From an uncultured Dongia sp. (GTDB taxonomy: Bacteria > Pseudomonadota > Alphaproteobacteria > Dongiales > Dongiaceae), in contig NZ_CAKZGO010000023.1 of the NCBI RefSeq assembly GCF_936916975.1, positions 124,001 to 188,000 of the forward strand: a stretch of 64,000 bases of DNA, read 5' to 3'. Shown here in pieces: positions 1-64,000 of the stretch (positions within the stretch are counted from its first letter, which is position 1; each line of letters starts with the position of its first letter). A program made the translations under genes and the position numbers. The notes under the pieces were generated by a model, which did not search any database, was not told the DNA's origin, and saw nothing but the letters and a program-made list of their open reading frames with translations.

Positions 1-1006
1 CGGCGCGATGGCCTGGAGCGTGAGCGTTGCTCATGCAGATGGTTACGAAATTACACCTGAACTGGTCGAAGCGGCGAAGGCCGAGGGCACCGTCGTCTTC
101 TATACAGCGACGGATGTTGCCGTCGCTGAGAAGCTCGGCAAGACGTTCGAAGAAGAATACCCGGGCGTCAAGGTGCAGGTCGAACGGGCCGGTTCCGAAC
201 GCGTGTTCCAGCGCATCGGCCAGGAAATCTCGACCGGTATCCACAATGCGGATGTGATCGAGACCTCGGATGCCGTTCACTTCCTGATGTTCAAGAAGGA
301 AGGCTGGCTCGCCAGCGGCTTGCCGGCAAACGTGCTCAAGGATTGGCCGAAAGAAGAGCAGGACGCGGACGGTCAATATGCAGCGTACCGCGCTCATCTG
401 TCGGTCATCGCCTATCGTTCCGACATGATCAAGGACGAAGAAGCCCCGAAGAGCCTTGCCGATCTGCTCGATCCGAAATGGAAGGGCAAGATGGTCAAGG
501 CGCATCCCGGCTATAGCGGCACGATCATGACGGCGACCTATGCGATCAGCCAGCTGCTGGGCTGGGAGTATTTCGAGAAGCTGAGCGCGCAGGACATCAT
601 GCAGGTCCAGTCATCGACGGAACCTCCGAAGAAGCTGGCTCAAGGTGAACGTGCCCTGCAGGCTGACGGCAATGAATACAATGTCTTCCGCCTGATCGAT
701 GACGGGGTGCCGGTGAAGATTGTCTATGCCACGGAAGGGACGCCTCTTGTCGTTGGCAATGCCGCGGTTCTTGCCAAGGCGCCACATCCGAATGCAGCCA
801 AGCTGTTTTATGCTTACCTCTTTTCCCAGGAAGCGCAGCAGCTCAATAGCGATTTCGGCGGCCTTCGCTCCTTCCATCCCGGCGTGAAGGAAAAGGCCGG
901 TCGTACCCCGATCAAGGACATCAAGCTACTTCTGCCGGACTCTGCCGGGCAGGAAAAGGAGATGGAGAACATCAAGGCGAAGTACGAAGAGTATTTCGGC
1001 ACCTGA
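1..1006 (+). CDS. ABC transporter substrate-binding protein, iron(III)/family 1 type (5' end cut by window)
   Basis: Periplasmic binding protein that would deliver its ligand to the fused permease starting 62 bases downstream. The first ATG in the window is at base 8, but the frame stays open to the edge. The visible start (AMAWSVSVAHA then DG) looks like the end of a signal peptide, so the true start lies upstream. The mature part opens with a TVVFYTATD-type strand and contains SVIAYRSDMI and a TEGTPLVVGNAAVL segment near residue 245, typical of Fe3+/2-aminoethylphosphonate-type binding proteins. The matching ATPase is not in the window and is probably upstream. The ligand cannot be read from sequence: iron, an organic anion or a phosphonate are possible. 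The carboxylate-catabolism neighbourhood leaves an organic anion open. Confidence 0.85.
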   Translation, partial: GAMAWSVSVAHADGYEITPELVEAAKAEGTVVFYTATDVAVAEKLGKTFEEEYPGVKVQVERAGSERVFQRIGQEISTGIHNADVIETSDAVHFLMFKKEGWLASGLPANVLKDWPKEEQDADGQYAAYRAHLSVIAYRSDMIKDEEAPKSLADLLDPKWKGKMVKAHPGYSGTIMTATYAISQLLGWEYFEKLSAQDIMQVQSSTEPPKKLAQGERALQADGNEYNVFRLIDDGVPVKIVYATEGTPLVVGNAAVLAKAPHPNAAKLFYAYLFSQEAQQLNSDFGGLRSFHPGVKEKAGRTPIKDIKLLLPDSAGQEKEMENIKAKYEEYFGT

Positions 1007-1067
1007 TGGTCGCTCGGTTCGAACAACGAGACGCCATCCATCAAGACTATCTTTAGAGAAGCGGAAT

Positions 1068-2780
1068 ATGACCAGTACCGTTCAAGCGCCAGTCTTCAAT
1101 CGTGGCATCGACTTTTCCAAGCCGGTGTTCATCTTGCTGGCTGCCGTTCTGGCGGTGCTGGTCATCCTCCCGCTGTTCTGGCTGATGGTCTACAGTTTTA
1201 CCGACATTGATCGGAACGTCACCTTCGACAACTTCATCAAGTTGGTGACCGACCGGGCCATGCGTCGCTCTTTCGGCATCGCCATCGGCATGGCGGCGCT
1301 GGTCGGCATCCTTGCCTGTGTTGTGGCAACACCCATGGCCTGGCTGGTGGCACGCACGGACCTGCCCTATGCGCGGTTCGTGCGCATTCTGGTAACCGCG
1401 TCCTTTGTCACCCCGCCATTTCTGGGCGCCATTGCCTGGGAAATCCTGGCCGCGCCGAACAGTGGCATCCTCAACATCCTCTATCGCTGGATCTTCGGCC
1501 TGACTGACGGTGAGTTCCTGTTCGACATCTACACTTTCACGGGCCTGGTCTTCGCCATCTCCTGTTACACCTTCCCCTATGTCTTCACTTTGGTTGCCAA
1601 TGCGCTGGACCGGGTGCCGTCTGACCTGGAGGACGCATCATCGATCCTCGGCGCCAAATGGCTGACAACCTTGCGGCGTGTCACGTTTCCGATGGTTGTG
1701 CCGGCCATGCTGGCGGGTGCCTTGATCGCCATTCTGCAGGCGCTGACCATGTTCGGCTCGCCCGCGATTCTGGCACTGCCTGCCGGCTTCCATGTCATCA
1801 CCACCAAGATCTGGAGCCTGTTCCAATATCCGCCAAAGCTGGAATTGGCTGCTGCGGCTGCGATTCCGCTGCTGTTGCTCACCATCATCCTGCTGCGTGG
1901 GCAAAAATGGATCCTTGGCCGCAAGGGCTACACCGTGCTGGGTGGCAAGAGCGGCGCCCCGCGGGTGACCGAACTGGGCAAGTTCAAATGGCTCGCGGTC
2001 GCCTTCGTGTTTGGCATCCTCTGCCTCACCGTCATTTTCCCGTATCTGGCGCTGATCAAGACCGCGTTTACAGAGACGATCGACGCGCCGCTGACCTGGG
2101 AATCCTTCACGCTGAAGCATTTCAATTTTGTGTTCTTCGAATTCTCGGCGACACGTCTTGCTGTCTTCAACACGCTGTTGCTGGGCGTGCTTACCGCAAC
2201 GATCTGCACAGTCATTGCGCTGGTCGTCTCATATCTGGTGTCGCGCAAGTCGGTGGCGGGCGCCGGCATCTTGGGCGTGCTGGCGACGGCCCCCGTCGCA
2301 ATTCCAGGAATCGTGCTAGGCGTCGGTCTCTTCCTCAGCTACGCCAACCCGACATTCATGCTCTACGGCACGCTGTGGATTTTGCTGATCGCCTTCCTGA
2401 CGATTGAGATGCCGGCCGGCTATCAGCAGCTTTCCTCGGCATTCCAGGGCGTTCATCCGGAGCTGGAAGAGGCCAGCCGAATCCTGGGCGCCACACGATT
2501 GAAGGCATTGTGGCAGATCACGGCGCCGATGCTGCGCACCAGCGTGGTGGCGACGTGGTGCTTTGTCTTTATCGGCACCATCCGGGAGCTATCTGCGACG
2601 ATCCTGCTCACGACGGCAAACACGAAACTGGTCTCGGTCATCATCTATGACCTCAACGAAAGCGGCGATCTGGGCGCGATTTCGGTCCTAGGCCTGTTGC
2701 TTCTGGTGGTGTCATTCATCGTTGTCTATATCGCCAGCAAGATGCCGTTGGGCGCGGGGCGCTTGCAGCCAAGGGGCTAA
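1068..2780 (+). CDS. ABC transporter permease, fused two-module iron(III)-type (FbpB-like)
   Basis: Inner-membrane permease of 570 residues, about twice the length of a single permease. It is two tandem modules of roughly six membrane segments each. Each half has an EAA loop that contacts the ATPase: DLEDASSILGAKW near residue 187 and ELEEASRILGATRLKALWQIT near residue 465. The fused arrangement is usual for FbpB/AfuB-like transporters, whose partner is a single binding protein like the one just upstream. No ATPase follows; the next gene is a regulator. The start at 1068 is preceded by a weak AGAAGCGGA ribosome site. Family assignment is firm; the substrate is not known. Confidence 0.9.
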   Translation: MTSTVQAPVFNRGIDFSKPVFILLAAVLAVLVILPLFWLMVYSFTDIDRNVTFDNFIKLVTDRAMRRSFGIAIGMAALVGILACVVATPMAWLVARTDLPYARFVRILVTASFVTPPFLGAIAWEILAAPNSGILNILYRWIFGLTDGEFLFDIYTFTGLVFAISCYTFPYVFTLVANALDRVPSDLEDASSILGAKWLTTLRRVTFPMVVPAMLAGALIAILQALTMFGSPAILALPAGFHVITTKIWSLFQYPPKLELAAAAAIPLLLLTIILLRGQKWILGRKGYTVLGGKSGAPRVTELGKFKWLAVAFVFGILCLTVIFPYLALIKTAFTETIDAPLTWESFTLKHFNFVFFEFSATRLAVFNTLLLGVLTATICTVIALVVSYLVSRKSVAGAGILGVLATAPVAIPGIVLGVGLFLSYANPTFMLYGTLWILLIAFLTIEMPAGYQQLSSAFQGVHPELEEASRILGATRLKALWQITAPMLRTSVVATWCFVFIGTIRELSATILLTTANTKLVSVIIYDLNESGDLGAISVLGLLLLVVSFIVVYIASKMPLGAGRLQPRG

Positions 2781-2835
2781 ATCGGCGCCCGTTAACCATT
2801 GGGCCTATGACTGATCGACAGTTGACGATTTTCGA

Positions 2836-2844
2836 TTGTAACAA
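2836..2844. promoter_or_regulatory. Possible GntR (FCD-type) operator upstream of its own gene
   Basis: A short palindrome, TTGT-A-ACAA, about 105 bases before the regulator start. It resembles the TNGT...ACNA half-sites bound by FadR/FCD GntR proteins. A related palindrome (ATTGTTGACAAT) lies before the downstream catabolic operon at 3824-3835. The pairing of the two sites is suggestive, but each site is short. Confidence 0.3.
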
Positions 2845-2948
2845 CCTCAGCTATGCTAGGGCCGAATCGGCTGGGTCGATTCTGTGGGATGCCTGGATGG
2901 GGATGCCGGCAAATGGCTTTACGTAACGGATCAGCGGCGTAGTCGTCG

Positions 2949-3728
2949 ATGGCAAAGAAGAGCAACCTTCCTGCTGATTTTTCAGCGATCGATTTCCTGC
3001 GCACGCGCTCGCTATCGAGCGTCGTGCAGGCGGAAATCGAGCGCATGATCGTCGATGGCGAATTGGCGCCGAATGAGCGCGTCAACGAAAACGCCCTGGC
3101 CCAGCAATTGCGCGTGAGCCGCGGGCCGATCCGCGAAGCATGCAGTGCACTTTCCGCCATGGGACTGATCGAGATCATTCCCAATCGCGGTTTCTTCGTG
3201 CGCGCACTCAGCGACGAAGAGGCGCTTGAGGTCTCGCAGGCGCGCGCCGGCATCTTTGCCTGCATGGCGATGGTTCTGGCCGGGCGGATTACCGACGCGC
3301 AGGTGGCTATCCTGCGTGGCCTGGTCGATCGCATGGACGAGATCGTCCCGACCGGCGAGGTCAGTGTCTACTACCCGGTCAATCTGGAATTTCACGAACA
3401 GCTGGCCCGCATGTGCGGCAACAAGCGCCTGGCGCAGATCTATCTGGGCCTCGCGCGTGAGCTTCACATCCAGCGGTACCGCGCTCTGTCGAGCGGGGAC
3501 GTGCTGCATGTTTCCAATGCCGAGCACCGCGGCATCCTGAATGCCCTGGCGGCTCGGGATGAAGTGGCCGCCTTCAAGGCGGCTCAGGCGCATATCGTCA
3601 ATGGCATCGTGCGGACGCGCAAAGCCGGGCGATCGGCGGCACGGAGCAAGGCCGCCGACAAAGCGCCCACGGCGAAACCTGCCGCCAAATCGAAGACTGC
3701 CAAAGCCCCAACTCGCCAGCCTGTCTAG
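2949..3728 (+). CDS. GntR-family regulator (FCD type) with a basic Lys/Ala-rich C-terminal tail
   Basis: DNA-binding regulator of 259 residues. A winged helix (about residues 15-85) carries the LAQQLRVSRGPIREA recognition region and the NRGFFVR wing. An all-helical FCD effector domain (about 90-215) has the His and Asp/Asn residues typical of the carboxylate- and metal-binding pocket of this class. Unusually, the last 45 residues are a histone-H1-like tail of Lys, Ala, Pro and Arg (for example KPAAKSKTAKAPTRQ), absent from ordinary FCD regulators. It lies between an ABC importer and the tartrate-type operon and probably controls one or both in response to a carboxylate. Candidate sites are at 2836-2844 and 3824-3835. 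Confidence 0.9.
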   Translation: MAKKSNLPADFSAIDFLRTRSLSSVVQAEIERMIVDGELAPNERVNENALAQQLRVSRGPIREACSALSAMGLIEIIPNRGFFVRALSDEEALEVSQARAGIFACMAMVLAGRITDAQVAILRGLVDRMDEIVPTGEVSVYYPVNLEFHEQLARMCGNKRLAQIYLGLARELHIQRYRALSSGDVLHVSNAEHRGILNALAARDEVAAFKAAQAHIVNGIVRTRKAGRSAARSKAADKAPTAKPAAKSKTAKAPTRQPV

Positions 3729-3823
3729 GCCCCGCCGCTGCTTTTGGCGATGCGAAGAATACTCACTCTCACATATTGCTTGGCCTGAAATCATGCTATG
3801 TCAGCGTTGATTGTCGGCGAATT

Positions 3824-3835
3824 ATTGTTGACAAT
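3824..3835 (+). promoter_or_regulatory. Palindrome with embedded -35 box before the tartrate-type operon
   Basis: ATTGTTGACAAT is a perfect inverted repeat (ATTGT/ACAAT, 2-bp centre). It contains a consensus TTGACA -35 hexamer at 3828-3833. The element 17 bases further on (CATGCT at 3851-3856) is only a weak -10. The layout suggests a promoter whose -35 is covered by a GntR repressor, with the operon's first start at 3903. Confidence 0.45.
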
Positions 3836-3902
3836 TTACAGAATGACCGACATGCTCGCGACCATAGAAGATCGATAAACCAGCGTGAAGTCAGGGGAAA
3901 TC

Positions 3903-5309
3903 ATGACCGGCCCGGATATCAAACTCACCAAATATGTCGCCGAATTCGTCGTAAATACCGGGGCCGGCGACCTGCCCGCGAACGTCATCGAACTCGGCAA
4001 AAAATCGATCCTAGACGGCCTCGGCCTCGCCCTGTCCGGTGCCGTGGCGCGGAGTGGGGAATTGGTGCGCAAGCATCTCGATATGCTCAATCTGGGTACT
4101 GGCCCAGCGACCGTGATTGGGGCCAATCGCAAGGTCTCGGCGCGCTTTGCGGCTTTTGCCAATGGCGTCGGCATCCATGCCGATGATTACGATGACACGC
4201 AGCTCGCGGTGGCGACGGACCGGGTCTATGGCCTGCTGACACATCCGACCGCGCCGGCCTTGCCGGCAGCCCTCGCGGTCGGCGAGACGGTTGGCGCCAC
4301 CGGTCGCGACGTGATGCTGGCCTATCACCTCGGCGTCGAAATCGAATGCAAGATCGCCGAGGCGATTGATCCGCGCCACTATCAAACTGGCTTTCACGCT
4401 ACCGCGACCTGCGGCACCTTCGCCGCGGCGGCTGCGAGTGCGAAGCTGATGAAGCTCGATGTCGAGACCACGCAGCGTGCCCTTTCCCTGGCCGGCAGCC
4501 AATCCGCGGGCCTGCGCGAAAACTTCGGCACCATGACGAAGCCATTTCATGCCGGTCGCTCATCGGAAAGCGGTGTCGCGGCAGCGCAGTTTGCGGAATC
4601 CGGCTGGACGGCTGCCGGGACGATCCTCGAAGCGCCACGCGGATTCTTCCGGGCGGCGGGTGGTGGCTATGATTCCAAGGCCATCTACCAGAAGCTGGGC
4701 GCGCCTTGGACCTTTGCTGAACCGGGTATCTCGATCAAGCCGCATCCCTCAGGGTCGCTGACCCATCCCGGCATGACCGAGATGCTGCGATTGATCAAGG
4801 AACACAAGATCAAGGCGCAGGATGTGAAGCGGGTGCGGGTCGGCACCAATTCCAACATGCCCAATGCGCTGATCCACCATCGCCCCACCGACGAATTGCA
4901 GGCCAAGTTTTCGATGGAATTCTGCATGGCCATCCTGTTGCTGAAGGGTCATGCGGGCTTGGCCGAGTTCACCGATGAAGTCGTGGCGCAGCCTGACGTG
5001 AAGGCGATGATCGAGAAGATCGATTTTGTGGTCGACGACGTGGCTGAGAAGGCCGGTTATCACAAGATGACGACGATTATCGATATCGAGCTTAATAATG
5101 GCCAGAAGATTTCCGGCCGGTCCGATTTCGGCAAGGGCAGTCCCGCCAACCCGATGACCTATGACGAGGTCGCCTTCAAGTTCCGCGAGAACGCCGACTA
5201 TGCGCGCGTGTCGAAGTCGGTGTCTGATCAGGTCGTCAACATGGTGCGCGATCTGGAATCGCTGAAATCGATCGATGAATTGACCAAGCTGTTGTTGAAG
5301 GCGGGCTGA
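3903..5309 (+). CDS. MmgE/PrpD family protein (first of four in the window)
   Basis: 468 residues, the usual size of the 2-methylcitrate dehydratase/cis-aconitate decarboxylase superfamily, which dehydrates or decarboxylates tricarboxylates. The family's HADDYDDTQ acidic motif is near residue 80, followed by HPTAPALPAALA, an FHATATCGTFAAAAA segment, a GTMTKPFHAGR loop and SIKPHPSGSLTHP. I chose ATG 3903 because AGGGGAA lies at 3893-3899; a GTG at 3885 in the same frame has no ribosome site. It opens an operon with an AbrB-type membrane protein, two dehydrogenases and two enolase-superfamily enzymes, so the substrate is more likely a tartrate- or citrate-like acid than methylcitrate. The exact reaction is not predictable. 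Confidence 0.88.
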   Translation: MTGPDIKLTKYVAEFVVNTGAGDLPANVIELGKKSILDGLGLALSGAVARSGELVRKHLDMLNLGTGPATVIGANRKVSARFAAFANGVGIHADDYDDTQLAVATDRVYGLLTHPTAPALPAALAVGETVGATGRDVMLAYHLGVEIECKIAEAIDPRHYQTGFHATATCGTFAAAAASAKLMKLDVETTQRALSLAGSQSAGLRENFGTMTKPFHAGRSSESGVAAAQFAESGWTAAGTILEAPRGFFRAAGGGYDSKAIYQKLGAPWTFAEPGISIKPHPSGSLTHPGMTEMLRLIKEHKIKAQDVKRVRVGTNSNMPNALIHHRPTDELQAKFSMEFCMAILLLKGHAGLAEFTDEVVAQPDVKAMIEKIDFVVDDVAEKAGYHKMTTIIDIELNNGQKISGRSDFGKGSPANPMTYDEVAFKFRENADYARVSKSVSDQVVNMVRDLESLKSIDELTKLLLKAG

Positions 5310-5338
5310 GCAAGCGAAAGGTTGGCTGAGTCCAGGCC

Positions 5339-6442
5339 ATGCCTGAAAACGACAAGCAGGACCTGACGTCACAAATAAAGCGCCAGCTGGGATCATGGCT
5401 GAAACCGGCTGGTATCGCTTTGGCGCTCGGCATTGCCGGCAGTGTCGGGGCAAGGCAAGTCGGATTGCCGCTGCCCAATCTGCTCGGGCCGCTTTTCGTC
5501 TGCGCGATCGCCACGCTGGCTGGTCTGGAGCTGGCACCGTTGCCCTGGACCCGCGAGTTGGGCCAGGTGGTTGTCGGCCTGGCAACCGGGCTGCGCCTGC
5601 TGCCGGAAGTCCTTCATGCGGTCGTCGCCCTGTTGCCGGTAATGCTGGTTGCTACCTTCGGCGTGGTAGCTGTCACAATGATCTCCGGCCTCATCCTGCG
5701 GGCGCTGTGCGGTGTCGATCGGCCGACGGCGTTCTTCGGCACGGCGCCGGTGGGGCTGGCAGAAATGGCCAGCATCGCTCATGCGAGGGGTGGGGCGGCG
5801 GATATCGTCTCGCTCATTCATACGGTGCGGGTCTCTGCGACGGTGACAATCGTACCCTTGCTGGTGACCTGGTTCGGCAAAGATGGCGGGATCATCCAGC
5901 ACCATGTCTTGGGCGAGGGGCATGCCCTGGAGCTGGCAGCTCTGATTGGCGCAGCCGTGGTCGGCGCGGTGCTGCTGCGGCGGATGCGGGTACCCAATAC
6001 CTGGCTGCTGACGGCGATCCTGGTGGGCTCGGTTGCTGCCGGTAGCGGTCTTTCGAGTGCGACGATGCCGCCTCTCATGATGATTGTCGCCCAGCTGATG
6101 ATAGGCATCTGGTTGGGTTGCCGGTTTCGACGGGCGCTGCTGCTGAAATTGCCACGGATCACCCTTGGCGCTTGCTTGACCACGGTCCTGTTGCTGTTGG
6201 CCACCGCGGGTGGCGCCTCGCTGCTGTCGACTTTCACCGACCTTTCTTACGCCACCAGTTTCCTGGCGCTGGCGCCGGCCGGTGTTACTGAAATGGTGCT
6301 CACCGCGTCTCTGCTTCATCTCGATGTGGCGGTCATCACGGCTTTCCACGTCATGCGGATTCTGCTGGTGACAGCTTCCATCATGTTCCTGTTCCAGGTT
6401 TTCAATCTTGTTTCGAAATGGGTGGATGGGTCCAGGACCTAG
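5339..6442 (+). CDS. AbrB-family integral membrane protein (possible transporter)
   Basis: 367 residues with about ten hydrophobic helices in two similar halves: GLPLPNLLGPLFVCAI near residue 40, and the PVGLAEMASIA region near 135 echoed by PAGVTEMVLTASLL near 315. This internal duplication is the hallmark of the AbrB/'ammonia monooxygenase-like' membrane family, unrelated to the B. subtilis DNA-binding AbrB. Members often sit beside carboxylate catabolic genes and are suspected transporters or regulators. It starts 29 bases after the PrpD-like gene and is followed by two dehydrogenases. In this operon a role in import or export of the acid is reasonable, though unproven. Confidence 0.82.
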   Translation: MPENDKQDLTSQIKRQLGSWLKPAGIALALGIAGSVGARQVGLPLPNLLGPLFVCAIATLAGLELAPLPWTRELGQVVVGLATGLRLLPEVLHAVVALLPVMLVATFGVVAVTMISGLILRALCGVDRPTAFFGTAPVGLAEMASIAHARGGAADIVSLIHTVRVSATVTIVPLLVTWFGKDGGIIQHHVLGEGHALELAALIGAAVVGAVLLRRMRVPNTWLLTAILVGSVAAGSGLSSATMPPLMMIVAQLMIGIWLGCRFRRALLLKLPRITLGACLTTVLLLLATAGGASLLSTFTDLSYATSFLALAPAGVTEMVLTASLLHLDVAVITAFHVMRILLVTASIMFLFQVFNLVSKWVDGSRT

Positions 6443-6485
6443 CTATCCACAGTCACACGATGCCCAGCTCAATAAGGATGCACAT

Positions 6486-7568
6486 ATGACGTCCCCCCAT
6501 CTCACCATCGGCATTCTCAATGGCGATGATATCGGCTATGAGATCGTTCCGGCTTCGGTTGACATCGCCAAGGCGGCGGCTAAGCGCCACGGCCTCAACA
6601 TTGATTGGCGACCGACGCCGATCGGCCGCGCTGCGCTGGACATCCATGGCTCCACCATGCCCGAAGGCATGCTGGAATCTCTGGCCAAGATGGACGGTTT
6701 CATCCTGGGTCCGATCGGCCACCGCGAATACCCGAAGGTGTCGGGTGCGATCAACCCGCACCCGATCCTGCGCAAATATTTCAACCTGTTTGCCAATGTG
6801 CGGCCGACGAAATCCTTTCCGGGTCTCGGTGCCATCTATGACGATATCGACCTCGTGATCGTGCGTGAGAACAATGAAGGTTTCCAGCCTGATCGAAATG
6901 TTGTCGCCGGATCCGGCGAATTCCGCCCGACGGAGGAGATGACCATCTCGGTGCGGGTCATCACGCGCACCGGTAGTGCCCGCGTAGCAAGGGCAGCCTT
7001 CGAGATCGCCCGGCAACGCAAGAAGCGCCTGACCACAGTCCACAAGAACACGGTTTTCAAGCTTGGCTGTGGCATGTTCGTCGAGGAATGCTACAAGGTA
7101 GCCAAAGAGTTTCCCGACGTGGTCCTCGACGAGGTCATCGTCGATACCATGGCCATGCGCCTCATCCGTGACCCGCAGAGCTTTGACGTGATCGTGACGA
7201 CCAACATGTTCGGCGACATCCTGACCGATGAGGCTGCCGGCCTAGTCGGCGGCCTGGGTATGGCACCCGGCCTGTGCATCGGCGAGGGCAATATCGCCAT
7301 GGCGCAGGCGACGCACGGTTCGGCACCCGACATCGCCGGAAAGGGTATTGCCAACCCCTATGCGATGATCGAATCGACGCGCATGATGTTCGAGTGGCTG
7401 GGTCATAATCGTGGGATCAAGCCGGCGGTGGAGATGGCGGCCACGATGAGCCGTGCCATCACCCGCACCTTGGCCAATCCGGCAACGCGGACCAAGGACA
7501 TCAAGGGCACCGGCGGCACGACAGACATGACCCGCGGCATCATTGCCGCGATCGAAACGGAGAAGTGA
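6486..7568 (+). CDS. Isocitrate/isopropylmalate dehydrogenase family protein
   Basis: 360-residue cytosolic beta-hydroxyacid oxidative decarboxylase. Visible signatures are IVRENNEG near residue 125, the catalytic Lys region TTVHKNTVFK near 185, an Asp metal-ligand segment (VIVDTMAMRL) and the family signature NMFGDILTDEAAGLVGGLGMAP near 240. The GSAPDIAGKGIANP nucleotide loop follows. ATG 6486 is preceded by AAGGA (6474-6478); an earlier in-frame start at 6408 overlaps the previous gene and lacks a ribosome site. It could use isocitrate, isopropylmalate, homoisocitrate, malate or tartrate. Its neighbours (a tartrate dehydrogenase-like enzyme and a tartrate dehydratase) favour a hydroxy-dicarboxylate. 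Confidence 0.87.
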   Translation: MTSPHLTIGILNGDDIGYEIVPASVDIAKAAAKRHGLNIDWRPTPIGRAALDIHGSTMPEGMLESLAKMDGFILGPIGHREYPKVSGAINPHPILRKYFNLFANVRPTKSFPGLGAIYDDIDLVIVRENNEGFQPDRNVVAGSGEFRPTEEMTISVRVITRTGSARVARAAFEIARQRKKRLTTVHKNTVFKLGCGMFVEECYKVAKEFPDVVLDEVIVDTMAMRLIRDPQSFDVIVTTNMFGDILTDEAAGLVGGLGMAPGLCIGEGNIAMAQATHGSAPDIAGKGIANPYAMIESTRMMFEWLGHNRGIKPAVEMAATMSRAITRTLANPATRTKDIKGTGGTTDMTRGIIAAIETEK

Positions 7569-7569
7569 C

Positions 7570-8646
7570 ATGGCACAGCACAACATCGCCGTCATCGGCG
7601 GCGACGGTATCGGACCGGAAGTGATCGAGGCTGGTTGCCGTGTGCTAGAGGCGCTGGCCGAAACGGAGAAGGGCCTGACCTTCAAATTCACCCGCTTCGA
7701 TTGGGGATCGGACTATTACCGCAAGCACGGACTGATGATGCCCAAGGACGGGCTGGCGCAACTGGAGAGCTTCGACGCGATTTACTTCGGAGCCGTCGGC
7801 GACCCGAATTTGCCGGACGATCTTACGCTGTGGGGGCTGCGGCTTGCTATTTGTCAGGGCTTTGACCAATTCGCCAATGTGCGCCCTTCCAAGCTGCTGC
7901 CCGGGGTGGTTGGCCCCTTGCGACCCGATCTCGGCCAGGCAATCGATTGGGTGATCGTGCGCGAGAACTCCGAGGGCGAGTATGCCGGTGTCGGTGGCCG
8001 GGCGCATCGTGGCCTGCCGTTTGAAGTCGGTATGGACGTGGCGGTGTTCACGCGGGTTGGTGTTGAGCGCATTGCGCGCTATGCCTGTGATCTCGCGCGT
8101 GCGCGGCCACGCAAGAAGCTGACCATCGTCACCAAGTCCAATGCGCAGCGCCATGGCATGGTGTTGTGGGACGAGGTCTGCAAGGATGTGATCAAGGATT
8201 ATCCTGACCTTACCATTGACTGGATGCTGGTCGACGCCATGACGCAGCGCATGGTGAGCAAACCGGGTACGGTCGATACCGTTCTGGCGACCAATCTCCA
8301 CGCCGACATCCTGACCGATCTTGCCGCAGCATTGTCTGGGTCCCTTGGATTGGGGGCGACCGCCAATATCGACCCGTCGCGCAGACGCCCCTCGATGTTC
8401 GAGCCGATCCATGGCTCGGCGTTTGACATCACTGGCAAGGGTGTCGCCAATCCGCTGGCTTCGTTCTGGACGGCGAGCATGTTGCTTGAGCATCTCGGCG
8501 AACCCAAGGCCGCACAGCGCCTGATGGCTGCGATCGAAACCGTCACCGGTCGGCGTGAGGTTGTGCCGCCGGATCTCGGCGGCAAGGCGACGACGCAGCA
8601 GGTGACGGAGGCGGTCATCGGTGCGGTGCGCGGAGAGAATCTATGA
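7570..8646 (+). CDS. Tartrate dehydrogenase / D-malate dehydrogenase-like enzyme
   Basis: 358 residues of the same superfamily as the preceding gene, but matching the tartrate dehydrogenase/decarboxylase (TtuC/DmlA) branch. DWGSDYYRKHGLMMP near residue 40, DAIYFGAVGDP, LWGLRLAICQGFDQFANVRP near 90 and VIVRENSEGEYAGVGGR near 130 are typical. Such enzymes need NAD and Mn2+ and oxidise tartrate, or oxidatively decarboxylate D-malate. The Lys region is VTKSNAQRHGM; the Asp metal ligands lie in DWMLVDAMTQRMV and ATNLHADILTDLAAAL. ATG 7570 follows the previous stop by one base. Its stop overlaps the next start (ATGA), so translation is coupled. Tartrate versus D-malate cannot be settled by eye. Confidence 0.85.
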   Translation: MAQHNIAVIGGDGIGPEVIEAGCRVLEALAETEKGLTFKFTRFDWGSDYYRKHGLMMPKDGLAQLESFDAIYFGAVGDPNLPDDLTLWGLRLAICQGFDQFANVRPSKLLPGVVGPLRPDLGQAIDWVIVRENSEGEYAGVGGRAHRGLPFEVGMDVAVFTRVGVERIARYACDLARARPRKKLTIVTKSNAQRHGMVLWDEVCKDVIKDYPDLTIDWMLVDAMTQRMVSKPGTVDTVLATNLHADILTDLAAALSGSLGLGATANIDPSRRRPSMFEPIHGSAFDITGKGVANPLASFWTASMLLEHLGEPKAAQRLMAAIETVTGRREVVPPDLGGKATTQQVTEAVIGAVRGENL

Positions 8647-9767
8647 AGATCAAGAATATCAAAGCGAGCCTGCATGGCTTCTCGATCGAGATTCCGCTAC
8701 TGCAGGGCAAGGTGCAGGGATATGGACGGGCGGAGCAGACTCATTTCGTGTTCTGCGAAGTGGAAACCGATGAGGGCATCGTTGGCTATGGCCTGACCGG
8801 GCATTTCCTGGCGCAATCCGTGATCGTGGCGCTGGAAAAGCATGTTCTTCCCGTGGTGCGCGACATGGATCCGCGGGACGTCGAACTCATCCACAAGACG
8901 GTCTGGGCGCGGCTCAACCCGCGGGCGATGACTGGGACCATTTCGATGGCGCTCTCCTGCCTGGATATCGCTTTATGGGACATCCAAGGCAAGCAGCAGG
9001 GTCGCTCGATTGCAGCACTCCTCGGCAACGCGCGTCAGGAAGTGCCGGCGTATATCACCTTCGGCTTTCCGCAATATGACCGCGACCAGTTGGTCGAGGC
9101 GGCGAAGCTGCATGTCGGCAACGGGTTCCGAGCTCTGAAATCGGTTGTGGCGGTCGACAAGGGTGGCTGGCGTGAAGATGCCAAGCGGACCCAGCTGATC
9201 CGCGAGGGGATCGGCCCGGATATCGATCTGATGATCGACGCCAACTATCTGTTCAACCCGGTCGAAGCGAAGATGCTGTGCCGCGAGATCGAAGACCTCA
9301 ATCTCACCTGGTTCGAGGAGCCGTTGCATCAGAACGACGCGCGCGCCATGGCCGATCTGCGTCAATCCACCAAGATCCCGCTGGCGGCCGGCCAGATGGA
9401 GGGGCATCGCTTCCGCTTGCGTGAGCTGGTTCACAATCAGGCCGTCGACATTCTGCAGCCGAACGTTACCTATTGCGGCGGCTACACGGAAGCGCGCAAG
9501 GCGGCGCATCTCGCACAGACCTATAACCTGCCGATCGCCAATGGCGGCGGCTGGCCGCTTTTTAACATGCATCTCATGGCCGGCATGATGAATGGCTGGT
9601 TCGTGGAATGGCATCTCGGCATGGTCGCTGTGGGGGAGACGCTGTTCGCCGATGCGCCGAAACCCGTGAACGGCATCCTGAAAATCCCCGAAAGGCCTGG
9701 CCTCGGCCTGACCTTGAATCGCGACGCGTGGCGCGACACCCGCGTCGATCCGGAGAAAGCCGCATGA
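8643..9767 (+). CDS. Mandelate racemase/muconate lactonizing family protein with altered active-site positions
   Basis: 374 residues with an enolase-superfamily capping domain and barrel. Metal-site residues are seen at D199 (LMIDANY) and E225 (WFEEPL). Several usual catalytic positions are changed. The Lys-x-Lys pair of acid-sugar dehydratases is K166-S-V. The third metal Glu is Gln251 in AAGQMEGH, with a Glu two residues on. The His expected near residue 302 falls in IANGGGWPLF, which has none. It may be a subfamily with a different chemistry. It overlaps the genes on both sides by ATGA, so it is made together with the tartrate dehydrogenase-like enzyme and tartrate dehydratase. The alignment is from memory. 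Confidence 0.85.
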   Translation: MKIKNIKASLHGFSIEIPLLQGKVQGYGRAEQTHFVFCEVETDEGIVGYGLTGHFLAQSVIVALEKHVLPVVRDMDPRDVELIHKTVWARLNPRAMTGTISMALSCLDIALWDIQGKQQGRSIAALLGNARQEVPAYITFGFPQYDRDQLVEAAKLHVGNGFRALKSVVAVDKGGWREDAKRTQLIREGIGPDIDLMIDANYLFNPVEAKMLCREIEDLNLTWFEEPLHQNDARAMADLRQSTKIPLAAGQMEGHRFRLRELVHNQAVDILQPNVTYCGGYTEARKAAHLAQTYNLPIANGGGWPLFNMHLMAGMMNGWFVEWHLGMVAVGETLFADAPKPVNGILKIPERPGLGLTLNRDAWRDTRVDPEKAA

Positions 9768-10933
9768 GAATCGTCCAGATCCGCGAAGCGGTCATGCCGA
9801 TCGCCTCCGATATCCGCAATGCCTACATCGATTTCAGCAAGATGACGGTCAGCGTCGTCGCAGTCGTGACCGATGTCATCCGCGACGGCAAGCCGGTGAT
9901 CGGCTACGGCTTTAATTCCAACGGTCGCTATGCCGCGAGCGGGTTGTTGCGGGAACGCTTCATGGCGCGGGTGCTGGAAGCAGCGCCGGCGGATACCGTC
10001 GATGAGACCGGCGAGAATCTCGACCCGGCCAAGATCTGGCGCCTCGCAATGACCAATGAAAAGCCGGGTGGCCATGGCGAAAGATCGGTCGCGGTCGGCG
10101 TGATCGACATGGCAGTGTGGGATGCGGTGGCCAAGATTGCCGGTCAGCCGCTCTATCGCCTGCTGGCTGATCGCTATGGCGACGGCAAGCCGGACAAGGA
10201 CGTCTTCGTCTATGCGGCGGGCGGATACTATTATCCAGGCAAGAATGTCTCCGCCTTGCAGGATGAGATGCGCAGTTATCTCGATCTCGGCTACAAGGTC
10301 GTCAAGATGAAGATCGGCGGCGCCGATCTCGACGATGATCTGCGGCGCATCGAAGCGGTGATCAAGGTGGTGGGAGAGGGCAAGCGCCTCGCGGTCGATG
10401 CCAACGGGCGGTTCGATCTGCCGACAGCGGTCAAGTACGCCAAGGCGCTGCAGCCCTACGATCTGTTCTGGTATGAGGAAGCTGGCGATCCGCTCGATTA
10501 TGCGCTGCAGGCAGAGCTCGCCCAGCACTACACAAATCCCATGGCGACCGGCGAGAATCTGTTCTCACACCAGGATGCGCGCAACTTGTTGCGCCATGGC
10601 GGCATGCGGCCGGATCGAGATTGGCTGCAATTCGACTGCGCGCTGTCCTATGGCTTGGTCGAATATATGCGGACTCTGGCATTGCTCGGCGATTACGGTT
10701 TCAGCTCACGCAATTGCGTACCTCATGGCGGACATCAACTGTCGCTCAACATCGCGGCGGGGTTGAAGCTCGGTGGCAACGAATCCTATCCCGGGCTTTT
10801 TGCGCCGTTTGGCGGTTTTGCCGATGGCATCCGTGTCGAAAACGGCCGGGTCGGCTTGCCGGATATCCCAGGTATCGGCTTCGAAGCGAAGGCGAATTTG
10901 ATCAACGGTATGCGCGCAGCGACATCGACCTAG
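9764..10933 (+). CDS. tarD: D(-)-tartrate dehydratase
   Basis: 389-residue enolase-superfamily enzyme that dehydrates D(-)-tartrate to oxaloacetate with Mg2+. The sequence closely follows the characterised Bradyrhizobium TarD as I remember it, including equal length, the start IRNAYIDFSKMT, GYGFNSNGRY, MTNEKPGGHGERS and ATGENLFSHQDARNLLRHGG. Active-site features are intact: K181-x-K183 (KMKIGG), metal ligands D212, E238 and E264, and H321 in the PHGGHQ motif. This is the best-defined function in the operon and anchors it to tartrate catabolism. It starts inside the previous stop (ATGA) and ends the operon, five bases from the convergent tctA stop. Confidence 0.92.
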   Translation: MRIVQIREAVMPIASDIRNAYIDFSKMTVSVVAVVTDVIRDGKPVIGYGFNSNGRYAASGLLRERFMARVLEAAPADTVDETGENLDPAKIWRLAMTNEKPGGHGERSVAVGVIDMAVWDAVAKIAGQPLYRLLADRYGDGKPDKDVFVYAAGGYYYPGKNVSALQDEMRSYLDLGYKVVKMKIGGADLDDDLRRIEAVIKVVGEGKRLAVDANGRFDLPTAVKYAKALQPYDLFWYEEAGDPLDYALQAELAQHYTNPMATGENLFSHQDARNLLRHGGMRPDRDWLQFDCALSYGLVEYMRTLALLGDYGFSSRNCVPHGGHQLSLNIAAGLKLGGNESYPGLFAPFGGFADGIRVENGRVGLPDIPGIGFEAKANLINGMRAATST

Positions 10934-10938
10934 TCGCG

Positions 10939-12432
10939 TCAGCTCGCGGCAGTCCTCTGACGATAGAGTTTCTTCAGCGCCGGCCAGATGGCGGAGCCGA
11001 AAATCATCAGTCCGGAAAGGACCAGGAGACCCAGCGAGATGGGATCCTGGAAGAAGATGATGGGGTCACCGCTCGAGACCATCAGGGACCGGCGGAAGTT
11101 GGCCTCGACCATGTAGCCCAGCATCAACCCCAGCACCAATGGCAGCATCGGGAATTTGAGCAGCTTCATGACATAGCCCAGGACACCGGCCATCAGCACA
11201 ATGATGAGGTCGAAGGCGCTGTTATCGATCGAGTAGACGCCGGAGAAGACGAGCGCATAAATGATGGCGAGGCGGTAGCGCTTGGGCCGGTTCACCAGCC
11301 AGATGCACGGCGTCATGATCAGCATGCCGATGGCGAGCTGGGCAATGTTCGCAACAAAGAGGCCGCCATACAGGCCATACATGACATCGGGGTTCTGCGT
11401 GAACAGCATCGGACCCGGTTGCATGCCATGGACCAGCAGCGCGCCCAACAGGACGGCTGTCGAGTTCGAGCCGGGAATACCGAAGGAAAGTGTGGGGATG
11501 AGCGCGGTACCGGCCACCGTGTTGTTGGCGGCTTCGGGCGCTGCGATGCCTTCGATCGAACCCTTGCCGAATTCCTCCGGATGACGGGACCAACGCTTGG
11601 CTTCGTTGTAGCTGAGGAAAGATGCAACTGCACCGCCACCGCCAGGGGTGATGCCTTCAAAGATACCCATGCCGGAGCCGACGCTGACCGGCAGCCACAG
11701 GCGCTTCCAGGATTTCAGCGATGGCAGTTTGATACGGGTGTCGCGGCCGGCGCGTTCCCTATCGACGAGGCTCACCTGAATGAGGAGTTCGCTCACCGCG
11801 AACACACCCATCATGATGAGAATAAAGTTGATGCCGCCATAAACTTCCGGAATGCCGAAGGTGAAGCGCGTAACGCCGGAGATCGGATCGGATCCAATGG
11901 TGGCGATCATCAGGCCGATGACGCCGGAGATGAGGCCTTTGACCAGCGAACCTTCGGTCAGGCTGGCGATGACGCTGAGGCTGAGGATACCCAGGGCGAA
12001 GTAAGCGGGTGGCGTGAACGCCAAGGCGAGTTTGGCCAGCGGCTCGGTCAGGACAACCAGGGCAATGACGCCGACCAGGCCGCCGACCACGCCGGCCATC
12101 AAGGAGATGCCAAGCGCTTCACCACCGCGGCCCTGCTGATGCAAGGCGTAGCCGTCGATCGTGGTCGCTGCTGCGGCATTGGTGCCGGGCGTGTTGATCA
12201 GGATGGCCGGGATAGACCCACCGTATTCCGCACCGACATAGACCGATGCCAACAAAATGATGGCGGTGGTGGGATCCATGGTGAGGGTGAAGGGTACCAG
12301 CAAGGCCATCGCGACCGAGGGCGAAATGCCCGGCATGGCACCGCCGACGATGCCATAAGCCACACCTGCAAAAGCAGCGAAGATGGCGGGCGTTGTGAAC
12401 AACACCCCCAAAGCAATATTGACGGCGTCCAT
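10939..12432 (-). CDS. tctA: Tripartite tricarboxylate transporter, large membrane subunit TctA
   Basis: 497 residues with about a dozen hydrophobic helices. The family's conserved GGAMPGISPSVAMALLVPFT segment lies near residue 30, and its repeat-half counterpart, GITPGGGGAVASFLSY, near 265. With TctB and the binding protein TctC it imports di- or tricarboxylates using an ion gradient. I set the start at the ATG at 12432 (MDAVNIALG); the frame runs open further upstream to 12633, but that would overlap tctB deeply. It is last in tctC-tctB-tctA and convergent with the tartrate operon. The regulator and dehydratase genes upstream suggest the imported acid is consumed by the PrpD-like enzymes. 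Confidence 0.93.
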   Translation of the reverse strand: MDAVNIALGVLFTTPAIFAAFAGVAYGIVGGAMPGISPSVAMALLVPFTLTMDPTTAIILLASVYVGAEYGGSIPAILINTPGTNAAAATTIDGYALHQQGRGGEALGISLMAGVVGGLVGVIALVVLTEPLAKLALAFTPPAYFALGILSLSVIASLTEGSLVKGLISGVIGLMIATIGSDPISGVTRFTFGIPEVYGGINFILIMMGVFAVSELLIQVSLVDRERAGRDTRIKLPSLKSWKRLWLPVSVGSGMGIFEGITPGGGGAVASFLSYNEAKRWSRHPEEFGKGSIEGIAAPEAANNTVAGTALIPTLSFGIPGSNSTAVLLGALLVHGMQPGPMLFTQNPDVMYGLYGGLFVANIAQLAIGMLIMTPCIWLVNRPKRYRLAIIYALVFSGVYSIDNSAFDLIIVLMAGVLGYVMKLLKFPMLPLVLGLMLGYMVEANFRRSLMVSSGDPIIFFQDPISLGLLVLSGLMIFGSAIWPALKKLYRQRTAAS

Positions 12433-12445
12433 GCTGATGCTTGCC

Positions 12446-13015
12446 TTAAAGGGTGGCTGAGGTGGCCGAATAGGCGGGGGAAATGCTCTGGGCCTGCGTG
12501 ACCTGATGCCACAATTTGGGCCAGAAACCCTGCGGTTGGTGGATGCCGAGGATCTCGACGAAAAGGACCCAGAAGAACACGGCGCCCAGCACGGCAAAGA
12601 GAATGACCGTGCGACGTGAGGCGCCGCCGGCAAACAGGGTTACCGCGGCCAGCAGATAGGCGACGCCGATGATGTAGCCGACCGTTTCGACCAAGATAAT
12701 GTAGCCGATTCCGATCAGCAGCAGGCCGAGCGCCCTGGCGTGTTTGTGGTAGTTGGAGACGGCAGGGGCATCATCGTCGGCATCGTCCTCTTCGACGGCC
12801 GCCGCTTCAGCTTTCTGCCGTCTCGCAAGAATTGTCTGCAGTACCAGCACGGCCGAGAGGATGAGCAGCAGGATGCCCAGCATTTTCGGCAGGGCCTCGG
12901 CGCCGACACCACCCTCGAGCAGGCTCTTTGGGATACTGTCGGCGCCCAGCCAATATGCCACCGCCAGGATAACCAGAACGATACCGGCGGCGATGTCTTT
13001 GTTAACGAACGTCAC
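12446..13015 (-). CDS. tctB: Tripartite tricarboxylate transporter, small membrane subunit TctB
   Basis: 189 residues with four predicted membrane helices, starting with one at about residues 7-25 and including a second at about 45-65. An acidic cytoplasmic loop (VEEDDADDDAP) lies near residue 78. Size, topology and place between tctC and tctA identify it as the small TctB subunit. The start is a GTG at 13015 with GGAG about six bases upstream. It follows tctC by 24 bases and precedes tctA by 13. Sequence conservation in this family is low, so the call rests partly on context. Confidence 0.87.
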   Translation of the reverse strand: MTFVNKDIAAGIVLVILAVAYWLGADSIPKSLLEGGVGAEALPKMLGILLLILSAVLVLQTILARRQKAEAAAVEEDDADDDAPAVSNYHKHARALGLLLIGIGYIILVETVGYIIGVAYLLAAVTLFAGGASRRTVILFAVLGAVFFWVLFVEILGIHQPQGFWPKLWHQVTQAQSISPAYSATSATL

Positions 13016-13039
13016 GCGATACTCCGCGAGGGTGAGCGA

Positions 13040-14008
13040 TTATTCGGCGGTGACGCCGAAATCTTCGTAGAACTTGGCCTGCGACTCAACGAACTTGCCG
13101 ACATAGCCGCGATACTCTTCCTGGCCCATGTAACCGGGGATGAGGTTGAGCTTTTCGTATTCCTTCTTGAAGTCCGGATCGGCCAGGACCTTCTGGGCGG
13201 CGGCTTCGATCAAGGCGACGGTTTCGGCGGGAATGCCCTTCGGGCCGGCGAGGCCGCGGAATTTGATGATGACGTCGCTGTCGACGCCGAGCTCAAGAGC
13301 GGTGGGGACGTCGGGCAAATTGGGCAGGCGTTCCGGCATATAGACACCGAGCGGCTTCAACTCGCCGGCCTCGATTTGTCCGGACAGTTCGGCGAGCTCA
13401 CCGACGCCGATATCGACCGTGCCATTAAGGACGCTGATCAGCAGGCCGGCGCCATCCTCGTGGGGAATGATCGCGACTTCGGCACCTTTGGCCTTCTTGA
13501 TCTTCTCGAGGATCTGGCGCTCCAACGAACCGGCGCTGGCCCCGCCCCATTTGGCCTTGCCTGGATTGGCGACGGCAAAGTCGACCGCGTCCTTGATCGT
13601 CTTGAAGGGGCTATCGGCCTTGGCGTAGAAGATTTCGGGGTCGTAGAAGAAATTGACGATGTAATCGATGTCCTTATAGGTCTTGTCCGGCTTGCTCAGC
13701 AGCGACGTCGTGATATGCGTCGGCGTGGTGGCGTAGAAAGCCGAACCATCCGCGGGCGCTACGGCGAGGTTGGCCATCGCCTTGGCACCTGAGCCACCGG
13801 CCCAATAGTCAACGATCACATTGGCGCCAAGATATTTGGCGAGCGGCGCGGAGATCGCGCGCAGGAAGAGATCGGAGCCGGAGCCCGGCTTGGAATGGGT
13901 ATAGATCGTCACGGTATCGACGGGATAGGCCTCTTGCGCCGCTGCCGGCGCAATGGCGAACAACGATAGCGCAACGGCGGACAAGGTGTTCCGAACAACC
14001 TGACGCAT
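13040..14008 (-). CDS. tctC: Tripartite tricarboxylate transporter substrate-binding protein TctC (Bug family)
   Basis: 322-residue periplasmic solute receptor. A signal peptide with cleavage after AAAQ covers about residues 1-25. The Bug-family YPVDTVTIYTHSKPGSGSDLFLRAIS opening is followed by NVIVDYWAGGSGAKAMANLA near residue 60, the loop that clamps a ligand carboxylate. GGGAGA is well placed before the ATG (GGGAGAGTCGTC then ATG). The region between this gene and the upstream GntR gene holds a 21-bp element (14044-14064) repeated at 20726-20746, so expression is probably controlled by that regulator. The ligand is likely a dicarboxylate, tricarboxylate or sulfonated acid. Confidence 0.92.
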   Translation of the reverse strand: MRQVVRNTLSAVALSLFAIAPAAAQEAYPVDTVTIYTHSKPGSGSDLFLRAISAPLAKYLGANVIVDYWAGGSGAKAMANLAVAPADGSAFYATTPTHITTSLLSKPDKTYKDIDYIVNFFYDPEIFYAKADSPFKTIKDAVDFAVANPGKAKWGGASAGSLERQILEKIKKAKGAEVAIIPHEDGAGLLISVLNGTVDIGVGELAELSGQIEAGELKPLGVYMPERLPNLPDVPTALELGVDSDVIIKFRGLAGPKGIPAETVALIEAAAQKVLADPDFKKEYEKLNLIPGYMGQEEYRGYVGKFVESQAKFYEDFGVTAE

Positions 14009-14043
14009 GACGACTCTCCCTGATCAGTGTGCCTTTGTGGCTT

Positions 14044-14064
14044 TAAGTCTTATATAAGATATAA
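14044..14064. promoter_or_regulatory. Repeated operator-like element, copy 1 (before tctC)
   Basis: A 21-bp element containing AAGTCTTATATAAGATATAA, identical to the copy at 20726-20746. It contains a 12-bp perfect palindrome (TCTTATATAAGA, 14048-14059) and an overlapping symmetric pair TTATAT-AAG-ATATAA. It lies 36 bases before the tctC start and just after the stop of the GntR (UTRA) gene. AT-rich symmetric sites like this are typical for HutC-type GntR repressors. Exact identity at two promoters over 6.6 kb apart makes chance unlikely. Confidence 0.72.
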
Positions 14065-14088
14065 GAGAGGAGGCGTTGAGTCAATCCG

Positions 14089-14847
14089 CTAGGTATGTTC
14101 CACAGCGTAGTGAAGAAAGCGGGAATCACAACGACTTACCCGCCATTCCACCCGCCGTTGATCGAGGCTGAGGGCTATGCGGTCGATTTCCAGCAGGGGA
14201 TGGCCAACCGGTACATCGAGCAATTTGGCATCACCCTTGTCGGCCGCGACAGCGCGCAGTTCTTCCACCACGCGCACGATCATCACGCGGTATTCCTGCT
14301 CCAGCAGGCTGTAGATCGATCCAGGGCGCAGCCGATCAAGGATGGCATCGAGATCCGGGAGGCCGCCAATATCGATCACGATGCGCTCGATGATGCAGGG
14401 GTGTCCGCCGAAGCTGCGTTGGCGCTCTGTCCGCAGGACGCGTGCGCCACTGGGCAGCGCCAGCCGTTCCCGCTCCGTGGCGGTGGCGGTGCCGGTCTTG
14501 ATCGAGATGAACTTGGTGGTGGGATGCCGATCGCTGCTCTGGTCGCTGACCAGGCGGATGAAGCGAAAGGGCTGGCTGCTGCTGCGATGGGTGGCGACGA
14601 AGGTGCCCTTGCCCTGCTGGCGCACGACCAGATTGTCCGCCGCCATTTCCTCGATCGCCTTGCGGACGGTGCCCTGGCTCACGTCATATTCTTCCGCGAG
14701 TTTCATCTCGCTGGGCAGCAATTGCGCCGGGCGCCATTCGCCGGTCAACACCCGCTGAATCAACAATTGCTTGATTTGGAGATAGAGTGGCTGGAACTCC
14801 GGCTTGGGGTCCATCGCCTGCTTTTCGAGCGTCACTCTCTTACCCAT
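14089..14847 (-). CDS. GntR-family regulator, HutC/UTRA type
   Basis: 252 residues. An N-terminal winged helix (about 15-80) has LAEEYDVSQGTVRKAIEEMAADNLVVRQQGKGTF-type recognition and wing elements. A UTRA ligand domain (about 95-245) follows, with GARVLRTERQRSFGGHPCIIE and HPLLEIDRIALSLDQRRVEW. It lies between the SDR/PrpD genes and tctC on the same strand and most likely represses both sets through the two identical 21-bp elements. An in-frame ATG at 14814 is an alternative start; neither has a strong ribosome site. An ATCACA-N9-TGTGAT inverted pair at 14898-14918 lies in its own upstream gap and could be another control site. Confidence 0.9.
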   Translation of the reverse strand: MGKRVTLEKQAMDPKPEFQPLYLQIKQLLIQRVLTGEWRPAQLLPSEMKLAEEYDVSQGTVRKAIEEMAADNLVVRQQGKGTFVATHRSSSQPFRFIRLVSDQSSDRHPTTKFISIKTGTATATERERLALPSGARVLRTERQRSFGGHPCIIERIVIDIGGLPDLDAILDRLRPGSIYSLLEQEYRVMIVRVVEELRAVAADKGDAKLLDVPVGHPLLEIDRIALSLDQRRVEWRVSRCDSRFLHYAVEHT

Positions 14848-14942
14848 CCTGCAAGAACCCCGTTCCTACCCGTCGTTGCGCGATTTTCGCCGACTATATC
14901 ACAGAGATGGGTTGTGATTCGCGCTGATTTCCATCGCCGGGA

Positions 14943-15692
14943 CTACGGCATCAAGACCCCACCATTTACATGCATCGATTGTCCGGTGATGTAGCGCGCC
15001 TGCGGGCCGCAGAGATAGCGGACCATGGCAGCAACTTCATCAGGACGGCCAAAACGATCCATCAGGCGGACCCGGTCCTTGTGGTGTTGTGGGTTGACGG
15101 CGCTGTGCTGGCCGCGTTCCGTTTCGATCAGGCCGGGCACCACGCAATTGGCCGTGATGTGGTCGGCGGCGAGGTCGTGGGCGAGCGCTTTCGTAAAGCC
15201 GGCGAGCGCCGCCTTGCCGGTGACGACGTGAATGCGTTGCTTGGCGCCGCTATGGCCGGTAAGGCCGCCGATATTGATGATCGTCCCGCCACCACGTGCG
15301 CGCATGGACGGAACGCAGGCCTTGCTGCACAGAAAGGCGCCGTCCAGCATGATGGACAGCACGTCCTGCCACTCGGCGAGCGATACATTGTCGAGGACGC
15401 CTTCCTTCCGGATGGCGGCATTGTTCACCAGGATGTCGATGCCGCCGAAAGCCGTCAGCCCCATGGCGACCATGCGTTCGACCGCGGCCTCATCAGTGAC
15501 GTCTGCTTGGGCAATCATGGCCTTGCCGCCGGCTGCCTCAATCAAGTCGACCGTCTGCTGGGCAAAATCCAGCGAACTGCGGGTGTTGACAATGATCCTG
15601 GCGCCGGCTTCCGCCAACGCAAGAGCGATGGCGCGACCGATATTGCGGGCCGCCCCCGTGACCAGGGCAACTTTGCCAGTGAGCTCAGCCAT
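14943..15692 (-). CDS. Short-chain dehydrogenase-fold protein without catalytic Ser/Tyr
   Basis: 249-residue Rossmann-fold SDR. The cofactor loop VTGAARNIGRA (about residues 11-21), the NNAA motif near 90 and the C-terminal YITGQSMHVNGG are normal. The catalytic residues are not. The Ser position reads IGGLTG, and the usual YxxxK segment reads IHVVTGK, leaving Lys160 but a Val where Tyr belongs and His one place earlier. I recall SDR subfamilies with HVVT-x-K segments, so this is probably a natural variant, possibly using His or doing non-redox chemistry. ATG 15692 overlaps the preceding PrpD-like stop by eight bases, showing translational coupling with that gene. Confidence 0.86.
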   Translation of the reverse strand: MAELTGKVALVTGAARNIGRAIALALAEAGARIIVNTRSSLDFAQQTVDLIEAAGGKAMIAQADVTDEAAVERMVAMGLTAFGGIDILVNNAAIRKEGVLDNVSLAEWQDVLSIMLDGAFLCSKACVPSMRARGGGTIINIGGLTGHSGAKQRIHVVTGKAALAGFTKALAHDLAADHITANCVVPGLIETERGQHSAVNPQHHKDRVRLMDRFGRPDEVAAMVRYLCGPQARYITGQSMHVNGGVLMP

Positions 15693-17076
15693 GCGTCTTG
15701 CCACCCGCGACGGCGGCAAATCCAGCGAGGCTGGGTTGCTGCGGCAGTTGATTGGCATAGGCGAGGAGCGCTTCGCCGCGCGCCGCAGACCAGCCGCCGA
15801 ACGCCGTGTTCTTCAGGAACTTCTGCTCCAGTTCGGCGCGCGATAGCGGATCGCGGCTGCCACCCCGCAGATGCGGCTGATGCAGCTCGATCACCTGGCC
15901 GTCAGTCAATTTGGCGCGCAGGTGGCCGGTGTAATTTTTCGGATACTCGTTCTTGGGATCGACCTCGAAGCCAATCTTGGCCGCGAGCTTGAGGACCGCC
16001 GGCTCCTTGATTTTCGTCTCGGTAAATTGGGCAAGACCGGCATTGCCATCCATGAAGGCTACCGCCATGCAATAGGGTGTGCTGAACTTGGCAGCATAGG
16101 CGGTTGGCGGCGTTTGCTTGAGCGCCAACGGTTCCCATAGACGATGAACAGTGCCTTCGCCGACAGCGCAGGTGATCTCGGCAATGGCGTCAGCCTGGAT
16201 GCCCTGCTTGCGCAAGGCCAGGGCGCAATCGATATAGGGCTGCACCATCGTGCCGCAGGCATAAGGCTTGAAGGCCAGTTGGCTGCCAACCCACTTCTTG
16301 CTGAGACCATCCAGCAGCAGCGAGAAGTCCGGCTTGATCGACGGCGCAAAGGCGGAGAAGAAGCCGTGCGTACCTTCAAACACCGTCACCGGGCCGGTGA
16401 AGCCCGCGCCACCGAGGGCTGCCGCACGCAGGCCGGATTGCGCCGCCCAGCCGGCATGCAGACGCTTGGTCGACGAGCCATCGGCCAGATACTCGATGAT
16501 GCCGGAGGCAAGGCTACCGGCGACGCCGAGGCTGTTGACGATCGCGCGACCTTTAAGTCCGGTAACGATTGCCGCCGCGACGGTCGCGGCGAATGTGCCG
16601 AGGACGGCGGTCGGGTGAAAACCCGCCTGATGCACCGATTTGTCGGAGACGAGGCCGAGCCGACACATGATCTCGATGCCGGCGGCGACCGCCAGCATCG
16701 TGCGTGCGCCATCGAGTTTGTGCTTTTCAGCCAGTGCCAGAACGGCCGGCACCACCACCGCGCCGGAATGAACCGGACAGCCTTCGAAGGTGTTGTCGAA
16801 ATCTTCGCCATGCGCGGCGGTGCCGTTGATAAGGGCGGCGGCCACCGGCGACAGCCGTGCCGCATGCGCGATCACCGTGCAATCACCCTGGTCCTCGAAG
16901 GCAGCCAGGGTCGACAGGGTGTAATCCGCGTCGCGCGCGGCAACGCAAAGGCCCAGAACGTCGACGACCGTGGCGAGTGCCGCACGCTCCATGGCCGGAT
17001 CAAGCTGGTCCGGCGTGAGTTGCTCGACCCAATCGGCAAGATGCTCCGAAACGGATTTTGTCACGATGCGGTTCAT
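15685..17076 (-). CDS. MmgE/PrpD family protein (copy nearest the SDR)
   Basis: 463 residues. The acidic signature reads AAHGEDFDNTFEG near residue 92, followed by HSGAVVVPAVLALAE, FHPTAVLGTFAATVAAA near 152 and AFKPYACGTMVQPYIDC near 268. The CAVGEG and YCMAVAFMDG segments are also typical. It shares the GEDFD form of the motif and the C-terminal LRGGSRDPLSRAELEQKF with the copy at 18515-19909 and is closer to it than to its immediate neighbour. Its start overlaps the previous gene's stop by ATGA. Substrate unknown; the family acts on methylcitrate-, aconitate- or isomer-type acids. Confidence 0.88.
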   Translation of the reverse strand: MNRIVTKSVSEHLADWVEQLTPDQLDPAMERAALATVVDVLGLCVAARDADYTLSTLAAFEDQGDCTVIAHAARLSPVAAALINGTAAHGEDFDNTFEGCPVHSGAVVVPAVLALAEKHKLDGARTMLAVAAGIEIMCRLGLVSDKSVHQAGFHPTAVLGTFAATVAAAIVTGLKGRAIVNSLGVAGSLASGIIEYLADGSSTKRLHAGWAAQSGLRAAALGGAGFTGPVTVFEGTHGFFSAFAPSIKPDFSLLLDGLSKKWVGSQLAFKPYACGTMVQPYIDCALALRKQGIQADAIAEITCAVGEGTVHRLWEPLALKQTPPTAYAAKFSTPYCMAVAFMDGNAGLAQFTETKIKEPAVLKLAAKIGFEVDPKNEYPKNYTGHLRAKLTDGQVIELHQPHLRGGSRDPLSRAELEQKFLKNTAFGGWSAARGEALLAYANQLPQQPSLAGFAAVAGGKTHG

Positions 17077-18476
17077 GGCTGGATCAACGTTGCAAGGGTG
17101 GCGGCATCGGCGAGCTTTTCGACACCGAAGGCGGCATCGATCACCGCCTGTCGGCGCTTGCCATCCAGCAAACCGTCGGTGCAGGCGGCAACTTTGCTTT
17201 CGAGATCCTTGTCGGTCATCGGATTGGCGGGACCGCCGCGATAGCGTTCATCCGCCCATTCGACCAGTTTCGTCCCGTCCTTGAGTGTCATCTCAATGCG
17301 CGAGCGGATGATGTCCCAGCCCTTGGCCTCGATCTCCGGGTCAAGCTGCGTCGTGATGCGCTTCTGCATGTCCTGCGTTGCGGCCGACTGGATGAACTCA
17401 TTGGTGAATTCCTTGCGGCCCGCCTGGCGCCGCAGGACAATCATCGCCAGCAGGCCGGCCATGCTGAACTTGGCCTGCAGATGGTTCTGGGCGATGGGAT
17501 ATCGGATCGGGTTGAGAATGTTCGACCCGGCATAGAAATCGATGCGCTCGACCTTGGTGGGATCGACATTATGCGTCGTCACCAGCTTGAGCATCGCGTC
17601 CATCGACTGGTGCGTCACGATTCCGCTGGGATATGGCTTGATGCTGATGCCGGGTTCGACCATCGACCAAGTCTTGCCGAAGCCTTGCGCCAGTTTCGCT
17701 TCAGTGGCGCCGCCGCTCTGCACCATCATGAAGCCCCAACGCCCGTCGAGCGCTTCCGGATCGGCAGTAAACCCGCGAGCGGCGAGCAAGGCCGCGGTGA
17801 CCCCGTTTTCCGAAGCGCGGCCAACATGCAGCGGTTTGGTCATGGTGCCGAAATTGCAGCGGATGCCCGAGGCAAAGCTCGCAGCGATTCCCATGGCGTG
17901 GGCCAGTTTGACACCGCTCATACCGAGCAGTTTGGCCGTCGTGGCACAGGCGCCAAACGTGCCGACTGTACCGCTGGAATGCAGGCCGCGCTTGTAATGG
18001 TCCGGCAGCATCCACTCGGAGATCTTCGATTCAACTTCGACGCCAGTGGCAAAGGCGTTCACAAAATCCCGTCCTGAGACGCCACCCAGCTTCTGACCCA
18101 TCACCATCGCGGCGGTCAAGGGTGGTACGGTGGGGTGGGTCAGCAGGCCATAGACATGGGCCGGATCGTGCGACACCTGGGTATCGTCCCAGTCATGGGC
18201 GTGACCGGCCGTGCCGAGAACACGGGCAGCGAGGGCAGCTGGAATCTTGAGGTCACCGCCACCGAGCAGCAGGGCGTCCGGCCGACCGCCAACTTCACGA
18301 GCATCCTCAATGAGGACCTGCACCGATTCCTCATCGCTGCCGGCGATGTAAAGCGCCAAGCCGTCGAGAATGCAGCGCCTGGCGATCCGCACGGCTTCGT
18401 CGGGCAGACGGTCGAAGCTGCTGGCTTCAATGAAGGCGCATGCCGCGCGAGTGACATTGGTGGGTGTGTAGGTCAT
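17073..18476 (-). CDS. MmgE/PrpD family protein (middle copy)
   Basis: 467 residues. It has a different signature from its flanking paralogues: AGHAHDWDDTQVSHDP near residue 93, then HPTVPPLTAAMVMGQ, a LHSSGTVGTFGACATTAKLLG segment, GTMTKPLHVGRASENG near 205 and SIKPYPSGIVTHQ near 275. This form matches the copy at 3903-5309 (GTMTKPFHAGRSSESG, SIKPHPSGSLTH), so the window holds two PrpD subtypes. A two-subtype operon could mean successive dehydration steps or a pair acting on stereoisomers. It is transcribed with the genes on both sides, overlapping the next by four bases. Confidence 0.88.
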   Translation of the reverse strand: MTYTPTNVTRAACAFIEASSFDRLPDEAVRIARRCILDGLALYIAGSDEESVQVLIEDAREVGGRPDALLLGGGDLKIPAALAARVLGTAGHAHDWDDTQVSHDPAHVYGLLTHPTVPPLTAAMVMGQKLGGVSGRDFVNAFATGVEVESKISEWMLPDHYKRGLHSSGTVGTFGACATTAKLLGMSGVKLAHAMGIAASFASGIRCNFGTMTKPLHVGRASENGVTAALLAARGFTADPEALDGRWGFMMVQSGGATEAKLAQGFGKTWSMVEPGISIKPYPSGIVTHQSMDAMLKLVTTHNVDPTKVERIDFYAGSNILNPIRYPIAQNHLQAKFSMAGLLAMIVLRRQAGRKEFTNEFIQSAATQDMQKRITTQLDPEIEAKGWDIIRSRIEMTLKDGTKLVEWADERYRGGPANPMTDKDLESKVAACTDGLLDGKRRQAVIDAAFGVEKLADAATLATLIQP

Positions 18477-18514
18477 GGCGTTATCTGTGTTCCCTGTTCA
18501 TCAAGCGGCAGTCG

Positions 18515-19909
18515 TCAAATACGGTAAGCGCCGAAACTTGAAAGGTCCGGCTGGCTGGCAATTGTCAGGCAGAAATCCTGCAATCTGTCGGCATCACTTT
18601 CCCGCCAGCCACCATAGACGGCATTGCGGTGGAATTTGCGCACGAGTTCGTCGCGGCTCAACGGTTCGCGCTTGCCGCCGCGCATATGCGGCTGGCGCAG
18701 TTCGATGATCCGGCCGTCTCGCAGGGTTGCGCGGATATGGCCGGAGTAGTTGACCGGATATTCATTGTCGGGATCTATGACATAGCGAATTCGTTTGGCG
18801 AGACTGAGGATACGCGGATCCTTGGCCTTCTCGTCGGTGAACTGCTCGAGGCCGGCCGCCTGATCGAAGAAGCCGACAGCCATGCAAAACGGCATGCTGA
18901 ACTTCGCGGCATAACCGGACGGCGGCAGATGCTTGCCGGCAAGCGGCTCCCATAGGCGATCAACCAATCCCTCACCAGTTTCGCACAGCACGTCCACGAT
19001 GTCGTCGGCAGAAATACCCTGCTGCGCCAGCCTGATCATGCAATCGATGAAAGGGTGGATCATGGTGCCGCAGGCATATGGTTTGAAGGCGATATCTCCC
19101 ATCAGCCAGTTATTCCCCAGGCCCTCGGTCAGATACGAGAAGCGCGGTGTGGCGCTGGGGGCAAAGGCGCGGAAAAACCCGTGGGGGCCTTCCAGCACAG
19201 TGCGCGGGCCGTTATAGCCAGCACGTGCCATCGTCGCTGCCCGCAGGCCCGATTGTGCCGCCCAGCCGGGATGAAGCCGTTTGGTCCAGGAGCCATCGGT
19301 GAGATATTCGAGGATGCCGGAGGAGAGGGAGCCGGCGATGCCGAGTGCGTTGACCATCTGCGCACGGTCAAGATCCAGCGTGATGCCAGCGCCCACCGTG
19401 GCGCCGATCGCGCCGATGACACCGACCGGGTGAAAGCACGCCTTGTGGATGGCACCGGGTGCCACATGGTTCATCCGGCAGATCATTTCCAACCCGAAAA
19501 TAATACCGCGCAGTGCCTCCGCGCCGCTGCGGCCATAGCGTTCGGCCGCTGCCAGCACAGCCGGAATCACCATGGCGCCGACGCGAATCGGCGCCCCTTC
19601 CAGCGTATCGTCAAAATCCTCGCCATGGGTGCCGGTACCGTTGATGAGCGCCGCATCGGCCGCCCGCAACGGCCGCGCATGGCCGATGGCGGTACAGTTT
19701 CCCTCGTCATCGCAGCTGCGCAGCAGAGCCTGCATGTAGTCGGTCTGGCGCGCCGACAGGCAGTTGCCGGCCATATCGAGGAGGTCGTTGACGGCCACGT
19801 CCTTGGCCTTCTGCGGGAGGCCCGCGAAGGGGAGGGCGAGCAGGCCGTCTACCAGCGCTTCAGTGAGGCTCGGTTCCTTGGTGACGGCGACGTTGGCTAT
19901 CACGGACAT
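18515..19909 (-). CDS. MmgE/PrpD family protein (first in the minus-strand operon)
   Basis: 464 residues with GTHGEDFDDTLEGAPIRVGAMVIPA near residue 92, FHPVGVIGAIGATVGAG near 150, TDGSWTKRLHPGWAAQSGLRAA near 205 and AFKPYACGTMIHPFIDC near 270. It resembles the 15685-17076 copy throughout, including the HMRGGKREPLSRDELVRKFH C-terminus, and the two probably arose by duplication. It begins three bases after the comA-like stop with no clear ribosome site, so it probably depends on coupled translation. The family catalyses dehydration or decarboxylation of polycarboxylates in the cytosol; the exact substrate is unknown. Confidence 0.88.
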   Translation of the reverse strand: MSVIANVAVTKEPSLTEALVDGLLALPFAGLPQKAKDVAVNDLLDMAGNCLSARQTDYMQALLRSCDDEGNCTAIGHARPLRAADAALINGTGTHGEDFDDTLEGAPIRVGAMVIPAVLAAAERYGRSGAEALRGIIFGLEMICRMNHVAPGAIHKACFHPVGVIGAIGATVGAGITLDLDRAQMVNALGIAGSLSSGILEYLTDGSWTKRLHPGWAAQSGLRAATMARAGYNGPRTVLEGPHGFFRAFAPSATPRFSYLTEGLGNNWLMGDIAFKPYACGTMIHPFIDCMIRLAQQGISADDIVDVLCETGEGLVDRLWEPLAGKHLPPSGYAAKFSMPFCMAVGFFDQAAGLEQFTDEKAKDPRILSLAKRIRYVIDPDNEYPVNYSGHIRATLRDGRIIELRQPHMRGGKREPLSRDELVRKFHRNAVYGGWRESDADRLQDFCLTIASQPDLSSFGAYRI

Positions 19910-19912
19910 GAT

Positions 19913-20692
19913 CTATAACGCCCCCAACAGGCCGAAGACGCCGCGTTTGCGGATACCGCGCCGCAATAGCTCAAGATCCAGCACCTGGTCGTCATCGACA
20001 TCAAGATTGACCGCGTTGCCAAAGGTCGACACGTACCAGAGCTGGGCTTTGGCATCCTTGGCTTGAAAGATCAGGTTTTCGATGCCGAAGCGCGCAACGA
20101 TCGCCAACACAAAATCGCCCTTGAACGAAGCGACATCCTCACTGATGCCCTCGGCCTGTATCAGCACTTTCCAGGCGCCGGCGGCTTGATAGGTTTCGAT
20201 CTGCTTGAGGACGTAAGAAAGGCTACGGGTCCAGTCCTCCTGGCCCTTTTGTCCGGCTTCCGCGACGACATCGAGACCTTGGGCCGCGGCCATCTTGATC
20301 AGTGCCGATTTGTCGGCCAGTGACATGGTGACCTGGGCGCTCGAAACCTCGACGGCGTCAGCGCCGAGTTCCCGCACGGCAGCATAAAACTCCGCTGAAA
20401 CCCCTTGCGCGAAGGCTGCCTCGGTGGCGTCACCGGCCAGGAAGACCTTGATTCCGGCATCGTGATAGGCAGTGATCTTGCGGCGGAGCAGCTCAGCGGG
20501 CTGTAGACGCCAGGCGCCAATGCCCATTTTCGCGACATCGACGTAGCTGGCAGCGGTCTCCAGCAAATCTGCCTGGGCGCGCGTCCCCAGCCCGCGATCC
20601 GCCATGATGGTCAGGCCTGTTTCCCGCGGTTTGTCCGCGCGGGGCGCCACGCGGATGCAGGCAAAAGCCTTGTCTTGCAACAAAGAATCCAT
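19913..20692 (-). CDS. ComA-family (phosphosulfolactate synthase-like) protein
   Basis: 259 residues matching the ComA TIM-barrel family, whose founder joins phosphoenolpyruvate and sulfite to make phosphosulfolactate. The opening RADKPRETGLTIMADRG, the YVDVAKMGIGAW strand near residue 50, GADAVEVSSAQ near 112, DVVAEAGQKG and the ending FGNAVNLDVDDDQVLDLELLRRGIR follow the family order. Key positions differ from the consensus I remember: GGT is AGD near residue 80, and the E-A-R-E-S motif is Q-A-E-G-I near 186. It may therefore use another acceptor. It leads the PrpD/SDR operon, is divergent from an ocd-family gene and shares the 20726-20746 operator-like element with it. Confidence 0.78.
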   Translation of the reverse strand: MDSLLQDKAFACIRVAPRADKPRETGLTIMADRGLGTRAQADLLETAASYVDVAKMGIGAWRLQPAELLRRKITAYHDAGIKVFLAGDATEAAFAQGVSAEFYAAVRELGADAVEVSSAQVTMSLADKSALIKMAAAQGLDVVAEAGQKGQEDWTRSLSYVLKQIETYQAAGAWKVLIQAEGISEDVASFKGDFVLAIVARFGIENLIFQAKDAKAQLWYVSTFGNAVNLDVDDDQVLDLELLRRGIRKRGVFGLLGAL

Positions 20693-20725
20693 CAGATGAA
20701 CTCGGTCAGGGGCGGCAACGTTGCC

Positions 20726-20746
20726 TAAGTCTTATATAAGATATAA
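20726..20746. promoter_or_regulatory. Repeated operator-like element, copy 2 (between comA-like and ocd-family genes)
   Basis: Identical over 21 bp to the copy at 14044-14064, including the TCTTATATAAGA palindrome (20730-20741). It sits in the 96-base divergent gap, 34 bases from the comA-like start and about 43 from the ocd-family start, so one bound regulator could control both directions. The linked UTRA-type GntR protein is the obvious candidate. Confidence 0.72.
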
Positions 20747-20788
20747 AACTTAACCCCCTGTCAACGCTTGGCCTCGGTGGAGCCCCAA

Positions 20789-21865
20789 TTGACCATACTC
20801 CTCAGCAATGATGACGCGCAGACGCTGCTCACCATGTCCGACTGCGTGTCGGTCCTGCAGCAAACCTATGCCGCGGCCCATGCCGGAACAGCCATCAACG
20901 GCCGGAGGTCGGACATGGTGGGACCAACCAGCCGTGCTGACAGATCCTATGTTCTCAAGATGATGGGCGCCGTTCAGCCAGATCTGAAGGTCGGTGCCGT
21001 TCGCATTAATTCGGACCTTTTCAGCTGGGTGTCGGAAGGCGCGCAACGCCGCCGCGTCAAGGTGCCGGCGGCACCGGGTGATCGCTGGGTTGGGTTGGTC
21101 CTGCTGTTCAGCACCGAGACGGGCGAACCGCTAGCGATTTTCCCGGACGGCGTGGTGCAGCGCATGCGCGTCGGGGCCACCAGTGGCATCGCGGTCCAAC
21201 TGCTGGCGCGCCCGGAGGCCGATGTGCTTGCCATTCTCGGCACCGGCTGGCAAGCAGAGGCGCAGGTGATGGCGGCGGCGGCCGTTCGGCCGTTGCGTGA
21301 AATTCGTTGCTTCAGCCCCAATGCGGAACGACGTGCGGCCTTTGCTGCCAGGATGCAGGCGTTGCTCGATATCGCCACGATTGCCTGCGAAAGCGCGGTG
21401 GACGCCGTTCGGGGAGCAGATATCGTGCTCTGCGCTACCAACAGCAGTTCACATGTTCTCGATGCGACCATGCTGACGCCCGGCATGCATATCGGCACCA
21501 TTCGCGACCGCGAGATTGCACCGGCGGCGATTGCCCGGGCGGATCTGGTGGTGGTGCATGACCGCGACAACCTCACCGGGCAGCATGTCGAAATCGCCCA
21601 CGGGGCGGTGTTCGAGGAGAAGCGCAAGGAACTTGGTCAGGATGCGCGCACGAGCGCGCTTGTCTCAGCGCCCTCGCTGGCGGAATTGGTGGGAGGGTCT
21701 GTCGTGGGACGGCAGCGGCCCGAAGACATCACGTGCTTCCTCAACTACCATGGCATTGGCCTGCAATTCGCCGCACTCGGCGCTTTGCTGCATGCCAAGG
21801 CCAAGGAGCAGGGCCGAGGGCATCATCTCCCGACCGAATGGTTTACCGAGGACGTCCATTCATAG
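20789..21865 (+). CDS. Ornithine cyclodeaminase / mu-crystallin family protein
   Basis: 358-residue NAD(P)-binding protein of the ornithine cyclodeaminase superfamily, which includes lysine and ornithine cyclodeaminases, imine (ketimine) reductases and alanine dehydrogenase. Features are KMMGAVQPDLKVGAVRIN near residue 55, FPDGVVQRMRVGATSGIAVQLLARPEA near 120, the Rossmann loop LGTGWQAEAQ near 150 and CATNSSSHVLD near 215. I prefer the TTG at 20789 because GGTGGAG lies seven bases before it; a TTG at 20768 is the furthest open start. It diverges from the comA-like operon across the shared 21-bp operator. The reaction is not predictable. Confidence 0.85.
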   Translation: MTILLSNDDAQTLLTMSDCVSVLQQTYAAAHAGTAINGRRSDMVGPTSRADRSYVLKMMGAVQPDLKVGAVRINSDLFSWVSEGAQRRRVKVPAAPGDRWVGLVLLFSTETGEPLAIFPDGVVQRMRVGATSGIAVQLLARPEADVLAILGTGWQAEAQVMAAAAVRPLREIRCFSPNAERRAAFAARMQALLDIATIACESAVDAVRGADIVLCATNSSSHVLDATMLTPGMHIGTIRDREIAPAAIARADLVVVHDRDNLTGQHVEIAHGAVFEEKRKELGQDARTSALVSAPSLAELVGGSVVGRQRPEDITCFLNYHGIGLQFAALGALLHAKAKEQGRGHHLPTEWFTEDVHS

Positions 21866-21871
21866 CGGCGA

Positions 21872-23128
21872 TCAGGTCCCGAACTTGCGGGCGGCATCCA
21901 TGGCCAGCCCCAAGCCGACACTGCCGAACATGTCGCCAGTCACTGGGGTTGCGTTGGGCAAGTGCGCCAGGATTTGACGGCGGATTTCCGGGACTGCCGT
22001 CGACCCACCGGTCAGGAACACGGACTGGATATCCGCGCCGGTGACGCCGGCGGATGCGAAGCAATGGTCGATCGCCCTGACGATCCGAAGCGCATCGTCA
22101 TAGACGGCGTGATCGAGATCGCCCTGATGTAACACGGTGCTGACCGGCGGGCTGAGCGGGATGCGAAGCTCGACCTCCGGCAGTTCTGAGAGCGCTATCT
22201 TCGCGGCCTCCACTTCGGCTGCAATACGGTGCCCTTTGCGTTCGACAAAGACCTTGATCAACCGCTCGACCAGTTCCGGCTTGTCGATCTGTGCCAGGAT
22301 CGAGCGCAGATAGTTGATGTTCTGGGGCGTGTAGAGGGTCGGAATACGGTGCCACGTCGCGAGGTCATGGAACAGATGACTTGGCATCGGCAGCTTCTTC
22401 GGCCCGATCAATGCGTCATACCCCAGGAACGGCATGACGTGATTGATGCTGAGCCGCCGGTCGAAATCGGTGCCGCCGATATGGACACCGCTGCGCCCAA
22501 GGATATCGCCTGATCTATCCTGCGCGCGTGCCCGCGCCGGTGAAAGCCGCGCCACCGCGAAGTCTGACGTGCCACCGCCAAGATCGACGATCAGCGCCAG
22601 TTCTTCCCGTGTCAGGGATTGTTCATAGGCCAGCGCCGCCGCCACCGGTTCGAACTGCATGTCGACGTGGCGAAATCCCTGCGCCTTGGCGATGCCGATC
22701 AGTTCGGCTTCGGCACGGCGGTCGGCCTCGTCGTCATCATCGACGAAACGCACCGGGCGGCCCAGCACGACCTGATCGATCTCGTGACCGGCGCTACGTT
22801 CCGCCTGGCTCTTCAGATGCCGCATGAACATGCCGATGATCTCGCGCATGGGCACGCGGCGGCGCTGGATGAGGGTGGTGTCGTCGATCAGTGACGAGCC
22901 AAGCACGCTTTTGAGGGCTCGCAACAACCGGCCTTCGGTGGCCTCGATATAGGCGCCAATGCCATCCCGCCCGAAGCGGACCTTATGGTCTTCATAGTCG
23001 AAGAAGATCGCGCTGGGCAACGTGACCTGCTCACCCTCCAGCGGGCATAGGGCAAAGCCGTTGCCGCTCGCCAATCCGATGGTCGAGTTCGATGTTCCGA
23101 AATCCAGGCCGCAGGCATGTCGTTGCAT
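21872..23128 (-). CDS. Hsp70-family protein, short YegD-like form
   Basis: 418 residues covering essentially only the actin-like ATPase domain. The phosphate-1 loop GLDFGTSNSTIGLA is at residues 8-21, phosphate-2 IVDLGGGTSDFAVARLS near 190 and the adenosine motif VFLTGGSTAVPEIRRQI near 380. DnaK is over 600 residues, so the beta-sandwich and lid that hold client peptides are missing. That is normal for YegD-type proteins, whose role is unknown. GGACGA lies just before the ATG. It ends seven bases from the convergent ocd-family gene, and its start is 15 bases after the TauE/SafE gene, so these two may be co-transcribed. Confidence 0.88.
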   Translation of the reverse strand: MQRHACGLDFGTSNSTIGLASGNGFALCPLEGEQVTLPSAIFFDYEDHKVRFGRDGIGAYIEATEGRLLRALKSVLGSSLIDDTTLIQRRRVPMREIIGMFMRHLKSQAERSAGHEIDQVVLGRPVRFVDDDDEADRRAEAELIGIAKAQGFRHVDMQFEPVAAALAYEQSLTREELALIVDLGGGTSDFAVARLSPARARAQDRSGDILGRSGVHIGGTDFDRRLSINHVMPFLGYDALIGPKKLPMPSHLFHDLATWHRIPTLYTPQNINYLRSILAQIDKPELVERLIKVFVERKGHRIAAEVEAAKIALSELPEVELRIPLSPPVSTVLHQGDLDHAVYDDALRIVRAIDHCFASAGVTGADIQSVFLTGGSTAVPEIRRQILAHLPNATPVTGDMFGSVGLGLAMDAARKFGT

Positions 23129-23143
23129 TCGTCGTCCAATGAC

Positions 23144-23908
23144 TCAGTGAAAGGCATCCCAGATGGGCCGCCACAGTAGCGAGATGCCGCCGATAAAGAC
23201 GACAATTTCCATGAGCATCTTGTGCAGACGCAAAGATGTGCGGTGCAGAATCCATCGCGCGAGATAATTGCCGGGGATCGTACACAGACCGATCAAGCCG
23301 CCCGCCAACAGCAGAGTGAGCGGCAAATCGCCAATCCCCTTGAAGACCACGGCCTTGGTCAGGTTGACGGTAATGGAGATGGCGGCATCGGTTGCGAGGA
23401 AAGAGGGCCCGATTAGACCCGCGCCGAGTAGCACCGGTATCATCAGGATGCCGGCACCTGGCGTGGTTCCCGTGACAACGCCAAAACACCCGCCGGCCAC
23501 AGCCAACCCCGCACGGCCAAGCTGCATCTGACGCCGCGCCAGAAAACGGCCGACGGGGATCGAGATGATCAGAAAACCACCCAAGACGAGGGCAATCATG
23601 TCGTGCTGCAGGCTGAGGTAGATCGACGTGCCCACCAACACCGCGGGGATCAACGTGATGATGAGACCACCCACCAGTTTGCGATCGAGGGCGCGATGAT
23701 AGAGCCAGAAGCGATGCAGATTGGTGATCAGCATGGCGAAGCTGAGTGTGGGCACGACGTTCTGCACGCCCAGCAGGGGTGCCAGGATGGGCGGCAGCAA
23801 CAACCCGCCGCCGAACCCGGTCATCCCACTGCAGGTACCGGCGACGAATGCCGCCAGTCCCACAAGAAGGAGGTCCCAGGTGGAGACATGTGCGGCCACC
23901 AAATCCAT
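23144..23908 (-). CDS. TauE/SafE family membrane transporter (sulfite/sulfonate exporter-like)
   Basis: 254-residue membrane protein with about eight helices. The family's GTCSGMTGFGGGLLLPPILAPLLG motif is near residue 23, with a related repeat, GVVTGTTPGAGILMIPVLLGAGL, near 148. Characterised relatives export sulfite, sulfoacetate or similar organosulfur anions, but many members are uncharacterised. It lies about 2.4 kb from a ComA-like gene whose classic substrate is sulfite, a proximity discussed in the findings. Its upstream gap (23909-24271) is shared divergently with the serine dehydratase gene. Confidence 0.87.
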   Translation of the reverse strand: MDLVAAHVSTWDLLLVGLAAFVAGTCSGMTGFGGGLLLPPILAPLLGVQNVVPTLSFAMLITNLHRFWLYHRALDRKLVGGLIITLIPAVLVGTSIYLSLQHDMIALVLGGFLIISIPVGRFLARRQMQLGRAGLAVAGGCFGVVTGTTPGAGILMIPVLLGAGLIGPSFLATDAAISITVNLTKAVVFKGIGDLPLTLLLAGGLIGLCTIPGNYLARWILHRTSLRLHKMLMEIVVFIGGISLLWRPIWDAFH

Positions 23909-23948
23909 AGAGAGGTTCCCCCGCGGCGTTCATGGTTTCAGTCTCAGG

Positions 23949-23971
23949 GCCGCCTAGGTCCGAGAGGCGGC
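23949..23971. other. Short GC-rich hairpin
   Basis: GCCGCCT (23949-23955) and AGGCGGC (23965-23971) form a 7-bp stem with a 9-base loop, followed on the plus strand by TTTCT. No plus-strand gene ends just upstream, so it may be a leader structure or a stray terminator. Confidence 0.35.
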
Positions 23972-24221
23972 TTTCTAACGACTGCCGCGCCGTTCAACAA
24001 GGGGAGAAGCCAGGGACGGGGTATATTTGGGCTATCGCAGGACATGCCGGCAATCGCGGCGCTCGGAACACCGAATACTCTCTAACACATTGAATAGTCT
24101 TACAATATGACATCGCGTGCCGATTGCTTTCTGGCGGTGCCGTGTCATTCTTACCCGTCCATCGCGGGATAGCTGTCATAACGCGTCGCGCTTGGGCTAG
24201 CATCGACCCAGGCCAGCCAGC

Positions 24222-24243
24222 TATCGATTCCGGTATCGATTCC
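24222..24243. repeat. Two-copy tandem repeat upstream of sdaA
   Basis: TATCGATTCC occurs twice with a 12-base period (24222-24231 and 24234-24243), ending 28 bases before the sdaA start. Each copy contains the palindrome ATCGAT. It could be a regulator site or a small slippage duplication. Confidence 0.5.
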
Positions 24244-24271
24244 AGCCCGCCAAAGAAATTGAGATCACCCG

Positions 24272-25669
24272 ATGTTCCTGAGTGTCTTCGACATGTTCAA
24301 AATCGGCATCGGACCGTCATCGTCCCATACCATGGGACCCATGACAGCTGCCGTTCGCTTCGTGGAAATGTTGAGGGGCAGCATGCCGTTTCCGTCCGCC
24401 ACGGCTCCCGTTCGAGTGCGCGTCACCTTGCATGGCTCACTCGCTTTTACCGGTAAGGGGCATGCAACCGACCGTGCGGTGGCGCTGGGGTTGATCGGCT
24501 ATACGCCGGCCGGAATCGTGCCGGGCGAGGCGGACCTGAAGTTGGCAGCGTTGGCGGTGGAGAAGATCGTGCGCCCTGCCGGCCTGCCGGCTCTGAGCTT
24601 CGATCCTGTCAGTGATATCGTGTTCGACTACGGCGCGTCCTTGCCCGGTCATTCCAATGGTCTCATTTTCGAGGCACTCGATGCCCAGGGGCGGTCCGTA
24701 TTGCGGGAGGTGTTCTACTCGATTGGTGGTGGTTTCGTCGTCACCGCGGCGGAGCTCAGCAATCCAAAATCGGTCGTGTCGGAGACGAAGGCGATCGCGC
24801 GGCCCTATCCATTCGACAGCGCGGCCGCGATGCTGGCGATGGCGCGAGATAGCCGCAAATCGATCGCTGAGATGAAGCGCGAGAACGAGCTTCGTACCAT
24901 GTCGGCTTCAGAATTGCAGGCAGGCCTCGACCTGATCTGGGCGGCGATGAATGGCTGCATCGACCGCGGCCTGCTGCAAACGGGCGAGTTGCCAGGCGGG
25001 CTGCACGTCAAGCGCCGCGCGCGATCGATCCGCGAGCAGCTGGAGAAGGAAAAAGGCACCAATCGGGCGCAGCCGCATGTCACTTCCGACTGGCTCAGCG
25101 TCTACGCGATGGCGGTGAATGAGGAGAACGCTGCCGGCGGCAAGGTCGTGACCGCGCCCACCAATGGTGCCGCCGGTGTGGTGCCGGCGGTCATCCGCTA
25201 TTACCTCGACCATTGCATTGGCGCTGAAGCGTCCAGGATTTCGGAATTCCTGCTGACGGCGGCAGCGATCGGCGGCCTCATCAAGCACAACGCATCAATT
25301 TCCGGCGCTGAGGCGGGCTGCCAGGGCGAAGTTGGATCGGCGGCAGCTATGGCGGCCGCCGGCCTATGTGCCGTGTTGGGTGGCACGCCGGCCCAGGTCG
25401 AAAATGCCGCTGAAATTGCGCTCGAACATCATCTCGGCATGACCTGCGATCCCGCCGCCGGCCTGGTTCAGGTGCCCTGCATCGAACGCAATGGCATCGG
25501 CGCGATCAAGGCCGTGGCGGCGGCATCGCTCGCGTTGCGGGGGGACGGCTCGCATTTCATGCCGCTCGATAATTGCATCGAGGCGATGCGCCAGACCGGC
25601 GAAGAAATGAACACCAAGTTCAAGGAAACCAGCCTGGGTGGCCTCGCCGTCAATCTGCCGGAATGCTGA
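24272..25669 (+). CDS. sdaA: L-serine ammonia-lyase (L-serine dehydratase, iron-sulfur type)
   Basis: 465-residue single-chain enzyme deaminating L-serine to pyruvate and ammonia. The beta domain opens with [21 protein letters not shown]. The alpha domain has [15 protein letters not shown] near residue 295. The three Cys that bind the oxygen-labile [4Fe-4S] cluster are at C350 (AEAGCQGE), C392 (MTCDPAAG) and C403 (VPCIERNG), with spacing almost as in E. coli SdaA. The length is normal. The upstream region has only a weak GAG ribosome site. It stands alone on this strand, so it is probably a housekeeping amino-acid catabolic gene, not part of the flanking clusters. Confidence 0.95.
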
Positions 25670-25682
25670 GTATCGCCGCGCC

Positions 25683-26195
25683 TTATGGCCGATGCAAAGT
25701 CGCCCAGTCGCGTCCGCTTGCGCTGTCGTCCGGGTGCAATGTTCCGTCCTCGATGACATTAAGTTCGCCATAGTCCTCCATTGAAACGCATTGCGTGATT
25801 ACGCCGTTTGTCTTCAATGGAAAGAGGGCGGCCCAGATGTGTTTGAGTTTTGGATTGTCGCCGGCCCAGGGATACGTCCAGATGAAGGGCCTGCTCGTGC
25901 GGCTGGCTTCCTCGTAATACCCGATCATCTGATTGATGCTCTCTGCATAAGAGCCGGTCGCGAATTCGTCCAGATAGTGGCCGGCTAGATTCATGCCCGT
26001 CATTTGATCGACCCTGGTGCCGCTCAACCGGAAACGCACACGAAACGGATCGCGTTCGAGATCGACGAGAAGCAGGAAGGGCAGGAGTGGCAGCAATTCC
26101 TCGATATTGAAGAGTGATCGTTCCGGTACCTCGCCGTTGGCGAGACGGTTCCAGTATTTCGACAGGATCTCGATGTTCTTGGGAACGCTGTTCAT
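25683..26195 (-). CDS. PAS-domain protein (PAS_5 type), small stand-alone
   Basis: 170 residues consisting of one PAS-like domain of the kind common as short cytosolic proteins in alphaproteobacteria. It begins with a helical YWNRLANGEVPERSLFNIEEL region, then FRVRFRLSGTRVDQMTGMNLAGHYLDEF near residue 52 and a ligand-pocket strand segment ending LFPLKTNGVITQCVSMEDYGEL near 140. No output domain (kinase, GGDEF, HTH) is fused. Such proteins may sense small ligands or bind partners, but their role is unknown. The gene is convergent with sdaA, 13 bases apart. Confidence 0.82.
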   Translation of the reverse strand: MNSVPKNIEILSKYWNRLANGEVPERSLFNIEELLPLLPFLLLVDLERDPFRVRFRLSGTRVDQMTGMNLAGHYLDEFATGSYAESINQMIGYYEEASRTSRPFIWTYPWAGDNPKLKHIWAALFPLKTNGVITQCVSMEDYGELNVIEDGTLHPDDSASGRDWATLHRP

Positions 26196-26271
26196 CGGCT
26201 ACTCCGCAAGCACGACATGCACGCTCATATTAGGCCGATTGTTCCTTCTCTCCAATGATATTGCCGAGGTA

Positions 26272-27357
26272 TCAGAAAGCGTCTTGCGGCCGCGACATCG
26301 CTCGGGCATGGACCGGCCGCAATCTTTGCAGGGACGGCGGCAGGTTCGCGGCCAGCCATGCCATGATCTGCGGCCGGCGGCGGAAATAGAAAATGCCGGC
26401 GGCGATGACACTCAGGCCGACCGCCGATAGCGCGATCGGGAAGAGTAATGAATCAGCAAAGACCTCATCGGCAAGATAGCCGAGATAGCAGGCGATCCCA
26501 ATGGCACCGAAGATCGCATAGACCCGACGCATGAGAAATACAGCGAGGAACACCAGGGCCACGTTGATCAGGCAATAGATCGCCTTGGCCACTTCGCTGT
26601 CGCTGTCATGAGCAGTGAGGCCACCCCAGAAGGCGACGACACCGCATAGATGCAGCCAGAAAGGAAAGTCTCCAGCGGCCCATTTTTTGAGATCAAGTGC
26701 GCCAGCCACGACCATCAGCGCGAGGCCGAACCACATGGAGACATCTTCCCGGATTTGCCAGCCCCAATTGTCACCCCCGAAGATCCATGGCGTCAGGTCC
26801 ATCGACAGGAACCAGAGCGCGATCGCCATGATCGCGGCGGTGAAGGGGAAAGGGTAGAAGCGCAGCGCGATGGCGCCAACAAGGATCGTCCCCAGCTCCA
26901 TATAAATCCAGCTGGCGTTGATCCAATCGTAGTAATCGCCATAGGCGGCGGGTTCAGCGAAATCCGACGGCCATAGATCGTAGGATGCCTGCACGCCGAA
27001 GATCGCAAGGGGCGTCATGCTGACGGCAACGGCGATCAGAAGACCTGCCGGCACGCGCAGACCCGGGCGGTTCCACAACAGATGGGCCAGCGCCGTTGCA
27101 ATGGCGGCATAGATCAGCGCCGTGATCGTGAGGGCTTTGCCACCCATGGCATCGAACGCCAGGGTGGTGAACAGCCCCATGGCACCGATGATGATGAGAG
27201 CGCCCGCGTACCAGAGGATATGCGAGAAATCGAAACGCGCCGGCCTAGTTGGTGCTTCCCTGGTCGAGAGGAAAGCCAGCAATCGGTCGACCTGGCTGCG
27301 ATCGAGGATGTTGGCGGCCACAGCCGCATTGAGGTCGTTGTCGTCGATCAGGCGCAT
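26272..27357 (-). CDS. DUF2157-like polytopic membrane protein
   Basis: 361 residues. A short N-terminal soluble part (about 1-45, with a helical LNAAVAANILDRSQVDRLLAFL segment) precedes about ten membrane helices, beginning with ILWYAGALIIIGAMGLFTTLAF near residue 48. This arrangement resembles DUF2157-type proteins of unknown function; I am not certain of the family. No catalytic motif is visible. It lies alone, 76 bases from the PAS gene on the same strand, with a 613-base gap upstream. Confidence 0.75.
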   Translation of the reverse strand: MRLIDDNDLNAAVAANILDRSQVDRLLAFLSTREAPTRPARFDFSHILWYAGALIIIGAMGLFTTLAFDAMGGKALTITALIYAAIATALAHLLWNRPGLRVPAGLLIAVAVSMTPLAIFGVQASYDLWPSDFAEPAAYGDYYDWINASWIYMELGTILVGAIALRFYPFPFTAAIMAIALWFLSMDLTPWIFGGDNWGWQIREDVSMWFGLALMVVAGALDLKKWAAGDFPFWLHLCGVVAFWGGLTAHDSDSEVAKAIYCLINVALVFLAVFLMRRVYAIFGAIGIACYLGYLADEVFADSLLFPIALSAVGLSVIAAGIFYFRRRPQIMAWLAANLPPSLQRLRPVHARAMSRPQDAF

Positions 27358-27452
27358 GGCCGGTCTGCCTCATGGTTGAAATACTGGTCGAGTCGCGCCG
27401 TCCTCGGACCAGTATCCTGCCTCAGGTACCAAAAGTCGATTGCCGGCTCGCC

Positions 27453-27491
27453 AAGAAAGAAAGGCTGGGCAGTCTTGCAGGACTGCCCAGC
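27453..27491 (-). terminator. Probable minus-strand intrinsic terminator or RNA hairpin
   Basis: GCTGGGCAGTC (27464-27474) pairs perfectly with GACTGCCCAGC (27481-27491) around a 6-base loop. Read on the minus strand, the stem is followed by a T-rich CCTTTCTTTCTTGG. The nearest minus-strand gene ends 480 bases upstream at 27971, so the transcript ended here would have a long tail or be an unannotated RNA. Confidence 0.5.
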
Positions 27492-27515
27492 TGAGTGAGG
27501 CTTGGTTCTGGGAGG

Positions 27516-27546
27516 CGGATGCCCCTGCGGAGGACAGCGGCATCCG
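27516..27546. other. Second hairpin in the 27.4-28.0 kb gap
   Basis: CGGATGCC (27516-27523) pairs with GGCATCCG (27539-27546), with an inner CTG/CAG extension around a short loop. It has no flanking T-run on either strand, so it is an RNA structure candidate, not a terminator. Confidence 0.45.
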
Positions 27547-27970
27547 GGAGTGTGACTGACGAACCGGTCATCATCGCGATCAGGTGATCTGGACGGGATT
27601 GGTTGTCGAGCCACCCGCATTCGACCCTGTTGCAGGCTCTGCTGCAATCGAGGCTTCCTCGTGCTCCAGTTAGAAAAACTGTTTGAGATTATGCCTTAAA
27701 AAAAATCTGTGGCACCGACGCAGCTAATCTCGTTTGTGACGCGGGCTCTGCTCGCTTAGCGTTGGCTATCGGCCATGCCCTGCGGCGGGTGGGTCCGGAG
27801 GCGAGAAGTTCCCTCTCGCGCTTTTGGCTCTGCCTTCAACAGCGGGCAAGACCGTGATGCGATAGCCGGTGATTTTCCCGGAGCCTGCAATGCGCGGCAG
27901 CGTTGCAGATTCCGACCGAGGTGGACGTCGGACCGCCTGGAAAGGAAGATCACCGGTTGCGCTCCTTGGT

Positions 27971-28984
27971 TTAGATGAAGCGCAACTCCTGGCCGATGCC
28001 CTTCTTCGCGGCCTTGGTCAGCAAAGCATGCCCCAGGGCGATATCGCTGAGACTAAGGCCGCGATGCCAGAAGAGATTGGTTTCGGACTCACTCTGCCGA
28101 CCGGGCTTCAGCCCAGCAACGATCTGCCCCAGTTCCGCATGCAGGTTCTCCTCGGTCAGCCGGTCAGTGTCGACATGCTGGCGTAGCGCGCCGAAGGGCA
28201 GACCCTTGCGACATTGCCCCCAATCATCAACCACCATCTTGTCCATGATGTCCGTAAGCGAGAGTTCGACCGCACTCATCGTGCCATAGGGGATCACCAG
28301 CGCGCCGCGCTTGATCCACTCGGTCTTCAGCATCGGTTGAGGCTTCGGGAGCCGCGACGCTTCGACAACAATGTCCGCGCCCCGGACGCAGGATTCCCAA
28401 TCGGTTGTCACCGTGACCTTCTTGCCGAGGTCGGCCGATAGCCTGGCGGCAAAGGCGTCGCGGCTTTCCGGTCGGCGCGAATGGACGCGGATCTCATCGA
28501 AATTGAACAACCGGTCGAGCAGCCGGACGTTCCAATAGGCAGTGCCGCGCGCGCCAATATGCCCAAGAACCTTCGAATCCTTGCGGGCGAGATGCTTGGC
28601 GCCCAGTGCTGTGATGGCGCCGGTGCGCATATCAGTGATGGCGGTAGCGTCGAGGATAGCCTTAGGCATGCCGGTATGCGGATCAAACAAGTTAAGGACC
28701 GCCATCTCCGATGGCAATCCTTGTTCAAAATTGCCGACAAAATCACCGACAACTTTCACACCGGCAAGGCCCAGCGGCTTGACGACGCCGCGCAGGACGT
28801 TGAAATGACCTTTGGCCGAATCCTCCGGCACCAGATGCACGCGGGGTTCGATCACCGTTTCCTTGTTGCCTTGCGCGCGCAGGGCACTTTCCACCGCCAC
28901 CAGGATCTCATCATCGGTGAGGGCTAGCTTGGCGACGTCCTCGCCATTGAGAAAGGTGATGAAGATCGGCTTGGTGGCGGTCAT
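27971..28984 (-). CDS. Ornithine cyclodeaminase family protein (second copy)
   Basis: 337 residues of the same superfamily as the 20789-21865 gene but not its close duplicate. It has FNVLRGVVKPLGLAGVKVVGDFVGN near residue 60, GMPKAILDATAITDMRTGAITALGAKHLA near 105, a Rossmann loop reading LGHIGARGTAYWN near 138 and ADIVVEAS near 200. Possible activities include ornithine or lysine cyclisation and imine (pyrroline/piperideine carboxylate) reduction; the sequence does not distinguish them. AAGGAA is well placed before the ATG. It has no obvious operon partner and is followed by the long gap at 27358-27970. Confidence 0.87.
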   Translation of the reverse strand: MTATKPIFITFLNGEDVAKLALTDDEILVAVESALRAQGNKETVIEPRVHLVPEDSAKGHFNVLRGVVKPLGLAGVKVVGDFVGNFEQGLPSEMAVLNLFDPHTGMPKAILDATAITDMRTGAITALGAKHLARKDSKVLGHIGARGTAYWNVRLLDRLFNFDEIRVHSRRPESRDAFAARLSADLGKKVTVTTDWESCVRGADIVVEASRLPKPQPMLKTEWIKRGALVIPYGTMSAVELSLTDIMDKMVVDDWGQCRKGLPFGALRQHVDTDRLTEENLHAELGQIVAGLKPGRQSESETNLFWHRGLSLSDIALGHALLTKAAKKGIGQELRFI

Positions 28985-29022
28985 CTGGTTCCTTTGATCG
29001 AAATTGCCGATCCATCATCGCT

Positions 29023-31347
29023 TCATGGCACGGTTTTGGCGATCATCAAATCAGCACCGATGGAATAAACATCGGGCTCCTGCACGTCGGCACCATAGAC
29101 GGCGCGGAACGCCTTGGGATTGCGCTCGCGCTGCGCCAGGAAGAGCTCCGGCAGGGCCGCGTAGGTGAACTTCGCTACTTCCTGTGAGGAGATCCAGCCG
29201 TCGCGTGGATCGACATCACCTTTGCCCTTCAATGCCTGATCGACCAGATAGGTGAGGAAGCCGGCGCCGAGTTCAGCGCTTTCCGGCGCCAACTGATCGC
29301 GCCTGGTCGCCGTCAGCACCTGGATGCCTGAATTGCGCAGGCCGTTGGTCAAGAAGCGCTTCTGGAACGAGGTGACGGCATAGAAATTCTCGACCGTGCC
29401 GCCGGAATAGCAGGCGTCGATGATGACGAAGACACGCTGCGCGCCGGACTTTTCCAGGGCCGCACGAATGTCGCTGGCGGAGATCCAGCTATCGGGATCG
29501 TCGGCCGTGGCGTCGCTGGGCAGGAAGTACCAGTCGCTTTCGTCCGTGACGCCATGTCCCGACAGGAACAGGATAACGGAATCTTCCGGTCTGGCAGTCT
29601 TCAATCCGTCCAGCGTTGCCATGACCTGGGCGCGGGTTGCTTTGGTATCCGTAAGATCGGCACTGGCAATATCGGTGAACAGCGCCTTCGAATAGTTTGT
29701 GATTGCCGCCTTGACGCGCTCAGCATCGTTGGCTGCGACCTTCAACTGGTATTCCTGGGGCAGTCGGCTATAGGCTGAGACGCCGACCGTGATCAGATTG
29801 AGGCGGCCTTTGCGCGGATCACCAGTGAAGGTCTGGCGCATCTCCGCCCGGTCGCCGGGATTGTCATAAGAGCCGGTCGCCACGGCCTGGAACACGTTCG
29901 GTCCCGGGACCGGCCAGACGTTGTAGCCGATGACACGGACATGTTTGCCGTCGATCTCGGCATCCTTCTGTTCCAGGATGGCACCGACATCGACGATCTT
30001 GCCGTTGTGATAGAGCCGTACATCCTTGATCCCGCCGCCCTGGTCGGTGGCAATCACCATCAGCTGATAAGGCTTGTCGCCGGCAAGTTCGGTCGAGATG
30101 GGCTCGATCTCGGCTTTGGGCGGCAACGGGAACTTCTCGACCGGATTGCCTGGCACCGTGCGCAGCTCGCGCTGGTCCTTGTCCAGCACGGCCGACAGCA
30201 TGCCGGGATCGGCGAAGGCCTGGGTGAGAGATGAGATCGGAAAATTTGACTTCTTCACCGCCCAGGCGATGCCGCGCAAGCCGCTGGTAGAACCGTCGAA
30301 TCGACCCTGGCGGTCGATCAATGCCCAGCCCTGACCGGAGATGAAGATCGACAGCACCAGCTCTTTGGTGACGGTATCGAAGACCTGCAGCGCACCGCCT
30401 GCATCTATCGCGATGACCTTAGCCGCGGCCTCATCATAGATGAGGCCGATAGCCGGCGATTGTAGTTCAGCGATCTGATGTGTGACCTTACCGGATTTGA
30501 GGTCGACGAGATCGATCGAATTGTCAGGGCGGAGAACGACCGCGCTGTCACCGCTGATGCCGATGTCCGCCAGGGCGACCGCGCCGATATCCGCCCCGTC
30601 GTCGCCGCGCTGCAACGCCCCATTGGCGCCGATCGCGACAAGTGTCTTCCCGAGATGGAGAGCCGTGGGCGTTTGGCCGAGGGTGACTTTCTGCGTCATC
30701 GTCTTGCCGGTTGCGGCATCGAGCACGAAGATATTGCCGGCCTCATCGGCTGCTGCGAGGAACTTGCCGTCACCTGAGAGTGCCAGCTTGTCGATGGCGG
30801 CGCCCGAGGCAGGTGTCTGCCACACCAATTTACTGCCTTCGAGCTGCCACGCCGCAATCTCGCCCTTTGCTGTTGCTGCGAACACCCAGGCGTCATCCAA
30901 GCTGCCGGCGAGCGCCGTGACGGCGGCGGATTTGCCGGGCAGGGTGGCAAAGGCCTTGCCGCTCTGCGGATCTATGAGGCGAATGCTGCCATCGGCGCTG
31001 CCGACCATGAAGGTCGTGCCGCTGGCAGACGGTGCGAAAGCGGTTCCCTGGCCGGCCTTGATCACGGCTTGTTGGCTGCCGGCCTGCAAGTTCCACAGGC
31101 GATAGGCGCCGTCACTGCCGAGCAGTGCGAAGCTGTTGCGGCCGGTTCCAACGGCAACATTGCTCAGTTTGAGCAAAGGCGTGCTGATCTTCAGCTGCGC
31201 CTGGGCATAAAGGACGTTCTCGAACAGATTGCCGCTGATCGCGTCAAACACGGCATCTTGGGCGATAGCGGGACTGGTCGCCGACAGCAACATGCCGAAA
31301 GGCAGCAATCGGATGGCGGCGCGCAGGGCGGACGAAATGGCACTCAT
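29023..31347 (-). CDS. Exported WD-repeat/caspase-like peptidase
   Basis: 774 residues. A signal peptide (about 1-30, ending ATSPAIAQ) points to the periplasm or beyond. Residues about 45-330 are degenerate WD/PQQ-like blades (FALLGSDGAYRLWNL, FMVGSADGSIRLIDP, FLAAADEAGNIFVLD). A linker follows, then a C14 caspase-like domain from about 500. The catalytic dyad is intact: H598 in FLSGHGV and C646 in DACYSGG. I set the start at ATG 31347, with GGGAG nine bases upstream; an open start at 31383 lies beside the terminator. It is downstream of an outer-membrane beta-barrel gene on the same strand and near a cyclase gene. Function unknown; it may process exported proteins under a sensory trigger. 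Confidence 0.88.
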   Translation of the reverse strand: MSAISSALRAAIRLLPFGMLLSATSPAIAQDAVFDAISGNLFENVLYAQAQLKISTPLLKLSNVAVGTGRNSFALLGSDGAYRLWNLQAGSQQAVIKAGQGTAFAPSASGTTFMVGSADGSIRLIDPQSGKAFATLPGKSAAVTALAGSLDDAWVFAATAKGEIAAWQLEGSKLVWQTPASGAAIDKLALSGDGKFLAAADEAGNIFVLDAATGKTMTQKVTLGQTPTALHLGKTLVAIGANGALQRGDDGADIGAVALADIGISGDSAVVLRPDNSIDLVDLKSGKVTHQIAELQSPAIGLIYDEAAAKVIAIDAGGALQVFDTVTKELVLSIFISGQGWALIDRQGRFDGSTSGLRGIAWAVKKSNFPISSLTQAFADPGMLSAVLDKDQRELRTVPGNPVEKFPLPPKAEIEPISTELAGDKPYQLMVIATDQGGGIKDVRLYHNGKIVDVGAILEQKDAEIDGKHVRVIGYNVWPVPGPNVFQAVATGSYDNPGDRAEMRQTFTGDPRKGRLNLITVGVSAYSRLPQEYQLKVAANDAERVKAAITNYSKALFTDIASADLTDTKATRAQVMATLDGLKTARPEDSVILFLSGHGVTDESDWYFLPSDATADDPDSWISASDIRAALEKSGAQRVFVIIDACYSGGTVENFYAVTSFQKRFLTNGLRNSGIQVLTATRRDQLAPESAELGAGFLTYLVDQALKGKGDVDPRDGWISSQEVAKFTYAALPELFLAQRERNPKAFRAVYGADVQEPDVYSIGADLMIAKTVP

Positions 31348-31382
31348 GGTTGCCAGCTCCCATTCTTCAAATCCGCCCCCCA

Positions 31383-31420
31383 ATAAAAAGGGGCGTGTTC
31401 GCCAAAGCGAGCCACGCCCC
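31383..31420 (-). terminator. Intrinsic terminator of the beta-barrel gene
   Basis: GGGGCGTG (31390-31397) and CACGCCCC (31413-31420) form an 8-bp GC stem, extended inside by TCGC/GCGA around CAAA. On the minus strand it is followed by CTTTTTATT. It lies 27 bases after the beta-barrel stop (31448) and before the caspase-like gene, so that gene probably has its own promoter or depends on read-through. Confidence 0.85.
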
Positions 31421-31447
31421 CTGATGCCATCCCGGATACCTCTTCGA

Positions 31448-32437
31448 TCAGAAGCGGGCCTTGAACTCCAGCTGGCCGCCGATCTGGTTGGTTTCCTGGT
31501 TGATCACTTCGGCGCGCACACCGGCGCCGAGTGACAGCCAATCGTTCACACTGGCACGCACACCGCCCGAGAGATACAGGAAGTCGGTGTCGCCCTCGTC
31601 AACCAAGGGCACATTTTCTGGGAAAACGTGCTCGTATTGGACACCGAGATAGGGGACGAAGGGGTCGAGATTGTAACCGACCTCGACCGAACTCACCGCC
31701 GTATGAGCGTCACTGTCATCGTCGCCTTCGGCTTCGAAATCCAGCAATTCGGTATAGGAGTAGCGCCAACCGGCCTTGCCCTTCATGATGAAGTCGCCGA
31801 GCGGAAACGCGGCGTTGAGGGCGAGCTCGGTCGAATAGGTCTGGCTGTCGGAATCAACATCGTCGGTGTCGTCCGCGGTGCTCTTGCCATCGCTGTAGGC
31901 ATAAGAGAACAGGCCGGTGGCGAAGAAGTAATCAGCGAAGCGGTAAGCGACATAGGGCGAGACCGTGAAGGTGTCGCTGTAGAAATCGGAATCCATGTCG
32001 CTGCCGTCGACGTCGATGTCGGTCGCCGAATTGGCATAGGCGCCGGAGATGCCAAGGAAGAAGGAATCCCCGAACCGGTGATCGATGCCGAAGGGCACCG
32101 TCCACAAATCGGTATCGAATTCGCTGCCGGCCTCTTCGATCAGGCTGTCGTTGTCGCTGGTGATGTTGGCGTAGCTGGGGGTGAGCCAGACGCTGTTGGT
32201 GTAACCGGTGTCCGGCATGCCGTCGATGGTGGACGTCACGTCGTCACCAATGCGCTTTGAAATCGCGTCGGTGACCCGGCGGCTGACTTCGTCGCGAATC
32301 TTCTTTTCGATCTCGTCGTCGGCCATCGCCAGCTTGCCGGTGGTGCCGCCAAGAACGGATGTTGCCAGAATTAGCCCCAGAGATAATCCCAGAGATAATC
32401 TCGGGGCCATTCGCAGTGATTTTGCAAAAAACGCCAT
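31448..32437 (-). CDS. Outer-membrane beta-barrel protein (autotransporter-domain-like)
   Basis: 329 residues. After a signal peptide (about 1-38, ending GKLAMA) comes a charged segment (DDEIEKKIRDEVSRRVTDAISKRIGDDV, about 40-70). Then some 10-12 amphipathic beta strands alternate with acidic Asp/Ser loops and end in the C-terminal Phe typical of BAM substrates (LEFKARF). It resembles autotransporter-type barrels with no passenger domain. AGGGA precedes the ATG, and a promoter-like pair lies at 32500-32527. A strong terminator follows. The Asp-rich loops might bind Ca2+. The flanking caspase-like and cyclase genes suggest an envelope-linked signalling or secretion role, but this is inference. 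Confidence 0.85.
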   Translation of the reverse strand: MAFFAKSLRMAPRLSLGLSLGLILATSVLGGTTGKLAMADDEIEKKIRDEVSRRVTDAISKRIGDDVTSTIDGMPDTGYTNSVWLTPSYANITSDNDSLIEEAGSEFDTDLWTVPFGIDHRFGDSFFLGISGAYANSATDIDVDGSDMDSDFYSDTFTVSPYVAYRFADYFFATGLFSYAYSDGKSTADDTDDVDSDSQTYSTELALNAAFPLGDFIMKGKAGWRYSYTELLDFEAEGDDDSDAHTAVSSVEVGYNLDPFVPYLGVQYEHVFPENVPLVDEGDTDFLYLSGGVRASVNDWLSLGAGVRAEVINQETNQIGGQLEFKARF

Positions 32438-32499
32438 AATCGTCCCTCACACAGATAAAATTAGTGTTCCCCCGGAGGGTGTTAGGTCCCCTGATCCGG

Positions 32500-32527
32500 A
32501 TTGTATCTTTTTGTACAGTTGGTCGAA
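32500..32527 (-). promoter_or_regulatory. Probable promoter of the beta-barrel gene
   Basis: On the minus strand, TTCGAC (32522-32527) and TACAAT (32500-32505) are 16 bases apart, about 65 bases upstream of the ATG at 32437. The -10 matches five of six consensus bases; the -35 is weaker. It lies in the 237-base divergent gap shared with the exported-protein gene at 32675. Confidence 0.42.
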
Positions 32528-32674
32528 TACCGCTTCTAGCGGCCCTCGCCAAGAGCGTCAACCCAGCCTTGTGACGGCAATCACAAACTAACTGCCTTTC
32601 CATGGCGTCTAACATGCCCCTCTGTCTATGATGCCTTGGTGCCCGCTAATCCGCAAAGCTAAGAAGATGCTAAA

Positions 32675-33328
32675 ATGACGAGCAAGTTTAATAAAATCAG
32701 AGGTTTGGTAGCTGGCGGCGCGACGGCCGCGGCAGCCCTGATTCTGCTCAGCGTCCCCGCACAGTCCGCGCCCCGCAAGGTCGCGATCGTCGAGGATTCG
32801 GCCAAGACCGAGGGTCTCGGCCAAGCCTTTGATCTGCTCGCCGAACACGACACGGTGACATTGGCCGTCGGCGAGACCCTGGTGCTGGGCTACCTCAAAT
32901 CCTGCATTCGCGAGACGATCACTGGCGGCACCGTGACGGTCGGTACCAAGGAATCCGTGGTCGAAGGCGGCAAGGTCAGCCGCGAGAAGACCGAATGCGC
33001 CGTGAACAAGCTTGCTCTGACGGCGGACGAATCCCAACAAAGCGCCACGATCGCGTTCCGCGGCACCATCAAGCATATCTTCACCCGCCAGCCGCTCATC
33101 ATGGCCGGGAAGAGCGAAGGCGTGACGATCGAGCCGTTCGAGGGTGGAGAATCCTGGAAACTCGTCCCGGAAAACGATCGGATCGACTTCCAGGCTGCGA
33201 AGCTCGAGATGCAGCCTGGCAAGAGCTACCGCGTGAAGGGTGCTAGCAGTGTCGTTGTTGTCGAAGTTGACGACAAGGCCACGACAGCGAAGACTGGCCC
33301 GCTTGAGCGGGTCGTGGTTCTCGACTAA
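32675..33328 (+). CDS. Exported protein of unknown function
   Basis: 217 residues with a clear signal peptide (about 1-32, AALILLSVPAQSA then PRK). The mature protein is small, beta-rich and repeat-free. Two Cys (in YLKSCIRETI near residue 76 and TECAVNKLAL near 108) could form a disulfide. TITGGTVTVGTKESVVEGGKV between them has a FecR-like rhythm, but I do not recognise the family. The stop is followed 17 bases later by the CHASE2-cyclase gene, so the two are probably one operon, and it diverges from the beta-barrel gene. A periplasmic partner or ligand-binding subunit for the CHASE2 sensor is plausible. Confidence 0.75.
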   Translation: MTSKFNKIRGLVAGGATAAAALILLSVPAQSAPRKVAIVEDSAKTEGLGQAFDLLAEHDTVTLAVGETLVLGYLKSCIRETITGGTVTVGTKESVVEGGKVSREKTECAVNKLALTADESQQSATIAFRGTIKHIFTRQPLIMAGKSEGVTIEPFEGGESWKLVPENDRIDFQAAKLEMQPGKSYRVKGASSVVVVEVDDKATTAKTGPLERVVVLD

Positions 33329-33345
33329 GGAATCGGCCCGACTAA

Positions 33346-35439
33346 TTGACCGAACAGCGAGGCGCCTTGCGGGGGCGGCGGAACATCTTATTGGCAATAG
33401 CCGCGGCTGCGCTCATCGGCGCGGCCTCTTTTTCGTCTTGGGGCATCGCCCTCGACCGCCTGTCGATCGATTTGCTGCATCTTGTTCATGTTCGCGTCTG
33501 GGGGCCAGCTCCGATGAGCAAGGAAATCGTCATCCTTGCGATCGACGAAGAAACCTACCGAGACAAGGAAAGCAGCGTCGCCGAACTGCCACAGGCGCTT
33601 TGGACGCCGCAATTTGCAACTGTCCTCAACGCCGTCCTGGATGCCGAGCCGAAGGTCATTGGGCTCGACATGATCCTGCCAACGTCGGCCGAAGGCGTCA
33701 TCCCTGGCTATGACAAGAGTTGGCGTCTCGCTCTTAATCGAGCGGCAAAAAAGAGCCAAATCGTTCTTAGTTTTGCCAAGCACCAGGTCGAACCCGTCGA
33801 GCCCGTATGGCACCAATTCAATGCTGTGCTGGCCGCTGATTTTCCCCGCAACGTAAGTCCTGCAAACATATCGACAGATGACGATGGAATTGTGAGGCGC
33901 GTGCCGACGTCTTTTTCCGGCGAAGAAACCGATACCACGGTGCCAAGCTTCACGAGTGAGTTGTTTCTGCGGGCGCGCGGTCTGGATCTAAGTGCGCTGC
34001 AGGAAAAACCAGAACTCATACTGAATTTCGCTGCGGCGAACCGGCCACCGATCTACTCCTTTGGGGATATCTTGGCGTGCGCTGAGACGGGCCATCCGGA
34101 GTTTTTTAAAGAACAGTTTGCCGACCGCATCGTTTTGCTGGGGGGTGTTCTTGACATCGAAGATCGCCGTTTGACGTCCGGACGATTTGCGACTTTGCCC
34201 GAAGGGCAAGATATTGGGCCCAGATGTGTCAAGCAGAGTGTGTCAAACAACTATTCGGGCGAGCGTCGCGATCTCATGCCTGGGGTTCTGATACATGCAG
34301 CCGCGATAGATAATCTTCTCCACAACAGCGACCTGCATTCGCTGCCTTCATGGACAAGATATGTGCTGATTGCAACGCTTTCTCTTTTTTCAATTCTGGT
34401 TTTCGTGATCCTGAAGCCAAAGGGAGCGTTGCCGATCTGGGTGGTCGCTATGTTGTGCTGGTGCGTAGTGGCGACGTTGGCATTTGCGCATTTCCTGATC
34501 ATCCCGATCATCACAGGTATCTTTGCCATGTCCCTTGCTGCCCCCACCGGCATTGCCTTGCGCATGGGCAGCATGGATCGGGCGCGGCGGCAGCTGCGTC
34601 AGGCGTTCTCGCTCTATCTGCCGCGCAGTGAGGTCGATCGGCTGGTGCGGGAGGAGAAGCTGCCTTCGCTGGGTGGTGAGTTGCGCGACGTCACGATCCT
34701 GTTTTCCGACATCGCCTCCTATTCGACGCTGTCCGAGCGCGTGGCACCGGGACCGCTGGTCGATGAGCTCAACCGCTATTTCGGGCGCATGACGGATATC
34801 GTCCAGGCCCATGGTGGCTTCGTCGACAAGTTCATCGGCGACGGCGTGCTGGCGATTTTCGGTGCGCCGCTGGTAAGGCCGAATTCATCGGCCGATGCCG
34901 TGCGCGCCAGCCTGGCCATGATCAAGTCGCTGCAGGAAGAGCCGCTCTTCATCGGCGGTGATGGCCGGATCGCGATCCGCATCGGCCTGCACCGGGGTGA
35001 TGCCATTGTCGGCAATATCGGGTCGTCGCAGCGCTTCAACTACACCGTCATGGGTGACGCCGTGAACGTCGCCTCGCGCCTGGAAGGTGTGGGAAAGCAC
35101 TATGGCATCCCGATCGTGGCGAGCGAGCAGGTGCAGGAAGCGGCAGCCGGTGACTTCGCCTTCCGCGAACTAGACTTCATTCGTGTGGTTGGCCGCGACC
35201 AGCCCGTCCGGCTGTTCCAGCCGCTTGAGCCAGAGGACGCTGCCGCGCTCGATCTTGAAAGTTTCCAGGCTGCATTGGCGCTTTGGCGCAAGGGAGCGTT
35301 TGCCGAAGCGGCGACAGCCTTTGCCACGCTGGCGCAACAAGGTGACACCTTAGCGGCACGCTATGTCGTCTGGGCGCAAAGCTATGCCGAAACTCCGCTG
35401 AGCGGTTGGGAAGGCATTATTCAGCAGGGATCGAAATAA
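33346..35439 (+). CDS. CHASE2-domain adenylate cyclase (class III)
   Basis: 697 residues. A membrane helix near the N-terminus (about 13-35) is followed by an extracytoplasmic CHASE2 sensor (about 45-320, including EIVILAIDEETY and KVIGLDMILP). Three close helices (about 335-400) lead to a class III cyclase (about 435-620). The cyclase has both metal Asp (LFSDIASYSTL and GDGVLAIFGAP), the Lys typical of ATP selection (VDKFIGD) and NVASRLEG with its Arg, so it should make cAMP. The start is a TTG at 33346 after AAGGA; no ATG fits. It follows the exported unknown protein and could couple an envelope signal to cAMP. Confidence 0.92.
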   Translation: MTEQRGALRGRRNILLAIAAAALIGAASFSSWGIALDRLSIDLLHLVHVRVWGPAPMSKEIVILAIDEETYRDKESSVAELPQALWTPQFATVLNAVLDAEPKVIGLDMILPTSAEGVIPGYDKSWRLALNRAAKKSQIVLSFAKHQVEPVEPVWHQFNAVLAADFPRNVSPANISTDDDGIVRRVPTSFSGEETDTTVPSFTSELFLRARGLDLSALQEKPELILNFAAANRPPIYSFGDILACAETGHPEFFKEQFADRIVLLGGVLDIEDRRLTSGRFATLPEGQDIGPRCVKQSVSNNYSGERRDLMPGVLIHAAAIDNLLHNSDLHSLPSWTRYVLIATLSLFSILVFVILKPKGALPIWVVAMLCWCVVATLAFAHFLIIPIITGIFAMSLAAPTGIALRMGSMDRARRQLRQAFSLYLPRSEVDRLVREEKLPSLGGELRDVTILFSDIASYSTLSERVAPGPLVDELNRYFGRMTDIVQAHGGFVDKFIGDGVLAIFGAPLVRPNSSADAVRASLAMIKSLQEEPLFIGGDGRIAIRIGLHRGDAIVGNIGSSQRFNYTVMGDAVNVASRLEGVGKHYGIPIVASEQVQEAAAGDFAFRELDFIRVVGRDQPVRLFQPLEPEDAAALDLESFQAALALWRKGAFAEAATAFATLAQQGDTLAARYVVWAQSYAETPLSGWEGIIQQGSK

Positions 35440-35449
35440 GGTGGGATGG

Positions 35450-36211
35450 ATGCAGGATTTCAAGGGCAGGCATGTGCTGGTGACGGGTGGCGGTACCGGT
35501 ATCGGCGCCGCCATCTCGCGTGGCTTTGCCGCCGGTGGCGCCAAGGTCGCCATTCACTATCATGCCGGCAAGGCGGCCGCTGACAAGCTTGTGGGCGAAA
35601 TTGCCGAGCAGGGCGGTTACGCCGTGGCGCTGAGCGCCGATCTCACCACACCCAATGCCGCTGCGGATCTGGTGGCGCGGACGGTGGTGGCACTCGGCGG
35701 GCTGGATATTCTTATCAACAACGCCGGCGGTATGGTCGGACGCCGGCAGCTGGCTGAGATCGACGACGCTTTCATTGACGAGGTGTTCGATCTCAATGTC
35801 CGCTCCACGGTGCATTGCTGTCGCGCGGCGCTGCCACATCTCTCCGCCGGCGGCAAAGGCGTCATCGTCAATGTAAGTTCGGTGTCGGCGCGCACCGGCG
35901 GCAGTCCGGGTTCCAGCATCTATAGCGGCGCCAAGGGCTTCATCTCGACTTTCACCCGGTCGCTGGCGCGGGAGCTGGCGCCGAACGGCATCCGCGTGAA
36001 CGCGGTGTCGCCGGGCACCATCCATACAGACTTCCATGTCCGGCATTCGACGCCGGAGAAACTGGAAGCGACCCGCAAGACCATTCCGCAGATGCGACTG
36101 GGCACGGCGGAGGATTGCGCCGGGACAGTGCTTTACCTCAGCAACGAAAACCTGTCCGGCTATGTGACCGGACAGGTGATCGAGGTAAATGGCGGCCAGT
36201 TGATGGTCTAG
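35450..36211 (+). CDS. SDR-family oxidoreductase
   Basis: 253-residue NAD(P)-dependent dehydrogenase with a complete classical SDR set: VTGGGTGIGAA cofactor loop near residue 11, NNAGG near 88, Ser in NVSSVSA near 140, YxxxK as IYSGAKGF near 157 and a C-terminal GQVIEVNGGQLM. It most resembles 3-oxoacyl-ACP reductase/gluconate 5-dehydrogenase-type sugar enzymes. ATG 35450 is preferred (AAGGTGGG just upstream) over the GTG at 35441. It ends against the convergent Gfo/Idh gene: the four bases CTAG (36208-36211) provide both stop codons. Substrate unknown, possibly a sugar or polyol given the neighbours. Confidence 0.87.
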   Translation: MQDFKGRHVLVTGGGTGIGAAISRGFAAGGAKVAIHYHAGKAAADKLVGEIAEQGGYAVALSADLTTPNAAADLVARTVVALGGLDILINNAGGMVGRRQLAEIDDAFIDEVFDLNVRSTVHCCRAALPHLSAGGKGVIVNVSSVSARTGGSPGSSIYSGAKGFISTFTRSLARELAPNGIRVNAVSPGTIHTDFHVRHSTPEKLEATRKTIPQMRLGTAEDCAGTVLYLSNENLSGYVTGQVIEVNGGQLMV

Positions 36212-37389
36212 ACCTTCGCCACCTTTACCCAGGCGGCATTGCGCTGGGACGATTTCACCGCCGCTTCGATGAAGGCTACCCCTCGCGCGCCGTCAGTAAC
36301 TGTCGGAAAGGTGACGGCGGCGTCTGGCCGGCGCCGAATGCGCGCGGCACGGATCGCTGCTGCGACCTCACTGTAGATGTTGGCGAAACCTTCCAGATAA
36401 CCTTCCGGATGTCCGGGCGGCACACGCGTCATGCGCGCCGCCGCCGCATTGGCGGCACCCGTGGCGCGCGAGAGCACCTGGGTTGGCTTCCCGAACGGCG
36501 ACCAAAGCAGCTGATTGGGATGTTCCTGATGCCACTCCAGCCCGCCTTTGGTGCCATAGATCCTGAGCTTCAGATTGTTCTCATTGCCCGGACTGACCTG
36601 ACTGGTCCAGAGGATGCCGCGGGCGCCACCGCGGAAGCGCAGCAGGATGTTGGCATTGTCGTCGAGCTTGCGGCCGGGCACGAAGGAAGTGAGGTCGGCA
36701 GCCAATGAATCGAGCTGCAGGCCGGTGACGAAACAGGCGATGTCATAGGCGTGGGTGCCGACATCGCCGATTGAGCCACCGGCGCCGGATTGCTTCGGGT
36801 CGGCGCGCCACAAAGCCTGCTTCTGTCCCGTGGCCTCGATCTTCTCGGTCAGCCAATCCTGGGGGTACTCGACCTGCACAACGCGGAGCGTGCCGAGGTC
36901 GCCTTCGGCCACCATCTGCCGCGCGTGACGCACCATGGGGTAGCCCGTGTAGTTGTAGGTGACGGCCAGGATGCGCCGCGCCTTCTTGGCGCGCTTCTTG
37001 AGATCGAGTGCATCTTTCAGCGTCGTCGTCATCGGCTTGTCGCAGATGACATGGATGCCGGCATCGAGAAACGCCCGTGCCGCCGGGGCATGAAGATGGT
37101 TGGGGGTCACGATGGCGACAGCCTCGATGCCGTCTTCCCGTGCCGCTTCCTTCAGTGCCATGGTCTCGAAATCGGGATAGGCGCGGTCCTTGGCGATGCC
37201 AAGGACCGCCGCAGACCGCTTGGACTTTGCTGGCGTGGAGGAAAGGGCCCCCGCGACCAGCTCATATTGATCGTCCATGCGTGCGGCCAGGCGATGCACG
37301 GCGCCGATGAAAGCTCCCTCACCACCGCCCACCATGCCCAAGCGAATGCGGTTCTTGCCGCCCTTTTCCTTGCTGCCTTCGATAGCCAT
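36208..37389 (-). CDS. Gfo/Idh/MocA family oxidoreductase
   Basis: 393-residue NAD(P)-dependent sugar or inositol dehydrogenase. A Rossmann domain begins [16 protein letters not shown] near residue 17. The EKP-type motif reads [13 protein letters not shown] near 118. A substrate domain (about 145-360) has the catalytic Asp/His-type segment [14 protein letters not shown] near 205. ATG 37389 has AAGGGGGA before it; the frame runs open to 37464 without a ribosome site. It is 13 bases downstream of the isomerase/epimerase gene and in line with xylulokinase. This pairing occurs in pathways that oxidise a sugar to a keto form and then isomerise or cleave it. Confidence 0.9.
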
Positions 37390-37402
37390 TTTCGATCCCC
37401 CT

Positions 37403-38464
37403 TTAGCGAATGCCGAGCATACGTTGATTGGCGGCCTTGTCCGTGCCGCCGCTCGCGAAATCATCGAAGGCCCTTTCAGTCACCCGGATGATGTGGTCGC
37501 GAATGAAGACTGCCCCTTCCTTGGCGCCGTCCTCGGGATGCTTCAGGCAACATTCCCACTCCATAACGGCCCAGCCTTTGAATCCGTACTGCGCGAACTT
37601 GGAGAAAATGCCTTTGAAATCGACTTGGCCATCGCCCAATGAGCGGAAACGGCCGGCGCGGTTAACCCAGCTCTGATAGCCGCCATAGACACCCTGGCGT
37701 CCGGTCGGGTTGAACTCGGCATCCTTCACATGGAACATCTTGATGCGCTCATGATAGATGTCGATGTACTCGAGATAGTCCAGGCATTGCAGCACGAAGT
37801 GCGATGGGTCATAGAGAATGTTGCAACGCGGATGATTTTTCACGCGTTCGAGGAACATCTCGAAGGTGACGCCGTCATGCAGATCTTCGCCGGGGTGGAT
37901 TTCATAGCAGACATCGACGCCCACCTTGTCGAAGGCATTGAGGATCGGCAGCCAGCGCTTGGCCAATTCTTCGAAAGCCGTGTCGGTGAGACCCTTGGGT
38001 CGCTGCGGCCAAGGATACATGAATGGCCATTCCAGCGCGCCTGAGAAAGTCACGTGGGCGGTGAGGCCGAGGTTTTGTGACGCCTTGGCTGCCAACATCA
38101 TCTGGTCGACCGCCCATTTCTGCCGCGCCTTTGGGTTGCCCCGCACTTTCTGCGGCGCAAAGCCATCGAAGGCCTGATCATAGGCGGGATGGACCGCCAC
38201 CAGCTGACCCTGGAGATGAGTCGACAGTTCGGTGATGGCGATGCCGTGCTTGGCGGCGGTACCTTTCAAATCCTCGCAATAGGATTTCGATTTGGCAGCT
38301 TTTTCGAGATCGATCATGCGGCCATCCCAGCTCGGCACCTGCACGCCCTTGAAGCCGAGGCTTGCCGCCCACTTGCAGATCGCGTCGAAGGAATTGAACG
38401 GTGCCTTGTCGCCGGCGAACTGCGCCAGGAAGATCGCCGGTCCTTTGATGGTGGTCAGTGCCAT
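37403..38464 (-). CDS. Sugar phosphate isomerase/epimerase-type TIM barrel
   Basis: 353 residues of the AP-endonuclease-2/xylose-isomerase-like barrel family. Likely metal ligands are seen in CYEIHPGEDLHD near residue 190, ILYDPSHFVLQ near 220, FHVKDAEFN near 245 and the late Glu in AVMEWECCLKHPEDG near 300. Members isomerise, epimerise or dehydrate sugars and inosose-type ketones. ATG 38464 has GGGAGA seven bases upstream. It sits between xylulokinase and the Gfo/Idh dehydrogenase, and these probably form one minus-strand operon. The specific reaction cannot be named; a 3-keto-sugar route is one option. Confidence 0.87.
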   Translation of the reverse strand: MALTTIKGPAIFLAQFAGDKAPFNSFDAICKWAASLGFKGVQVPSWDGRMIDLEKAAKSKSYCEDLKGTAAKHGIAITELSTHLQGQLVAVHPAYDQAFDGFAPQKVRGNPKARQKWAVDQMMLAAKASQNLGLTAHVTFSGALEWPFMYPWPQRPKGLTDTAFEELAKRWLPILNAFDKVGVDVCYEIHPGEDLHDGVTFEMFLERVKNHPRCNILYDPSHFVLQCLDYLEYIDIYHERIKMFHVKDAEFNPTGRQGVYGGYQSWVNRAGRFRSLGDGQVDFKGIFSKFAQYGFKGWAVMEWECCLKHPEDGAKEGAVFIRDHIIRVTERAFDDFASGGTDKAANQRMLGIR

Positions 38465-38550
38465 GGTCGTTTCTCCCATTTGCTGCGCCTTATGACCTCG
38501 GCGCGTTATCGTTGTGGATCAGATGTCGGACATTAAAGTACTGGAGTTGG

Positions 38551-40008
38551 TCATAATGCGATCGCCTTTAGGTTCGGATAAGCCTTCCGGTAGCGGGCAT
38601 AGGCGATGGCATAGCCGTCACGCAAAGCCGGATCGGGCTCCACAGTCGCGGCGCGTTGCGGTGGCCGACAGACCGTCAATGGATCTTCGCCGGTGGCAGC
38701 AAGGCGCCCGAGGCGAGCTGCGCCAAACGCTCCGCTGACCTCGGCGCCCGTGATTTGCGAAAGCGGCAGATCGAGCACGTTGGCGAGGATCGACAGCCAG
38801 AGAGCCGAACGTGCGCCGCCACCTATCACATCAGCGGCGCTGATCCGTGTCCCGGCCGCGCGTAGAGCCGTCAGGCAGTCGCTGAGGGCGAAGGCAACAC
38901 CTTCCATGACGGATTGGACCAATGCAGCACGGTCCGTCTCATGAGAGAGGCCGATGAAGGCGCCGCGGATCTGCGGGTCATTGTGCGGCGTCCGCTCACC
39001 CGAGAGATAGGGCAGGAACAGCAGGTTGCTTGGCCGAGCAACCTTGTCGCCCATACCGGCCAGCAGATCGGCTTCCGAAGCACCAAGCGTCGTAGAAAGC
39101 CAGCTGAGGCACGAGGCGGCCGACAGAATGACGCCCATCTGATGCCATGTCTCGGGGATGCAATGGCAGAACGCGTGCACCGCTTCGGCCGGGTTCGGCG
39201 CAAAGCCTGCGGTCGTTGCCCACAGCACGCCCGACGTGCCCAGAGAAACAAAGGCATCACCGGGGCGCACGGCACCCAGACTGATCGCCCCTGCCGCATT
39301 GTCGCCGGCACCACCGGCGAAAACGGGCGCTGAGGTCATTCCCCATCGCTGCGCGAGTTCCTGCCGCAACCGACCAGCCGGCTGCGACCCTTCGACGAGG
39401 CGCGGCATATGTTCGCGCGCGAGCCCGGTCGCCGCCAGTGCCGCATCCGACCAGTCGCGCTTGCCGACGTCGAGCCACAGCGTGCCGGCGGCATCTGACA
39501 TGTCCTCGACATACTCGCCGGTGAGAAGCAGACGCAGATAGGCCTTGGGCAGCAGCACCTTGGCCGTGGCAGCGAAAATCGCCGGTTCCTGCTTCCGAAT
39601 CCAGAGCAGCTTCGGCGCAGTGAAACCAGGCATGGCGATGTTGCCGGTTACAGATCGCAATGCGGGCCACATGGCCTCCATCTCAGCACATTCCGTCGCC
39701 GCGCGCCCGTCGTTCCACAGAATGCAGGGTCGCAGCACGCGGTCTTGCGCATCGAGCAAGGTGGCACCATGCATGTGCCCCGACAGGCCAATGCCCCGGA
39801 CGGCGGCCATGGCTGCCGGTGCATCATGCGCCAGGTGGTCGAGTGCCGTCACGGTGGCTGTCCACCACGAGGCCGGATTTTGTTCGGAATGAGTCGGGGC
39901 CGGGCGACTGACCACCAATGCCTCGCTGGCGGTCGCAATCACGCGCTCGTTTTCATCCACGAGGACGCATTTGACGGAAGACGTGCCGAGGTCAATACCG
40001 ATGAACAT
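38551..40008 (-). CDS. xylB: Xylulokinase
   Basis: 485-residue FGGY-family kinase that phosphorylates D-xylulose with ATP. It opens MFIGIDLGTSSVKCVLVDE (phosphate-1 loop). GLSGHMHGATLLD near residue 72 is the xylulokinase form of the substrate motif. FVSLGTSGVLWATT near 255 and the late IGGGARSALWLSILANVLDLP near 390 are the nucleotide-binding motifs. AGGAC is well placed before the ATG. It stands between the LacI regulator and the TIM-barrel/dehydrogenase pair, and the four genes share one strand. The true ketose could be xylulose or a related pentulose. Confidence 0.92.
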   Translation of the reverse strand: MFIGIDLGTSSVKCVLVDENERVIATASEALVVSRPAPTHSEQNPASWWTATVTALDHLAHDAPAAMAAVRGIGLSGHMHGATLLDAQDRVLRPCILWNDGRAATECAEMEAMWPALRSVTGNIAMPGFTAPKLLWIRKQEPAIFAATAKVLLPKAYLRLLLTGEYVEDMSDAAGTLWLDVGKRDWSDAALAATGLAREHMPRLVEGSQPAGRLRQELAQRWGMTSAPVFAGGAGDNAAGAISLGAVRPGDAFVSLGTSGVLWATTAGFAPNPAEAVHAFCHCIPETWHQMGVILSAASCLSWLSTTLGASEADLLAGMGDKVARPSNLLFLPYLSGERTPHNDPQIRGAFIGLSHETDRAALVQSVMEGVAFALSDCLTALRAAGTRISAADVIGGGARSALWLSILANVLDLPLSQITGAEVSGAFGAARLGRLAATGEDPLTVCRPPQRAATVEPDPALRDGYAIAYARYRKAYPNLKAIAL

Positions 40009-40023
40009 TTATGTCCTAAGGCG

Positions 40024-41061
40024 TTACGGTAAATTGTCGCGCAGGAAGATATCGATCCGGATGCGCTCTTGGTCGTCGACCATCGGTTGGCCGCTGCACT
40101 GCGCGAGAAGAACCCGCGCCGCCGAGCGCGCCTCGTGGCCGGCATCCTGGTTGATGACAGCGTCCATGCTGCCTTGTATGAGAAAGCGCCGTGAGAATTC
40201 CGTGAGCTCGTGGCCGATGAAAATCACCTCTCGCGCCTTGCCCGCAGTCTCCAATGCCTCGACGATGCCGCGTGTGCCGGCCCCGATGCTGTAGATACCG
40301 ACCAGGTCGGCGTGGTCGCGCAACAGAGTTGCCGTCAGGTCGCGGCAGCGCGTGGCATCATCATGTCCTTCCATCGTCGGCAAGGGTATGAGGGCCGGAT
40401 ATTCCGCGGCAATGACCTGCTGGAACCCGAACAGGCGCTCAGCGTGATCGCGCAAGGTAAGGCTGCCGGCAATGACTCCGAGCTTGCCGCGACGATTTGC
40501 GGAAAAGCGGCCCAGCAGCGTGCCAGCCGTGCGTCCGGCCGATGGATTGTCGATCCCGATGAAACGATGGCGCCGTGAGGTCGGCGCGTCAGAGACCAAG
40601 GTCACGACGACCATGCCACTCTCGACCAGCAGATTGATTGCGTCGCGCACGGCAGGATGATCGAGAGCCACGACCGCGACACCATGATAGCGGCCGATCA
40701 GGCCGCTCAGAGTCTCTGACAAAACCTGTGGGTCGAAGACATCGACACGCAGCATGTCGCCAAAGGTGTTCTGATCATCCAGCCAATGCAGCGAACGCTC
40801 CACCTGGCCCGCCAATTGAGCCATAAAGGTGTTGGTGCCCGTTGGCAGCACGAAGCAGAAGTTGAACTGAATGCCGCGCGCTAGGCGCACGGCGGCGGGG
40901 TCTGGGCGATAGCCGAGTTTGACCAGCGCCTGCTCAACACGTTCGACGGTTCGCGCGCTGACTCCGGGGCGGCGGTTGAAGACGCGGTCGACCGTCGCCA
41001 AGCTCACCTGAGCACGTTCTGCAACATCAACAAGGGTGGGGCGGCGCGGCTGATCGATCAT
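40024..41061 (-). CDS. LacI-family transcriptional regulator
   Basis: 345 residues. The N-terminal LacI helix-turn-helix reads TLVDVAERAQVSLATVDRVFNRRPGVSARTVERV (about residues 8-42) with the hinge region LGYRPDPAAVRLARG. The periplasmic-binding-protein-like sensor follows (about 65-340), for example VVALDHPAVRDAI near 130 and RFIGIDNPSAGRTAGTLLG near 165. It begins 446 bases from the divergent sugar-binding protein gene (41508) and lies 15 bases upstream of xylB. It is well placed to control both the kinase side and the ABC/Dha operon in response to a sugar or polyol. Confidence 0.92.
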   Translation of the reverse strand: MIDQPRRPTLVDVAERAQVSLATVDRVFNRRPGVSARTVERVEQALVKLGYRPDPAAVRLARGIQFNFCFVLPTGTNTFMAQLAGQVERSLHWLDDQNTFGDMLRVDVFDPQVLSETLSGLIGRYHGVAVVALDHPAVRDAINLLVESGMVVVTLVSDAPTSRRHRFIGIDNPSAGRTAGTLLGRFSANRRGKLGVIAGSLTLRDHAERLFGFQQVIAAEYPALIPLPTMEGHDDATRCRDLTATLLRDHADLVGIYSIGAGTRGIVEALETAGKAREVIFIGHELTEFSRRFLIQGSMDAVINQDAGHEARSAARVLLAQCSGQPMVDDQERIRIDIFLRDNLP

Positions 41062-41507
41062 GCCGGCAACCTGCCGCGAACGGCTGAGGTGCGCAACGCA
41101 AAAAATGAGGTGTTCGTCCGCGTAGCCAATCTCGTTCGCAGTTGCAGCGTGTTTATAATGTTTAGTTTAACAGGTCGGGCGTTTCGGCGGACATCTCCAA
41201 TATTGCGCCCGCAGCATAATAATTGACCAATTTGCTGCGGTGCAGCGCATTTATCATGCGAACAAGTACGGAATGCTGCCCCATTTTCCAACAATTCCGC
41301 TATTTCGATACTTGTGATGTTTAGTGAATTGGAATATTACTTAACACCACGCGGGGGCTGCTTGATACCTCATCATCTGGCCACGGCGGAGATCCATAAG
41401 AAGAAACGTCTGAAAGCGCGGGGAGCGCCGACAGGACCCTCCAATGCCACCACGATCAAGCGATGGGCGCATGGAGGAAGTGGATGCAACAATGGGAGGA
41501 AAGTGGA
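41062..41507. promoter_or_regulatory. Divergent control region between lacI-type regulator and sugar ABC operon
   Basis: About 445 AT-richer bases with no gene. Notable elements are a consensus TATAAT at 41154-41159, TTGACC at 41223-41228, a GCTGC-GGT-GCAGC inverted repeat at 41234-41246 (a candidate LacI-type site) and two copies of ATGTTTAGT (41158-41166 and 41317-41325). None pairs into a perfect promoter. A GGGAGGA ribosome site at 41494-41500 serves the ABC gene. Confidence 0.55.
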
Positions 41508-42824
41508 ATGACGAAGTTCCTTGCGGGCGCAGGCGCGCTGGCGGCAGCCATCGCCTTTGCACCAATTTCTGACGCCAAGGCTGATACGCTGACGCTCTGC
41601 TGGGCGGCCTGGGATCCAGCCAATGCGCTGGTCGAATTGTCGAAAGACTTTACGGCTCAGTCCGGTACAGAAATGAAATTCGAATTCGTGCCGTGGCCCA
41701 ATTTCGCCGACCGCATGCTCAACGAGCTCAATTCGGGCGGCAAGCTGTGCGATCTGCTGATAGGCGATTCACAATGGATCGGCGGGTCGGCTGAGAATGG
41801 CTACTATGTGAAGCTCAATGATTTCTTCGACAAAGAAGGAATCAAGATGTCGGACTTCGCGCCGGCAACTGTCTACGCTTACTCGACCTGGCCCAAGGGC
41901 ACGCCGAACTATTGGGCGCTGCCGGCGATGGGTGATGCCAATGGCTGGTTCTACCGCAAGGATTGGTTCGAAAATGCCGATCTGATGGCGGAATACAAGA
42001 CCAAGTACAATCGTGATCTGGCGCCGCCGAAGACCTGGGTGGAGCTGAAAGAGACCGCCGAATTCTTCCAGGGCCGGGAGATCGACGGCAAGAAAGTCTA
42101 CGGCGCGGCAATCTTCACCGAGCGTGCCTCCGAAGGCATCACGATGGGTGCCACCTCGGCGCTTTATCCCTATGGCTTCAAATACGAGAACACGCCCGGC
42201 AAATACGACATGGAAGGTGCTGTCAATTCGGCCGACGCGGTTGCCGGTCTGGAGATGTACAAGGCCATCTACAAGTGCTGCACCCCTCCGGGCTACACCG
42301 ACAGCTACATGGGTGAAAACCTCGACGCCTTCAAATCGGGTCAGGTCGCCATGATGATGAACTGGTTCGCCTTCATGCCCGGCATGGCGAAGGACGAAAC
42401 TGTCGGGTCGAAGACCGGCTTCTTCGTCAACCCGAGCGCCAAGGTCGCCGCGTCGACGCTGGGCGGGCAGGGTATCTCAGTTGTCGCCAACACTGACAAC
42501 ATGGACGGCGCGCTGGCCTACATCAAATGGTTCGCCCAGCCGGACGTGCAGAAGAAATGGTGGTCGCTCGGCGGTTACGCCTGCCATAACGCTGTGCTGA
42601 ATGACCCGGGTTTCAAGGACTCGCAGCCCTTCGCTGCCCAATTCCTCGAAGCCATGGGCGGTGTGCAGGATTTCTGGCAGGAGCCGTCTTATGCCCAGCT
42701 GCTTCAGGCCATGCAGAAGCGTATGCATGACTATGTGGTCGCTGACCAGGGCACCGCAAAAGAGGCCCTCGACGGCCTCATCCAGGATTGGACTGCAGTC
42801 TTCCAGGAAGAAGGCAAGCTCTAA
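41508..42824 (+). CDS. Sugar/polyol ABC transporter substrate-binding protein
   Basis: 438-residue periplasmic binding protein. The signal peptide covers about residues 1-27 (ending SDAKA). The family 1 fold then shows TLTLCWAAWDPANALVELSKDFTAQSG, FVPWPNFADRMLNELNSGGKLCDLLIGDSQWIG near residue 60 and a late AFKSGQVAMMMNWFAFMPG near 280. This type serves glycerol, polyols and oligosaccharides. The start at 41508 is chosen for the perfect GGGAGGA site; an open start at 41463 lacks one. It leads the ABC-Dha operon and is probably controlled by the divergent LacI protein. A strong hairpin follows 18 bases after the stop. Confidence 0.9.
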   Translation: MTKFLAGAGALAAAIAFAPISDAKADTLTLCWAAWDPANALVELSKDFTAQSGTEMKFEFVPWPNFADRMLNELNSGGKLCDLLIGDSQWIGGSAENGYYVKLNDFFDKEGIKMSDFAPATVYAYSTWPKGTPNYWALPAMGDANGWFYRKDWFENADLMAEYKTKYNRDLAPPKTWVELKETAEFFQGREIDGKKVYGAAIFTERASEGITMGATSALYPYGFKYENTPGKYDMEGAVNSADAVAGLEMYKAIYKCCTPPGYTDSYMGENLDAFKSGQVAMMMNWFAFMPGMAKDETVGSKTGFFVNPSAKVAASTLGGQGISVVANTDNMDGALAYIKWFAQPDVQKKWWSLGGYACHNAVLNDPGFKDSQPFAAQFLEAMGGVQDFWQEPSYAQLLQAMQKRMHDYVVADQGTAKEALDGLIQDWTAVFQEEGKL

Positions 42825-42842
42825 CGTTTTGCCTCAGAGCAA

Positions 42843-42874
42843 CGGCGTCTCCTGCCTCCATGCAGGAGACGCCG
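42843..42874 (+). other. Intercistronic 13-bp hairpin after the binding-protein gene
   Basis: CGGCGTCTCCTGC (42843-42855) pairs perfectly with GCAGGAGACGCCG (42862-42874) around the loop CTCCAT, 18 bases after the stop of the binding-protein gene. Only a weak GTCTTTCC follows. Such stems often protect binding-protein mRNA and reduce permease expression. The ATG of the best-supported permease start (42860) begins in the loop. Confidence 0.75.
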
Positions 42875-43846
42875 GTCTTTCCCGCGAGTCAAAATGCCAA
42901 TAATTACGCCATCGCCAATCGTGCTGCAGCTGCGACGCCAACAGGCGTCTCCAAAGCCGTTCGCGGATTATCCGACCGATCGATCGCCTGGCTGTTCGTT
43001 GCGCCAACAATGATCCTGTTGCTGGCTATCAACATTTTTCCGTTGATCTGGACGGTCTACCTGTCCTTCACCAACTATGCGTCGAACCGACCCAATCGAC
43101 CCGTGATTAATGTCGGCCTCAAATGGTATCGGGATATTCTGAGTTCGCCGGAGATATGGACGGCAATGCAGGCGACGGCCCATTTCGTCTTCTGGACCAT
43201 TCTGTTTCAGACCTTGATCGGGTTCTCGCTGGCCTATCTCGTTGATCGCAAATTTCGCGGCCATGCCTTCTGGACGACCATCATCCTCATTCCGATGATG
43301 CTCTCGCCGGCTGTCGTCGGCAATTTCTGGAAGTTCCTGTATCAGCCGCAAATCGGCCTGTTCAATTACGTCGTCTCCTTCTTCACCGGGCTTCCGCCAT
43401 CTTCCTTCGAGATGCTGGGCTCGGTGACTTTGGCACCGTGGGCGATCATCATCGTCGATACCTGGATGTGGACGCCTTATGTGATGCTGATCTGCTTGGC
43501 GGGCCTGCGCTCAATTCCGGATTACATCCTGGAAGCTGCCGAGGTGGATCGTGCCTCTCGCTGGCGCCAGTTCTGGTCCATTACGCTACCCATGGCGCTG
43601 CCCTTTATCATGCTGGCTGTTCTGTTCCGCGGCATCGAGAACTTCAAGATGTTTGACATGGTCATGTTGCTGACTGGCGGTGGGCCGGGTTCCACCACAG
43701 AACTCGCCTCGATCACGCTGAAGCGCGCTGCCTTTGAGGCGTACCGGACAGGGTATTCCTCGGCCTTTGCCATTATCCTGTTTGTCGTCGTCTTCGGCCT
43801 CGCCAATGTCTATGTGAAGGCCCTCAACAAGGTGAAACAGAGATGA
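42860..43846 (+). CDS. Sugar ABC transporter permease (MalF/UgpA type)
   Basis: 328-residue permease with six membrane helices, beginning WLFVAPTMILLLAINIFPLIW near residue 47. The EAA loop is DYILEAAEVDRASRWRQFWSITLPMALPF near 222, where the ATPase docks. No conventional ribosome site precedes the only ATG, which lies in the loop of a 13-bp hairpin. Earlier in-frame starts would overlap the previous gene. Start assignment is therefore uncertain, though the protein itself is not. It overlaps the next permease by ATGA. Confidence 0.88.
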   Translation: MQETPVFPASQNANNYAIANRAAAATPTGVSKAVRGLSDRSIAWLFVAPTMILLLAINIFPLIWTVYLSFTNYASNRPNRPVINVGLKWYRDILSSPEIWTAMQATAHFVFWTILFQTLIGFSLAYLVDRKFRGHAFWTTIILIPMMLSPAVVGNFWKFLYQPQIGLFNYVVSFFTGLPPSSFEMLGSVTLAPWAIIIVDTWMWTPYVMLICLAGLRSIPDYILEAAEVDRASRWRQFWSITLPMALPFIMLAVLFRGIENFKMFDMVMLLTGGGPGSTTELASITLKRAAFEAYRTGYSSAFAIILFVVVFGLANVYVKALNKVKQR

Positions 43847-44799
43847 GTGGCGCATCGACCACTGCACATTCCGTCGTCGAGCCATCGGCAACGTCGAAGC
43901 GGGTCGCTGGTTTTTTCGTGATCCTCTATGCGCTGATATCGATGGCGCCACTTGCCTGGATCTTCGCAACCGGTTGGAAGACGCCACCTGACTCCATCTC
44001 GTATCCGCCAAAGGTGGTGTTCGATCCCTCGCTGGAGGGCTATTGCAATCTCTTCACGACGCGCACGCGGCAGACGAACGAGTACATTGAGGCTCTGGGT
44101 CCGCCGCAGGGCGCCTGTGACGAGGTGACGCGCCGCCGCGAAATGGTGATCGCCGGTCAATCCAACTACGTGCCGCGTTTCATCAACTCGCTGATCATCG
44201 CCTTTGGATCGACCTTCCTTGCGGTATCTCTGGGCGTGTTCTCAGCCTATGCCTTTTCACGGTTCAAGATTCCGCTCGCCGACGACCTTCTGTTCTTCAT
44301 CCTGTCGACGCGCATGATGCCGCCCATCGCGGTGGCGATCCCGATCTATCTCATGTACCGCGAACTCGGCCTGTCGGATTCGGCCCTGGGCATGATCCTG
44401 CTCTACACCGCCGTCAATGTGTCCCTGGCGGTCTGGCTGCTGAAGGGTTTCATCGACGAGATCCCGCGCGAATATGAAGAAGCGGCCATGATCGATGGCT
44501 ATACGCGACTGCATGCCTTCTTCAAGGTCGTGTTGCCGCAGGCCGCGACCGGCATCGCTGCGACCGCAATCTTCTGCATGATTTTCGCCTGGAATGAATA
44601 TGCCTTTGCCGTCCTGCTGACATCGGGCGAGGCGCAGACGGCACCACCCTTCATTCCCACCATCATCGGTGAGGGTGGCATGGATTGGCCCGCGGTCGGC
44701 GCCGGTACGACCTTGTTCTTGATCCCCATTGTCGTTTTCACGATTGTGCTGCGCAAGCACCTGCTGCGGGGCATCACATTCGGGGCGGTGCGGAAATGA
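43843..44799 (+). CDS. Sugar ABC transporter permease (MalG/UgpE type)
   Basis: 318 residues and six membrane helices. A longer-than-usual periplasmic loop (about 60-105, including YCNLFTTRTRQTNEYIEALG and CDEVTRRREM) lies between helices 1 and 2, probably contacting the binding protein. The EAA loop is IPREYEEAAMIDGYTRLHAFFKVVLPQA near residue 207. It overlaps the genes on both sides by ATGA, so the two permeases and the following small membrane protein are made together. Confidence 0.9.
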   Translation: MSGASTTAHSVVEPSATSKRVAGFFVILYALISMAPLAWIFATGWKTPPDSISYPPKVVFDPSLEGYCNLFTTRTRQTNEYIEALGPPQGACDEVTRRREMVIAGQSNYVPRFINSLIIAFGSTFLAVSLGVFSAYAFSRFKIPLADDLLFFILSTRMMPPIAVAIPIYLMYRELGLSDSALGMILLYTAVNVSLAVWLLKGFIDEIPREYEEAAMIDGYTRLHAFFKVVLPQAATGIAATAIFCMIFAWNEYAFAVLLTSGEAQTAPPFIPTIIGEGGMDWPAVGAGTTLFLIPIVVFTIVLRKHLLRGITFGAVRK

Positions 44800-45014
44800 G
44801 CATGAAACCTCTCGTCACAGATCAATCGCAGTCGAAGCGCAACTGGCCGGGCTGGGCAAGGCGCGGCCTTCTCGAGAACGTCGCCATCGCTCTCATCCTC
44901 TTGGGTGTCTTCATGTTGGTTCAGCCCTTCTCGATCACGCTCTATGGCTGGTCCTTCATCACGGTACTCGTCGGGATCGTGATGTTCACGGTCGTCAGCA
45001 AGTTCCCGGAGTAG
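44796..45014 (+). CDS. Small membrane protein of the sugar ABC operon
   Basis: 72 residues with a charged N-terminal part (about 1-28, WPGWARRGLLEN) and two hydrophobic helices (about 29-45 and 50-66, for example VAIALILLGVFMLVQPF). The start overlaps the permease stop (ATGA), and the stop is three bases from the ATPase start, so it belongs to the transporter operon. Small proteins of this kind occur in glycerol- and polyol-type ABC operons with two ATPases, as I recall from rhizobial glpSTPQV. Function unknown; a permease accessory is likely. Confidence 0.8.
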   Translation: MSMKPLVTDQSQSKRNWPGWARRGLLENVAIALILLGVFMLVQPFSITLYGWSFITVLVGIVMFTVVSKFPE

Positions 45015-45017
45015 ACG

Positions 45018-46115
45018 ATGGCCGAGATCAGGGTTGAAAATCTGCATAAGAGCTTCGGTGAGTTTGTGGCCGTCCGGAACTCCAACTTCACTGTCGAGGA
45101 CGGGGAGTTTGTGGTCCTGCTTGGTCCATCCGGCTGCGGCAAGACCACGACGTTGCGCATGATCGCCGGGCTGGAACTGCCGACCTCGGGCCGGATTCTG
45201 TTGGGTGGCAATGATGTGACCTTCAAACGTGCCGGAGAGCGCGATATCGCCTTCGTCTTCCAGCTGTTCGCCCTCTACCCGCATATGAATGTGCGGCAGA
45301 ACATCGGCTTTCCATTGAAATGCGAGGGCGTACCCAGGTCCGAAATCGCCCGACGCGTGACGGAAGCCGCGCGTATCCTGCGGATCGAGCATATCATGAA
45401 CAAGCCGGTGTCGGGCCTCTCCGGCGGCGACCGGCAGCGCGTGGCGCTTGGCCGTGCGATTGTCCGGGAACCGATGTGCTTCCTGATGGACGAGCCGCTG
45501 GGTGCCCTCGATTCCGAATTCCGGCATGTCATGTGCGGCGAGCTGCGTGGCCTTCACAACCGGTTGAAGGCGACCACGGTCTACGTGACCCATGATCAGC
45601 TCGAAGCCATGTCGATGGCCGACAAGATCGCTGTGATGAGCGGTGGCCTGATCGAGCAGTTCGGCTCCCCGCAGGAAATTTATCAGCGCCCGGTCAGCAT
45701 GTTCGTCGCTGATTTCATCGGCTCGCCGCCCATGAACTTTCTGAAATTTGAAAGCGGCATCGCACGCGGCAGTGCCGAGGCGCGGCTGGGTGACGCCGTA
45801 GTGCCGATGCCGGCCGTGCACGAAGACGTGGCACCGGCAAAGCTGGTGCTCGGTGTGCGTCCAGAACATATCCGCTTTGATGATGCCTCGCCGCTACGTG
45901 GATCGGTCTACGGCGCCGAATATCTCGGCACCACACAGATCATCACCGTCGATACCGAGTTCGGCCAGATCAAGGCGCGTACGAACTCGCATATCAATGT
46001 CGCGACCGGATCTCATGTCGGGCTGCGGTTCAATGCGGATAGATTGTCTCTGTTCCGCGGCGATGGCGGCCGCGCGGTGAACAGTGCGTTGTACGAGGGT
46101 GTTGCCCATGGCTGA
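45018..46115 (+). CDS. Sugar ABC transporter ATP-binding protein 1 (MalK/UgpC type)
   Basis: 365-residue ATPase. Walker A is GPSGCGKTT near residue 37, Q-loop FVFQLFALYP near 82, Walker B MCFLMDEPLGALD near 155 and the switch His in YVTHDQ near 195. The signature reads LSGGDRQRV instead of the usual LSGGQ. The C-terminal regulatory domain (about 240-365) has GVRPEHIRF. With the second ATPase eight bases away in overlapping frames, it probably forms a heterodimer in which each protein serves one permease. Such pairs are typical of glycerol and erythritol importers. Confidence 0.93.
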   Translation: MAEIRVENLHKSFGEFVAVRNSNFTVEDGEFVVLLGPSGCGKTTTLRMIAGLELPTSGRILLGGNDVTFKRAGERDIAFVFQLFALYPHMNVRQNIGFPLKCEGVPRSEIARRVTEAARILRIEHIMNKPVSGLSGGDRQRVALGRAIVREPMCFLMDEPLGALDSEFRHVMCGELRGLHNRLKATTVYVTHDQLEAMSMADKIAVMSGGLIEQFGSPQEIYQRPVSMFVADFIGSPPMNFLKFESGIARGSAEARLGDAVVPMPAVHEDVAPAKLVLGVRPEHIRFDDASPLRGSVYGAEYLGTTQIITVDTEFGQIKARTNSHINVATGSHVGLRFNADRLSLFRGDGGRAVNSALYEGVAHG

Positions 46116-47127
46116 GGTCAGGCTTGAATCCGTCACCAAGCGGTTTGGCGAAACGATCGGGGTCGAGGGCATTGATCTCACGGTCCATGACGGCGAATTC
46201 GTGGTGCTGCTGGGGCCGACAGGTGCTGGTAAAACCACCACCCTGCGCTTGATTGCCGGCCTCGAAAAACCGGACCACGGGCTGGTCTATCTCAACGGCA
46301 AGAACGCAGCACCGCTGTCGCCGGCGGAGCGCGATGTTGCCTTCGTCTTCCAGCAATACTCGCTATACCCGCATCTCAGCGTGTTCGAGAACCTCGCCTT
46401 TCCGTTGCGCTCGCCTGTGCGACGCCGTGACGAGGCGACCATCAAGGCGACCGTAGAGCGCGTCGCTGCCATGCTCCGCATCGAGAAGAAACTGCAGAAC
46501 CGTGCTACACGCCTATCCGGCGGTGAGATGCAGCGCGTCGCCATCGGCCGTGCGCTGGTGCGGTCACCCTCGATCTATCTCATGGACGAGCCGCTGTCGT
46601 CACTCGATGCCAAGCTTCGCTCGGACATGCGGCTTGAACTGCAGCATATCCAGCGCGATCTCGGTGCCACCATGCTCTATGTGACCCATGACCAGATCGA
46701 GGCCATGACCATGGCGACCCGCATCGGTGTGCTTGATCACGGGCATCTGGTGCAGATCGGGACGCCGCGCGAAATCTATGAAGCGCCGCGCAACGTCTAC
46801 GTGGCGACCCGCCTTGGCATGCCGTCGATCAATCTGGTGCCGGCGGCGGCCTTTAGTGGCCAGCCGATGCCGCCGGGTACGCAGACCATTGGCGCTCGCA
46901 CCGAACATGTCGTTGTGGGCAAGCGGGCATCGGGCGCCAGCAAGCCGGCGACGGTGGATTGGATTGAACATCTCGGCGATCAGAACCATCTCCATCTTAG
47001 CTTGGGCGAACATAAACTGGTGACGCTGGTCGACCCTGACATGGCCTTGTCGGTTGGCGATGCCATCGACCTCAGTCTGCAAGGTGCCCTGTATTTTGGT
47101 GCCGATGGCGAACGGATAGCGGCTTAA
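46108..47127 (+). CDS. Sugar ABC transporter ATP-binding protein 2 (MalK/UgpC type)
   Basis: 339 residues. Walker A GPTGAGKTT near residue 37, Q-loop FVFQQYSLYP, signature LSGGEMQRVAIGRAL near 132, Walker B SIYLMDEPLSSLD near 155 and YVTHDQIEAMTMATRIGV near 190 are complete. The start at 46108 overlaps the first ATPase stop by eight bases. The C-terminal regulatory domain is shorter than in the first subunit (IGARTEHVVVG). Together with the first ATPase and two permeases it completes an importer. The DhaL gene follows after 38 bases. Confidence 0.93.
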   Translation: MAEVRLESVTKRFGETIGVEGIDLTVHDGEFVVLLGPTGAGKTTTLRLIAGLEKPDHGLVYLNGKNAAPLSPAERDVAFVFQQYSLYPHLSVFENLAFPLRSPVRRRDEATIKATVERVAAMLRIEKKLQNRATRLSGGEMQRVAIGRALVRSPSIYLMDEPLSSLDAKLRSDMRLELQHIQRDLGATMLYVTHDQIEAMTMATRIGVLDHGHLVQIGTPREIYEAPRNVYVATRLGMPSINLVPAAAFSGQPMPPGTQTIGARTEHVVVGKRASGASKPATVDWIEHLGDQNHLHLSLGEHKLVTLVDPDMALSVGDAIDLSLQGALYFGADGERIAA

Positions 47128-47165
47128 GGAATGACCATGATGATGCGTAACGAGTGGAGCATGGC

Positions 47166-47780
47166 ATGACGGAGCAAGGTGTCGCTCTTCGCAAGGCGCT
47201 GGTAGCGGCGACGGCGAAGACAATCCTGGAACATGCCGAAGAACTGACAGCACTCGATCAGGCAATCGGCGATGGCGATCATGGCATCAACATGAAGCGT
47301 GGTTTCGAGGCCGTGGTCGCGGATCTCGACGCTCTCGCGCCCAAGCCCTGGCCGGATTTCCTGAAAGGCGTCGGCATGACGCTGGTCATGAAGGTGGGAG
47401 GTGCCTCCGGACCACTGTTTGGAACCTTCTTCATGACGTTGGGCAAGGAACTGCCGATCGGGCCGACGGCCGATGACGTGATCCGGGCGTTGCGGGCCGC
47501 CATCGTCGCCGTGCAGGCGCGCGGCAAAGCGGAGCCGGGACACAAGACATTGCTTGATGTACTGGTGCCGGTCGTCGAACAGCTTGAGGCCGGCAATCGC
47601 AATCTCGACGGCATGGTGCAGAAGGCACATGAGGCAAGCGAGGCGACCAAGCCTCTCAAGGCCATTCGCGGCCGGGCATCCTTCCTGGGTGATCGGTCGA
47701 TCGGGCATATGGATCCGGGCGCCCGTTCATCTGCCTTGATGATTGCTGCGGTCGCCGACGTATTGAAGGAAGTGGCATGA
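47166..47780 (+). CDS. dhaL: Dihydroxyacetone kinase subunit DhaL
   Basis: 204-residue ADP-binding subunit of PEP-dependent dihydroxyacetone kinase. The all-helical fold shows the metal-ADP motif QAIGDGDHGINMKRGF near residue 32, GGASGPLFGTFF near 77 and the ending GRASFLGDRSIGHMDPGARSSALM near 165. It passes phosphate from DhaM to dihydroxyacetone bound on DhaK through permanently bound ADP. ATG 47166 has GGAG six bases upstream. It comes straight after the ABC ATPases, so triose uptake and phosphorylation are one transcription unit. The next gene overlaps by ATGA. Confidence 0.92.
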   Translation: MTEQGVALRKALVAATAKTILEHAEELTALDQAIGDGDHGINMKRGFEAVVADLDALAPKPWPDFLKGVGMTLVMKVGGASGPLFGTFFMTLGKELPIGPTADDVIRALRAAIVAVQARGKAEPGHKTLLDVLVPVVEQLEAGNRNLDGMVQKAHEASEATKPLKAIRGRASFLGDRSIGHMDPGARSSALMIAAVADVLKEVA

Positions 47781-48166
47781 ACAGGGTTGGCATCGTCATC
47801 GTTTCGCACTCTCCCAAAGTGGCTGAGGGAGCTGCCGACATGGTGCGCCAGATGGTGGGCAACGAAGTTCCGCTCGCCTGGTGCGGTGGTGATCCGGCTG
47901 GCAATCTCGGCACGTCGGTCGAGCTCATTCTCGCCGCTGTTGAAGCAGCTTGGTCGGATGCGGGTGTCGCGATCCTCGTGGACCTCGGTGGGGCCGAGAC
48001 GAATTCTGAAATGGCGATCGAGATGTTGCCGGCGGAACGCCAGGGAAAAGTTGTGGTGTGCAATGCGCCGATTGTTGAAGGTGCGGTTATCGCCGCCACG
48101 GAGGCGTCGGGTGGTTCCGCGCTGGACATCGTTCGGCGGACCGCTGAAGAACTGTCGCCGCAGTAG
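47777..48166 (+). CDS. dhaM: PTS-dependent dihydroxyacetone kinase phosphotransferase subunit DhaM (single domain)
   Basis: 129-residue EIIA-mannose-like domain. The phosphorylated His is in the opening VGIVIVSHSPKVAEG, and LVDLGGAETNSEMAIEML near residue 73 is a family marker. In E. coli DhaM is a fusion of EIIA, HPr and partial enzyme I, about 470 residues. Here only the EIIA part is present, with HPr and enzyme I as separate genes downstream. It carries phosphate from HPr to ADP on DhaL. It overlaps dhaL by ATGA and is followed by 60 bases before HPr. Confidence 0.9.
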   Translation: MNRVGIVIVSHSPKVAEGAADMVRQMVGNEVPLAWCGGDPAGNLGTSVELILAAVEAAWSDAGVAILVDLGGAETNSEMAIEMLPAERQGKVVVCNAPIVEGAVIAATEASGGSALDIVRRTAEELSPQ

Positions 48167-48226
48167 GCGGTGGCTTCGAGTCGGCCGTCTGCAGGCATTT
48201 GAGTTGAGGGTTGAGGAATAGTTGGC

Positions 48227-48559
48227 ATGAGTGAGACGCCGATCAAGGCAGCGATCGAAATTACCAATCCGACGGGGCTGCATGCGCGCCCGGCGGTGAA
48301 GATGACCAAGCTTGCCAAGACGTTTGGGGCGAAGATACAGGTGGCGTTCAATGAAGCCGGCCCCTGGATCGACGCGAAGAGTGTCGTCAAGGTGATGGCG
48401 CTGAAAGCGCCAAAAGGTGCCGTCCTCCATTTTTCCGCGACCGGCGTGGACGCAGCGACCGCCATTGCTGAGCTGTCGGATCTGGTGCGCCGGGACTTCG
48501 ACGAAAATCACGACGAGGCGGTGGCGCACAGCGCTGTTGGGCAGGGGCATGCCGGCTGA
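48227..48559 (+). CDS. HPr-family phosphocarrier protein
   Basis: 110 residues, slightly longer than the usual 85-90. The phospho-His motif is TNPTGLHARPAVKMTKLAKTF near residue 12. A WIDAKSVVKVMALKAPKG segment near 45 includes the Ser region, where the regulatory Ser would be. It accepts phosphate from the adjacent enzyme I and passes it to DhaM. It overlaps the enzyme I gene by eleven bases. Placed between dhaM and ptsI-like genes, it is probably dedicated to dihydroxyacetone phosphorylation and not to general sugar PTS. Confidence 0.92.
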   Translation: MSETPIKAAIEITNPTGLHARPAVKMTKLAKTFGAKIQVAFNEAGPWIDAKSVVKVMALKAPKGAVLHFSATGVDAATAIAELSDLVRRDFDENHDEAVAHSAVGQGHAG

Positions 48560-50150
48560 AATCTGGCATAGTGGCCGCGCGGCATCGCCTGGTCTGGCGG
48601 CTGGCCCGCTATTCGTATCGCGGCCGCGGGCGAGTGGTCGGCGACGCGCTGGCTCACCGGCTGAGGAGGCCGCTGCACTCCGGCAGGCGATCGCCAGCGC
48701 CATTGCCGAGATTGAAGCGCTGCAGCAGACATCCAGTGCCGATGCTGCGGAAATTCTCGAGTTTCAGATAGCCATGCTCGGCGACGACGCTCTTGCCGAA
48801 GCGGCCTTTGCGGAGATCGAGGAAGGAACGCCGGTGGACAAGGCGTGGGTGGCTGCCCTCGACGGGCAGGTTGCGGATTATGCAGCCGCCGAGGACGAGT
48901 ATTTTCGCGCCCGGGCCAGTGATCTTGCCGACATCCGCGAGCGTGTGCTTGATCATCTGACCGGCGCTGAGCGTACCCGGCCGCCGGCTGGCGCAATCCT
49001 GCTCGCCGAAGACATGCCGCCCTCACGGTTCCTGTCCCTGGACTGGTCGGCTGGCGGTGGTATTGCCTTGACGGGTGGCAGTCCAACCAGCCATGTCGCG
49101 ATGCTGGCGCGGGCGCGGGGCGTTCCCATGGTCGTCGGGCTCGACCTGGATCTGGCCCAGGTGCAGCCGATCGATGCGGCCTTGCTCGATGGCGAAGGCG
49201 GCAGGCTCAATCTGTCGCCAACGGCCGCTGCGACCGAGGCCTTCAATGGAGAACGCCGAGAAGCCGCCGTGTTGGCCGGGCAATGGGCGAAATACCTGAT
49301 GAAGCCGGCCGTGACAGCCAATGGCGAGCGCGTGCTGACCCAGATCAATGTCGCTGAGCCAGCAGAACTGGATCGTCTTGATCCGGAAATCTGCGATGGC
49401 ATAGGCCTGGTGCGCACGGAATTCCTGTTTCACGACCAATCTGAATTGCCGGATGAAGAACAGCAGTTTGGAGTCTATCGGCGCATCGTGGCGTGGGCGG
49501 CCGGACGGCCGGTGACGATCCGCACGCTGGATGCCGGCGGCGACAAGCCCATCGCGGGATTGTCGATGGCGCAGGAATCCAACCCGTTTCTCGGACTTCG
49601 CGGCATTCGGCTGTCTTTGGTCCACAAGCAAGTCTTCCGTCTGCAATTGCGCGCGCTGGCGCGTGCAGCGGCCGTGGGTCCCCTCAAGATCATGCTGCCG
49701 ATGGTGACGATACCTTCTGAGATCACCGAAGCAGCTACGCTTCTTGCTGAGGAAGTCGCCAGTTTGCAGACGGCCGGTATCGCCTGTCGCTTGCCGGCGC
49801 TTGGCATCATGGTCGAAGTACCTGCTGCTGCGCTGGCGGTCGATCGTTACGATGCAGCCTTCTATTCGATCGGGTCGAACGACCTCACTCAATATGTGAC
49901 GGCGTCGGCGCGCGACATCGCGTCTGTCGCCAACCTCAACGATACAAGCAATCCTGCCGTTCTGATGCTGATCGAACGCGTGGCGCGCTTCGGCAGGGAA
50001 TCCGGGCGTGAGGTCAGCCTGTGCGGCGATGCCGGCGGAGATCCGCGCCTGATCCCGCTGTTGCTGCAGGCTGGCGTGCGCAATCTGTCGATGGCGCCCA
50101 CCATGTTGGCGCGGGCCAAGGCGATCATCGCTGGTTGGCAGCCGGCATGA
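48549..50150 (+). CDS. ptsP: Phosphoenolpyruvate-protein phosphotransferase (enzyme I)
   Basis: 533-residue enzyme I that takes phosphate from phosphoenolpyruvate to HPr. The N-terminal half has HPr-binding helices and the active His in GGSPTSHVAMLARARG near residue 178. The C-terminal barrel carries IGLVRTEFLFHD near 285, TIRTLDAGGDKP near 320 and FYSIGSNDLTQYVTA near 437. ATG 48549 overlaps HPr by eleven bases. At about 40 residues shorter than E. coli EI it is nonetheless complete, with no GAF domain as in PtsP-Ntr. It completes the EI-HPr-DhaM-DhaL-DhaK chain; the symbol ptsP follows the common name for such enzymes. Confidence 0.92.
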   Translation: MPAEIWHSGRAASPGLAAGPLFVSRPRASGRRRAGSPAEEAAALRQAIASAIAEIEALQQTSSADAAEILEFQIAMLGDDALAEAAFAEIEEGTPVDKAWVAALDGQVADYAAAEDEYFRARASDLADIRERVLDHLTGAERTRPPAGAILLAEDMPPSRFLSLDWSAGGGIALTGGSPTSHVAMLARARGVPMVVGLDLDLAQVQPIDAALLDGEGGRLNLSPTAAATEAFNGERREAAVLAGQWAKYLMKPAVTANGERVLTQINVAEPAELDRLDPEICDGIGLVRTEFLFHDQSELPDEEQQFGVYRRIVAWAAGRPVTIRTLDAGGDKPIAGLSMAQESNPFLGLRGIRLSLVHKQVFRLQLRALARAAAVGPLKIMLPMVTIPSEITEAATLLAEEVASLQTAGIACRLPALGIMVEVPAAALAVDRYDAAFYSIGSNDLTQYVTASARDIASVANLNDTSNPAVLMLIERVARFGRESGREVSLCGDAGGDPRLIPLLLQAGVRNLSMAPTMLARAKAIIAGWQPA

Positions 50151-50572
50151 GTACCGACCCGGAACTCGCCGGTACCGAAGCGACCGCCATGGCGGAGTAC
50201 AAGGGTATCCTGCAACGCTTGCTCGACAACCGGCCATCCGGCACGCGGCAGCGCCTGGCACACGCGCTGGGCAAGAACCGCAGCTTCATCACCCAGATCA
50301 CCAATGCCAGCTACGCGGTGCCGATACCGGCACCCCATTTGGAGATGATCTTCGAGATCGTTCATTTTCCGACCCATGAGCGGCAAGCTTTTCTAGAGGC
50401 CTACGGTCGTGCACATCCAGGCCGGCTGCAACGGGCGCAGTCAACCCGCCGCATCCGCACGGCGACCTTGCATGTGCCGGATCTGGGTGATGACGAGCGC
50501 AACCGCCGCCTCGATCATATGCTGAGTGAACTCGCCGTCCAGGTCGCCAAGATCCTGGATGACGGCAATTGA
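50147..50572 (+). CDS. Small helix-turn-helix-like protein of the dha operon
   Basis: 141 residues. The first two-thirds look like an XRE-type DNA-binding fold: LQRLLDNRPSGTRQRLAHALGKNRSFITQITN (about 20-55) has the spacing of a helix-turn-helix with a Ser-Phe-Ile recognition start. The C-terminal part (about 95-140) is helical. I recall similar proteins encoded beside alphaproteobacterial dhaKLM. It overlaps enzyme I by ATGA and precedes dhaK by 34 bases, so it may be an operon regulator responding to phosphorylation or to triose. No effector domain is apparent. Confidence 0.72.
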   Translation: MSTDPELAGTEATAMAEYKGILQRLLDNRPSGTRQRLAHALGKNRSFITQITNASYAVPIPAPHLEMIFEIVHFPTHERQAFLEAYGRAHPGRLQRAQSTRRIRTATLHVPDLGDDERNRRLDHMLSELAVQVAKILDDGN

Positions 50573-50606
50573 AGAAACTGCAGTTAGAGACCGGGGAGAA
50601 GACGGA

Positions 50607-51608
50607 ATGAAGAAGCTCATCAACGGTATCGACACCGTGCTGGCCGAAAGCTTGGACGGCTTCGCCGCGGCTCATGCCGATATCGTCGAGCTGGGGGAAG
50701 ACCGCAAGTTCATCCGTCGCCGCAGCCTGAAGCGCGGCAAGGTGGGATTGATCTCCGGCGGCGGCTCCGGCCATGAGCCATTGCATGGCGGCTTTGTCGG
50801 TCACGGGATGCTTGATGCCGCCTGCCCGGGGCAGGTTTTCACGTCACCGACGCCTGACCAGATGATCGCAGCGGCGCAGGCCGTGGATACCGGCGGCGGT
50901 ACGCTGTTTATCGTCAAGAATTACGAAGGCGACGTCATGAATTTCGCCATGGCGGCAGAAATGGCGGCCGACGCGAATGGCGGAAAGATCGCCACGATCA
51001 TCACCGATGACGACGTGGCAGTGGAAACCTCGACCTATTCGACGGGGCGGCGTGGCGTTGCCGGGACCTTGATTGTCGAACGGCTGGTCGGTGCCGCGGC
51101 GGAGCAGGGGCGTGATCTTGGCGCGCTGCAGTCCTATGGTCAAAGCGTCAATGCGCGGACGCGCTCGATGGGCGTCGCCTTGACAAGCTGCACGGTGCCG
51201 GCAGCCGGCAAACCCACCTTCTCTTTGGCCGAGGATGAGATGGAGATGGGCGTCGGCATCCATGGCGAGCCGGGCCGGCGCCGGGTGAAGCTGACTTCTG
51301 CCGATGAGATTGCTGCCGAGATGCTGGGCGCCATTATCGGCGACCTGGCACCCAAGCCGGGACAGCAGGCAATTCTCCTGGTCAACGGCTTCGGTGGCAC
51401 GCCGTCGATGGAACTCTATGTCATGTGCAATGCGGCGCGAAAGATTCTGGCCGGTCACAAGGTGCTGGCTGCCCGTTGCCTCGTCGGCCCCTATGTCACC
51501 TCGCTGGAGATGGCGGGCTGCTCGATCACCCTGTCGCTGGTTGAGGACGCCGATCTGGCGCTATGGGACACGCCCATTCATACGGCGGCCCTGCGCTGGG
51601 GTATGTGA
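50607..51608 (+). CDS. dhaK: Dihydroxyacetone kinase subunit DhaK
   Basis: 333-residue substrate-binding subunit. It shows KVGLISGGGSGHEPLHGGFVG near residue 45, TPDQMIAAAQAVDTGGG near 83, and the key His, which binds dihydroxyacetone covalently as a hemiaminal, in GVGIHGEPGRRRV near 215. GFGGTPSMELY follows. ATG 50607 has GGGGAGAA upstream. It is the last gene of the ABC-dha operon and would take dihydroxyacetone or a related short ketose from the importer; dihydroxyacetone itself, erythrulose or a longer ketose are possible. Confidence 0.93.
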   Translation: MKKLINGIDTVLAESLDGFAAAHADIVELGEDRKFIRRRSLKRGKVGLISGGGSGHEPLHGGFVGHGMLDAACPGQVFTSPTPDQMIAAAQAVDTGGGTLFIVKNYEGDVMNFAMAAEMAADANGGKIATIITDDDVAVETSTYSTGRRGVAGTLIVERLVGAAAEQGRDLGALQSYGQSVNARTRSMGVALTSCTVPAAGKPTFSLAEDEMEMGVGIHGEPGRRRVKLTSADEIAAEMLGAIIGDLAPKPGQQAILLVNGFGGTPSMELYVMCNAARKILAGHKVLAARCLVGPYVTSLEMAGCSITLSLVEDADLALWDTPIHTAALRWGM

Positions 51609-51612
51609 CCCG

Positions 51613-52524
51613 TCAACCTGCCGCGCGATATTCCCGTGGCAAGGTCGCGATCGCATGCGATGCGGTGCTGATGCCGGCCTCGATCGCCGCCGCAAATGAG
51701 CTCCCCGCAGCAATCTCTGCAAGATAGGCGGCATCGAACACATCGCCTGCGCCGATCGTGTCGACCGGTGTGACCGTAGGCGCAGATACGTCGATTCTTT
51801 TGCCGCGATAGAGACCGGCCGCACCGGCCGGGCCACATTTGACGACGAGATGGCAGGTCTCCGGCATGATCTTGGCCAGTTCGGACATCGCATCCGGGAC
51901 TGAGCCGGTATCGGTGAGCGCCGTCACTTCCGCTTCGTTGAGCAGGATATGGTGACACTGTTGTAGCCAGCGGCGCGTCATTGCCATGGTCTCCGCCGTC
52001 CAACCACCAATCGGCCAGCCGGTATCGAGTGCCACCTCGACACCATGCGCGCGTAGCCAGGCAAAGAGCGCGTCGTAATCCTGCGTCAGCATGTCGGTGA
52101 GATAAGACCCGACCAGCAAAACCACGCCGCCTTGAAGTGACGCGATATCGAGGTTGTCCTGCACCTGCTGCAAGGTCAGCACCGGCATGTGTCCTGGGAT
52201 CGTGAAGAAGGTGCGTTCGCCATCAGGATGCGTGACACCGACTGAGAAAGTCGTTGGCGTCCGGGCGACGGGCCAGGCGTGGCTGTGCTGCTTGAACGTC
52301 TCCCGCAGCCAATGGCCGAAATGGTCGTCGCCGGTGTTGGCCGCGATTTGATAGGGGATTTTGAGGGCATCCCAAGTCAGCGCCACATTGCCGGCTGCAC
52401 CGCCGACCCGGATCTCGCCGTGGTCGACCAGGATCTCCGTCCCGGGAGTTGGCCAGGGCACCGCAGGACCGATGATGATGTCGACATTGACATTGCCGAT
52501 GACGGCGAGAGGACGCGACGGCAT
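51613..52524 (-). CDS. PfkB-family carbohydrate kinase
   Basis: 303-residue ribokinase-fold sugar kinase. PfkB signature 1 is GEIRVGGAAGNVALTWDAL near residue 37, and signature 2 is DTIGAGDVFDAAYLAEIAAG near 247, with the catalytic Asp. ATG 52524 is preferred over a GTG at 52533 because GGAG lies eight bases before it; the GTG would overlap the ribosome site. It is six bases after the SIS-domain gene and ends its operon. Beside a SIS deglycase-like gene it matches FrlD-type kinases that phosphorylate fructosamines, though general sugar or nucleoside use cannot be excluded. Confidence 0.9.
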   Translation of the reverse strand: MPSRPLAVIGNVNVDIIIGPAVPWPTPGTEILVDHGEIRVGGAAGNVALTWDALKIPYQIAANTGDDHFGHWLRETFKQHSHAWPVARTPTTFSVGVTHPDGERTFFTIPGHMPVLTLQQVQDNLDIASLQGGVVLLVGSYLTDMLTQDYDALFAWLRAHGVEVALDTGWPIGGWTAETMAMTRRWLQQCHHILLNEAEVTALTDTGSVPDAMSELAKIMPETCHLVVKCGPAGAAGLYRGKRIDVSAPTVTPVDTIGAGDVFDAAYLAEIAAGSSFAAAIEAGISTASHAIATLPREYRAAG

Positions 52525-52529
52525 CGTGA

Positions 52530-53543
52530 TCACTCCGACCGCGTGATCTTGCCGCTGCGTAGCGGTGTGCCGACATTCTCGACCAGTGCATCCGCAAGGT
52601 CGATGACCAGCCTCTGCACGGGCGGCAGCAAGGCAAGGCAGGCGGCGACGCCCGTCGCGCGCGCGACTGAGATATGCACGGTGCCGGCGACAGGCTCTTG
52701 GCCACTGGCGTCGAGCACGATCGTGGGTGATCCAGCCGCGACACAGATCTCAGCAAGGCCGTCGATGAGCGCTGCAGTGGGTTCGTCTGCCTTGACGAAA
52801 ACTACGCCGACATCAGATCCCAGCATCTCAAGCGGACCATGGCGGAACTGGCCGCCTTCCAAGGCCTGCGCCGGCAGGCGACCAAGCTCCATGGCGCCGA
52901 GTGCCGCCGCTTCCGCCAGGCCACGCAAGGCGCGGCCGGAGAAAACGAGGCTGCTGCAATTCCGCAGCGCCGCGATCGCGGCAGCGACGTCCGGGGTCTC
53001 GGCGGCCGTCAGCGCGGCGAGGGCAGGGGCGGGATCGTCTCCCAATGCCGCCAGCACCCGTTGATGTAGGGCAAGACTGATGAGCAGGCTGCGTGTCGCG
53101 GCGAAGGCCCGCTCGGTGCCACCCCGCCCAATCAGCGACGGGCAGGACTGCGCCAGAGTCGAGCCACCCTCCAAAGTCAATCCGAACAAATTGCCGCGTT
53201 GCCCCAGCAACGCGAGCAGGCGATGTACCTCAACCGACTCACCCGATTGCGAGGTAACGATGACGACAGAATTGCCAAGGTCGAGCGGCGCATAAAGCTG
53301 CTCCGACAGCGGCAACGTGATGGCGTTGATGCCTAACGCACGATAAGTCGGCTCCACCATGCGGTTGACGGCATGGGAGGCACCCATGCCGAGCAGGACG
53401 AGATCGCGATTGTTGCGGAGTGCTTTGGCGATCGTCGCCGCGATCTCGGCATTGCCGTGATAGGACTGGGTCGCATCCTGATGCTGGCGCGCCATTTCGA
53501 TCTGCAGTGCCGCCAGCCCGGGCGGCACGGTACGCGTGGTCAT
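52530..53543 (-). CDS. SIS-domain sugar isomerase/deglycase-like protein
   Basis: 337 residues with two SIS (sugar isomerase) domains. The first has VLLGMGASHAVNRMVEPTYRAL near residue 47 and VVIVTSQSGESVEVHRLL near 93. The second has a LVFSGRALRGLAEAAALGAMELGRLPAQALEGGQFRHGPLEML region near 205, with the Glu and His typical of glucosamine-6-phosphate-type and FrlB-type enzymes. It lacks the glutaminase domain of GlmS. Start choice: ATG 53543 has AAGGA eight bases upstream, whereas ATG 53552 overlaps the permease stop. With the PfkB kinase it suggests Amadori-product cleavage. Confidence 0.9.
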   Translation of the reverse strand: MTTRTVPPGLAALQIEMARQHQDATQSYHGNAEIAATIAKALRNNRDLVLLGMGASHAVNRMVEPTYRALGINAITLPLSEQLYAPLDLGNSVVIVTSQSGESVEVHRLLALLGQRGNLFGLTLEGGSTLAQSCPSLIGRGGTERAFAATRSLLISLALHQRVLAALGDDPAPALAALTAAETPDVAAAIAALRNCSSLVFSGRALRGLAEAAALGAMELGRLPAQALEGGQFRHGPLEMLGSDVGVVFVKADEPTAALIDGLAEICVAAGSPTIVLDASGQEPVAGTVHISVARATGVAACLALLPPVQRLVIDLADALVENVGTPLRSGKITRSE

Positions 53544-53548
53544 GGAAC

Positions 53549-54397
53549 TCATCCTTTCACGCCGCCGGCAGTGAGGCCGGAGACGAGCGATTTTTGCAGG
53601 AAGAAGCCGATCAGCACCGGCGGCAGGGACGCCAGTACGCCAGCCGTAGCGATGAGGCCGTAATCGGCCACGCGCCCACCGGCCAGATCGGCAATGAAGA
53701 CAGGCAGGGTCTTCGAATCCTTCGCCGTGAACAGCAGGGCATAGAAGAATTCGTCCCAGGCCAGCAGGAAGGCGAACAGTCCCGCCGTCGTCAGCGCAGG
53801 TGCCGCGAGCGGCAGGGTCACGCGCCGCAGGATCTGGTCGAGCCGCGCCCCATCGATCATCGCCGCCTTCTCGATCTCGACCGGCACGTGATCAAAGTTG
53901 CTCTTGAGCAGCCAGGTGGTGAAGGGCGCCAGAATGCTGAGATAGACGATGGCAAGGCTGAAGACCGAATTGAGAGCCCCCAGTGCGCTCAGCGCGAAAT
54001 AGATCGGCACCACCAGCGCGACCGGTGGCAGCATGTAGGTGGCGATGATCCCATAGAGCGAGACATCCAGCTTGCCGTCCGCGCGCGAGACCGACCAGGC
54101 TGCCGGTATGGCAACCGCAAGGGCCGCGATCGTCGCCATGCCCGCCACCAGCAGACTGTTGCGCATCGCCTGCAGGAAGGCAGCCCCCACACTGTTGGCG
54201 ACCGTCGAGGTCAATTCGCCGTAGCGATGGAGATCGAGCGTCTGCGGCAGCCAGCGGAGCGGCACAGTGGTGAGGTCGTTGGTGTCGCTGATGCTCATGA
54301 TCACCAGCCAGAGCAGCGGCGCCACGATGAAGATGCCGAGCACGATGGCGTTGGCATAAAGGAAGATGCTGAAGGGCAGGCTGCGGCGTTCCATCAT
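53549..54397 (-). CDS. ABC transporter permease (MalG type) of the SIS/PfkB operon
   Basis: 282-residue permease with six membrane helices, beginning FSIFLYANAIVLGIFIVAPLLWLVIM near residue 8. The EAA loop is VPVEIEKAAMIDGARLDQILRRVTLPLAAP near 175. It starts at ATG 54397 just after the preceding permease stop (TGAGATG). No ATPase gene follows; the SIS gene begins six bases after its stop. An ATPase from another locus, such as the double-ATPase operon at 45018-47127, would be needed. Confidence 0.9.
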   Translation of the reverse strand: MMERRSLPFSIFLYANAIVLGIFIVAPLLWLVIMSISDTNDLTTVPLRWLPQTLDLHRYGELTSTVANSVGAAFLQAMRNSLLVAGMATIAALAVAIPAAWSVSRADGKLDVSLYGIIATYMLPPVALVVPIYFALSALGALNSVFSLAIVYLSILAPFTTWLLKSNFDHVPVEIEKAAMIDGARLDQILRRVTLPLAAPALTTAGLFAFLLAWDEFFYALLFTAKDSKTLPVFIADLAGGRVADYGLIATAGVLASLPPVLIGFFLQKSLVSGLTAGGVKG

Positions 54398-54398
54398 C

Positions 54399-55283
54399 TC
54401 AGCGGAACTCCCCTTGCCGCCGTAGCAGGCCGACATAGCCGGCGATGAGCAGGGAACTGACCAGCACCATGACGAGGGCGACCGATCCGCCGAGGCCGGC
54501 CTTCTGGAAGGCGAAGGCCTGCTCATAGACCAGCATGCTCACCGTCTTGGTGCTGTTGGCGGGACCACCGCGCGTCATCACCCAGATGATGTCGAACACC
54601 TTGAAGGCTTCGATGATGCGCAACACGATGGCAACGGTGAGCGGCCCGATGAGGAAGGGCAGCACCACGGCGCGGAAGCGCGACCAGGGCCCGGCGCCAT
54701 CCATGACCGCCGCCGCCCGCAATTCGCGCGGCACAGACTGTAACGCGGCGAGGGCGATCAACGTCACCAGGGGGAAGTTCTTCCACACATCGGCAAGGCA
54801 GATGGCATAGAGAGCCGAGCTCGGTTCACCCAGCCAGGACCGATAGGCATCGATGAGCCCCAGCTGCGTCAGCATCGCGTTGAATGCGCCGAAATCGGGA
54901 TTGTAGATCAGGCGCCACATGGTCGCGTTGACGACCGTGGGCAGCGCCCAGGGCAGGATCATCAGAGCCCGCAGTAGGTTCCGGCCGACGAATTGCTGAT
55001 CGAGCAACAGGGCTGCAGCCAAGCCGATCACGAATTCGGCGCTGACGGAAACCAGCACGAATTTGATGGTGGTCCACACCACGCTGTAGAAGGCGGCGCT
55101 GGTGAGGACGCGGCTGAAATTGTCAACGCCGACCCAATTGACGGCGCCGCCCAGCAGCTTGGCGTCCGTGAAGCTGACGCCGATGGTCTTGGCCAAGGGC
55201 CAGCCGATGATGAAGGTCATGACGGCAAGGAGTGGCGCCAGCAACAGCCAGCTCCGCAGCGTCATCCATCTGCCCGTCATCAT
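54399..55283 (-). CDS. ABC transporter permease (MalF type) of the SIS/PfkB operon
   Basis: 294 residues and six predicted helices, beginning SWLLLAPLLAVMTFIIGWPLA near residue 11. The EAA segment is VPRELRAAAVMDGAGPWSRFRAVVLPFLIG near 186. It begins 53 bases after the binding-protein stop and is followed immediately by the second permease. Such permeases import mono- or disaccharides or glycosylated amino acids; which one depends on the binding protein. Confidence 0.9.
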   Translation of the reverse strand: MMTGRWMTLRSWLLLAPLLAVMTFIIGWPLAKTIGVSFTDAKLLGGAVNWVGVDNFSRVLTSAAFYSVVWTTIKFVLVSVSAEFVIGLAAALLLDQQFVGRNLLRALMILPWALPTVVNATMWRLIYNPDFGAFNAMLTQLGLIDAYRSWLGEPSSALYAICLADVWKNFPLVTLIALAALQSVPRELRAAAVMDGAGPWSRFRAVVLPFLIGPLTVAIVLRIIEAFKVFDIIWVMTRGGPANSTKTVSMLVYEQAFAFQKAGLGGSVALVMVLVSSLLIAGYVGLLRRQGEFR

Positions 55284-55336
55284 CGGCTACCCGGTCCCGT
55301 CAATCGACCGGTAGGTTGTCCCGGCCTCTTTTCAGC

Positions 55337-56602
55337 TTACAGCCCGCCGCCGGCGCTGTCGGCTGCCGTCTTGAGCGCATCAGCCGGCGACGATGTCTTG
55401 AGCAAGGCGGCATGGATCGCCTGCTGCAACGTGGTCGACAGCTGCTGATAGGTCGGTGTGGTCGGTCGCGGGAACATCAGGCCCAATGAGGTCTTCGCGG
55501 CAGCCACCAGAGCTTCCTGGCCCGTGGTCACAGCGGGTGCTGCATAGGAAGCGGCCCAGATCGGCAGGCTGAGCTTGGCGAACTTCTCCTGCACTGGCTG
55601 CGAGGTCATGAAGGTGATGTATTTCCAGGCCTCGTCCGGGTTCTTGCTGGTGCTGGTGATGCCAAGGCCCATCGATCCGTTGACCGCCGAGGCTTCGCTC
55701 TTGCCATCGACGCCGGGCGCCGGGACAACGCCCACCTTGCCGACGATCTTCGATTCCTTGGGATCGTTGGCCATGTTGTACATATAGGTCCAGTTGAGCG
55801 CGAACGCAGCCTCGCCGCTGGAGAAGACACGGCGCACGTCTTCTTCGAGATACTCCTTGGAGTTCGGGTTGCTGAGGCCCTTATCCAACGACTCCGTCAT
55901 ATAGGACAACGCATCGACACCGCCGCCGGTCTGGAAGGCGGGCTTGCCGTCGGCGTCCAGGAACTGTCCGCCAAAGGCTGCGACCAGGGTCGTGTAATCG
56001 CAGATGGCGGCTTCCGCCTGTGCCCAGCTCCAGACGATCGGGAACTCGACCAGCTTCTTTTCCTTGATGATTGCGGCTTGTTCCAACAATTCGGCCCAGG
56101 TCTTGGGCGGTGCTGCAATGCCGGCCTTCTCGAGAATCTCCGTGTTGTAGAACAGGTATTTCGTGTCGAGAATCCAGGGCATGCCATAGCGCTTGTTCTG
56201 GTATTCGACTGTGGTCCAGGCGCCGGGCAGGACGCCTTCCTTCATTTCCGGCGTGATCTTGTCAGTGACATCGACCAGCACCTTGTTCTCGGCGAACTCA
56301 GCCGGCCAGATGACGTCGAACAGCACGACGTCATAGCCGCTGCCGGCGCCTTGGGCGAGGGTCGTCTTGTCGTGCAGTCCTTCATAGGGCACGAATTCGA
56401 GGTTGATCTTGACGCCTGGATTGGCGGCCTCGAAATCGGCGGTCATGGCGCGGACATTGTCCTCGCTATAGGCCGCCTGTGCCATGAACAGCGCATTGAG
56501 TGTGGTGTCGGCAAGTGCGCCGAAAGACAATGACTGTGCGCCCGCCAGAATGGCGCCGCCGACGATCGCCTGCATCAGGCGTGACCTGTAAGTGTTGGAC
56601 AT
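55337..56602 (-). CDS. Sugar-type ABC transporter substrate-binding protein of the SIS/PfkB operon
   Basis: 421-residue periplasmic protein. The signal peptide covers about 1-31 (ending SFGALA), followed by DTTLNALFMAQAAYSEDNVRAMTADFEAANPGVKI. Family 1 markers include YDVVLFDVIWPAEFAENKVLVDVTD near residue 90 and FSSGEAAFALNWTYMYNMA near 265. GGGAGG precedes the ATG, and the frame runs open to 56734 without another site. It leads binding protein-permease-permease-SIS-PfkB and is divergent from a ROK regulator, separated by the inverted repeat at 56739-56769. Confidence 0.9.
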   Translation of the reverse strand: MSNTYRSRLMQAIVGGAILAGAQSLSFGALADTTLNALFMAQAAYSEDNVRAMTADFEAANPGVKINLEFVPYEGLHDKTTLAQGAGSGYDVVLFDVIWPAEFAENKVLVDVTDKITPEMKEGVLPGAWTTVEYQNKRYGMPWILDTKYLFYNTEILEKAGIAAPPKTWAELLEQAAIIKEKKLVEFPIVWSWAQAEAAICDYTTLVAAFGGQFLDADGKPAFQTGGGVDALSYMTESLDKGLSNPNSKEYLEEDVRRVFSSGEAAFALNWTYMYNMANDPKESKIVGKVGVVPAPGVDGKSEASAVNGSMGLGITSTSKNPDEAWKYITFMTSQPVQEKFAKLSLPIWAASYAAPAVTTGQEALVAAAKTSLGLMFPRPTTPTYQQLSTTLQQAIHAALLKTSSPADALKTAADSAGGGL

Positions 56603-56738
56603 CAATCCCTCCCTTTGACGCATGCCGGATGGCAGCACGGTTCCACGCTCCCTGTGGCGACGTGCGCTGCCAGCGTTGTGGCGTTGCTGCCGCGCGTGCC
56701 GTGCTGATTGGCTACTTGCACCCGCGACCGTCACCGGT

Positions 56739-56769
56739 GATAATAAATCAATTTGGTTGACTTAATAAG
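56739..56769. promoter_or_regulatory. Inverted repeat, candidate ROK operator
   Basis: Imperfect 13-bp arms around TTTGG: GATAATAAATCAA then TTGACTTAATAAG, agreeing at nine of 13 positions, best in the inner AARTCAA halves. It lies in the 207-base divergent gap between the ABC binding-protein start (56602) and the ROK gene, and its AT-rich dyad form suits ROK/XylR-type sites. It also overlaps a possible TTG start at 56753, which argues for a later ROK start. Confidence 0.5.
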
Positions 56770-56809
56770 TTTCCGGCAAAAATTAGACCCTGTCAATGGA
56801 GTTGGCTTG

Positions 56810-58072
56810 GTGGAGTTAGGCGGCGTGCCGAAAAAGCAGCCCATCGTGGCGACCGCCGGAACCAATCTGGGCGGCGCCAGCGCTCACAATCGTCGCGTTG
56901 TGTTTGATGCACTGCGGCTCAACGGGGCGCTGTCACGCGCCGACATTGCCCGCGCGACCCAGCTCACGCCTCAGACAGTCAGCAACATCATCGACCAGTT
57001 CACCCTGGACGGCTTGGTCGCCGCGGATGCGCCGTTGCGTGGCGCCCGCGGCCAGCCGGCAACGCCCTATCGCATTGTGCCAGGCGGGGCCTGGTCGATC
57101 GGGGTCGAGATCGATCGGCACCATGTGCTGGGCGTCGGTGTCGACCTTACCGGCACACCGCTCAGCCGCCGCCATTGCCGCCTGCCGCCCGGCGGGCCGG
57201 AGAAGGGTCTCGGCGTCGTCCTCGACCTCATTGCCGATATCCGAGCCGATCTCAAGAAGATCGCCAAAAGTCAGAAAGGCAGGAGAATGACCCTGCTGGG
57301 CCTAGGTGTCGCCATGCCGGGCCCGTTCGGCATGAATGACGAGGAGGCGGCACCGGAAGATCCAGCGCTCGATCCCTGGGTGATGCGTGAGTGGCATAAG
57401 TTTCCGCTGATGGAGAAGCTGTCGGAGGCAACCGGCCTGGAGGCGCGTTTGCAGAATGATGCCAGCGCCGCGGCGATCGCCGAGAAGATGTACGGCGTTG
57501 CCAGCGGGCTCGACAACTTCGTCTATCTTTTTCTCGGCTACGGGCTTGGGGCCGGCATCGTTATTCAGGGGGAAATCTATGCCGGCATGGCCGGGAACGC
57601 CGGCGAGATCGGCCAGTTGCCGGCGTTCGGCGACGGGGCAGAGAAGGGTGCGCCGCGCTCGCTCGAACAATATGTCTCGATCCTCTCGCTGTGCCGCGCC
57701 CTCTCGCTTGATCCGGCCAGCGCCGATCTGTTCGAGCGATTGCAGGCGTTGAGCGATAAGGCCGACAAGCGGCTGCAGCGCTGGGCCGCACAGGCCGGCA
57801 AGCATCTGCGCCAGGCGATGCAGATTGCTGAAGCGTTGTTTGATCCGCAAACGATCGTACTGGGCGGGCAGGTGCCCACGGCTCTGCTGGCTGACATCGC
57901 CAGCCATATGGAGCCGTTCCTGCCGTCCGTCTCGGCGCGCCGAGATCGGGAACGACCAAGGTTGACCTTGGGCAGTGCCGATCTGTGGGCGGTCGCGCAA
58001 GGTGCTGCGATGGAACCGATCGCGCGAACCTTCGATCCGCAGTTCCGGGCAATCTTCAAATCGACAATCTAG
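56810..58072 (+). CDS. ROK-family transcriptional regulator
   Basis: 420 residues. An N-terminal MarR-like winged helix (about 25-80, RADIARATQLTPQTVSNIIDQFTLDGLV) precedes a sugar-kinase-like ROK fold (about 90-420). The ROK Zn motif (CxCGxxGC) is missing: after GNAGEIGQLPAFGD comes EKGAPRSLEQYV with no Cys. ROK regulators without Zn are known. It probably binds a sugar and controls the adjacent Amadori-type ABC operon through 56739-56769. Start choice is uncertain: GTG 56810 has GGAG eight bases upstream, but TTG 56807, GTG 56825 and TTG 56753 are in frame; the last lies within the inverted repeat. Confidence 0.88.
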   Translation: MELGGVPKKQPIVATAGTNLGGASAHNRRVVFDALRLNGALSRADIARATQLTPQTVSNIIDQFTLDGLVAADAPLRGARGQPATPYRIVPGGAWSIGVEIDRHHVLGVGVDLTGTPLSRRHCRLPPGGPEKGLGVVLDLIADIRADLKKIAKSQKGRRMTLLGLGVAMPGPFGMNDEEAAPEDPALDPWVMREWHKFPLMEKLSEATGLEARLQNDASAAAIAEKMYGVASGLDNFVYLFLGYGLGAGIVIQGEIYAGMAGNAGEIGQLPAFGDGAEKGAPRSLEQYVSILSLCRALSLDPASADLFERLQALSDKADKRLQRWAAQAGKHLRQAMQIAEALFDPQTIVLGGQVPTALLADIASHMEPFLPSVSARRDRERPRLTLGSADLWAVAQGAAMEPIARTFDPQFRAIFKSTI

Positions 58073-58123
58073 CAGCGGCTCCGGCCAGGCGCTCGACTGA
58101 GTGCCCGGCCGTTCCATTGGCCC

Positions 58124-59242
58124 CTATTGCTTCAGTGCTTTCACTTCTTCCCACAGCTTGATGTACTTCGCGTTGCGGGCGGCCTCGACGGGCTGGAACA
58201 GGATGCCATTGTCGAGATGCTTGACCGGGTCTGTGATGCCCAGTGCCGCAACCTGAGCCGGATCGGCGATGTCGAACGCCTTGCGGTTGCTGTGGCCGTA
58301 GCCATAGGATTCGATCATGAACTTGCCGGTCTCCGGCGAGAGCCAGGCATCGAGGAAGTCGTAGGCGGCGGCTTCGTCGGCCTTGCCCTTGTTGAGCAGC
58401 GTGAGACCGCAGAGCCAGGTGAAGATGCCCTCCTTCGGCTCGGCATATTTGACGGGGACGCCTTGTTCCTTGAGGCTCTTCACGGTCTCATTCCAGGCAT
58501 AGGCGGCGACGATTTCGCCCGAGGCCAAAGCCTGGTTGATTTCGGTATTGTCCTTCCACAGGAAGCGGCTATTGCGAACGATCTTCTCCAGCATCGGTCG
58601 GGTTGCTTCAAGTTCTGCATCCGTCATCTCGAAAATCTTCTGCTTGTCATACCCCAGCAGCAGGCCGACGATTTCGGCCGCCGCCTCGGTGTCCGACATC
58701 GACAGTTTGCCGGCGTAGCGATCGTCCGTGAAAATTGACCAGGATTCATTCGCCGCATAATCCGGTTCCACAAGATCGGTGCGATAGGCGATGCCGGAAT
58801 TGCCCCAATCGGCGGGTACCATCACAACGTCGCCATTCACCACCACGCCATTGCCGACCTTCAGCGGTTCGAACACATCTTTCCAATGACTGAGGCGGCC
58901 AGTGTCGATCGGTTTGGTCAGGCCCGCTTCGACGAAATAGCCGACCGAATAGGTGCAGGGATGCATGACGTCGGCGTTAAAGCCTGAGATGACTTTTTGC
59001 ATGGCCTCATCTTCATTGGCGAAGATCGAGAAGGCCGGTGCCGATCCGTGTTTGTCGACATAGGGTTTGAAGAAGTCCGGCTGGTCGTAGCCGCTCCATT
59101 CCATGACGGTCAGCTGTTCCTCGGCACGCGAGCGGGTCGGCATAAGTGTCATGCCGATACCGAAAGCCGCTGCGGAACGCATGACATCACGGCGCGAAAT
59201 GCGCCCCTGCGACATGCGGTCGATGAATTTAACGCGGTTCAT
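58124..59242 (-). CDS. Polyamine-type ABC transporter substrate-binding protein (PotD/PotF-like), Tat-exported
   Basis: 372 residues. The N-terminus carries a twin-arginine signal (GRISRRDVMRSAAAFGIG, about 15-32), so the protein is probably exported folded. The binding fold shows LTVMEWSGYDQPDFFKPYVDKHG near residue 47 and a VPADWGNSGIAYRTDLV segment near 145, typical of spermidine/putrescine-like receptors, though this family also binds other cations and small acids. ATG 59242 is favoured by GGGGG eight bases upstream; ATG 59248 would sit too close. It is divergent from its permease and ATPase genes across a 15-bp inverted repeat. Confidence 0.87.
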   Translation of the reverse strand: MNRVKFIDRMSQGRISRRDVMRSAAAFGIGMTLMPTRSRAEEQLTVMEWSGYDQPDFFKPYVDKHGSAPAFSIFANEDEAMQKVISGFNADVMHPCTYSVGYFVEAGLTKPIDTGRLSHWKDVFEPLKVGNGVVVNGDVVMVPADWGNSGIAYRTDLVEPDYAANESWSIFTDDRYAGKLSMSDTEAAAEIVGLLLGYDKQKIFEMTDAELEATRPMLEKIVRNSRFLWKDNTEINQALASGEIVAAYAWNETVKSLKEQGVPVKYAEPKEGIFTWLCGLTLLNKGKADEAAAYDFLDAWLSPETGKFMIESYGYGHSNRKAFDIADPAQVAALGITDPVKHLDNGILFQPVEAARNAKYIKLWEEVKALKQ

Positions 59243-59395
59243 TCCCATAGCCCCCTAGCTGATTAAGAATTGTTTATTTTGGACCTGATCAAGACCGGCA
59301 AATTTGACGACCAGCTGTGTACGGCTGTCAACGGCCTTTCAACGCCTTTGTAATCGCTCACGAAAGGATGATGCCGCAAATGGGGACAGCGGCAG

Positions 59396-59432
59396 GAAAT
59401 TCATGAATCCAGATCGCGGATTCATGAATTTC
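59396..59432. promoter_or_regulatory. Perfect 15-bp inverted repeat, candidate double operator
   Basis: GAAATTCATGAATCC (59396-59410) and GGATTCATGAATTTC (59418-59432) are perfect inverted copies around AGATCGC. Each arm contains the 10-bp palindrome ATTCATGAAT, the two centred 21 bp apart, two helical turns. It lies between divergent transport genes. A consensus -35 hexamer, TTGACA, begins seven bases after the right arm (59440-59445). This layout suits cooperative binding of two repressor or activator dimers. Confidence 0.72.
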
Positions 59433-59534
59433 GTCGCGCTTGACAGTCGCGCGGCGGGCGACTGACACTCGACCCAATGCATGGCGGTAAAGACCATGCT
59501 CCAGGGACGGTGGCGTGATTGGGAATTTCTCGGA

Positions 59535-60518
59535 ATGAGTGACGCTGCGAATAGCAGTTACGTCGCTGCGGGCGAACGCGCGATTGCGGTCAAGGGTGGC
59601 TTGCTGGCCAAGTATCCGTGGCTGCGCGGCTACCTGCTGATGTCACCGACCTTGCTGGTGATGCTGGCGATGCTGGTGGCACCCTTAGTCGCCTTGGTTG
59701 TGCGCAGCTTCTGGACGCAAAATGTCTTCCAGATCGATACGACGTTCACATTGCGCAATTACGCCCAGATATTTGAACTGTCGGACAAGATTACCTATTG
59801 GATGAGCATTCCGTTTCCGTTCGCCAATCCGGTCTATCTGATCCTCCTCGTCAAATCGATCCTGATGTCTCTGGCGGTCACCGCCTTTGTCATGCTGCTG
59901 TCCTATCCGATGGCCTATTTCATGGCCTTTCGGGTACGCCGTCACAAATTCCTCTGGCTCATTCTGATCACGGTGCCGATCTGGACCAGCTATCTGCTGC
60001 GCGTCTTTGCCTGGAAGATCATGCTGGGCTTCAACGGGGTCATCAATTCCGGTCTGATAAAGATCGGCCTGATCGACAAGCCGCTCGATTTTCTGCTCTA
60101 CAGTCCGACGGCCGTGATGCTCACTTTGGCCCATGCCTGGGTCGCCTTCGCCATCCTGCCCATCTATGTCAGCCTCGAAAAAATCGACCGGTCATTGCTT
60201 GAGGCGGCGACCGATCTTGGCGACAAACCCTGGGAGCGGTTCTGGCATATCACCCTGCCGCTCTCGGCGCCGGGTGCCATTGCGACGGCCTTGATGGTCT
60301 TTATTCCGACAGTCGGCGATTACGTGACGCCGACTCTGGTCGGCGGATCGGGCGGCAGCATGATCGGCAACAACATCCAGATCCTGTTCGGCCGGCAGAA
60401 CGACGCCCCATTGGGGTCGGCGGTTTCCGTCGTCATGATGGCCCTCATTACCGGCATCGTCTGCCTGTTCCTGTGGGCGGTCGGCTACCGCAAGATTCGC
60501 GCGCGCGAGGCGATCTGA
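59535..60518 (+). CDS. Polyamine-type ABC transporter permease (PotB/PotH-like)
   Basis: 327 residues with six membrane helices, the first at about 36-60 (GYLLMSPTLLVMLAMLVAPLVALVV). The permease EAA loop is DRSLLEAATDLGDKPWERFWHITLPLSAPG near residue 235. ATG 59535 is chosen by family length, although only a weak CGGA precedes it; the open frame begins at 59481. It is followed three bases later by the second permease. It would act with the divergent Tat-exported binding protein. Confidence 0.87.
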   Translation: MSDAANSSYVAAGERAIAVKGGLLAKYPWLRGYLLMSPTLLVMLAMLVAPLVALVVRSFWTQNVFQIDTTFTLRNYAQIFELSDKITYWMSIPFPFANPVYLILLVKSILMSLAVTAFVMLLSYPMAYFMAFRVRRHKFLWLILITVPIWTSYLLRVFAWKIMLGFNGVINSGLIKIGLIDKPLDFLLYSPTAVMLTLAHAWVAFAILPIYVSLEKIDRSLLEAATDLGDKPWERFWHITLPLSAPGAIATALMVFIPTVGDYVTPTLVGGSGGSMIGNNIQILFGRQNDAPLGSAVSVVMMALITGIVCLFLWAVGYRKIRAREAI

Positions 60519-60520
60519 TC

Positions 60521-61324
60521 ATGACCAAGCGGATCGACTTTCTGCCACTCTATGCCGTCCTGTTTCTGATCTTCCTCTATGGACCGGTGCTATTGCTGCC
60601 GCTGTTCTCGTTCAACGACGCGACCTATGCGGTCTTTCCGCTGAAGGGTTTTACGTTCAAGGCCTACCAGCAGATGGCCCAGGACCCGTCGCTGCTGAAT
60701 TCCCTCAAGAACAGCTTGATGGTCGCGACCGGTGTGGCCCTCGTCAGCACGACGTTTGGTTTGCTCGCTGCGATGGGTGTTACCCGCTACAAAATGCCGG
60801 GGCGCGGGCCGGTCATGGGCGGCATCATGCTGCCACTGGTCGTGCCCAGCATCATCCTCTCCGTGGCGCTGCTGGTGATCGTGCGCCAGGTGTTCGATAT
60901 TCCCCTGACCTTATGGACCGTGGGCGCTGGCCATGTGCTGCTCTGCGTACCGTTCTCCATGATGGTGCTGATGGCACGGCTTGAAGGTTTCGACAAAAGC
61001 CTGGAAGAGGCGTCGGGCGATCTGGGTGAAAACGGCTGGATGACGTTCTGGCGCGTGACCTTCCCACTGGCTCTGCCGGGTGTCGTCTCCAGCCTGCTCA
61101 TGTCGTTCACCATCTCGCTCGACGAATATGTGATGGCTTTCTTCCTCAGTGGCCTAGACCAGACTTTGCCGATCTTCCTCTACAGCCAGCTGCGTTTCCC
61201 GCAGCGCTTGCCGATGACCCTGGCGCTGGGCAGCACCATCCTGGTGGTGTCCACGATCATCGTCATCTTCTCGGAAATTCTGCGCCGCCGTGGCGTCCAG
61301 ACAACCAAACCAAGCGGACTTTGA
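60521..61324 (+). CDS. Polyamine-type ABC transporter permease (PotC/PotI-like)
   Basis: 267 residues, six membrane helices, starting LYAVLFLIFLYGPVLLLPLFSFND near residue 9. The EAA loop is DKSLEEASGDLGENGWMTFWRVTFPLALPG near 165. It starts three bases after the previous permease and ends five before the ATPase, so the three genes are tightly coupled. LDEYVMAFFLSG near 200 is a usual PotC-family segment. Confidence 0.9.
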   Translation: MTKRIDFLPLYAVLFLIFLYGPVLLLPLFSFNDATYAVFPLKGFTFKAYQQMAQDPSLLNSLKNSLMVATGVALVSTTFGLLAAMGVTRYKMPGRGPVMGGIMLPLVVPSIILSVALLVIVRQVFDIPLTLWTVGAGHVLLCVPFSMMVLMARLEGFDKSLEEASGDLGENGWMTFWRVTFPLALPGVVSSLLMSFTISLDEYVMAFFLSGLDQTLPIFLYSQLRFPQRLPMTLALGSTILVVSTIIVIFSEILRRRGVQTTKPSGL

Positions 61325-61328
61325 CCCC

Positions 61329-62429
61329 ATGACCGCAGCCGATTCCATCATCTCGCTCAAGAATGTTTCGAAGCTGTTCGGTCCGGTACGTGCGGTCGAC
61401 GATGTCAGCTTCGACATCAAGCGCGGTGAGTTCTTCTCGCTGCTCGGCCCCTCCGGCTGCGGCAAGACCACCTTGCTGCGCATGCTGGCGGGCTTCGAGG
61501 TACCCACATTGGGCGCCATCCTGATCGATGGCCAGGACGTCTCGACCGTGCCGCCTTATGCCCGTCCGACCAATATGGTGTTCCAGAACTACGCCATCTT
61601 CCCGCATCTCAATGTCGGCGAGAACATTGCCTATGGCCTGCGCAAGAAGGGTCTCTCCAAGCCCGATCTCGCCCGCGTGGTGGAGGAGGCGCTGGAGCTG
61701 ATCAAGATGCCGGGTTATGGCGCACGGGCCAGTCACCAGCTTTCGGGTGGCCAGCGGCAGCGCGTGGCATTGGCGCGCGCGCTGGTCTGCAAGCCCAAGG
61801 TGCTGCTGCTCGACGAGCCTTTGGGTGCCCTCGACAAGAAGCTGCGCGAGGAAATGCAGATTGAACTCCGCCAGATCCAGCGCTCGGTCGGCGTCACCTT
61901 CGTCTTCGTCACCCACGACCAGGAAGAGGCCTTGGCGCTCTCCGATCGGATCGCCGTCATGTCGCGCGGCAAGGCGTTGCAGATCGATACCGCGACCCGC
62001 CTCTATGAGGCGCCGAGCTGCCGTGAAGTGGCGGAATTCATCGGCTCGATGAACTTCTTCCCGGGCACGCTGAAGACCGTTAATAGCGGGATCGCGACCG
62101 TGGATGCGGGGCCGCTCGGCAGCCTGTCTGTGGCATTGAGCGCCGCTGCCCCAGCGCTCGGTTCATCTGTCGCGATCGCCGTGCGCCCGGAAAAGATGCG
62201 CCTCGCCTGGGCGCAACCGGCCGTCACCAGCAATGCGGTAGCCGGCAAGGTGAATGCAGAGGCATATTTCGGGGATCGCAGCCATTACCACATCACGATC
62301 GATGGCCTGGCCGCACCCATCGCCGTCGCGCATCAGAAGATCGATCGCAGCCTCGACGATTCGAGTACCGTCGGTCGGCCGGTCTGGCTGAGCTGGCCCG
62401 ACAATGCCGGCGTGCTGCTGAGCGAATAG
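61329..62429 (+). CDS. Polyamine-type ABC transporter ATP-binding protein (PotA/PotG-like)
   Basis: 366 residues. Walker A GPSGCGKTT near residue 40, Q-loop MVFQNYAIFP near 83, signature LSGGQRQRVALARAL near 137, Walker B VLLLDEPLGALD near 160 and FVTHDQEEALALSDRIAVM near 195 are all intact. A C-terminal TOBE-type domain (about 245-366) has VRPEKMRL. It ends the permease-permease-ATPase operon. A serine-hydrolase gene converges on it six bases away. Confidence 0.93.
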   Translation: MTAADSIISLKNVSKLFGPVRAVDDVSFDIKRGEFFSLLGPSGCGKTTLLRMLAGFEVPTLGAILIDGQDVSTVPPYARPTNMVFQNYAIFPHLNVGENIAYGLRKKGLSKPDLARVVEEALELIKMPGYGARASHQLSGGQRQRVALARALVCKPKVLLLDEPLGALDKKLREEMQIELRQIQRSVGVTFVFVTHDQEEALALSDRIAVMSRGKALQIDTATRLYEAPSCREVAEFIGSMNFFPGTLKTVNSGIATVDAGPLGSLSVALSAAAPALGSSVAIAVRPEKMRLAWAQPAVTSNAVAGKVNAEAYFGDRSHYHITIDGLAAPIAVAHQKIDRSLDDSSTVGRPVWLSWPDNAGVLLSE

Positions 62430-62435
62430 CGCCTA

Positions 62436-63641
62436 TCAGCCGGTTTGCGAGGCAATGGCCTTGAGGCCGGCAAGGATGTGACGGTCCATGGCATCATCCA
62501 CCGGCAGTGGCTGCGACGACACTTTGATGATAACGGTTTCGCCCTTACGGTCGACATAGATCCACTGGCCATGGATGCCGATAGCGCAGAAGGCTTCACG
62601 CGCTTCGTCAACGATGTACCATTTGCTGCGATACTTGCCGTCCTTGATGAGGCCGGTCATGTCGCCGCGGGACCAGGCACCCTTATCGCCATTCTTCATA
62701 ATGTCGTCGATCCAGGCACGCGGCACGATCGTCTTGCCGCCGACGGTCCCATGATGACGCATCATCTCGCCAAAGCGGCCGAGATCGCGCAATGTGGCGC
62801 TGATGCCGCCGGCCGTCCGCGCGGCACCCAGACGGTCGACCGTCACATAAGCCGGCATTTCGGCACCGATATGTTGCCAGATGCCCTCGCTCAGCAGGTC
62901 GGCGAGCTTGCGGCCCGACGCACGCTCCAGCAGCCAGCCAAGAAGATCGGAATTGGGTGAGACATAGTGGAAGGTGCGGCCATGCTCACCTTCCGCTCGA
63001 CGGGCCGAGGCAAGGAAGCTGCGCAGATCGCTGGCAGCGGCCGGATCCGCGACCGGGTTCCACCCGCTGGCAAGGCGATAGCGCATGAAATCGCCCTTTG
63101 GGTCGAGATAATCCTCGGTGAAGTCGATCGCGACGGTCATGTCCAGCACCTGCCGCACTGTGGCGTCGCCGTAAGCGGAGCCCTTGGTCTCGGGCAAATA
63201 ATGTGCGACCGGCAGGCTCGGATCCAGCTGCCCGCTTGCTACCAGCAGGCCGGCGAGGCTGCCGGTGATCGACTTGCTGACCGAGAACACGATATGCGGG
63301 CGGTGTGCTGCCAGCGCGGCGGCATAATGCTCGGTCACGATGCGGCCTTGACGCAGCACCAGGAAGCCGTCGGTAAAGGTGTCGGCAATCATGGTGCCGA
63401 CCGTCCCGTCCTTGCCGTCGCTCGTCCGGTAGCCGATCTTGCTGAGATCGGCGAGGGCGCTGGGAAGCGCCGTCACATGTGCCGGGTCATGGGCGATGAT
63501 GGCGCTGGGGATGATTTCCGACACATGGCTGAACGCCCAGCGGTTGAACGGCGCCAGGCGCCAGTTCGCCAGTGTCACCTGCTTGTCGGCCGGGGCGGGC
63601 GATCCCTGCATCAGCTCGGCTTCAAACGGCATCCCATCCAT
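62436..63641 (-). CDS. Serine hydrolase, beta-lactamase/DD-peptidase fold
   Basis: 401 residues of the beta-lactamase class C/esterase fold. The nucleophile motif SxxK is SVSK (FSVSKSITGSLAGL, near residue 122). The second motif region is YVSPNSDLLGWLLE near 225. A third-motif-like segment is GIHGQWIYVD near 370. No signal peptide is apparent, so it is probably a cytosolic esterase, amidase or oligomer (nylon-type) hydrolase, not a resistance enzyme. AAAGGG lies before the ATG. It converges with the polyamine-type ATPase gene; the substrate is unknown. Confidence 0.88.
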   Translation of the reverse strand: MDGMPFEAELMQGSPAPADKQVTLANWRLAPFNRWAFSHVSEIIPSAIIAHDPAHVTALPSALADLSKIGYRTSDGKDGTVGTMIADTFTDGFLVLRQGRIVTEHYAAALAAHRPHIVFSVSKSITGSLAGLLVASGQLDPSLPVAHYLPETKGSAYGDATVRQVLDMTVAIDFTEDYLDPKGDFMRYRLASGWNPVADPAAASDLRSFLASARRAEGEHGRTFHYVSPNSDLLGWLLERASGRKLADLLSEGIWQHIGAEMPAYVTVDRLGAARTAGGISATLRDLGRFGEMMRHHGTVGGKTIVPRAWIDDIMKNGDKGAWSRGDMTGLIKDGKYRSKWYIVDEAREAFCAIGIHGQWIYVDRKGETVIIKVSSQPLPVDDAMDRHILAGLKAIASQTG

Positions 63642-63715
63642 CGCGGCACCCTTTTGCGGAATTTGCCCCGCAATCTAGCTCCGCCGACCCACCCCCGCCA
63701 AGGCGAATTGCACAT

Positions 63716-63753
63716 AAAATGACCCGCTCCAGCGGCCCGGCGCTGGAGCGGGT
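63716..63753 (-). terminator. Intrinsic terminator of the TonB-dependent receptor gene
   Basis: A 13-bp stem, ACCCGCTCCAGCG (63722-63734) with CGCTGGAGCGGGT (63741-63753), loop GCCCGG. On the minus strand it follows the receptor stop by about 27 bases and is followed by CATTTTATG, a short T-run. Confidence 0.82.
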
Positions 63754-63779
63754 TAGGGAACAGGGGTGCTGGCCGTTAG

Positions 63780-64000
63780 CTAGAAAGACATGCCGTAGCT
63801 GATCGCAACCCGATAATCGCGACCGGGCGCCTCCTCTTCCGCGAGGTAGCGGAGGTAGGAATTGTCGAACACGTTGTCGATGCCGGCATCGACTCGGAAG
63901 CCTTTAAGCACACCTTCTTCCGGCGCCCAGCCGGCGAACAGCCCGACAACATGATACCCATCGGTGCCAAGAGCATCTTCCGGCGTGCGATTTTGTGCCC
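63780..64000 (-). CDS. TonB-dependent receptor, C-terminal fragment (continues past the window)
   Basis: Reading the minus strand from the window edge gives about 73 residues ending FRVDAGIDNVFDNSYLRYL, then GRDYRVAISYGMSF and a TAG stop. The NVFDN-type strand and aromatic C-terminal residue are classic for outer-membrane TonB-dependent receptors, and the ending most resembles heme/hemoglobin-type receptors in my memory. The N-terminal plug and most strands lie beyond the window. The stop is followed by a strong terminator, so it is the last gene of its unit. The transported substrate (heme, siderophore or other) cannot be read from this part. Confidence 0.82.
   Translation of the reverse strand, partial: AQNRTPEDALGTDGYHVVGLFAGWAPEEGVLKGFRVDAGIDNVFDNSYLRYLAEEEAPGRDYRVAISYGMSF

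Follow-up and report, generated by a model that had tools for sequence, protein, structure and literature searches.

A RESG-less ComA-family protein linked to MmgE/PrpD proteins and a Tct transporter in a locus with an apparent role in the uptake and degradation of an acid

RESULTS

Genes encoding a ComA-family protein, MmgE/PrpD proteins, an OCD-family protein, and a tripartite tricarboxylate (Tct) transporter are linked in some soil, groundwater, and marine bacteria, and together they appear to serve the uptake and degradation of an acid. In the window, the whole 64,000-nucleotide stretch of an uncultured Dongia sp. genome analyzed here, a block at 10939-21865 (Table 1) encodes the three Tct subunits (TctABC), a GntR regulator, an SDR with altered catalytic residues, three PrpD proteins, and a ComA-family protein, with an OCD-family gene running divergently, and Pfam searches recovered every gene that the original prediction had named there. 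The transporter is complete (TctA, 487.5 bits; TctB, 64; TctC, 111.9), and the enzyme genes score 179 bits for the SDR, 181, 166, and 185 for the three MmgE_PrpD_N domains, 208 for ComA, and 122 for OCD_Mu_crystall. GntR and UTRA domains were both found in the HutC-type protein, which is likely the regulator of the locus, and the short gap between the ComA and OCD genes presumably serves as promoter region for both. Probable start codons lie at 12432 for TctA and 15692 for the SDR.

Table 1. Features of the block and of its neighborhood, in window coordinates
Feature	Coordinates	Strand	Evidence
ABC binding protein (start cut by window edge), permease, and FadR-type GntR, ahead of PrpD4; module C	2..3728	+	
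PrpD4, His99 and Tyr145 kept; neighboring module C	3885..5309	+	Active-site comparison
Two Iso_dh-family dehydrogenases; module C	6486..8646	+	Second above tartrate dehydrogenase cut-off
Two enolase-superfamily proteins; module C	8643..10933	+	Second close to 2dw7/Bll6730
TctA large membrane subunit	10939..12432	-	Pfam
TctB small membrane subunit	12446..13015	-	Pfam
TctC solute-binding protein	13040..14008	-	Pfam
HutC-type GntR regulator (GntR + UTRA)	14089..14847	-	Pfam
SDR-fold protein, catalytic Ser and Tyr replaced; module B	14943..15692	-	Pfam, residue reading
PrpD3, His99 kept, Tyr145 to His; module B	15685..17076	-	Pfam, active-site comparison
PrpD2, His99 and Tyr145 kept; module B	17073..18476	-	Pfam, active-site comparison
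PrpD1, MmgE/PrpD protein, IDS epimerase positions His99 to Arg and Tyr145 to His; module A	18515..19909	-	Pfam, 9/9 full-length orthologs
ComA-fold protein, RESG-less subfamily; module A	19913..20692	-	Pfam, TIGR03849, alignment, AF2 model
75-bp gap separating the divergent ComA and OCD genes, presumably a common promoter region	20693..20767		Coordinates
OCD/mu-crystallin-family protein, divergent from ComA; module A	20768..21865	+	Pfam, motif, alignment
TauE/SafE-family exporter, outside the conserved unit	23144..23908	-	Profile match, locus survey

The association of the genes from TctA to ComA is not due to chance, because the gene order of the block is conserved in a second species of the genus (L012/L014) and because a genome from a different family (L013) again combines ComA, PrpD1, PrpD2, PrpD3, OCD, and a Tct system. 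Across 23 loci carrying a ComA protein of the window's subfamily, termed RESG-less here, a PrpD gene lies within ~10 kb in 18, a Tct component in 15, and an OCD gene in 13, against a chance expectation of a PrpD in 0.7 to 2.4% of 22-kb stretches; contig ends truncate some loci, so that absences count weakly, and two of the five loci that show no PrpD are on contigs of <4 kb. The ComA and PrpD distance matrices are correlated (r = 0.83 over 12 loci, with nine PrpD1 and three PrpD3-like marine partners), a value reached in none of 20,000 permutations, and PrpD1 at ≥70% identity was found in just 3 genomes of a 385-genome class sample, the same 3 in which the ComA subfamily was found. Shared gene order and recurrence across genomes thus bear out the acid pathway proposed in the original prediction as one with real co-inheritance. 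The synteny check that it suggested did not reveal a lack of co-inheritance but did split the 10.9-kb block into two modules, each inherited as a unit, that also occur apart, A (ComA, PrpD1, and OCD) and B (PrpD2, PrpD3, and the SDR), and on this ground we rejected the block as a single indivisible pathway. Module A stands with only Tct and GntR genes at loci of Ancylobacter koreensis and Bosea sp. 117, and the minimal cassette OCD-ComA-PrpD1-GntR-Tct is present in two named strains (L029 and L031, the latter Bosea sp. 117). Genes for GMC oxidoreductase, sortase, cbb3 oxidase, sulfatase, and TPP enzymes were each seen in one or a few loci.

To judge from its sequence, the window's ComA-like protein probably carries the wrong database name, phosphosulfolactate synthase, because it lacks the RESG loop and scores far below the curated equivalog cut-off (155.5 bits for TIGR03849, cut-off 280); a reading of it as an ordinary sulfite-plus-phosphoenolpyruvate enzyme is not supported, on the same two points. 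The loop, a feature common to two solved enzymes and to coenzyme M-linked members as defined in the present analysis, is found in 6 of the 44 rows of the whole ComA alignment and is missing from 38, including all 23 members of the window's subfamily. In this alignment the genomes of L009, L010, and L040 are represented by L070, L071, and L059, and L069, whose ComA is split into two matches on a 7-kb contig, is excluded. This subfamily forms a clade of its own (100/99), and all 23 keep the barrel residues D20, K43, E79, E103, E133, K137, E237, and R240 (M. jannaschii numbers). The window protein resembles phosphosulfolactate synthase ComA, represented by M. jannaschii 1qwg, B. subtilis YitD (1u83), and Xanthobacter XcbB1, in these residues and in its TIM-barrel fold (the structure nearest its AF2 model is 1qwg, TM 0.83), but differs in the missing loop, in an FEAP-to-FQAK change, in its separate clade, and in having PrpD, Tct, and OCD rather than coenzyme M genes as neighbors. 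XcbC/XcbD-type lyases adjoin comA in 4 of 4 coenzyme M-type loci versus none of the 22 RESG-less loci searched, and we rejected the database name on the cut-off, loop, clade, and neighbors together. The synthase product name is also attached to RESG-less relatives on Bradyrhizobium and Chelativorans plasmids.

Four window proteins (PrpD1 to PrpD4) have both MmgE/PrpD Pfam domains above cut-off, placing them in the same family as iminodisuccinate (IDS) epimerase and (S)-(R)-methylsuccinate isomerase. Against the 2-methylcitrate dehydratase PrpD equivalog (cut-off, 950 bits), PrpD1 and PrpD3 score 44 bits and PrpD2 has no match; the best PDB match is B. subtilis IRG1 for PrpD1 and IDS epimerase for PrpD2 and PrpD3. 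The family is termed poorly characterized and includes isomerases as well, according to an excerpt of PMC12290011, so the earlier claim that PrpD proteins imply dehydration or decarboxylation was too narrow. At seven active-site positions taken from the same excerpt, PrpD2 and PrpD4 keep all seven residues, PrpD3 six, and PrpD1 five. The catalytic His (IDS epimerase His99) is kept in PrpD2, PrpD3, and PrpD4; PrpD1, as read from its sequence, differs from the epimerase in having Arg at this position and His for Tyr145. Arg99 occurs in all 9 full-length PrpD1 orthologs (the L027 PrpD1, a fragment, was left out of the residue reading), and all 9 of the closest PrpDs read in genomes lacking RESG-less ComA have His99. 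His99 is likewise found in 15/15 of a further set, in which L081 and L086 are less surely aligned; of its original 23 rows, L073, L077, L079, L088, and L089 were dropped, and L074, L085, and L092 were set aside as belonging to the G006 cassette. A second ComA-PrpD pair, of Bradyrhizobium type (two loci), has Lys at position 99. Arg99 is, by this residue reading, dispensable for PrpD partnership with RESG-less ComA, because every PrpD read in 8 of the 18 PrpD-bearing ComA loci keeps His99 (L020, L022, L023, L026, L030, L032, L033, and L034). The predicted PrpD1 model has a pLDDT of 79, with values of <50 in loop 98-108 that are too low to judge the position of the Arg.

The SDR is catalytically altered, as originally predicted: Ser is replaced by Gly and Tyr by Val, with Lys kept, in 7/7 sequences read including the window's, which accordingly lacks the Ser-Tyr-Lys triad of classical SDR oxidoreductases. 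The PrpD3-SDR examples represent two genera, L103, L105, and L107 being from one. The OCD protein has a GxGxQA-like NAD motif, in the form GTGWQA, and scores below the cut-offs of all 13 NCBIfam models that it matches; its loop after HIGTI is shortened relative to 6t3e, a trait found in 10 of the 13 aligned OCDs. The OCD gene of L028 was found by tblastn and was absent from the ORF pass.

On the other side of the block, the plus-strand pairs of enolase-superfamily and Iso_dh genes look by sequence like tartrate metabolism (module C), separate from modules A and B; 2dw7/Bll6730 is presumably a D-tartrate dehydratase. PrpD4 is close to module B in G008 too. The TauE gene noted 1.3 kb beyond the block is there, but it was rejected as a core part of the unit, with TauE present in 2 of the 23 RESG-less ComA loci; in one sister species it immediately precedes ComA, in line with it.

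Sulfoacetaldehyde acetyltransferase (Xsc) is enriched in genomes carrying RESG-less ComA, in Alphaproteobacteria (9/14 versus 36/324) as in Betaproteobacteria (7/8 versus 2/33), in counts that are uncorrected for phylogeny and come from differing genome draws, with baseline genomes other than G000, G006, and G319 assumed to be without the ComA subfamily, as in the 385-genome sample. This enrichment favors the sulfonate idea. Genome G000 has an Xsc above cut-off (968 bits) on a different contig from the window; Xsc is absent from the carrier genome of Ancylobacter koreensis, as searched, and two same-genus genomes without RESG-less ComA do have it. For the sulfopyruvate decarboxylase beta-subunit, no match above ~35 bits was found in the window's genome, its sister, or Ancylobacter, and the best ComE match in G000 scores 35 bits against a cut-off of 221.5. 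We rejected ComDE as a core part: it was seen next to Tct in L013/L015, with both proteins under their curated cut-offs, and there is none in the window's genome.

DISCUSSION

Our tentative reading, possible though far from assured, is that the locus takes up a substituted, probably sulfonated acid and degrades it by beta-elimination. The imported acid would have a three- or four-carbon backbone bearing an additional anionic group, for which a sulfonate is the likeliest candidate. The ComA-fold enzyme may use carboxylate-activated enol chemistry as in phosphosulfolactate synthase, on a nonphosphorylated substrate and, we infer, in the eliminating rather than the adding direction, cleaving the bond from carbon to sulfur (or to another heteroatom) beta to the carboxylate to yield sulfite and an unsaturated or keto acid. 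PrpD1 would isomerize the substrate or its neighbor, its Arg99 perhaps binding the additional anion at the place that the catalytic His occupies in other family members, and the OCD-family protein could catalyze an NAD(P)-dependent reaction of an imine, amino, or keto intermediate. Module B would act on hydroxylated or epimeric C4 dicarboxylates of a related kind, perhaps supplying the tartrate-type enzymes of module C. In favor of this reading are the linkage of the genes, the barrel residues kept where the RESG loop is lost, Arg99 in PrpD1, the Xsc enrichment, and the sulfolactate Tct described elsewhere; against it speak the eight loci whose PrpDs keep His99, the lack of a sulfopyruvate decarboxylase beta-subunit match above ~35 bits in the three genomes searched, the rarity of TauE among the loci, the exceptions to the Xsc pattern, and the aconitase genes near ComA, which favor a tricarboxylate. 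A bolder version, which we regard as unlikely, would make RESG-less ComA a carbon-sulfur beta-lyase of a new class, removing sulfonate from a free, nonphosphorylated acid by ComA chemistry reversed, with recruited PrpD isomerases in which, for two or more ComA-linked lines, an Arg or Lys that binds the sulfonate replaced the catalytic His, forming an alpha- and betaproteobacterial desulfonation route.

A doubtful but serious competitor is an unsulfonated tricarboxylate or hydroxy-dicarboxylate of the aconitate, citramalate, tartrate, or methylcitrate type, with the ComA-fold protein acting as a hydratase/dehydratase or isomerase on an aconitate-like double bond. In 5 of 9 betaproteobacterial loci, an AcnA-type aconitase adjoins ComA or lies one gene off (intact in L020 and L022, truncated at contig ends in L019, L025, and L026), PrpF adjoins another ComA type in L037 and L068, PrpB/PEP-mutase-family lyases occur in L032, L033, and L034, and the window has its adjoining tartrate-type enzymes; yet the Ancylobacter and Bosea loci have no aconitase, PrpF, or PrpB-like lyase, and such a substrate leaves the PrpD1 Arg and the Xsc enrichment unexplained. 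Catabolism of an N-substituted aspartate (IDS or opine-like), in which PrpD1 isomerizes, the ComA-fold protein acts as a C-N lyase that yields a fumarate-like product, and OCD oxidizes or reduces the imine, would suit the imine and amino-acid chemistry of the OCD family names matched, the frequency of OCD among the loci, the IDS epimerase matches of PrpD2 and PrpD3, and the amidase genes in L021, L022, L024, and Bosea L031. It strikes us as rather improbable: PrpD1 lacks both epimerase bases and matches IRG1 best, the cassette holds no known C-N lyase family by Pfam, and the OCDs of the betaproteobacterial loci L019, L020, and L022 are only 35 to 36% identical to the window's. That the ComA-like protein is after all a true phosphosulfolactate synthase, adding sulfite to PEP for a coenzyme or osmolyte amid unrelated neighbors, would agree with the fold match, the retained barrel residues, and the Pfam label for the whole family, (2R)-phospho-3-sulfolactate synthase, but we consider it very improbable given the subthreshold score, lost loop, separate clade, absence of XcbC/XcbD-type neighbors, and strong PrpD linkage.

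The known routes of sulfolactate breakdown use SuyAB, ComDE with Xsc, or CuyA, and by Pfam none of the 10 cassette genes belongs to these families. Tct-type transporters for sulfolactate are indeed known, as the original prediction had it: an excerpt of PMC5812351 describes SlcHFG of Roseovarius and Chromohalobacter, and the window's Tct is of the same transporter class, for which a sulfonate ligand is possible. The Pseudomonas PA0878-0886 itaconate/methylsuccinate cluster likewise combines a PrpD-family isomerase with a transporter, and its 127-aa ring-cleaving-dioxygenase-like protein resembles a 128-aa glyoxalase-fold protein beside PrpD in L017, L027, and L028; the excerpts of PMC9875883 and PMC12290011 name no ComA or OCD gene there. 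A 132-aa glyoxalase-fold protein lies some genes away from PrpD in L013. The window block and the minimal cassette also differ from the Pseudomonas cluster in having no CoA-route gene by Pfam. Elsewhere, a CoA-transferase III gene occurs in marine locus L033, and a CoA transferase and a CoA-ester lyase occur near the Bradyrhizobium cluster. In the literature searched, openly licensed PubMed Central papers, we found no description of the ComA-PrpD pair.

Overall, the original prediction is partly supported. Its co-inherited acid pathway stands, and its sulfonate substrate stands in part, through the Xsc enrichment, the sulfolactate Tct described in the excerpt of PMC5812351, and the TauE gene before ComA in one sister species; an ordinary ComA enzyme and a TauE gene inside the unit are not supported. 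The synthase name on RESG-less ComA suggests that its hosts make sulfonates or coenzyme M, which they perhaps do not. With so compact a cassette, Bosea sp. 117 and Ancylobacter koreensis Jip08 offer a way to find the substrate through ordinary growth and binding screens. If the sulfonate reading is true, the sulfur cycle gains a desulfonating enzyme fold; if it is not, the locus still points to new functions of the ComA and MmgE/PrpD families.

Results

All of the genes that the original prediction assigned to the central block are present (see the table), and its description of the SDR as catalytically altered was borne out: Ser is replaced by Gly and Tyr by Val in all seven sequences read (window and six homologues), with the Lys and TGxxxNIG motif retained in all seven. 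In the neighboring tartrate-like module C, one Iso_dh dehydrogenase exceeds the tartrate dehydrogenase cut-off (508 versus 470 bits), and one enolase-superfamily protein matches Bll6730/2dw7 (E = 1e-186), known as D-tartrate dehydratase.

Features of the window in and around the ComA-PrpD block
Coordinates	Strand	Feature	Remarks
5339-10933	+	AbrB-family membrane protein, two Iso_dh, two enolase-superfamily proteins	Resembles tartrate use
Left of the 10939-21865 block	+	Module C	ABC binding protein, permease, FadR-type regulator, PrpD4, AbrB-family membrane protein, two Iso_dh, two enolase-superfamily proteins
10939-21865	-	TctA, TctB, TctC, HutC-type GntR, SDR, three MmgE/PrpD proteins (PrpD1 to PrpD3), ComA-family protein	OCD-family gene divergent from these
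21872-23128		Short HSP70-family ORF (418 aa)	Between OCD gene and TauE; same strand as TauE, 15 bp apart
27971-28984	-	337-aa ORF	Judged by eye, resembles the OCD family and would be its second member here, ~6 kb past the first

The window ComA is probably misnamed. Among 44 aligned ComA-family proteins, the phosphosulfolactate synthase loop E(A/G)RESG is present in six (two solved enzymes, Xanthobacter, Nocardioides, and the genomes of L058 and L071, which share the coenzyme M-type neighbors) and absent from 38, including 23/23 of the window subfamily, which carries Q(G/A)(E/D)G(I/V/T)SE at this position. In a tree with a long-branch warning elsewhere, the window subfamily groups as a single clade (support, 100/99), and the RESG proteins lie in a separate one (96/94). 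All four loci of the coenzyme M type (L038, L039, L058, L071) encode XcbC/XcbD-type lyases and lack PrpD; such lyases are found at 0 of the 22 subfamily loci searched. Barrel residues D20, K43, E79, E103, E133, K137, E237, and R240 (M. jannaschii numbering) are conserved in 23/23, and the top match of an AF2 model of the window protein (pLDDT, 86.8) is 1qwg (TM, 0.83). Our reading is that the subfamily keeps the core chemistry of ComA on a changed substrate.

ComA-family proteins scored above the cut-off in 3/398 genomes of a phylum sample and 11/397 from the order of G572 (a genome with another ComA type), and the window subfamily occurs in 3/385 genomes of a class sample. A search of 84,980 species, each represented by one genome, with an alignment of three sequences recovered 22 loci (59 to 75% identity), all in alpha- or betaproteobacteria. 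Twenty are labeled MAG in the record title; the remaining two belong to Ancylobacter koreensis Jip08 and to Bosea sp. 117. With the window this gives 23 loci, several truncated at contig ends; PrpD is found at 18, a Tct component at 15, OCD at 13, and an AcnA-type aconitase at 5 of the 9 betaproteobacterial loci. By chance, a PrpD would fall in 0.7% of 22-kb stretches at the density seen across 21 genomes (27 copies), or in 2.4% at that of the window genome itself (6 copies). Distances among the ComA proteins correlate with those among their neighboring PrpDs (r = 0.83, 12 loci; as high in 0/20000 permutations), even though gene order and orientation vary. Within the class sample, PrpD1 at 70% identity or above is confined to the window genome G000, G006, and G319, which are also the three carriers of the ComA subfamily; the next matches reach at most 58%.

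The aconitase adjoins ComA or lies one gene off at L019, L020, L022, L025, and L026, some of which also have OCD and PrpD; it is whole in L020 and L022 and cut by the contig end in the others. L032 packs three different ComA-family genes into 20 kb with two PrpDs and a PEP-mutase-family lyase, and its genome (G1110) carries L022 as a second subfamily locus. L023, labeled Bordetella parapertussis, is a MAG whose label may be misassigned.

Synteny across genomes links the block genes at many loci but divides the block into modules also found apart. Module A (ComA, PrpD1, OCD) and module B (PrpD2, PrpD3, SDR) are separable, because the Ancylobacter and Bosea loci (TctB-TctA-OCD and ComA-PrpD1-GntR-TctC) have no further PrpD within 10 kb, and B, whole or in part, occurs elsewhere without subfamily ComA. 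G008, from the window's family, has Tct-PrpD2-PrpD3-SDR followed by ABC-FadR-PrpD4-Iso_dh; PrpD1 is absent among its four PrpDs, it has no ComA of the subfamily, and no OCD lies within the stretch read. Likewise, L103, L105, L106, and L107 (four genomes, two genera) pair a PrpD3-like protein with SDR with no subfamily ComA nearby, and TctA adjoins in three of the four. Both modules are complete in the window; L014 (another species of its genus) has both except for OCD, and L015 (another family) both except for SDR.

The ComA-PrpD link extends beyond this subfamily, yet is not universal, since a second and a third ComA type are paired with PrpD while a fourth type and G008 are not. The second type (Bradyrhizobium plasmids and genome G902) has the order PrpD-PrpF-ComA. 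Up to ~12 kb away are an ABC transporter of the SsuA/NMT1 type and a flavoprotein, whose annotation is TcuA in Bradyrhizobium and FAD_binding_2 in G902. The third adjoins PrpD in genomes G572 and G984; in G008 it has no PrpD beside it, and a neighboring protein is homologous (85%) to the D-tartrate dehydratase-like protein of the window. The fourth (Chelativorans type) has no PrpD nearby at 8 loci. L037 and L068 hold the PrpD-PrpF-ComA triplet on a peanut Bradyrhizobium plasmid and in another genome, the PrpD having Lys/Arg at the usual His/Tyr. At L036 and L061 to L067, a ComA type without PrpD nearby has a GntR-type regulator near in several cases; in Chelativorans, its neighborhood includes amidohydrolases, SDRs, and an ABC transporter of the dipeptide type.

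We read PrpD active sites at the residues that PMC12290011 reports for iminodisuccinate epimerase. PrpD2 and PrpD4 retain His99 and Tyr145, and PrpD3 retains His99 but carries His in place of Tyr145. In PrpD1 both residues differ (Arg99 and His145, in 9/9 full-length orthologs), and the partner PrpD at Bradyrhizobium-type loci has Lys and Arg there (2/2). In genomes lacking subfamily ComA, the nearest PrpDs read all keep His99 (9/9); further usable controls do so as well (15/15). Arg99 marks a single branch rather than ComA partnership as such, because every PrpD read keeps His99 at 8 of the 18 subfamily loci having PrpD (betaproteobacterial L020, L022, L023, L026, and L032; marine L030, L033, and L034), as do the G572 and G984 partners (distant alignment). 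At L017, L027, and L028, a divergent PrpD of 457 aa sits next to a glyoxalase-fold protein of 128 aa, a layout similar to that of PA0880-PA0881 in the itaconate cluster of Pseudomonas.

Discussion

Because a permanent cation replaces the base in two ComA-linked PrpD types, we infer a substrate with an extra anion; the retention of His99 at 8 subfamily loci and in the G572 and G984 partners counts against this. Known MmgE/PrpD substrates share a C4 1,4-dicarboxylate core (PMC12290011). A C3 sulfonate such as sulfolactate would match it in shape, one of its two ends being a sulfonate. The unit would import a substituted, probably sulfonated, acid, which would then undergo beta-elimination; we hold this reading only tentatively.

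Xsc, sulfoacetaldehyde acetyltransferase, is an enzyme of organosulfonate dissimilation. The sulfonate substrate of the original prediction gains from its enrichment above cut-off in subfamily carriers: 9/14 alphaproteobacterial carriers versus 36/324 other class-sample genomes (Fisher, 7e-6) and 7/8 betaproteobacterial carriers versus 2/33 others in an order sample (1e-5), both uncorrected for phylogeny; excluding order genomes below 2.8 Mb leaves 7/8 versus 2/24. Tct for sulfolactate (PMC5812351) and TctC for a thio-dicarboxylate (PMC8102459) are described, and in L014 TauE lies directly upstream of ComA, in line. Against this, TauE is present at only 2/23 loci, Xsc also occurs in two same-genus genomes without subfamily ComA and is absent from Ancylobacter and the window, and the window's genome lacks the sulfopyruvate decarboxylase ComE, which was above cut-off in only 2/13 genomes tested. 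Close behind, and itself rather doubtful, is an unsulfonated tricarboxylate or hydroxyacid; aconitase, PrpF, and PrpB-like neighbors at other loci favor a tricarboxylate.

A literature search limited to openly licensed papers returned no description of the unit. It is a real, conserved catabolic unit, assembled from known families rather than a new kind of system; the boldest reading, to which we give a low probability, is that its ComA is a phosphate-free ComA-type desulfonating lyase.
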